The notes below the pieces were generated by a model that was not told where the DNA came from, ran no database searches, and worked only from the letters and a program-made list of their open reading frames with translations. Position numbers and translations under genes: made by a program. Positions 1 to 24,612 of a stretch of 24,612 nt of DNA are shown piece by piece (positions within the stretch are counted from its first letter, which is position 1; every line of letters begins with the position of its first letter). This DNA comes from a virus: IMG/VR virus record IMGVR_UViG_3300031673_005895, positions 1 to 24,612 of that record. One strand, 5' to 3'.

Positions 1-1
1 A

Positions 2-241
2 ATCAAGGCCAAGATTGTCGTTGCGCCACTGGTGCTGTGGGTGGATTTCAAGCCGTCGACAGATACATTGAATACACATTTTGTTTTGGCGACACTTGTT
101 ATCGCAGATGATATTCAAATTATTGATTCATACGACGGCGAAGTGGCGTGGCTTTTGAAGCGTTATGCCAAAGCGGGGCAGGACTTACAGCGCGCGATTT
201 GGGGCTATCGTGAAATTGTAGCCACTACGGGAGTAGGATAG
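2..241 (+). CDS. C39-like peptidase, C-terminal part (probable endolysin), 5' truncated
   Basis: The reading frame is open from the left edge, so the gene starts outside the window; 79 codons are visible. The visible part has a beta-strand, then a His in THFVLA, then IIDSYDG about 18 residues later, then AIWGYRE near the end. This His/Asp spacing and the strand pattern resemble the second half of papain-like C39 peptidases, where His and Asp complete the Cys-His-Asp site; the Cys would lie upstream of the window. In phages such proteins often serve as peptidoglycan-cleaving lysins, which would fit the small membrane proteins that follow. The family call rests on recall of motif pattern only, and an internal ATG at 32 is an unlikely true start because the frame is open before it. 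Confidence 0.45.
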   Translation: MKAKIVVAPLVLWVDFKPSTDTLNTHFVLATLVIADDIQIIDSYDGEVAWLLKRYAKAGQDLQRAIWGYREIVATTGVG

Positions 242-290
242 ACGGGTGGAATTCGGGTTAATAAAGTGTTAGGCGAAAAGGGAGGCTGAT

Positions 291-512
291 ATGGACCCAG
301 ACAGTGGAAAAATCATCAAACTTGAACGCGATCAACCAGTCCCAGAGGGACTAATTGAAGTGTTTGAAAATCAGATGACTCAAAAGCAATTGGCTGAAAT
401 GCGAGTCAGTCCGTTTGATAACAGGTCAAAATTGGGCCAGATTTTTACTGGCAATCGGAAAGAGCGGCGGCGCCAAGCGGCCATAGCCAAGCGCAAGGCG
501 CATGCAGCCTAG
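291..512 (+). CDS. Small phage protein of unknown function
   Basis: This 73-residue protein starts at an ATG with a strong AAGGGAGG ribosome binding site at 278-285. The N-terminal half is acidic and mixed; the C-terminal 20 residues are very rich in Arg, Lys and Ala (RKERRRQAAIAKRK), which suggests a basic helical tail that could bind nucleic acid or an acidic partner. No domain is recognised. It sits between the lysin fragment and a membrane protein. A second frame stays open from about 460 to 577 past the stop, so a frameshift that would lengthen the protein cannot be excluded. Confidence 0.6.
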   Translation: MDPDSGKIIKLERDQPVPEGLIEVFENQMTQKQLAEMRVSPFDNRSKLGQIFTGNRKERRRQAAIAKRKAHAA

Positions 513-664
513 CACCGGTTGCACCTGATGCGGCTTCGCCACCAGCAGGCGGAGAACAGGAACGAGACGCCACATAGGTGAAGCTAGACAGATAGTCGGG
601 TGGTGAAAGCCGCCCAGAGGTACGGGCAGAAGTAGACATGATGTTAAGGCAGGAATGAAACGCT

Positions 665-928
665 ATGACCATTGAACTTATCATCGCCGTAGTGGGTTGC
701 ATTTTAGGTGTAATCGGGACGCTGTTTGGCATTTTTTCGACACTGACAAGCGCGCGCAAGGATCGCGTCGAAACTATTCTGGCGGTGCTCAACGAAATCG
801 AGGACCAATACGCCAAACTAAAAGTGCGCTATGATCAGCTAGAGAAGGACTACCAGTCGTTGAAGGAATCATACGAGGCTTTGCAGAAGTCTTACGATGC
901 GTTGCAAGCCGAGCGGAGATACCTGTGA
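665..928 (+). CDS. Membrane-anchored coiled-coil protein, possible lysis accessory
   Basis: The 87-residue product has one hydrophobic segment at about residues 4-25 followed by a long charged heptad-rich helix (residues 30-86, repeated Leu/Tyr with Glu/Lys, including two similar YEALQKSYDALQ-type units). This is the shape of a single-span membrane protein with a coiled-coil outside or inside the cell, as seen in spanin-like or holin-associated phage proteins, but no family-specific motif is visible. An AGGA-type ribosome binding site lies about 9 bases before the ATG. The stop overlaps the GTG start of the next gene by four bases (GTGA), implying coupled translation of the two membrane proteins. 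Confidence 0.6.
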   Translation: MTIELIIAVVGCILGVIGTLFGIFSTLTSARKDRVETILAVLNEIEDQYAKLKVRYDQLEKDYQSLKESYEALQKSYDALQAERRYL

Positions 929-1176
929 AGCGGGGGCCGTTCAAACCGTTGGGTATAATTCTAGCCGGGATGCTGCTTTCCGCCGTCCTGTATCCATTCA
1001 CGCACGGGCGGCGCGCGCCGGAGATGTTCGGTATCGCCGCCGGTTGTCTGCTGGTGGACGGCGCGATATGGCTACTGTGGCGCGACGAAGACGCGATGCT
1101 CAAGGCGTTCGTGGCCGAGGCGTTGGTGGGCCTGGGTGTGGCCGCCAATCGTGTGCGGCTAACGGTGCTGGGGTAA
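925..1176 (+). CDS. Small two-span membrane protein, holin candidate
   Basis: The GTG start at 925 overlaps the TGA of the preceding gene. The 83-residue product has a basic N-terminus (KRGPFK), hydrophobic segments at about 8-24 and 34-52, an RDED charged stretch, and an amphipathic C-terminal helix. Size, two membrane segments and position beside a coiled-coil membrane protein and a peptidase fragment fit a class II holin, but holins share little sequence, so this is inference from topology and context. No alternative family is recognised. Confidence 0.5.
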   Translation: MKRGPFKPLGIILAGMLLSAVLYPFTHGRRAPEMFGIAAGCLLVDGAIWLLWRDEDAMLKAFVAEALVGLGVAANRVRLTVLG

Positions 1177-1259
1177 GGTGTTGGTACGCGCGACTGCGCG
1201 TAGTTTTTCCAGTTCCCCGGTCTCAAATGGTAAAGCGGCCTGCTAAAATAGGCAATCAG

Positions 1260-1445
1260 ATGACTGACTTTGTTATCCTGCGGTGCTTACAATCCGGGAA
1301 ATTATATCCCGACTATAACGCCGAGGGTCTGCGTTATTGCGGCGCGGGTGACCTGATTCACATCAGGCCTGAAGATGTGCAAAACCTGATTGAGAGAGGA
1401 TTGTGCGAAAAGTATGAACGAAGAGAAAACAAAAATGAACCGTGA
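1260..1445 (+). CDS. Small hypothetical protein
   Basis: A 61-residue product starting MTDFVILRC and ending in a charged tail (KYERRENKNEP). It contains four Cys (in ILRC, RYC, GLC and the surrounding beta-like segment) and the pattern RCLQSGKLYPD...GDLIHI...VQNLIERGLCEKY, which looks like a short phage protein with one beta hairpin and a terminal helix. An in-frame ATG at 1227 would add 11 residues; neither start has a clear ribosome binding site. Its 3' end overlaps the start of the next gene by about 30 bases. Function unknown. Confidence 0.5.
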   Translation: MTDFVILRCLQSGKLYPDYNAEGLRYCGAGDLIHIRPEDVQNLIERGLCEKYERRENKNEP

Positions 1446-1887
1446 TGAAATTCGGGGTTGGCTATTGCGGTATTGTGAAGAGGTCTGCGAATGCACCAAC
1501 ACCGGTGCGCTTGATGACTACGAACCAGAAGTCAAGGCTGCGCGCTTGATGCGTGAATACTTTGAACTTGAGAAACAAGGCGTGCCACAGACCCGTGGAT
1601 TGGTATGGCATCTACGCACAGCTTGCGGGGCCTCGTTGACGGCAGGGAATCCGCACATTTGTCCGCGCACCAGCACGGCGACCTCCGGGAGCCACACAAC
1701 AAAGAGTGGCGCGAATTCTGTAAGCCGCTACGACGAAGCCGCCGAATTCTACGCGCGCGCGCGCGCGCAGCGCCTGCCAGACATCGGAACCCCACAGGCG
1801 TTCATCGAGGCAGTGAAGTTCTACAGAGAACTGACAATTAAACTAGAGGCGTGGGAGGCGGTGTTGTTTGCGCAAGAAACCGAATAA
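1414..1887 (+). CDS. Hypothetical phage protein
   Basis: The frame runs to 1887 and overlaps the next gene by 20 bases. ATG codons at 1414 and 1435 are both plausible starts (157 or 150 residues). The first 50 residues (DEIRGWLLRYCEEVCECTNTG) and the last 50 (PQAFIEAVKFYRELTIKLEAWE) look like ordinary helical protein, whereas residues 60-105 are low in order and rich in Thr, Ser and His; another frame is also open there, so a pair of compensating indels is possible. A 17-base alternating CG tract lies in the second half. No family is recognised. Confidence 0.5.
   Translation: MNEEKTKMNRDEIRGWLLRYCEEVCECTNTGALDDYEPEVKAARLMREYFELEKQGVPQTRGLVWHLRTACGASLTAGNPHICPRTSTATSGSHTTKSGANSVSRYDEAAEFYARARAQRLPDIGTPQAFIEAVKFYRELTIKLEAWEAVLFAQETE
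1752..1768. repeat. Alternating CG dinucleotide tract
   Basis: A 17-base uninterrupted run of alternating C and G lies inside the coding region of the preceding hypothetical gene and encodes part of an Ala-Arg repeat. Such tracts can slip during replication and can adopt Z-DNA; a two-base slip would shift the reading frame of the last 40 codons. Confidence 0.7.
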
Positions 1888-3106
1888 TCCGCGTACCATC
1901 AGCAAGACCGAATACGCCCGCCTGCAAGCCGACCTTGAAGAGTATGGCGACCTGGGCGGAATCGTACACAATGAGACAACGGGCAACCTGGTGGGCGGGA
2001 ATCAGCGCGCATCAGTGTTTGACCTGCTTGGAAAAGGCGCAGAGATCATCATCGCCGAGGAACACGCCGAACCGACTAGGACGGGGGAGACCGCGCGGGG
2101 GTATGTGCTCTGGCACGGCGAAAAGTATGACTACCGCCGCGTGGCGTGGGATGCGGGCAAAGAGGACGCGGCGTGCCTTGTTGCCAACCTGCGCGGGGGA
2201 ACGTGGGATTGGGATATGCTGCCCGCGTTCGATGATGACCTGCTGCGCAACGTGGGCTTTGACGCCGACTTGCTCAAGGTGTGGAATGACGACGGGGCGA
2301 ATCTGGCCCTGATGTTACGGGCGGCGGAAGAGGGGCCGCCAGAAGATGAGCCGGTCAACATCGACCGTGCCGAGGAGCTTCAGGAGAAATGGGGCGTGAA
2401 GACGGGTGATGTGTGGGAGATTCCGAGCAAGACGGCGGCGGGCATTCATTTATTGCTGTGCGGAGATAGTCGCGCGGACAATGCGCAACTTGGCGCGCTT
2501 CCTGGAAATTGGGTGTACGATCCGCCCTGGGACTTGGAATTATCAAAACCAATCGGCTTTGAAAGCATACTTGTGTTTGGCGATGGTGGGAGCGCGAAAC
2601 GTGTTATTGAGATGTTTGGGGCTCCTGAGTGGATTTTCACGTGGGACTGTCAGGGGAACTTTTTTACTAACTGGAAGCGTCCGATGCGGCGCGCGAAATA
2701 TGTTTTTTGGTATGGTGATATAGACACATTCGATTTGAAAGGCGCGTTCTTTGGAGAACCGGAAGCGCCAATGATAAAAACATCAAACTTTGGAAATGAA
2801 AAATACCTGTCTCACCCAGACCCGCGTGGCAAGCACATGTATGATTTATTTGTAGAATCACTCACGAAACTTCACTCTACGATGGGACATGAGCACGAAA
2901 AAACGCTGGACTGGATACGGCTTCTCGTTGGTGATTGCTTCCGTGGTGATGTCTACGATCCATTTACTGGATCGGGAACAACGTTTGTTGCGTGTGAGCA
3001 GCTTGGGCGGCGCTGTGTCGGTGCGGAGATAGAACCACGTTTCGTTGCTCTAACTCTTCAACGGTTAAGCGATATGGGCTTGACTCCAAAGCTGGCAAGT
3101 GCTTAA
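1868..3106 (+). CDS. ParB-like domain / DNA methyltransferase fusion
   Basis: A 412-residue protein. TTG at 1868 is chosen because GGAGG at 1854-1858 is nine bases upstream. Residues 1-60 match the ParB/Srx-like N-terminal domain seen in phage methyltransferases (LGGIVHN...GNLVGGNQR). The catalytic motif IV is DPPW at 218-221 and the S-adenosylmethionine motif is DPFTGSGTT at 364-372, followed by GAEIEP at 385-390. Motif IV before motif I gives the beta-class order of amino-DNA methyltransferases (N6-adenine or N4-cytosine). Likely roles are self-protection against host restriction or packaging control next to the terminase genes. The target recognition part (about 2530-2960) is far more AT-rich than the N-terminal part, suggesting a swapped specificity module. 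The 3' end overlaps the convergent radical SAM gene. Confidence 0.85.
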   Translation: MRKKPNNPRTISKTEYARLQADLEEYGDLGGIVHNETTGNLVGGNQRASVFDLLGKGAEIIIAEEHAEPTRTGETARGYVLWHGEKYDYRRVAWDAGKEDAACLVANLRGGTWDWDMLPAFDDDLLRNVGFDADLLKVWNDDGANLALMLRAAEEGPPEDEPVNIDRAEELQEKWGVKTGDVWEIPSKTAAGIHLLLCGDSRADNAQLGALPGNWVYDPPWDLELSKPIGFESILVFGDGGSAKRVIEMFGAPEWIFTWDCQGNFFTNWKRPMRRAKYVFWYGDIDTFDLKGAFFGEPEAPMIKTSNFGNEKYLSHPDPRGKHMYDLFVESLTKLHSTMGHEHEKTLDWIRLLVGDCFRGDVYDPFTGSGTTFVACEQLGRRCVGAEIEPRFVALTLQRLSDMGLTPKLASA

Positions 3107-3827
3107 TCAAGTCGTCTTTCAGATAGTACGGTTGGCCCAGACTTTCCAGCAAGTCTACCGCGTCAACGCCGAACTGCTGCCAGTCGATCTTGGCCGCCAG
3201 CGGATGGTGATTGAGGACGCCGACTTTGAAAAGGTCAACGAACGTATGAGTCAACCGGATGATTTCCAACGCCGCCGCCGGATTGAGCACCGGCTCGAGG
3301 CTGACCCAAGTGGGGATGCCGGCTTCGTGGAAAGCGTGCAATGCGTAGATGCGTTCTGTGGGCGTGGCCGCTCCGGGTTCCCATTCCAGGCTGGCCGCAT
3401 CCGTGACTAACGTCATTGTGACTGCGTAAGCGTCGCGGCGGGTGAACAAGTCAATGTCCGCGAGCGAGCGCAGACCGCCTTTCGTGAGCACCTGAACGTT
3501 GTACCCGCCGGCGTGCAAGGTTTGGATCACCTCGCGGGTGAGACGGTATTCGGTGTCTGCGGGCTGATAGGGATCAGTCGTGAACGAGAGCAGGACCCGC
3601 ACCCCGTTGCCGGGGTTTGCCCGACAGTCGGCTTTCAACTGCTGAATGAGGCGGACGCGGGGCTTACCGCAAGCATGAAACGCGGCGCGGGCATCATCGG
3701 CGAATTTGTAAGGTGGGATGGTGGGAACATAGCAATACTTGCATCCGTGCGTACAACCGCTATAATGATTTACGGCAAGTGGGCTGTACTCGCGAGCGCG
3801 CCCTTTGGGGATATACAAAATTGACAT
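2964..3827 (-). CDS. SPL-like radical SAM protein
   Basis: A 287-residue protein on the opposite strand to everything else in the window. Residues 25-32 hold the cluster motif CTHGCKYC, the CX3CX2C set that binds a 4Fe-4S cluster and S-adenosylmethionine. Downstream motifs such as SFTTDPYQPAD, VLTKGG and SLEPVLNP follow the spore photoproduct lyase-like (PA0069/Rv2578c-type) radical SAM pattern, a family tied to DNA lesion repair by homology but mostly uncharacterised. The C-terminus ends in QQTLF plus three residues, resembling a beta-clamp binding motif. AAGGAGG lies five bases before the ATG and a consensus promoter lies upstream, so the gene is independently transcribed, like a phage moron. 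Its last 47 codons are antisense to the methyltransferase. Confidence 0.85.
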   Translation of the reverse strand: MSILYIPKGRAREYSPLAVNHYSGCTHGCKYCYVPTIPPYKFADDARAAFHACGKPRVRLIQQLKADCRANPGNGVRVLLSFTTDPYQPADTEYRLTREVIQTLHAGGYNVQVLTKGGLRSLADIDLFTRRDAYAVTMTLVTDAASLEWEPGAATPTERIYALHAFHEAGIPTWVSLEPVLNPAAALEIIRLTHTFVDLFKVGVLNHHPLAAKIDWQQFGVDAVDLLESLGQPYYLKDDLIKHLPALESSPYRLTVEELEQRNVVLSPHRHSAAQAAHTQQTLFPIQ

Positions 3828-3832
3828 TCAAG

Positions 3833-3839
3833 CCTCCTT
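3833..3839 (-). promoter_or_regulatory. Ribosome binding site of the radical SAM gene
   Basis: On the minus strand this reads AAGGAGG, a full match to the core anti-Shine-Dalgarno complement, five bases before the ATG at 3827. It fixes the start of the radical SAM gene. Confidence 0.85.
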
Positions 3840-3861
3840 GTGTGTCTTGATCGCTAACTCT

Positions 3862-3889
3862 AGTATACACCCGATAGACTGAATGTCAA
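3862..3889 (-). promoter_or_regulatory. Sigma-70-type promoter for the radical SAM gene
   Basis: On the minus strand the sequence has TTGACA (3884-3889), a 16-base spacer, and TATACT (3862-3867). Both boxes are at or near consensus. Transcription would begin near 3855 and read into the radical SAM gene only, since the upstream flank is intergenic. This gives the gene an expression route independent of the phage late operon. Confidence 0.7.
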
Positions 3890-3903
3890 TACAAAAGTTA
3901 GAA

Positions 3904-3919
3904 CGACTTGGGAAAGTCG
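3904..3919. other. Short perfect hairpin
   Basis: CGACTT and AAGTCG form a six-base-pair stem with a GGGA loop, lying just upstream of the divergent radical SAM promoter. Read on the minus strand it is followed by a T-rich stretch, so it might act as a weak terminator for leftward transcription, but the stem is short and the evidence is thin. Confidence 0.25.
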
Positions 3920-3964
3920 CACCGTGAAATATTCTGTAATCAAGCGCGGGGAGTGAGAGTAAAG

Positions 3965-4111
3965 ATGGCTAAGGAACTTACAACGATTTGTCCAGCCAGT
4001 CCTACAGGGTTGCACGTTTGGATTCCTGTCTATAAAACTATTGTGGTAGACGGGAAATCCATAAGCATTGTGGAGTACTATAGATGCGCATACTGTGGGA
4101 TAACTAAGTAG
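3965..4111 (+). CDS. Small Cys-containing protein, possible zinc-binding
   Basis: The product is 48 residues if started at ATG 3965, which follows a purine-rich GGGGAGTGAGAG stretch; the frame is open further upstream to 3908 without a good ribosome binding site. It has a Cys in TTICP near the start and CAYC near the end, with a WIPVYKT beta-like core between, the layout of a small treble-clef or zinc ribbon fold with one pair incomplete. No family is recognised. It sits alone in the AT-rich intergenic region between the radical SAM gene and the terminase genes. Confidence 0.5.
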   Translation: MAKELTTICPASPTGLHVWIPVYKTIVVDGKSISIVEYYRCAYCGITK

Positions 4112-4215
4112 ATGCTCAGGCACGCAAAACGGCACGCCGTGAAACATTTCTGTGAAACAGTGTACGATCGATTGTAGGGAGCGGAAACGCGCCCAGTGTG
4201 TATTAGTATGCTGGA

Positions 4216-4336
4216 AGTATTGACATTATGACAAAAATAACCACTAGCAGTAGGCGAAAATGCCAATAATGCGCTTTTTGTCTATATGTAGTAGGACGAA
4301 ATGGCTAAAATGGGCCATTTGAATAGTATTGACATT
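4216..4336 (+). repeat. Direct repeat of a -35-like element
   Basis: AGTATTGACATT occurs at 4216-4227 and again at 4325-4336, 109 bases apart, upstream of the terminase genes. The 11-base core GTATTGACATT also occurs on the minus strand at 3882-3892 as the -35 region of the radical SAM promoter. The shared core suggests a common promoter or operator module in this AT-rich control region. The bases between the two copies (4228-4324) carry no convincing gene. Confidence 0.55.
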
Positions 4337-4357
4337 TGATACAAGCCGCAGGAGAAT
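4329..4357 (+). promoter_or_regulatory. Candidate promoter ahead of the terminase genes
   Basis: TTGACA at 4329-4334 is followed after 17 bases by GAGAAT at 4352-4357, which matches four of six -10 positions. It is one of the repeated TTGACATT elements and sits where a late operon promoter would be expected. The -10 is weak and overlaps the ribosome binding site of the small ORF at 4367, so it may need an activator or may not be a promoter. Confidence 0.3.
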
Positions 4358-4366
4358 TGAATGTAG

Positions 4367-4462
4367 ATGACCGCCCCCGAATCCGCAACCAGCGTCCGCA
4401 AACTGACCGCCGCCGAACGCGAGAAACAGGCGACGGCGATGCGGCTGCAAGCATTGATATAA
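4367..4462 (+). CDS. 31-residue ORF, probable remnant of an HTH (small terminase-like) protein
   Basis: ATG 4367 follows AGGAGAA at 4350-4356. The 31 residues end in EKQATAMRLQALI and then stop. In phage helix-turn-helix proteins of the small terminase type, a stretch like EREKQATAMRLQ leads directly into the recognition helices (pattern recalled, not searched), so this looks like the first quarter of such a protein cut off by a stop. It may be a decaying leftover of an older small terminase or a real micropeptide. It lies 18 bases before the present small terminase gene. Confidence 0.4.
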   Translation: MTAPESATSVRKLTAAEREKQATAMRLQALI

Positions 4463-4480
4463 GTTATAGAGATAACGAAG

Positions 4481-4867
4481 ATGGTTGATGTACAACGCGA
4501 TAACAACGAAAAGAAACCAGGAGGAGTAACCGGCAAAGGTTTCGTCAAGGGCGATCCGCGCATAAATCGCAACGGTCGCCCCAAGTCGTTTGATGCCCTG
4601 CGCAAACTGGCGCAACAAATATCGGCCGAGATTGTCCCAGACAAGACGGGCAAGAATCCGGCCACCAAAAAGGTGCTCAATGCCAATGGGACGGAGCGCG
4701 AGCATATCCTAACATTGGCGGAGGCTATCTTGCGCTTGTGGGCGCAATCCGGCAAACCGGAATTACAACGCGCGTTTATGGAAATCGCCTTTGGGAAAGT
4801 ACCGCAGGACATAGACCTTACCAGCGATGGCAAGGCCATCACCTTTCACGTTGTCTATGAGGACTAA
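4481..4867 (+). CDS. Terminase small subunit-like protein (DUF5681-type)
   Basis: A 128-residue protein whose residues 20-35 carry the signature FVKGDPRINRNGRPK, typical of DUF5681 proteins that sit directly before large terminases and act as small terminase subunits, which select phage DNA and present it to the motor. The rest is helical with LTLAEAILRLWAQSG and FMEIAFGKVPQ. The stop overlaps the start of the large terminase (TAATG), which supports the role. The ATG has only a weak purine-rich site upstream. Functional assignment rests mostly on the motif and on gene order. Confidence 0.75.
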   Translation: MVDVQRDNNEKKPGGVTGKGFVKGDPRINRNGRPKSFDALRKLAQQISAEIVPDKTGKNPATKKVLNANGTEREHILTLAEAILRLWAQSGKPELQRAFMEIAFGKVPQDIDLTSDGKAITFHVVYED

Positions 4868-6141
4868 TGGACGTTGAAGTCTCGCTGCGCCGTCCGCACT
4901 CAAAGCAAGTTGAGTTTATCGAATCGCCCGCCAAGCGCCGGGTCATCCGCGCCGGGCGACGTAGTGGCAAGACAACTGGAATCGGTATCTATGCAGCACG
5001 ACAATTCCTTGCCGGGCGGCGTGTGCTTTATGCGACGCCGACCGCCGACCAGGTAGAGAGGTTTTGGTTTGAAGCAACACGGGCCTTTGCGCATGCCATC
5101 GACACAGGGGTACTTTACAAAAACGAAACACGCCACATTATCGAGATGCCAGGCACAGAGATACGTATCCGTGCCAAGACGGCCTGGAACGCCGACACAC
5201 TGCGCGGTGATTACGCGGATGTACTCATTTTCGATGAATGGCAGTTAATGAACGAGGATGCGTGGGGTGTGGTCGGTGCGCCGATGCTATTGGATAACAA
5301 CGGCGACGCGGTCTTCATTTACACGCCACCGTCATTGCGGACACACAGCGTCACGAAGGCACAAGATCCGATGCACGCCGCCAAACTATTCAAGCAGGCA
5401 CAAGCTGACAAGACGGGGCGGTGGGCGGCATTTCACTTTACCAGTCACGACAACCCACACTTGAGTCAGGAGGCACTTGCAGAAATTGCCGAAGATATGG
5501 CGGGGATTGCTTATCGCCAAGAAATTATGGCGGAAGACATCGAAGATGCACCAGGCGCTTTGTGGAAACGCAGTGACATCGAAGGCAACCGCGTTCTGCG
5601 CTTGCCCGATGATATTATTAGCAAGGTAGTGGCGATGGACCCGGCAGCTACGAGTCAGTATCAGTCCGACGATTGCGGTATAATCGGAGCGTCGTCGTCA
5701 TTTTATAATGTTATACACCAACAGGTTGATAAAAAGACACATCTATATTTGACAGATGACGCCACGGTACACGGGACGCCAAACGAGCAATCACGCGCCG
5801 CCATTGCGCTGTATCACAGGATGGATGCAGATCTACTAATTGTAGAGGATAACAACGGGGGAGAATGGTTGGAGACAGTCATCAAAACTATTGACAAAAC
5901 AGTGAGGATAAAACGCATCCACGCCAGCCGCGGAAAACACACGCGCGCCCAACCGATAAGCGCAATCTACGAACAAGGGCGCGGTCATCACGTTGGCGTC
6001 TTTCCGTTATTGGAGGATGAGCTTTGTCAATGGACACCCGGTGATGCCAGCCCCAACCGTCTGGATGCGCTGGTCTGGGCGGGAACAGAACTAATGCTAG
6101 GTGAACGCGGCGTGTTGATTGGCAAGCCGCGCGGGAGGTAG
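4867..6141 (+). CDS. terL: Terminase large subunit
   Basis: The 424-residue DNA packaging motor protein. The N-terminal ATPase has Walker A GRRSGKTT at 30-37 and Walker B LIFDEW at 120-125 (catalytic Glu124). The C-terminal RNase H-like nuclease has Asp258 in AMDPA, an acidic pair in VEDNN at about 327-328, and Asp400 in NRLDALVWA, the usual three metal-binding positions. The protein binds the portal, pumps DNA into the prohead and cuts the concatemer. Length and motifs are complete. It starts inside the stop of the small subunit gene. Confidence 0.92.
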   Translation: MDVEVSLRRPHSKQVEFIESPAKRRVIRAGRRSGKTTGIGIYAARQFLAGRRVLYATPTADQVERFWFEATRAFAHAIDTGVLYKNETRHIIEMPGTEIRIRAKTAWNADTLRGDYADVLIFDEWQLMNEDAWGVVGAPMLLDNNGDAVFIYTPPSLRTHSVTKAQDPMHAAKLFKQAQADKTGRWAAFHFTSHDNPHLSQEALAEIAEDMAGIAYRQEIMAEDIEDAPGALWKRSDIEGNRVLRLPDDIISKVVAMDPAATSQYQSDDCGIIGASSSFYNVIHQQVDKKTHLYLTDDATVHGTPNEQSRAAIALYHRMDADLLIVEDNNGGEWLETVIKTIDKTVRIKRIHASRGKHTRAQPISAIYEQGRGHHVGVFPLLEDELCQWTPGDASPNRLDALVWAGTELMLGERGVLIGKPRGR

Positions 6142-6144
6142 ACT

Positions 6145-6171
6145 ATGAATAGGAACGCGCGAGGGGGGTGA
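6145..6171 (+). other. Eight-codon leader ORF before the portal gene
   Basis: ATG 6145 follows GGGAGG and encodes MNRNARGG before a TGA that overlaps the GTG start of the portal gene at 6168. The good ribosome binding site belongs to this leader rather than to the portal start, so ribosomes may reach the portal by termination-reinitiation. It could also be coincidence. Confidence 0.35.
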
Positions 6172-8369
6172 GGGTGAAAACAAGCATCACTAAACGAATC
6201 AAGGCATTTTTGCGTCCGCCAATGGAGACGAAGAAGAAACTGTTGCTTTATCCAACCTGGCGGGAAGGCGAAGCGCGCTGGCAGTTTACCGATCTAAGTG
6301 CCTACATCAACGAAGGCTACAACATCAATGCCATTATCTACGCTGCGATCAACTGCAAAGCGCGTGCTACTAAACAAGTGCCGTTGCGCGCATATGGAGG
6401 AACGCCAGAACTGCCTGAACTACTGTCCGCCGATGCGCCATTGGCGCGTTTATTGGCGCGCCCGAATACCTGGCTGTCGTGGTCTGAAATGCAAGAACTG
6501 TTGACGGTTTACTTTAACTTGTTTGGAAATGCCTACTGTGTCTTTACCGGACGTGACAGGAACAATGTCCCGTCGCGGATTTATCCATTGCGCCCGGACC
6601 GCGTAACGCATTTGTACGCAGGTGGTGAGATCAAGGGTTATATTTACACGCCCGAAGGTGTTTCTTATGAGGATGGCACCCCACTTTTGGCATCTGATGT
6701 GATGCACGTCAAACTCCCGAATCCCGGTGATCCATTTGGCGGAATGGGCAAAGGACTGTCGCCGATGTCGGCTTTGGCACATAGCGGCGACGTAGACAAC
6801 GCCGCCACCGCTTTCCTCAAAATGTTCTTCGACCAGGGGGCAATGCCTCCCGGAATCCTAAAAACAGAATTGACGCTCGACGATGACGCCGTTGCCGAGG
6901 TACAAGAACGCTGGATGAGCATCTATGGGAATTGGCGCAACTGGATGGAGCCGGCAGTGCTTGATCACGACTTGAGTTATCAACGTATTGGCCTGACCTT
7001 TGCTGAATTGGGAATGCAAGACCTTGACGCGCGCAACGAAAACCGAATGGTTACAGTTTTTGGCGTGCCATTACAGTTGATCGAATCGCGCCCCGGTATC
7101 GTGCAATCCACCTACTCAAATTACACCGAAGCGCGTACAGCCTTCTGGCAGGACACACTTATCCCAGAACTGTCATCGTTTGAGGTCGAGTGGCAATACT
7201 ACCTGCACGGAGAAGGCGGTGAGTTTGTCGCCTATGACTATGCCGATGTAGCCGCCTTGATTCCACTGCAACGGGAACGCGCCGAACAGGTTGGCGCCGC
7301 CTGGGTACGCAGCGCCGTGACTCGCGCCGAATATCGTGCCGTGTTGGGATTGCCCGTCGAGCCGGAACGCGACGATGTGTTTATGGCACCTTTCTCGATG
7401 TTGTTTCTGCCGACCGCTGCCAAACCAACCGCCACCGACCTGGGCGCGGCATCATCGTCTGATGAAGAAGCGCCACACAAGGCATTGCCGGCACCAGAAA
7501 AAAAAAATTTATTGAGCCTTGAGCAAAAGGCCGCGCTTTACAAGATCATTGAGGCAACCGCGACAACCTGGGAGCCGCGTTTTACCACTGCTGCGTCCGC
7601 CGCTTTCAACGAAGACGAGCGCGCGGTCAAGGCGCTGGTTGGCGAATTGCAGAAACAAGCCTACAAAGAACGCAAGGCGGTAAACTGGGCGCTCCTGATG
7701 CCGTCGATAGATGGCTATCTTAACGGCGTGTCTGCAGAACAGTGGACTGCCCGCTTTCGCCCATTGCTGGCGGGCGTAGTCGAGCAACAGACGACCCAAC
7801 TGGCGACGCAATTCGGGATAGCATTTGACGTGCAAAACCTGTTGGCATTAGAGTGGTTTGACAACTACACAATGAAATTCGCGCAGGAAATCGCCGCTAC
7901 ATCTAGCGTCGAGATTAACGCCTTGCTACAAAAGGCAATGTATGAGGGCTGGACAATCCCGGAAATGCAGGAGCAGTTGACGATTCTGTTCGATGCGTGG
8001 AGGGGTGACGCGACCGATGCCCAGCGTGCGCAATGGGCGCTCGACCGATTGCCACCGCGCCGCACCGAACTTATCGCCCGCGATCAAACCTTGCGCTCCT
8101 CTAACGCCGGAACGCACGCACTGTATAAGGACTGGGGGGTGCGCAAGAAGGAATGGTATTCGACGCCCGACAGCCGCACCCGCGACTCGCACCGCGTCGG
8201 CGCAGCGTGGGGACAAGAGCCGCTTGTGGTGGGGATGGACGAGCCGTTTCACATTGGAAATTCGCTCTTGCAATATCCCGGTGACCCTAGCGGAGCGTTG
8301 GAAGATGTGATACAATGTAGGTGTACAAGCCTTCCGGTGATTGAGGAAGGTGAAATTGTCGGAGAATAA
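6168..8369 (+). CDS. Portal protein fused to MuF/SPP1 gp7-like head morphogenesis domain
   Basis: A 733-residue protein, well above the usual 400-500 for an HK97-type portal. Residues 1 to about 415 are portal (INAIIYAAINCKARA, GNAYCVF, YPLRPDRV, VMHVKLPNP, YSNYTEARTAFW). A low-complexity linker (about 415-450, Ala/Ser/Glu/Pro-rich) leads to a helical region and a C-terminal MuF-like module at about 635-725 (ARDQTLRSSNAG, WYSTPDSRTRDSH, CRCTSLPV). The portal forms the dodecameric DNA gate; MuF-type proteins are minor head components, some ejected into the host. Here both are one chain. Start is GTG 6168 or GTG 6174, each after GAGGGGGG. Confidence 0.88.
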   Translation: MRVKTSITKRIKAFLRPPMETKKKLLLYPTWREGEARWQFTDLSAYINEGYNINAIIYAAINCKARATKQVPLRAYGGTPELPELLSADAPLARLLARPNTWLSWSEMQELLTVYFNLFGNAYCVFTGRDRNNVPSRIYPLRPDRVTHLYAGGEIKGYIYTPEGVSYEDGTPLLASDVMHVKLPNPGDPFGGMGKGLSPMSALAHSGDVDNAATAFLKMFFDQGAMPPGILKTELTLDDDAVAEVQERWMSIYGNWRNWMEPAVLDHDLSYQRIGLTFAELGMQDLDARNENRMVTVFGVPLQLIESRPGIVQSTYSNYTEARTAFWQDTLIPELSSFEVEWQYYLHGEGGEFVAYDYADVAALIPLQRERAEQVGAAWVRSAVTRAEYRAVLGLPVEPERDDVFMAPFSMLFLPTAAKPTATDLGAASSSDEEAPHKALPAPEKKNLLSLEQKAALYKIIEATATTWEPRFTTAASAAFNEDERAVKALVGELQKQAYKERKAVNWALLMPSIDGYLNGVSAEQWTARFRPLLAGVVEQQTTQLATQFGIAFDVQNLLALEWFDNYTMKFAQEIAATSSVEINALLQKAMYEGWTIPEMQEQLTILFDAWRGDATDAQRAQWALDRLPPRRTELIARDQTLRSSNAGTHALYKDWGVRKKEWYSTPDSRTRDSHRVGAAWGQEPLVVGMDEPFHIGNSLLQYPGDPSGALEDVIQCRCTSLPVIEEGEIVGE

Positions 8370-8387
8370 GCGCATAGGAGGCGCACA

Positions 8388-8588
8388 ATGATTAACGATG
8401 CCATAACCGTGACTCCCACCATTTACACCGTGACGATTGTTTGCCCGCTGTGCCATCAGCCGATGAGCTTCAAGGAAAACAGCGACAACGCCTGCCCGAA
8501 TTGCGGCACGCACTTTATCGTCAAGCCGGTGATTGTATCACAAGCACCGCAGTGGGTGGGCGGGCCATCGGAGGTGAAAGATGTGTAA
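8388..8588 (+). CDS. Small zinc ribbon protein
   Basis: A 66-residue product starting at ATG 8388, six bases after AGGAGG. It has CPLC and, 16 residues later, CPNC, the two knuckles of a zinc ribbon, with short beta strands on both sides. Zinc ribbons of this kind bind nucleic acid or protein partners; nothing indicates which. It sits between portal and protease, where many phages carry small accessory genes. Confidence 0.75.
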   Translation: MINDAITVTPTIYTVTIVCPLCHQPMSFKENSDNACPNCGTHFIVKPVIVSQAPQWVGGPSEVKDV

Positions 8589-8615
8589 CTTCAAATTGCA
8601 CGGGGGGCGTGGCGG

Positions 8616-8644
8616 TTGACAATGAACACAAAACAGACTACAAT
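8616..8644 (+). promoter_or_regulatory. Consensus sigma-70-type promoter inside the structural operon
   Basis: TTGACA at 8616-8621, a 17-base spacer, and TACAAT at 8639-8644. This is a full -35 match, ideal spacing and a five-of-six -10 match. The start codon of the ORF at 8622 lies within the spacer, so a transcript beginning near 8651 would lack that start and would first reach the AT-rich gene at 8813. Together with the hairpin at 9011-9062 it outlines a small independent transcription unit. Confidence 0.6.
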
Positions 8645-8813
8645 AGACCTAGACACCACGCACCTAAGACGCCTAGAAGTTGACGGGCGTTTCGTGGGAT
8701 GGCTGGATATCTGGACCGGCTTAGTCGCGTTGTACCTGCGCGGCAAGTGGGCAGTGTACAACATTGCTGAGGAACGCGAGAAAGCGCAGGGGGCGCAGGG
8801 AGAAGAGGTGTGA
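8622..8813 (+). CDS. Small hypothetical protein
   Basis: A 63-residue product from ATG 8622 with the core VDGRFVGWLDIWTGLVALYLRGKWAVYNIAEE, which reads like two beta hairpins followed by a charged tail. The codon pattern is coding-like and the stop overlaps the next start (TGATG). The ribosome binding site is weak (a G-run upstream). A consensus promoter lies over the first codons, so the message for this gene must come from further upstream. Function unknown. Confidence 0.55.
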   Translation: MNTKQTTIDLDTTHLRRLEVDGRFVGWLDIWTGLVALYLRGKWAVYNIAEEREKAQGAQGEEV

Positions 8814-8989
8814 TGGACACGAAAGAAGCCATATTAGGGATATTAGATGATATATTAGAAGAACTAAGAATAGATGACGAGTCCGCGATTTGGGATCGCG
8901 GAAGCGACACCAAGAAAGAACTGCAAGACTTGGACGACGAGATACTAGAATATCGCCAAAAGATTGCTGAACTGTTAATGAAATTGTAA
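8813..8989 (+). CDS. Small AT-rich acidic helical protein, moron-like
   Basis: A 58-residue product, overlapping the previous stop and preceded by an AGAAGAGG ribosome binding site. It is almost entirely charged helix: ILGILDDILEEL at the start and DLDDEILEYRQKIAELL at the end, with heptad spacing that suggests a helical hairpin or coiled-coil dimer. Base composition is about 30 percent GC in its first 60 bases, far below its neighbours, which suggests recent acquisition. A promoter upstream and a terminator-like hairpin just downstream give it the layout of a moron. Function unknown. Confidence 0.6.
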   Translation: MDTKEAILGILDDILEELRIDDESAIWDRGSDTKKELQDLDDEILEYRQKIAELLMKL

Positions 8990-9010
8990 CAGTTTAATAT
9001 TTCCAAGCGC

Positions 9011-9062
9011 AAACGGCGCAATGCCAAAGGCCTTACGGGGCTGGCGACATTGCGCCGTTTTT
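9011..9062 (+). terminator. Rho-independent terminator-like hairpin
   Basis: AAACGGCGCAATG (9011-9023) pairs perfectly with CATTGCGCCGTTT (9048-9060), a 13-base-pair stem, followed by a run of five T. The 24-base loop has a further GCCA/TGGC pairing. The stem end and T-run are typical of an intrinsic terminator; the large loop is less usual. It lies between the moron-like gene and the prohead protease, so it would end the small unit and might attenuate the downstream capsid genes. Confidence 0.65.
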
Positions 9063-9070
9063 GATTGCCT

Positions 9071-10234
9071 ATGCCAACACCAAACAAAAATGAAACCCAA
9101 GCTGAATTTGTAAGTCGCTGTATTCCCGACGTGATAGAGGACGGGGCAGCGGAAACCACCGACCAAGCCGCCGCCGTGTGTTATTCGATGTGGCGGGAGC
9201 GCAGTAAGGGAGAGATGATGGAACACGAACAGAAAACATTAGAATTCAAGATCACCAATATCGACACAGAGGGGCGCACCATCGAAGGTTACGCCGCCGC
9301 ATTTAACAACGTCGATCAGGGCATGGATGTCATTCATCCTGGCGCATTTGCCAAGACATTGGCGGAACGCGGAAATAAGGTCAAGCTTTTGTGGCAACAC
9401 GACCGCACCGAACCGATTGGCAAGCCGCTGGAATTACACGAGGACATCAATGGATTGTTTATCAAGGCCGCCATCAGCGATACCGCGCGCGGGCGTGATG
9501 CACTGGCCCTGCTGCGCGACGGAGCCATTGACGGACTATCCATCGGCTACGACGCCGTGCCGGGCGGGACAGACTATAGCCGCGATGGCGACAAGACTAT
9601 CCGCAACCTGCGCGAAGTCAAGTTGTACGAGTTTAGCCTTGTCACTTTCCCAATGAATGAATCCGCCGGGGTGATGGCTCTCAAAACAATTTGGAGCGCC
9701 GCGTATATCAACGATTTGCCTGATTCTTCATTTCTCTACATCGAACCCGGCAAAGACAAAGACGAAGACGGCAGGACCACGCCGCGCAGCGCGCGCCATT
9801 TCCCATATCGCGACGCCGACGGCGCACTTGACTTACCGCATCTGCGCAACGCCATTGGCCGTATCCCGCAATCTAACGCGCCAGGCCTGGACGATGCCGA
9901 CAAAGAACGTTTGCAGAACCGCGCACGGCGGATGCTGGAAGACGCACAGAAGTCAGACGAAAAAGCGGGACGGCGGATGCGCGGCGACAAGACTGAACTC
10001 GTTCGTAAAATCCGCGACCTGGTTTCAGAACTTGAAGCGTGGGCCGACTATGCCGACGGCGAACCGGAGCCGGAAGAACCGGAAGAAATGAGCAAAGACA
10101 CCGCACCCGCTGACGCGGGCCGCGTTGAGGAAGACGTATTGACCGAGGCCGGGCCGGATGGCAAGCAAGCCACACCACCCACCTGGGAAGAAGAACGCCT
10201 GGCAATATTTTTAGAAATCGAATCTTTAACATAA
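9071..10234 (+). CDS. HK97-family prohead protease with extra N- and C-terminal domains
   Basis: A 387-residue protein. Residues 1-45 (FVSRCIPDVI...DQAAAVCYSMW) form a small helical domain that also occurs in other phage proteins. Residues 50-205 are the U35-type prohead protease: His110 in LLWQHDR, Ser157 in DGLSIGYD and LYEFSLVTFP at 185-194. The enzyme cleaves the capsid protein delta domain during head maturation. Residues 220-300 hold a second conserved helical region (PRSARHFPYRDADGAL, DLPHLRNAIGRIP), followed by an acidic tail. ATG 9071 has no ribosome binding site and lies right after the hairpin, while ATG 9218 has AAGGGAG, so a shorter protease product is possible. Confidence 0.88.
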   Translation: MPTPNKNETQAEFVSRCIPDVIEDGAAETTDQAAAVCYSMWRERSKGEMMEHEQKTLEFKITNIDTEGRTIEGYAAAFNNVDQGMDVIHPGAFAKTLAERGNKVKLLWQHDRTEPIGKPLELHEDINGLFIKAAISDTARGRDALALLRDGAIDGLSIGYDAVPGGTDYSRDGDKTIRNLREVKLYEFSLVTFPMNESAGVMALKTIWSAAYINDLPDSSFLYIEPGKDKDEDGRTTPRSARHFPYRDADGALDLPHLRNAIGRIPQSNAPGLDDADKERLQNRARRMLEDAQKSDEKAGRRMRGDKTELVRKIRDLVSELEAWADYADGEPEPEEPEEMSKDTAPADAGRVEEDVLTEAGPDGKQATPPTWEEERLAIFLEIESLT

Positions 10235-10248
10235 CTTTAGGAGGTACT

Positions 10249-11565
10249 ATGGACTACCAGACTTATGATGAACTCTTCGAGAAGTCCACCGTCCTGTTTG
10301 ACCAGGCACGCGCCATTATCGCCAACCCAGAGGCCAAGGCCGAAGAAAAAGAGAAAGCGCGCAAGATGGTAGAAGACGGTAAGAGACTTCGTGGAGACTC
10401 CAAACTCTTGCAAGAATTGGAGCAATTGAAAGGCACAGCATCCCAGGAAGCACAGAACAAGCAGGCCGCACCCGGCACCGGGCCGCGCCAACTTAAAACT
10501 CTGGGCGACTTCCTGACCGCCGTGTATTCGGCGACGTTTGAACAGCGTCGTCATCCAGACCTGAAATTCCTGAGCTATCGCGGCGATAGCGAGAAGGCGT
10601 GGACTACCCTGCAACCGGGCGCGCCTGGTGCAACCAAGGATCTGGTGGAAAACACCGGCGCCGCCGGTGGCTTCTTGGTCTTCCCAGAACACCGCAACGA
10701 ACTAATGATGTTCTCTCCGCTGATGCAACTTGTGCGCCAACGCGCGATGGTGCTGCGGATGGGTAGTCGCGTGCTACAAATCCCGGTGTTGAACCAGGGC
10801 ACTACCCCGACCGCCGGGAGTGCGTTCTTCGGCGGAGTTATCCCCTACTGGACGGAAGAAGGCGAATACAAGGACGAAAGCGAGCCGTCCTTTGGACAAA
10901 TGGAATTGATCGCGCACAAACTCATCACCTACACCGAGGCCAGTGACGAACTACTCGCTGACAGCGCCATCGGTCTGGAAGACCTGTTGCGCGGACTGTT
11001 TGGTGGGTCTATTTCTAACGAACTGGAATGGACTTTCATTAACGGCACGGGCGCAGGACAGCCGTTGGGCGTCATTAACGCACCCGTGACACTGGTTCAG
11101 CCGCGCGCCGTCGCGGGGGCCATCGGCATCGCGGATATCTTCGGGATGATTGCGCAGTTTGCCGGACAAAGCCCGATCTGGATTGCGCATCAGTCCACAC
11201 TTCTGCAACTTCTCGCCCTCAGCGGTCCGCCGCTCAATCCTTCCTACGTGTGGATCGGTAACGGGCGTGACAGTTACCCAACAACCTTGATGGGCTATCC
11301 GGTCTTCTTTGTCGAGAACGCGCAAACGCTGGGCACGCAGGGCGATCTAATCCTGGCCGACTTCTCCAAGTACGTCATCGGCGAGCGCCAAGACACCACC
11401 ATCGACTCCTCAAAGCACTATCGCTTCCGCCACGACTTGACAAGTTGGCGCGCGGTGACGCGCGTAGATGGGCGCCCGTGGGCCGTTGCTCCGGTGACTT
11501 ACCGTGACGGCGTGACATCGGTTTCCCCCTTCGTCATTCTCGGCGACATCCTGCCCGGATCATAG
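10249..11565 (+). CDS. HK97-fold major capsid protein
   Basis: A 438-residue protein with AGGAGG seven bases before its ATG. The first 90 residues are charged helix, the expected internal scaffold (delta) domain removed by the protease just upstream; no separate scaffold gene is present. The rest follows the HK97 capsid pattern: GAAGGFLVFPEHRNE, an E-loop with FFGGVIPYWTEEGEYKD, LITYTEASDELL, INGTGAGQPLGVINAP, and a P-domain end with YRFRHDLTSWRAVTRVDG. This protein forms the icosahedral shell. Confidence 0.92.
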   Translation: MDYQTYDELFEKSTVLFDQARAIIANPEAKAEEKEKARKMVEDGKRLRGDSKLLQELEQLKGTASQEAQNKQAAPGTGPRQLKTLGDFLTAVYSATFEQRRHPDLKFLSYRGDSEKAWTTLQPGAPGATKDLVENTGAAGGFLVFPEHRNELMMFSPLMQLVRQRAMVLRMGSRVLQIPVLNQGTTPTAGSAFFGGVIPYWTEEGEYKDESEPSFGQMELIAHKLITYTEASDELLADSAIGLEDLLRGLFGGSISNELEWTFINGTGAGQPLGVINAPVTLVQPRAVAGAIGIADIFGMIAQFAGQSPIWIAHQSTLLQLLALSGPPLNPSYVWIGNGRDSYPTTLMGYPVFFVENAQTLGTQGDLILADFSKYVIGERQDTTIDSSKHYRFRHDLTSWRAVTRVDGRPWAVAPVTYRDGVTSVSPFVILGDILPGS

Positions 11566-11575
11566 GAGGCATGAA

Positions 11576-12034
11576 ATGACACAAGCATATACCGAACGTT
11601 TCACAGAAGTTCACGAACCAGGCGGGACGCTGTTCCCGATTAGCCGCGCCATCGGTACATATAACACCGCGTGGCTTTCGATGCGCGACCATCAACGCAT
11701 TGTGTTTTTGATTGCCGTCGGTGTAATCGCGCAAGGTGGTACAGTCGACTTTGCCGTGCAACAGGCAACTAGCGTTCTTGGCGCAGGCGCGACTGGCGTT
11801 TTTCATAACGCCGGAACGATTGTTATCACTCAACTGACGCAGGCGGACGGCGACGATCTACTCGCCGTCGAGGTACGTTCAGAACAGATGGATGTAAATA
11901 CCGGCTATGATTTTCTGCGTGGTGTTCTAACCGTCGCCGGTGCGGCAGTACTCACTACCGTCATCCCCCTGCGCGGGGCCTCTAACTATCCGCCCGTGCC
12001 CGTGACCGGTTGGACAGAAGTTGTTGTAACCTAA
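11576..12034 (+). CDS. Phage structural protein, probable capsid accessory or decoration protein
   Basis: A 152-residue protein directly after the capsid gene, with AGGAGG overlapping the capsid stop. It is beta-rich and hydrophobic-alternating (RIVFLIAVGVIAQGGTVDF, LLAVEVRSEQMDV, VLTVAGAAVLTTVIPL), without Cys or charge clusters. Position next to the major capsid protein and its compact beta character suggest a head accessory or decoration protein. I recall similar sequences in other phages without known function. The next gene starts immediately after the stop, so it is co-translated with the glycan cassette. Confidence 0.5.
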   Translation: MTQAYTERFTEVHEPGGTLFPISRAIGTYNTAWLSMRDHQRIVFLIAVGVIAQGGTVDFAVQQATSVLGAGATGVFHNAGTIVITQLTQADGDDLLAVEVRSEQMDVNTGYDFLRGVLTVAGAAVLTTVIPLRGASNYPPVPVTGWTEVVVT

Positions 12035-12697
12035 ATGGGCAAACATTGGGTCAAGGCGCTAAAAGTTATCCGCCGGATGGAAGATGATGGCCTGTGGCAC
12101 GTCTACCATCCGGGGGATGGCCTGGAAGTGCTCAACCAGGAGCTTAACTACCAGGTATCATCGAAACAGGCCGAGCGCTATGATATCGCCGCAATGCAAC
12201 CGCTTCAAGTTGATAATTGCGCCATCGTCATCACCGGCGGGGACACAGAACAGGCACGCCGCTTTGTCGAACACACCGGAGCAACTATCTATACCGGCGA
12301 TCCGCACTTTCCAGACACTTGTCTCTTTGTGTTGTGGTGGAATGTCGGCGCGCCTTTACGTCTCGACCTAATGCCCTTGGGTTTTCACAGAATCAAAGCG
12401 GGATGGCAGACCGCCATCCCGCTTTGGCGTTACAATGTTCTGGCGCGGGACATCGGTACAGAGGATGCGCGCCGGCGTACCGAGGAGGTGATCCGCGATC
12501 TGCGTGTACCCGTCTTCGACACACGCCTCATCTATGTGCGCCGGGACTCCGAAACCGAGAGATTGCTCGACCTGTGGCTCACGGAACGCGAGACTGGCGA
12601 CGATGACAAATTGTGTTTTATGCGCGCGTTGTATGCGGTCAAGCCGTTGAATTGCGCGCTGCCCATAACGTGGATAAGCAATGGGCAAAGGCGCTAG
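12035..12697 (+). CDS. Incomplete glycosyltransferase-like protein with phage-type N-terminus
   Basis: The 220-residue product starts right after the preceding stop. Residues 1-50 (HWVKALKVIRR, YHPGDGLEVLNQEL) resemble short phage structural proteins. Residues 155-215 (VFDTRLIYVRRDSETERLLDLWLTE, then DKLCFMRALYAVKPL) align by eye with the C-terminal acceptor-side segments of the two GT-A proteins downstream (FFFRKSPAM...LFTTW, DQAALLRAL). No DxD nucleotide-sugar motif is present, so it may be inactive, act as a partner subunit, or bind glycan. It overlaps the next gene by 17 bases. Confidence 0.4.
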   Translation: MGKHWVKALKVIRRMEDDGLWHVYHPGDGLEVLNQELNYQVSSKQAERYDIAAMQPLQVDNCAIVITGGDTEQARRFVEHTGATIYTGDPHFPDTCLFVLWWNVGAPLRLDLMPLGFHRIKAGWQTAIPLWRYNVLARDIGTEDARRRTEEVIRDLRVPVFDTRLIYVRRDSETERLLDLWLTERETGDDDKLCFMRALYAVKPLNCALPITWISNGQRR

Positions 12698-13307
12698 TTG
12701 CGGCGTGTGCTTCGTGGCCTATGGCGCGCCGGCGTGCCGTGAATTGGGCGCTTCTATCGCCGCATTGCGCAAGGTCTGCGACTATCCCATTGCAATCATA
12801 AGTGACCAGAAAACGCCATACAGCGACGTGCAACATATTGTCTTTCCATTGCGTGACAAGGGCGCGCGGTGGTCAAAACTAAATCTCGACACGCTTTCAC
12901 CATTCGATTACACACTCTATCTGGACGTAGACACCCGTGTGATGGGTGGCATTTTCGCGGGCTTCGACATTCTGCAATCTGGATATGATCTAGTAATAGC
13001 TCCATCGAACTTTCAATACAGCGCCATTTTTCGCCACATTCAAAACGCAGAACGCCAGTTGACCTTCGAGGAACTGGGCACAAGCGAATTGCTGCAACTG
13101 CAAGCGGGCGTGTTCTTCTTTCGCAAGTCGCCCGCAATGTTGGAATTGTTCACGACCTGGCGTGCGGAATGGGAACGCTTTGAAGACCAGGACCAGGCCG
13201 CACTATTGCGGGCGCTGGACAAGACACCGGTCAAGTTGTGGATTCTGTCATATATGTTCAACGGCGGGGAGTTAGTACAACACTTATTCGGGAGGGCAAT
13301 AAGATAA
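12681..13307 (+). CDS. GT-A-type glycosyltransferase (GT8-like)
   Basis: A 208-residue protein. The N-terminal strand CGVCFVAYGAP leads to a Rossmann-like sheet, and LYLDVDTR at 79-86 supplies the DxD metal site (Asp82, Asp84) that binds the nucleotide sugar diphosphate. The C-terminal LQAGVFFFRKS and DQDQAALLRAL segments fit the acceptor side of GT8-like enzymes. It should transfer a sugar from an NDP-sugar donor; neither sugar nor acceptor can be told. No membrane segment, so it is cytoplasmic. The stop overlaps the next ATG (TAATG). Confidence 0.7.
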   Translation: MGKGASCGVCFVAYGAPACRELGASIAALRKVCDYPIAIISDQKTPYSDVQHIVFPLRDKGARWSKLNLDTLSPFDYTLYLDVDTRVMGGIFAGFDILQSGYDLVIAPSNFQYSAIFRHIQNAERQLTFEELGTSELLQLQAGVFFFRKSPAMLELFTTWRAEWERFEDQDQAALLRALDKTPVKLWILSYMFNGGELVQHLFGRAIR

Positions 13308-13528
13308 TGGCGCAAACACAAGACATTACTATTAACGTTGTCTATCAGGCACTTAAGATAATTCCAGGAAATTGCTACATAATCGGGGTCGAGGATGGAT
13401 ATACAGAACAAGATATGCGCGAACTTGAAATTCGGTTGGACAACAAGTTCGCTGGCCTTTTCGTTGTTGCTAAAGGTCTTGTATCTGGACGAATATCATC
13501 CAATGCAATCTCGGAACTTGCGTCTTGA
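13307..13528 (+). CDS. Small AT-rich protein of unknown function
   Basis: A 73-residue product: MAQTQDITINVVYQALK at the start, a central GNCYIIGVEDGYTEQDMRELE, and a hydrophobic FAGLFVVAKGLV near the end. It has a GGGAGG site upstream and a TAATG overlap with the glycosyltransferase before it. About 33 percent GC in its first part against roughly 55-60 percent on either side marks it as a likely insertion into the cassette together with the next gene. No family recognised. Confidence 0.55.
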   Translation: MAQTQDITINVVYQALKIIPGNCYIIGVEDGYTEQDMRELEIRLDNKFAGLFVVAKGLVSGRISSNAISELAS

Positions 13529-13552
13529 ATATCCACGAAAGGAGGTGATAAA

Positions 13553-13756
13553 ATGATGCGGAAAATCGTTATTTTTAGTGGCTTGGATTTAGGAATAAAA
13601 CTTTGCGAATTGCTTGGATTTGATACGGCTATCACATCAGAGATAAACGTATCCATAACACCAGATAAGCCCGTTACTGTTATGACATCAACCGTTTTAG
13701 AAGATGATAAAGTCGAAACTTTCTTAAGTGCGTTAAAGGAACAAGAATTCGAGTGA
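13553..13756 (+). CDS. Small AT-rich protein of unknown function
   Basis: A 67-residue product with a near-perfect AAAGGAGGTGA ribosome binding site, the best in the cassette; ATG 13553 or 13556 may be used. The sequence has SGLDLGIKLCELLGFD, then a beta-like NVSITPDKPVTVMTSTVLEDD, then a terminal helix. GC is about 32 percent at its start. It is coupled by a GTGA overlap to the large glycosyltransferase gene downstream. I recognise no domain; the preceding 73-residue gene is its likely partner. Confidence 0.6.
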   Translation: MMRKIVIFSGLDLGIKLCELLGFDTAITSEINVSITPDKPVTVMTSTVLEDDKVETFLSALKEQEFE

Positions 13757-15420
13757 ACATCCACATCGTATGCCGAAACTGGAAGGACGACCGTGTACTC
13801 CCGCGTTTCACCCGCTACCTGATGCAAGCGCACGGTTGGACGGCAAGCGCGGAGGCCGATCCGCACGCCACTGTTAACTACCTGGTGGCATACTTTGAAT
13901 ACCAGAAAGTTAAGAGTGCGCTATCGCTGCCATTTGCAGCATATATGACGCACCGCGAGGAAGGCGATAACGCCAAGTCACAGTTATATGACCAGGCCGC
14001 CGGCGCCGCCACGTTGCGCGTGGCAATGAACCAGGCGCAACTTGCCGGGCTGAAACGCTTTGGCAATAGTATGGCGTTGCCACTACCGCTGGAAACCGAG
14101 AACTTTGTACCGCGCCCCCATCCACCCGCCAAGCAACCTGTCGTCGGATTATCAGGCTACACCTATGCCAACGGGCGCAAGGGCGAGGCACTCATCAGTG
14201 CATTGAAAGACATTGATGGAATTGAACTCAAGGCCAGCGGGCGCGGATGGAGCGTGCCGACGAAGATGTATAAGTGGCACGAAATGCCCGACTTCTACCG
14301 CAGCCTCGACCTGTTCGTTTGTACGTCCCTAGTAGAGGGTGGCCCGATGACGACGCTGGAGGCGTTGTCTTGTGGTGTCCCAGTGGTGATTCCTTCCGGC
14401 GTGGGGATTCACGACGAACTCCCCAAGGTGCTCGGCATCTATCGTTATGCACGCGGAGACACGAAGTCGCTCATCGCCGCTGTAGAAAAAGCATTGCGGG
14501 AACTCGGTATACACAAGCCGGATGCACTACGTAACGCAACTGAGCCGCATAGTGTCGAGGCGTGGTGTCGGGCAAATATAGATATGTTTGAAACGTTCAT
14601 TGATAAATCTGTCATCACTCCGCCCAAGACGACGCCTTCCGGAACTGGTAAGGCGGGCGTGTACGTTGTCGCTTTCGGAGAACCGGCACGCGCCGAAGCG
14701 CTCCGTTGCATCAACAGTATTCACACGCAAATGAAAGGCATACCCGTCGCGTTATGTTCGGACAGGGCGCTGGGGCCAGAAGACGTGTTAATCCAGAAGC
14801 CAGATGCCGACATCGGCGGACGCATTGCGAAATTGAGTGTCTACGACTACGCGCCCCAAGACTGGGAATATATTCTTTATCTGGATGCCGATATTGAAAT
14901 TGTGACACCTGCGCCGATGTTTTACTTCGATGTATTGCGCGACGGGTGGGAGTTCGCCATTTGCAAAGATGCGCATCTGCACGACACATTATCAGACCTC
15001 CAACGCCGCAACAACTTTGAGGAGGTACGACAAACTATTGCTTTCACCGGCACGGGCGAGAGTTTGCAGATCAATGGCGGAGCGTGGTCCTTCCGGCGCA
15101 ACGCCAATACCAAAAAATTCTTTGCGCTGTGGCTTAAAGAATGGAACGTCTACAAAGGCCGCGACCAGGGCGCTTTGATCCGGGCGCTGTATACTCATCC
15201 GCTACGCACCTACTGGTTGGGCAGCGAATGGAATACACTCATCACCCTGAAGGGCCACGAATACCCGCCAGGCAAAGCGGGGTCTGCCGGGGTACTGCAC
15301 CGCGTCGGTAAGGCGCGCCGATGGACGGGACAAGTACCGGCAGGCAAGGGACTGACCGACCCGGAAGCATGGGCAATGGTGAAGGCGTGGGAAGCATCGA
15401 GCGGAAGGGGGCGCAAATAA
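13753..15420 (+). CDS. Bifunctional glycosyltransferase: GT-B (GT4-like) plus GT-A domain
   Basis: A 555-residue protein starting at GTG 13753. Residues 1-285 are a GT-B enzyme of the GT4 kind: VVGLSGYTYANGRKG opens the donor half and EGGPMTTLE at 195-203 gives the E-x7-E signature, followed by ALSCGVPVV. Residues 300-555 are a GT-A domain: VYVVAFGEP, LYLDADIE with Asp378 and Asp380 as DxD, then LQINGGAWSFRRN and DQGALIRAL, closely parallel to the GT-A protein at 12681. The N-terminal half of the GT-B part is short. Two linked transferases imply two consecutive sugar additions. Confidence 0.78.
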   Translation: MNIHIVCRNWKDDRVLPRFTRYLMQAHGWTASAEADPHATVNYLVAYFEYQKVKSALSLPFAAYMTHREEGDNAKSQLYDQAAGAATLRVAMNQAQLAGLKRFGNSMALPLPLETENFVPRPHPPAKQPVVGLSGYTYANGRKGEALISALKDIDGIELKASGRGWSVPTKMYKWHEMPDFYRSLDLFVCTSLVEGGPMTTLEALSCGVPVVIPSGVGIHDELPKVLGIYRYARGDTKSLIAAVEKALRELGIHKPDALRNATEPHSVEAWCRANIDMFETFIDKSVITPPKTTPSGTGKAGVYVVAFGEPARAEALRCINSIHTQMKGIPVALCSDRALGPEDVLIQKPDADIGGRIAKLSVYDYAPQDWEYILYLDADIEIVTPAPMFYFDVLRDGWEFAICKDAHLHDTLSDLQRRNNFEEVRQTIAFTGTGESLQINGGAWSFRRNANTKKFFALWLKEWNVYKGRDQGALIRALYTHPLRTYWLGSEWNTLITLKGHEYPPGKAGSAGVLHRVGKARRWTGQVPAGKGLTDPEAWAMVKAWEASSGRGRK

Positions 15421-15959
15421 TGCCATCTCATTGGACGTTAGCCTATGCACAATTGCGGCGCTGCGTGCCTCAGATATTCAGACCGGGGACGTGTCTGTAT
15501 GTTGGAGCGTCGCGCGACAAATTCGCCAACAGCGCGCGCGAGCTGATTAAGGCCGGGCGCGTTGTCACGATCCTTGAGATTTGGGAACCCAACTGCGAAT
15601 TCTACCGCCAGCAACCGACAATCGCCCGCGTACACCGGGGGGATGTGCGCGACGTGGCGCAATATGACTTACCGCATTTCGACTTGTGTATGTGGTTTCA
15701 CGGCCCAGAGCATATTCCAGTAGCCGACCTACCCGCCACACTCGTGGCGCTAGAGGCACAAGCCGACCTGGTGGTGCTGGCCTGTCCGTTTGGAGTGACG
15801 GTACAACGTGAGGAAGAGATGCGTGGGAACCCGTGGCAAAAGCATCTTGCGGGACTATTGCCTGAAGATTTCCAACGCCTGGGTTATCAGATAGACACAT
15901 TCGGGAAAGAAGCGGATTGGAACGCCTGCAACCTGTTGGCGTGGAAGAAGAGCAAATGA
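15420..15959 (+). CDS. SAM-dependent methyltransferase-like protein
   Basis: A 179-residue class I methyltransferase-like protein. ATG 15420 overlaps the preceding TAA and follows a GGAAGGGGG stretch. Residues 24-31 (TCLYVGAS) give a glycine-poor motif I, ILEIWEPN at 51-58 supplies the acidic residue for the SAM ribose, GDVRD at 74-78 follows, and MWFHGPEHI at 91-99 is the usual segment after strand 4. In this setting the likely substrate is a sugar or lipid-linked sugar, but the sequence does not say. Motif I is weaker than in the other two methyltransferases. Confidence 0.65.
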   Translation: MPSHWTLAYAQLRRCVPQIFRPGTCLYVGASRDKFANSARELIKAGRVVTILEIWEPNCEFYRQQPTIARVHRGDVRDVAQYDLPHFDLCMWFHGPEHIPVADLPATLVALEAQADLVVLACPFGVTVQREEEMRGNPWQKHLAGLLPEDFQRLGYQIDTFGKEADWNACNLLAWKKSK

Positions 15960-17041
15960 AAACGCTCGAATTGACAGAAGCACAAATGGACGTGCATCCC
16001 GTCGGGCTGGGGCGCTTCTGTCGAATACTGTATGACGAATGGCTTGACAAATTCTTAGCCAAGCGATTTGGGCGCAAGGGCTTATGCCTCAAGGTACTGC
16101 GCTATCCCGGCGATGTGTGGGAAGGCGCGCCACTAGAGCAGGCAGTCAAATTACAGAACATTGCCGCGCTGCGGGGGATGGCTCCGCGCGTCTACGCTAT
16201 CGTCAAATTGCCAGACGGGATGTTGGCCCAGGTGACGGACTGGACGCCGCCGGGTGTCGAGCCGACGTTGGAGGGCATTGAAAAGCTGGCACGTTTCTTA
16301 CGCGAGATAGGCGCACAAACGGCGAAACGGATAGCGCCCAACGGCCCGGCGAAGTGGGACATCGTAACCTCAACGTCGAACTGGTGCGGTGACAGGTTTC
16401 TTGATTGGGGCGGGATGACATTGGCAGACCAACAAAATTATGAGGAAGGTTTGCGCGCGCGCGTGATGGTGCGTATCGAACGCGCGTATCGGGGCGACCC
16501 CGCCGACCATACTTATCAGGCTTTACCGCAACTGAATATCGCGGGCGCGCGCGATTTCAAGCATCGCCTTGATGCGACAGGACTGGATAAACTAGAATTG
16601 AAGGGAAAGACGGTACTCGCCCTCGGCTGTAACCTGGGGGAGTTTTGCTTCTATGCTGATGACCGGGGCGCGCGCCGCGTGGTTGGGGTTGACTTGCCCT
16701 TCCTGGCGCAGCCGATGCAAGAGGTTGCGAATTGGTTGGGATATTGGAATGTTGACATTGTGGGGGCCGAACTGCCCAGAGAGGTGGGAACGATTGCGGA
16801 AGCCACGAAGTTGCAGGGCTTCGATGTAGTGCTTGCTTTGTCAATATGTAACCACATTGGAGGATACGGGCGCTGGATAGCCGATCTGTGCAAAGATATG
16901 CTCATACTTGAAGGACACGGCGGCGACCAACCAGAAAAGTACCTTGATGATTTGCGCCGCGACTTTGCGAAGGTCGATCTGGTTGGATATACAACCGACG
17001 TGATGAAACGCCCGGTATTTGTTTGCCGCAAGGGGGCATAA
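15956..17041 (+). CDS. Kinase-like N-terminal domain fused to SAM methyltransferase
   Basis: A 361-residue protein; ATG 15956 overlaps the previous stop as ATGA. Residues 15-155 resemble a small protein- or sugar-kinase fold: LCLKVLRY with Lys46, Glu61, GMAPRVYAIVKLPDG and FLDWGG at 148-153, similar to a DFG loop; a canonical HxD catalytic loop is not clear. Residues 215-355 are a class I methyltransferase with VLALGCNLGEF at 220-230, VVGVDLP at 242-248 and FDVVLALSICNHI. Such fusions occur in polysaccharide biosynthesis loci, where glycans are phosphorylated and methylated at the end. Kinase activity is uncertain. Confidence 0.6.
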   Translation: MKTLELTEAQMDVHPVGLGRFCRILYDEWLDKFLAKRFGRKGLCLKVLRYPGDVWEGAPLEQAVKLQNIAALRGMAPRVYAIVKLPDGMLAQVTDWTPPGVEPTLEGIEKLARFLREIGAQTAKRIAPNGPAKWDIVTSTSNWCGDRFLDWGGMTLADQQNYEEGLRARVMVRIERAYRGDPADHTYQALPQLNIAGARDFKHRLDATGLDKLELKGKTVLALGCNLGEFCFYADDRGARRVVGVDLPFLAQPMQEVANWLGYWNVDIVGAELPREVGTIAEATKLQGFDVVLALSICNHIGGYGRWIADLCKDMLILEGHGGDQPEKYLDDLRRDFAKVDLVGYTTDVMKRPVFVCRKGA

Positions 17042-17766
17042 TGATACAGATTGTAGTAGACACACTTAACCGCTTACCAGAATTGCAACAAACGCTGAAG
17101 TCGATCTGGTATAGGACGACAACGCCCTACACGATGCACGTCATCGACGACGCCAGCACGGAAGGCAATCAAAAATGGCTAGTGAATATGCAACGCCGGG
17201 GCAAGATTCACGGTTTAACATTGCGCCCGGCACGCTTGGGGATTCCGGCAAATTGGAACGAAGCCGCGCGAACAGGTGACAGCGAGATACTTGTCTACAC
17301 CAACGGCGACGTGTTGTGTCCGTTGGTCGAGCCGGACTGGTTGGCGCGCGGGCTGGCAATGCTGAAGAAATATCCAGACCTGGGGATGCTGAGCTTGAAC
17401 AATCCATTTTGTACCGCGAAGCATTCGTGGAGAATTGCTGAGGTGCGGGATGGCGTGACGATTGTTGACCGCGTGCCGTCGTTCTTCCTGTTCGTGCGGC
17501 GCGAGCTGATGCAAAAGATCATCCTGCCCGCCATTGGGGAAAAGATATACCGTCTTCCGATGACAGAAACCTACAAGGGCATTGATAGAATGTGGAGCCG
17601 TGGCGCGCAAGCAAACGGCTACGTGGTAGGCTATTTGACGCGCACCTACTGCAAACACATCGGCTATCATTCGGTGCGCACGGATGAAAACTTCACAAAA
17701 GTCGGGGCGCGAGTAGAACCGCTCAACATAGAGACGCTAGAGCCGCCGGAGAAGTATGCTGGATGA
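17041..17766 (+). CDS. Glycosyltransferase family 2 (GT-A)
   Basis: A 241-residue enzyme with ATG in the previous stop (TAATG). The N-terminus IQIVVDTLNRLPELQQTLKS is the usual GT2 opening, VIDDAS at 34-39 has the donor-binding Asp, TNGDV at 87-91 replaces DxD, and the C-terminal part carries PSFFLFVRREL and KGIDRMWSRG where GT2 enzymes have their acceptor loop and ED motif. No transmembrane helix, so it is a soluble transferase. Overlaps the formyltransferase gene by four bases. Confidence 0.78.
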   Translation: MIQIVVDTLNRLPELQQTLKSIWYRTTTPYTMHVIDDASTEGNQKWLVNMQRRGKIHGLTLRPARLGIPANWNEAARTGDSEILVYTNGDVLCPLVEPDWLARGLAMLKKYPDLGMLSLNNPFCTAKHSWRIAEVRDGVTIVDRVPSFFLFVRRELMQKIILPAIGEKIYRLPMTETYKGIDRMWSRGAQANGYVVGYLTRTYCKHIGYHSVRTDENFTKVGARVEPLNIETLEPPEKYAG

Positions 17767-18461
17767 AAGTTGACTTGTTTCTGAACGGGCCTTTGGGGGC
17801 CTGGGTGTTGGGCCAGGTAGACGCAAGCGAGGTGGGGTGCGTACACTCGCCCAGCGCGGAGATTTGCGGCAGGGCGCGCGCGTTGGGAATTTCGGCACAC
17901 GAAGGCACGGCAAACAACGCGACCTATACCGCGCAGGCCATTGGGGTTTCGATGCACTATCCGTACATTCTGAAGAGTCGCGTCTTGCGGCGCTACGAGG
18001 CATTATACAACATCCATCCGGCGTTGCTGCCGTGGGGGAAGTGCTACTATCCGGTATTCTGGGCATTATTGAAGGGTGAGCCTGCTGGATGTACGCTGCA
18101 TAGGATCGCGGCGGGCATTGATGACGGCGATATTGTGGCACAAAAGCGCGTTCCGGTCTACGAATGGGACACGGGAGGGACGTTGCATCAGCGGGTGAGC
18201 GAAGCAGAAAAGGGACTGTTCCTGGAATACTGGACGCGCATCGTGGCGGGGGAAACGCTCGAAACGCAGCCGCAACCCCCTGGTGGCAGTTTTTATTATA
18301 AGCGTGAGTTTATGGCGTTGAAGAATAACGCAGACATCGAAGCGCTGAGCGGACCGGAATTGCTACAATTGATCCGTTGTCTGTCACACCCATCCTACAG
18401 CGGTCTGGCGGTAACGGCAGGCGGGCGGCGTTACGAGGTGAGTATGAGGGCACTGGAATGA
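17763..18461 (+). CDS. Formyltransferase-like enzyme (amino sugar N-formyltransferase candidate)
   Basis: A 232-residue protein of the methionyl-tRNA formyltransferase fold. YNIHPALLP at 82-90 and GIDDGDIV at 119-125 carry the Asn83-His85-Asp120 catalytic set; GEPAGCTLHRI lies between. The donor would be N10-formyltetrahydrofolate. It lacks the C-terminal tRNA-binding domain of true Fmt and has a shortened N-terminus. Next to an amino-sugar aminotransferase it most likely formylates a 4-amino- or 3-amino-deoxysugar nucleotide, as VioF/FdtF-type enzymes do. Glycinamide ribonucleotide formyltransferase is the main alternative but would not fit the neighbours. Confidence 0.75.
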   Translation: MKVDLFLNGPLGAWVLGQVDASEVGCVHSPSAEICGRARALGISAHEGTANNATYTAQAIGVSMHYPYILKSRVLRRYEALYNIHPALLPWGKCYYPVFWALLKGEPAGCTLHRIAAGIDDGDIVAQKRVPVYEWDTGGTLHQRVSEAEKGLFLEYWTRIVAGETLETQPQPPGGSFYYKREFMALKNNADIEALSGPELLQLIRCLSHPSYSGLAVTAGGRRYEVSMRALE

Positions 18462-19075
18462 CGCTCGCCAGAGGAGAGGCGGCGATTGTGATTCCTAGCC
18501 TGGACCTGGAACGCGCAGCGAAAACGGGCGTGGATGCGCGGGCCACGGCCGGGGTGGATACGTACATTATCATCGTCAATGATTTCGAGCGGCGGGGCGG
18601 GATCAAGCCGGCCAATGCCGGATTCCAGGCGGCGCTTGAACTGGGCGTTCCCTATGTGGTATACCTGAATGACGACACTAGCTTCCCGAAAGGCCGCTGG
18701 CTGGCGCGCTTGATCGACGCGCTCAACGAAGACCCATCCTATGGCGTGGCGGTCCCTTCGTCATTATCAAACCGAGGGAGCAGGCATCCGCAACAGAACA
18801 CCGGGGCGGGAGCCGAGATGGGGGTGTTCGTAGAACCCGAACCGCTGGCGTGGCATTGTGCGGTTATGCGCCGCGAAATGCTGATTGATGTGGGAATATT
18901 TGACCCCGTGTTTTGGCAGTTTTGTGGCGACGCCGACTTAACGCGACGGATGCAGGCAGCGGGCTGGAAGTCGGTCTGGGTGCGGGATTGTTATGTCCAT
19001 CACGAACAAGGGGTGTTGGATGCAGGATGGAAGAAACGGGATAAGGGGATTTATTTGCACAGGTGGGGAAAATGA
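18458..19075 (+). CDS. Glycosyltransferase family 2-like protein
   Basis: A 205-residue protein starting at ATG 18458 (ATGA overlap). AAIVIPSLDLE opens the sheet, the donor-binding acidic residue is in IIIVNDFE, YVVYLNDDTSF at 67-76 gives the metal site, WHCAVMRREMLIDVGIFDPVFW is the typical GT2 acceptor-side segment, and CGDADLTRRM corresponds to the ED catalytic motif. The architecture is like rhamnosyl-type GT2 enzymes that read NDD and DxD motifs, shorter than usual. It is followed at once by the aminotransferase. Confidence 0.75.
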   Translation: MTLARGEAAIVIPSLDLERAAKTGVDARATAGVDTYIIIVNDFERRGGIKPANAGFQAALELGVPYVVYLNDDTSFPKGRWLARLIDALNEDPSYGVAVPSSLSNRGSRHPQQNTGAGAEMGVFVEPEPLAWHCAVMRREMLIDVGIFDPVFWQFCGDADLTRRMQAAGWKSVWVRDCYVHHEQGVLDAGWKKRDKGIYLHRWGK

Positions 19076-20190
19076 TTCAAGTTTTCAGCAACACACTAGG
19101 AGTAGAAGAACTGGCAGCCGCCGAGCGCGCCTTTGCCTCGCACTGGTTAGGAAAGGGGAACGAGTGTGACGCCTTCGAGAAAGAATTCCTTGCCTATCGT
19201 GGCGGCGTGGGGGAAATGCTCTTGACGAACAACTGCACCAGCGCCATCTATATTGCCCTGCGCGCGCTTGGAATTGGGCCGGGGGACGAAGTGATTGTGC
19301 CGACGGTACATTTTGTGGCGGCGGCTAATGCCATCATAGACGCGGGCGCGCGCGTGGTCTTTGCCGACGTTTCTGCACAGACCTTAAATCTATTGCCCAA
19401 AGAAATCACGCGCCTACGCACACTGCGCACCAAGGCCGTATTTCTCTTGCATTACGGCGGTCATCCGTGTGATATGGACGCTATCCGCAAAGAGGCGGAG
19501 GGGTTATTCGTCATCGAAGACACCGCCAATGCCGTATCGTCCGCCTATCACGGGCGCGCGTGCGGGACGCTGGGGGACGCGGGCGTGTGGTCATTCGACG
19601 CAATGAAAATCCTGGTGATGATTGACGGCGGGGCACTGTGGCTGAAGGACGAAGAAAGCGCCAAGCGCGCCACGATGTACCGTTACTTGGGACTATTGCC
19701 GCAAACCACGTCGGGAGTGGATGCACAGAAGGCGGGGGCAGGGCGCTGGTGGCAATTCGATTTAGGCGTAACGTCTGGGCGCTTCATCAGCAATGACGTA
19801 AGCGCGGCTATTGGGCGAATACAATTACAGAAGTTGCCCGGATTCATCGCCCGGCGCAAGGAAATATGGGAAGTCTATCAGAGCGGGTTGGCCGGTGTTG
19901 GCGATTTGATCTTGCCACCCGAACCACTGCCTGATTGTACATCGTCTTACTATCTCTACTGGATTCAGACGGCGCGCCGCGATGAACTGGCGGCATACCT
20001 GGGGGAACGCGGGATATACACGACCTTTCGTTATTACCCGTTGCATCTAGTCAAATTTTACGAATCGCGGGCGCACTTGCCCAATGCAGAATTTGTCGGA
20101 TCGACTACCTTATGCCTACCTATCCATCAGAACTTGACCGATGATGACGTAGGGCGGGTAGTGGACACAGTGCGGGAGTTCTTTGAATGA
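19072..20190 (+). CDS. DegT/DnrJ/EryC1/StrS-family sugar aminotransferase
   Basis: A 372-residue PLP enzyme. It has the family opening (SHWLGKGNECDAFEKEFLAYRG), TNNCTSAIYIALRALGIGPGD at 52-71, Asp150 in VIEDTANA for the PLP ring nitrogen, and Lys179 in SFDAMK for the Schiff base. It should aminate a keto group on an NDP-4-keto or 3-keto-deoxysugar, with glutamate as donor. The dehydratase that would make this substrate is not in the window, so the host or another phage region must supply it. ATG 19072 is chosen over GTG 19063 because it overlaps the previous stop. Confidence 0.88.
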   Translation: MIQVFSNTLGVEELAAAERAFASHWLGKGNECDAFEKEFLAYRGGVGEMLLTNNCTSAIYIALRALGIGPGDEVIVPTVHFVAAANAIIDAGARVVFADVSAQTLNLLPKEITRLRTLRTKAVFLLHYGGHPCDMDAIRKEAEGLFVIEDTANAVSSAYHGRACGTLGDAGVWSFDAMKILVMIDGGALWLKDEESAKRATMYRYLGLLPQTTSGVDAQKAGAGRWWQFDLGVTSGRFISNDVSAAIGRIQLQKLPGFIARRKEIWEVYQSGLAGVGDLILPPEPLPDCTSSYYLYWIQTARRDELAAYLGERGIYTTFRYYPLHLVKFYESRAHLPNAEFVGSTTLCLPIHQNLTDDDVGRVVDTVREFFE

Positions 20191-20642
20191 AACTCAACCT
20201 GGGCGCAGGCAACAAGATCGATGCCGAGGCCATCAATCACGACATCACGAAACATCGGCCAGAAATTGATGTTGCCTGGGATTTGAATGTATTCCCGTGG
20301 CCGTGGAAAGATGAGAAGTTTGACGTGATTAACGCTTGGGCGGTTTTGGAGCACCTACAGGCCGACCGCTTGCAGATTTTCAATGAGATGTGGCGCATTT
20401 TGCAGCCGGGCGGTTTAGCGGCGATAAAACTCCCCGCGTGGAATAGCGACGAGGCCCACCAGGATTTTACACATTATTGGTATGCGACGCCACGCAGCCT
20501 GGACTCGCTAGACCCGACAACAGAACTAGGAAAGGCGCACAACTTCTACACGCCGCGCAAGTGGAAAATCGAGCGGGTGAAATGGTGCAGCGCGGGGAAG
20601 TCCTCGTTATATTTCAGACTGCGCAAGGTGGCGGGAGGGTAG
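20187..20642 (+). CDS. SAM-dependent methyltransferase (small class I)
   Basis: A 151-residue methyltransferase. KLNLGAGNK at 2-10 is motif I, NHDITKH gives the following acidic residue, FDVINAWAVLEHL is the post-strand-4 signature, and RILQPGGLAAIKLP the next. The fold is near complete but short at the C-terminus. This is the small single-domain type common in glycan gene clusters. ATG overlaps the stop of the aminotransferase, and the connector gene follows after one base. Confidence 0.75.
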   Translation: MKLNLGAGNKIDAEAINHDITKHRPEIDVAWDLNVFPWPWKDEKFDVINAWAVLEHLQADRLQIFNEMWRILQPGGLAAIKLPAWNSDEAHQDFTHYWYATPRSLDSLDPTTELGKAHNFYTPRKWKIERVKWCSAGKSSLYFRLRKVAGG

Positions 20643-20643
20643 T

Positions 20644-21363
20644 ATGCCATACGCAACTAACATAGAATTACGCGCCCGAATCAACAAAACTAGCGCCGCC
20701 GATGACGCCACGCTCACGGCGCTCATCGCGGCGGCAGGGATTAACATCGACCGTGCCGTCGGGCAATATCACAACGGCCTCGAGTTTTTCCTTGCCCCCG
20801 CCGTGGCTTCGGCGCGCATCTATGCCGGTTCGGGCTTGGCTTTCCAATGGATTGATCCATGCGTTGTCATCAGTACCGTAGCGGTTAAAACATCCTACAC
20901 CGATGCTGCATACACATCTTGGGTGCCGGCGGACTGGATTGCCGGAAGTGGGAGTTATCAACATCCAGACTATAACGACCTGCCATATACAATGCTCCTG
21001 ACCGCGCCGATGGGAAATTATAGCATTTTCACCTCCGGGCGCACCGGAGGGGGCCAGCAGTGGGATGCCATTTTCGCTCTATCAGAAGCATCCTACGTGT
21101 CGCGGGGCAGCATTGGGCCGGCTGTGCCGACCGTGCAAGTGACGGCGCGCTGGGGTTATAGCGCCACTGTGCCACCCGACATCCGCGAAGCATGCCTGAT
21201 GCAGGCCGCGCGCTGGTGGAAGCGTTTCGAGAGTGCGTTTAGCGATACCCTCGCCAGCGGTGAATTGGGCCAACTATTCTACCGACAATCGCTCGACCCG
21301 GACATCCGTCGCGTCCTGGTCGATGGGCGTTATGTCAAGCCGGCCGTCGGGAGGCGCGCGTGA
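20644..21363 (+). CDS. Head-tail connector protein
   Basis: The 239-residue product has a GGGAGGG site before ATG 20644. N-terminal helix ELRARINKTSAADDATLTALIAAAGINIDRAVG is the typical start of phage gp6-like adaptor proteins, and PDIREACLMQAARWWKR near residues 178-194 is the typical second helix. The middle, about residues 60-170, is a beta-rich insert that makes the protein longer than the usual 100-200. It should form the ring below the portal. The glycan cassette interrupts the usual closeness of this gene to the capsid gene. Confidence 0.75.
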   Translation: MPYATNIELRARINKTSAADDATLTALIAAAGINIDRAVGQYHNGLEFFLAPAVASARIYAGSGLAFQWIDPCVVISTVAVKTSYTDAAYTSWVPADWIAGSGSYQHPDYNDLPYTMLLTAPMGNYSIFTSGRTGGGQQWDAIFALSEASYVSRGSIGPAVPTVQVTARWGYSATVPPDIREACLMQAARWWKRFESAFSDTLASGELGQLFYRQSLDPDIRRVLVDGRYVKPAVGRRA

Positions 21364-21761
21364 GTGCATTAAGCGCCGAAATCAAGGGTTTGCGCGAAAC
21401 ACAAAAGGCAATGGAGAACATCGTCAAGGAATTGCACGGCAGTTCAGTATTGAACGCAATGCGCAGCGCCACGCTATGGGTTGAGCGCAACGCGCGCATG
21501 AACGCACCCGTAGACACCGGACGGCTTCGGGCTTCAATCTGGCCTGAAGTAAAAACTGCCGGGACGCAGGTGCTCGGCATCGTCGGGACAAAGGTGGTCT
21601 ATGGCGCGAAGATGGAACAACCTGGCCCGGTGCGCCGCTCTGGCCGGCGTCCATATCTCAAGCCGGCATTAATTGAAAATCAAGAGCGCATCTTCAAACT
21701 GCTCGACAATGCCGTGGCAATGATTATTTCGCGCAATAGCACAAGCGGAGGTACGGAATAA
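21360..21761 (+). CDS. HK97 gp10-like head closure / minor tail protein
   Basis: A 133-residue protein from GTG 21360. It carries the HK97 gp10 family pattern: an N-terminal helix, LWVERNARMNAPVDTGRLRASIWPEVK, a VYGAKMEQPG segment and PYLKPALIENQERIF. Proteins of this family link head and tail. The start overlaps the connector stop (GTGA) and the stop overlaps the next start (TAATG), in the expected neck gene order. Confidence 0.88.
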   Translation: MSALSAEIKGLRETQKAMENIVKELHGSSVLNAMRSATLWVERNARMNAPVDTGRLRASIWPEVKTAGTQVLGIVGTKVVYGAKMEQPGPVRRSGRRPYLKPALIENQERIFKLLDNAVAMIISRNSTSGGTE

Positions 21762-23545
21762 TGACCTGGCCGACCGGCGTCTACGTTGCAACTGAGTCGC
21801 GCGGCATATTTTATACCGCGAATTTTACCGACCCCACCGATGCTACACAACCCATCTGGACGGCGGTCAATGGCGGACTGGGCGTGCTGACGATCTTCAA
21901 TTTCGCCCTCGATCCGTTTGATCGCGCCGGACGCCAGTTGTGTTTGACGACTACCGAGAATACGGTTTACATCCGTTATGGCGCAGGCAACTGGGCGCCG
22001 ATCCTCACACAAGCACAAACGCGCACCATCACCGGAAATGTAGCAGCGATCAATTGTTGGGTGACAGCGGATAACAGCATTGCGGGGCGCGTGTGGGTAG
22101 CCGCATACGCCCAGGTCGGCGCGGATAACCGACTGCTTTTTCTGCGCACTGACGATGATGGCATAAACTGGACGTGGACACAGACCGGGAATAGATGGCC
22201 ACTGTTTGGATGGGGAAATTTGATTGCTAATGGTACGGAGTTGTGGTTTTCATTCAGTAGCGGAACCGGCGGGCCTGGCAAGATGGGCTACAGCAATGAC
22301 ATCGGAGCAACGTGGTCGCTCACAGTAGGATATGACTCTGCAACGGGCTATGCGGCTGTTAATCCATTAGAGCTATTTAAAGTGTACTCTCCAAAATTCT
22401 ACGATTTGTATTCTGTGGATACCGCTATGGCTATAACAAAACTGCAAGACGTGTTGAATCTCGGCGATGTGACCTCTTCGCAGCAGTTATGGTTTTCTGC
22501 AAATGGCACAGGATACCAGCGTATTGTAAAGAGCTACAAAATTTATACGACGCTTGACGGATGGGCAACCGTTGTTGATCCTGCACCAGTAGCCAAGACG
22601 AACGCCATAAGTACACTACTTGCGCCATTGAGTAGTAATGAGGACTGGATGATTCTAGGATCACGGACACCATTGGCATTACAAACTCATACCATTTTTA
22701 CACTCATCGGTGATACGGGTATCGAGATAGGTAAATCTGGCAGTGATCCAATAGGTGGTGTGGATAGCATACCTAAAGCCGGAAACGGATTGACGCTTGA
22801 TGGAATCGGATTACTGGTGGCAAACCTCGCTCCGCCGACCGCGACAATCACGCCCGCCGCCGCGAATACAAATCAGGTCTGCGAATCGCAGACGTTTGTT
22901 GCCACGCTCACGGGGATAATTGCAGAAACATATCTGTGGAGTACGGACGGATTAGTTTCCGGGCAAGGGACGCCAACGGCGGTTTATAACTGGTCTGCGA
23001 CGTGCGGGCATACAGTCAGCGTCATTATCACGGCCGCCGGAGCAAATTACACAGCTACCTATTCGCCCGTTCTTACCCTGAGCCTGATGCAGATTTGCAC
23101 GGCCATTAAAAACACCCTCCAAGGCGCAATGAGTGCCAGTCTATTGGCGCGCGTATACAACTTCAACGAACTACCCGAAGGAGTGAATGACGCGCCGTCG
23201 CTGATGGTGTACTGGCAGAATGTAGTCAATGATGCCTTACACGGGGAAACCGACCGCTGGACATTTGCGGGGCGACGTGTTAAAGATATGGCATTTCACG
23301 TCGACTTTTTCGCTAACCCGCGCAACAACCTGGACGAGAATAACGAGACGCTTACCGAGGCGGCCAGCGAGATCATTGACATACTGGAAATGCAATCGCT
23401 CATTTGTGCAGCCAATGCGCATTGCCCGCCGTTCGGTCTGTGCGCGCTAAAATCATTTCACTGGCAAGGCGAGCGCGTCGTCTTTGATTATGGCGGCGTC
23501 ATCTACTACGGCGCGCGTTTTATCATCACCGTGAGGACGTATTGA
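21761..23545 (+). CDS. BNR/Asp-box beta-propeller and PKD-like domain fused to tail terminator protein
   Basis: A 594-residue protein. Residues 1 to about 350 look like sialidase-type propeller blades, with Asp boxes TDDDGINW at 130-137 and SNDIGATW at 178-185 and a blade-like PIWTAVNGGLG at 31-41. Residues about 358-440 look like a PKD/Ig-type domain (TITPAAANTN, YLWSTDG, HTVSVIITAAG). Residues 441-594 fit a tail terminator or completion protein, normally a stand-alone 130-150 residue protein (ICTAIKNTLQG, APSLMVYWQN, FHVDFFANP, GARFIITVRTY). Gene order supports that role. About 22200-22800 (residues 146-346) is much more AT-rich than both sides, suggesting replacement of blades. The propeller may project from the neck and bind glycan. 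Confidence 0.65.
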   Translation: MTWPTGVYVATESRGIFYTANFTDPTDATQPIWTAVNGGLGVLTIFNFALDPFDRAGRQLCLTTTENTVYIRYGAGNWAPILTQAQTRTITGNVAAINCWVTADNSIAGRVWVAAYAQVGADNRLLFLRTDDDGINWTWTQTGNRWPLFGWGNLIANGTELWFSFSSGTGGPGKMGYSNDIGATWSLTVGYDSATGYAAVNPLELFKVYSPKFYDLYSVDTAMAITKLQDVLNLGDVTSSQQLWFSANGTGYQRIVKSYKIYTTLDGWATVVDPAPVAKTNAISTLLAPLSSNEDWMILGSRTPLALQTHTIFTLIGDTGIEIGKSGSDPIGGVDSIPKAGNGLTLDGIGLLVANLAPPTATITPAAANTNQVCESQTFVATLTGIIAETYLWSTDGLVSGQGTPTAVYNWSATCGHTVSVIITAAGANYTATYSPVLTLSLMQICTAIKNTLQGAMSASLLARVYNFNELPEGVNDAPSLMVYWQNVVNDALHGETDRWTFAGRRVKDMAFHVDFFANPRNNLDENNETLTEAASEIIDILEMQSLICAANAHCPPFGLCALKSFHWQGERVVFDYGGVIYYGARFIITVRTY

Positions 23546-23551
23546 TGCATT

Positions 23552-23869
23552 ATGCTCTATCGAGCCTTGGACAATCTAAACATCGGGGTGCGGCGCTACG
23601 AAGTTTTTAACAGTGTCCGTCTAAAAGAGAAAGCGCGCATCTTGTTAGAATCACGCGAGGTCATTGCCCCGGTAAACTCGCCGCCGCTGGAAATCTTGCC
23701 CGCGTGGGGCACGCGCCTTGAGATATTGGCGCAAGCGGGGGTTCTTACTCTCGCCGACGTATTATTATTTTCCGGCGTTCCCGCCGGAGTAGAGGCCGCG
23801 ACCTGGGCGAATTGGCGCACCGAGGCCGAGGACGCTTTGACCATTAAATGTATAAACTGTAGGAGGTAA
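23552..23869 (+). CDS. Small phage protein with helix-hairpin-helix-like segment
   Basis: A 105-residue protein between the tail terminator and tail tube genes. The first half is basic and extended (YRALDNLNIGVRRYEVF, LLESREVIAPVNSPP); residues 50-95 (GTRLEILAQAGVLTLADVLLFSGVPAG) look like a helix-hairpin-helix element. It ends in CINCRR. In phages small proteins at this position are neck or tail accessory proteins. The assignment is by position and local pattern only. Confidence 0.5.
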   Translation: MLYRALDNLNIGVRRYEVFNSVRLKEKARILLESREVIAPVNSPPLEILPAWGTRLEILAQAGVLTLADVLLFSGVPAGVEAATWANWRTEAEDALTIKCINCRR

Positions 23870-23873
23870 GACA

Positions 23874-24332
23874 ATGCCAATGACAAGTAATGCAACTGCA
23901 CAAGCCTGCTCAAAAGTCGAAATCCAGCCGGGTTGTACCGGGTCCTGGTACGACATTGGGGGCGAGGCCACGACCGTAACGCTACCCGAAGAAGTGGTCA
24001 ACACCGGGATGATGTACGTGTTTAACGACGACCGAGCCATCACCACCCACGGCAAGAAACAACCTTTCACCGCTGTGGTAAGTGGCGCATTTACGAACGG
24101 CGCAACGGAAGCCTTCAATCTGGTCCGCGCCATCTGGCAGACGGCGGGTTGTGACCGCAAGATGTGCTTGCGCGTAACCCCGGAGGGCGGGAATATCGGC
24201 GACCTCGAAATCTATGTCGGCGACCTCCTGACCGGTCTCAAGCCGCCAGACGTGGACGCTGGATCCGGAGATCCTTCCGCATTCTCGTTTAGCGTCTACG
24301 GCAACTACGACTATGACACAAAGGCTTCATAA
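23874..24332 (+). CDS. Major tail tube protein candidate
   Basis: A 152-residue protein with AGGAGG seven bases before ATG 23874. It is beta-rich with TLPEEVVNTGMMYVFNDDRAIT, PFTAVVSGAFTNGATEAFNLVR, LEIYVGDLLTGLKPPDVD and a final SFSVYGNYDYD. The size, the final beta strand and the place between tail terminator and tail chaperone fit a siphovirus tail tube protein. No contractile sheath gene is seen between them. Family-level homology is inferred from position and beta character. Confidence 0.6.
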   Translation: MPMTSNATAQACSKVEIQPGCTGSWYDIGGEATTVTLPEEVVNTGMMYVFNDDRAITTHGKKQPFTAVVSGAFTNGATEAFNLVRAIWQTAGCDRKMCLRVTPEGGNIGDLEIYVGDLLTGLKPPDVDAGSGDPSAFSFSVYGNYDYDTKAS

Positions 24333-24589
24333 TGGCAACGCTAACTTTACCACCAGAGTTGCTACAGAAACACGTCGAGGAGTTCTTTGCGGCTGAATCT
24401 GAATTGCGCGCCGGGCGTTCGCTGGTCGGCGCGCAACAGAATGGCATCGCCGTGCGCGTCGCCGCGCGGTTGGGATGGCTCGATGTTGCCGAGGAAGATG
24501 TTGGCGAAATGCACCCAGGAGAAGTGTTACGTATCGCGGCGGAGTTGAATGAGGCTATCGGCGCCGCATACGAACTATCGGGGGAATGA
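24332..24589 (+). CDS. Tail assembly chaperone candidate
   Basis: An 85-residue, mostly helical acidic protein (LLQKHVEEFFAAESELRAG, ISARLGWL-type core, EVLRIAAELNEAIGAAYEL) directly after the tail tube gene, starting inside its stop (TAATG). Size, helicity and location match the first of the two tail assembly chaperones of siphoviruses, which bind the tape measure protein. The overlapping next frame may be the second chaperone. Confidence 0.55.
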   Translation: MATLTLPPELLQKHVEEFFAAESELRAGRSLVGAQQNGIAVRVAARLGWLDVAEEDVGEMHPGEVLRIAAELNEAIGAAYELSGE

Positions 24590-24612
24590 TCCGGGCGGTG
24601 AAAAAATACGCC
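24586..24612 (+). CDS. Start of next gene, cut by the window edge
   Basis: ATG 24586 overlaps the TGA of the chaperone candidate (ATGA) and opens MIRAVKKYA, nine codons, before the sequence ends. By gene order it is probably the second tail assembly chaperone. It lies in the -1 frame relative to the first, so either coupled initiation or a programmed frameshift could express it. Confidence 0.4.

Follow-up and report, generated by a model that had tools for sequence, protein, structure and literature searches.

A set of sugar-modifying enzymes encoded among the capsid and neck genes of a phage raises the question of where the sugar ends up, on the virus particle or on the surface of the host. 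The window, the whole stretch of 24,612 bases analyzed here, comes from an IMG/VR virus record and carries an HK97-type structural module, in which a portal fused to a Mu F-like domain, a protease, the major capsid protein (MCP), an accessory protein (Acc), a glycan block (12035–20642), a head-tail adaptor, and a gp10-like neck protein follow one another. The initial annotation had described this block as a coupled unit between the capsid and accessory genes and the head-tail adaptor; its listed genes all proved to be open and to lie where that annotation had placed them.

Borders and coupling of the glycan block

All genes with coordinates in this and the next two sections lie on the + strand. 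The MCP (10249–11565; Pfam Phage_capsid, 7e-37) has the HK97 fold and is 39–57% identical to the MCPs of relatives. It is followed by Acc (11576–12034), a 152-aa protein with a predicted beta-sandwich that matches phrog_28483 (function unknown). Downstream, the cassette is bordered by the head-tail adaptor (20644–21363; phrog_442, 1.4e-11) and then by the HK97 gp10-like neck or tail-completion protein (21360–21761; phrog_5, 7.8e-10). GC content stays at ~0.55, with a dip to 0.47 at 13001–14000.

With refined starts, nearly all gene junctions are ATGA, GTGA, or TAATG, as had been claimed: TAATG at the end of G2 (13307), between G4 and G5, and between G6 and G7; ATGA at the five junctions G5|G6, G7|G8, G8|G9, G9|G10, and G10|G11; and GTGA at 13753, while G1 and G2 overlap by 17 bases. 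Given that the arrangement is kept in about 85 related contigs, chance is excluded as its explanation. Promoters, terminators, and RNA families were dropped as transcript evidence, since promoter-like and terminator-like matches in the window were at chance level and no RNA families were found. Two small ORFs lie between G2 and G4, one of 73 aa that is TAATG-coupled to G2 and had no convincing family match (13307–13528), and one of 67 aa with a strong ribosome-binding site (AGGAGG upstream) and no Pfam match (13553–13756). These ORFs, the lineage signature, the pairing of a putatively dead G1 with an active G2, the bifunctional G4, and the virion glycosylation known from mycobacteriophages all lie beyond the initial annotation.

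Core transferases

The four glycosyltransferase genes originally counted in the block correspond to G2, G4, G7, and G9, with Pfam hits for G4, G7, and G9 themselves and for the family of G2. G2 (12681–13307) is a GT8-like core enzyme, identified by its active site, a profile match, and the family Pfam hits. The GT8-type active site (DxD, D-Q, and C-terminal metal-binding His) is complete in the G2 family, with residues D82, D84, D171, Q172, and H201 invariant in all 69 sequences. Pfam recognized GT8 in 15 of these 69 members and Nucleotid_trans in 13; the window's own G2, searched alone, gave no Pfam hit, so that it is likely a divergent GT8 member. The G2 profile also matches glycogenin-2 in the PDB (1e-4), glycogenin being a protein-glycosylating GT8 enzyme, with a likeness that spans a short stretch and is no proof of a protein acceptor.

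Directly upstream, and in nearly every cassette, lies G1 (12035–12697), which corresponds to the incomplete transferase-like gene noted at the outset and lacks the GT8-type active site. The protein comprises a small N-terminal domain and a GT-A-like domain (AlphaFold2 model, pLDDT 93.4), with Foldseek returning GT-A-type folds, including STIV A197, as weak matches (E about 0.01), and its C-terminal half aligns to G2 with a probability of 99 (hhalign). In the G1 family, the second Asp of the DxD occurs in 6 of 67 sequences, and neither the D-Q pair nor the His is conserved. With none of the three GT8 sites (DxD, D-Q, His) conserved, G1 is, judged by these residues, a predicted GT-A-like pseudoenzyme, or pseudo-glycosyltransferase. 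Conservation of a dead and an active form side by side suggests a heteromer, in which G1 would target or stabilize G2. The N-terminal domain of G1 was not found as a stand-alone gene among the relatives, and naming it through PHROGs or Pfam was dropped, with weak scattered hits only.

The third core gene, G4 (13753–15420; Pfam Glyco_trans_1_4, 6e-10), encodes a bifunctional glycosyltransferase with a GT4-like N-terminal half and a G2-like GT-A C-terminal half, and both active sites are invariant in the six sequences compared (6/6). With its two transferase domains, the four glycosyltransferase genes supply five transferase domains to the block.

Variable enzymes of the block

The remaining genes encode sugar-tailoring enzymes and further transferases. 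Three methyltransferases had been proposed here, of which G11 (20187–20642; SAM-dependent, Methyltransf_11, 3e-8) stands, and G6 (15956–17041), with an N-terminal extension, is probable on a weak match (FtsJ/Methyltransf_23, about 1e-3). The third, G5 (15420–15959), is methyltransferase-like by the look of its sequence and has no Pfam hit or other convincing profile hit. Among relatives, G11 is the commonest variable gene, and homologues of G6 are present in several cassettes. Both variable transferases are of the GT2 kind, G7 (17041–17766; Glycos_transf_2, 2e-9) belonging to the GT2 family and G9 (18458–19075; Glycos_transf_2, 4.5e-5) being GT2-like.

The formyltransferase and DegT aminotransferase were also clear by Pfam. 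The former, G8 (17763–18461; Formyl_trans_N, 1.6e-16), is an N-formyltransferase for an amino sugar with intact N-x-H and Asp motifs, and its best PDB match is PseJ (6ci2, 1e-22). The latter, G10 (19072–20190; DegT, 9e-88), is a DegT-type PLP sugar aminotransferase with TlmJ (5uid, 4e-105) as its best PDB match. No NDP-sugar 4,6-dehydratase was seen in the window alongside these two enzymes, and the 4-keto sugar would thus need to be supplied by the host or from beyond the window. Epimerase/GDP_Man_Dehyd was matched by five cassette ORFs of relatives.

The range of this chemistry was surveyed in 108 proteins, comprising the window's formyltransferase and 107 ORFs from the non-duplicate complete cassettes of relatives, with G4 left out. 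Among the 25 commonest of 47 Pfam families, methyltransferases were most numerous, followed by glycosyltransferases, sulfotransferases (6), and epimerase/dehydratases (5). A formylated, methylated glycan, as the initial annotation had it, is consistent with the enzymes of this phage but does not extend to the lineage: among 17 long relatives, DegT was found in two (2/17) and formyltransferase in one (1/17). Given this rarity, we regard the formylated amino sugar as a variant of this phage and not as a lineage rule.

The wide difference in content between relatives, and the rarity of DegT and formyltransferase, would also suit a recombination hotspot, in which G1 and G2 do serve to glycosylate the virion but the variable block is a gathering of unrelated sugar genes that form no single pathway. 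Against this, the window's genes are tightly overlapped and share one chemical theme, and the pair of adjacent DegT and formyltransferase genes recurs in one relative (L076), making such a hotspot distinctly improbable.

Lineage distribution and fixed position

Close relatives were gathered by an MCP scan (L002-L005, L007-L012) and a genome scan (L053, L054). Where the MCP is at least about 40% identical, Acc and G1 follow it in 12 of 12 loci (including L009 and L010), a count in which G2 was not a search condition. At more distant MCP loci G1 is absent, some of those contigs stopping soon after the MCP. A G2-profile scan yielded 150 relatives, of which 80 were kept, and 86 G2 contigs were analyzed in total. 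The order MCP-Acc-G1-G2 on one strand holds in all 75 G2 contigs that show the MCP, a count conditioned on finding G2, and G4 is present in 71 of the 86. The suggestion that the same gene set might recur between capsid and connector therefore holds for this core, while the remaining genes vary. The G4 profile alone retrieved only L004; the relatives were retrieved by the MCP and G2 profiles.

The adaptor is reached in 26 contigs, including a few near-duplicates, and in these it lies between 2.4 kb (L090) and 15.9 kb (L088) from Acc. The shortest cassette holds G1, G2, and one ORF of 263 aa, read by eye as a transferase, for which neither Pfam nor PHROGs gave a convincing hit. In L046, whose MCP is distant, the adaptor comes immediately after Acc, leaving the site empty, and the cultured relatives Kronos and Dagobah have no cassette. 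Two exceptions to the usual place were noted (L131, L132), in which G2 lies between the terminase and the portal. A search of 50,697 phage records with G1, G2, and G4 returned zero matches, and no DNA-level matches of the window were found among cultured phages.

Pairwise identities of the core proteins correlate with those of the MCP (G1, r = 0.51; G4, 0.32; G2, 0.19), and none of 999 permutations reached values as high, while the correlation between portal and G2 identities was not significant (16 contigs). The block is the signature of a lineage of uncultivated HK97-type phages. That it is not a stray insertion is supported by a core that is fixed beside the capsid gene and co-diverges with the capsid protein.

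Relatives also occur in metagenome-assembled genomes (MAGs) of Anaerolineae (L053) and Phycisphaerae (L054); among 298 genomes from the class to which L053 belongs, 3 hold relatives. Naming a host from these was dropped, as the contigs are short (4.8–34 kb) and binning errors are therefore possible.

Membrane export and DNA modification routes

Phage gtr serotype-conversion loci need a GtrA flippase and a GtrB lipid-carrier transferase. Neither GtrA (PF04138) nor a flippase (PF01943) was found in any of the 17 long contigs, with positive controls that worked; several membrane spans were predicted in one of the 108 cassette ORFs, and no multi-spanning protein occurs in the window's cassette. 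The absence of a flippase from the block, noted initially along with that of a polymerase, extends to these contigs. Although it shares phage-encoded glycosyltransferases with gtr loci, the block is not recognizable as one of them, lacking GtrA (0/17), nor as an O-antigen or capsule cluster of the Wzx/Wzy kind, which would bring a flippase and a multi-spanning polymerase. What is present is a set of soluble enzymes, including transferases with intact active sites, free of export machinery, as in a virion glycosylation module.

The main rival to such a module is that the cassette remodels a host surface glycan late in infection, its soluble transferases drawing on host lipid-linked intermediates and host export, with superinfection exclusion as the purpose or with released virions being kept from sticking to debris. 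Many phage glycosyltransferases do act on host envelopes, DegT, formyl, and methyl chemistry is typical of O-antigens, and variability would suit escape from rivals. There is also precedent in pelagimyophages, where a hypervariable GT8-containing block near structural genes has been interpreted as modifying the host O-chain (PMC7029224); unlike the block described here, it lies near tail-fiber genes, and no fixed capsid-adjacent core is described for it. Weighing against the host surface are the missing flippase and GtrA in 17 long contigs, the near absence of membrane proteins from the cassettes, and a core whose place between the capsid and adaptor genes is fixed and whose sequences diverge in step with the capsid, and on balance we consider this explanation unlikely.

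Decoration of modified bases in the phage DNA was also considered, given that virus-encoded glycosyltransferases acting in DNA hypermodification are known (Pyle 2024, cited in PMC12619734). A DNA methylase gene is present in the same phage at 1868–3106. The block is not recognizable as a DNA glycosylation system, as the thymidylate synthase/dCMP hydroxymethylase family (PF00303), which would supply a hydroxymethylated pyrimidine, was found in none of the 17 long related contigs (controls worked; the contigs are possibly incomplete and TET/JBP lay outside the search). Aminotransferase, formyl, sulfo, and methyl chemistry and a position beside the capsid are likewise untypical of DNA modification, which leaves this a very improbable reading.

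Candidate acceptors and proposed mechanism

A fixed core, its co-divergence with the capsid, and the absence of gtr and O-antigen membrane components are what virion decoration, the initial reading, predicts. The core is linked to the particle by its location and by that co-divergence, and a lack of lipid-carrier or export machinery suggests a cytosolic acceptor; the late-operon position is evidence of timing, not of substrate. We favor, with a probability of roughly two in three, a cytosolic, late-acting, phage-encoded module for the O-glycosylation of a virion protein, with the capsid and Acc as the likeliest acceptors. Acc adjoins the MCP, has a predicted beta-sandwich, and also occurs in relatives that carry no glycan block, which makes both a decoration role and an acceptor role plausible. 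Its AlphaFold2 model (pLDDT 90.7) gave Foldseek matches, among them jelly rolls of viral capsids and CBM22, all with TM < 0.5. A match to Eph receptors (TM < 0.5) was not taken as a sign of homology, since all that the two have in common is the beta-sandwich. Along with Acc, the MCP is a candidate acceptor.

The glycan would probably combine a conserved core with a terminal sugar that varies, which in this phage is probably a formylated, methylated amino sugar. In the module that we favor, the acceptor, order of steps, role of G1, and structure of the glycan are our proposals. G2 would place or extend the first sugar or sugars, possibly positioned on the virion protein by G1 as its catalytically dead partner, after which G4, with two transferase domains, may add further core sugars. 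The variable enzymes would then make and attach the phage-specific end: G10 may aminate a 4-keto nucleotide sugar of the host, G8 may formylate the resulting amine to give a formamido-deoxy sugar, G5, G6, and G11 would methylate, and G7 and G9 would carry out the transfers.

Comparison with known systems

Virion glycosylation is already known in tailed phages, from few cultured ones, and the lineage-wide version embedded in the structural operon appears to be new; no description of this capsid-adjacent glycosylation system was found in the open literature searched, a scope outside which many journals lie. The nearest likeness is to mycobacteriophages, for which two papers report glycans on capsid and tail-tube subunits (PMC12619734, PMC11256854, both citing Freeman et al. 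2023 on Che8 and its relatives). Like the phage studied here, Che8 and its relatives are tailed phages with few soluble phage-encoded glycosyltransferases, whose glycans are presumably made in the cytoplasm. In Che8, however, the three glycosyltransferase genes lie at the right end of the genome (56171–58673) and the MCP is followed directly by the adaptor, whereas the present cassette sits inside the structural operon with its G1/G2/G4 core.

Two further likenesses, to STIV A197 and to the giant-virus systems, are analogies of function. A197, from the archaeal Turriviridae, is a soluble GT-A protein of small size, for which cytoplasmic glycosylation of the major capsid protein has been proposed (PMC10551542), and the fold search with G1 returned it among the matches. 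Unlike the cassette, it is a single gene from another virus realm with no accompanying multi-enzyme set, and compared with A197, the active site is absent in G1 and present in G2.

A constant core with a hypervariable end looks like an arms-race surface and suggests custom particle sugars that are not the same in any two viruses of the group. G1, G2, and G4 offer concrete genes with which to test membrane-free particle glycosylation, the targeting of a transferase to the capsid by a pseudo-transferase, and the purpose of particle sugars, and they caution that not every phage glycosyltransferase is an O-antigen modifier. More tentatively, at somewhat less than even odds, the lineage could have self-glycosylation of the particle built into its assembly, with G1 and G2 initiating on a capsid-associated protein, the bifunctional transferase extending, and a swappable block writing a phage-specific sugar 'face'. 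A self-glycosylating phage lineage of this kind would parallel, among the viruses of prokaryotes, the autonomous glycosylation seen in giant viruses. Chloroviruses and mimivirus likewise encode a set of glycosyltransferases with nucleotide-sugar enzymes, and mimivirus makes viosamine by a PLP aminotransferase followed by N-acylation and O-methylation of the 4-amino sugar (PMC4691112). These are giant viruses of eukaryotes, which add acetyl where the present phage would add formyl and have no such operon between capsid and neck genes.

Two related contigs carry a transferase resembling G2, the GT8-like glycosyltransferase of the cassette (window 12681-13307), between the terminase and portal genes (L131:2981-3637 and L132:1185-1841) rather than downstream of the capsid gene; in this other type of phage, the G2 family has shifted its place among the structural genes. 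In the window, G2 is separated from the bifunctional glycosyltransferase G4 (13753-15420) by two small ORFs (13307-13528 and 13553-13756), both without a family match, the second of which has the strongest ribosome-binding site within the cassette.

Among 108 cassette ORFs (the window's formyltransferase and 107 from the non-duplicate complete cassettes of relatives, excluding G4), the sole multi-spanning prediction was a 591-aa product with a concanavalin A/laminin-G-like lectin domain in the related contig L114 (6905-8680). By eye, the cassette of another relative (L011:11269-12815) contains an adjacent gene pair resembling two transketolase halves, as well as a NAD-epimerase-like gene.

Downstream of the cassette, the window encodes a 594-aa neck/tail protein (21761-23545, + strand), which matches 16 relatives over only its final ~155 aa. 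The counterparts at the same position in these relatives are stand-alone genes (148-212 aa), and, compared to them, the N-terminal extension of ~438 aa is present only in the window's phage. This extension displayed no clear family, with a weak BNR-like match. In the related contig L136, an intein bearing a DUF559 endonuclease-like domain splits the HK97 gp10-like neck gene (17128-18810).

A Radical SAM protein (window 2964-3827, - strand) is encoded on the strand not used by the structural operon, and its gene converges with that of a DNA methylase (1868-3106).
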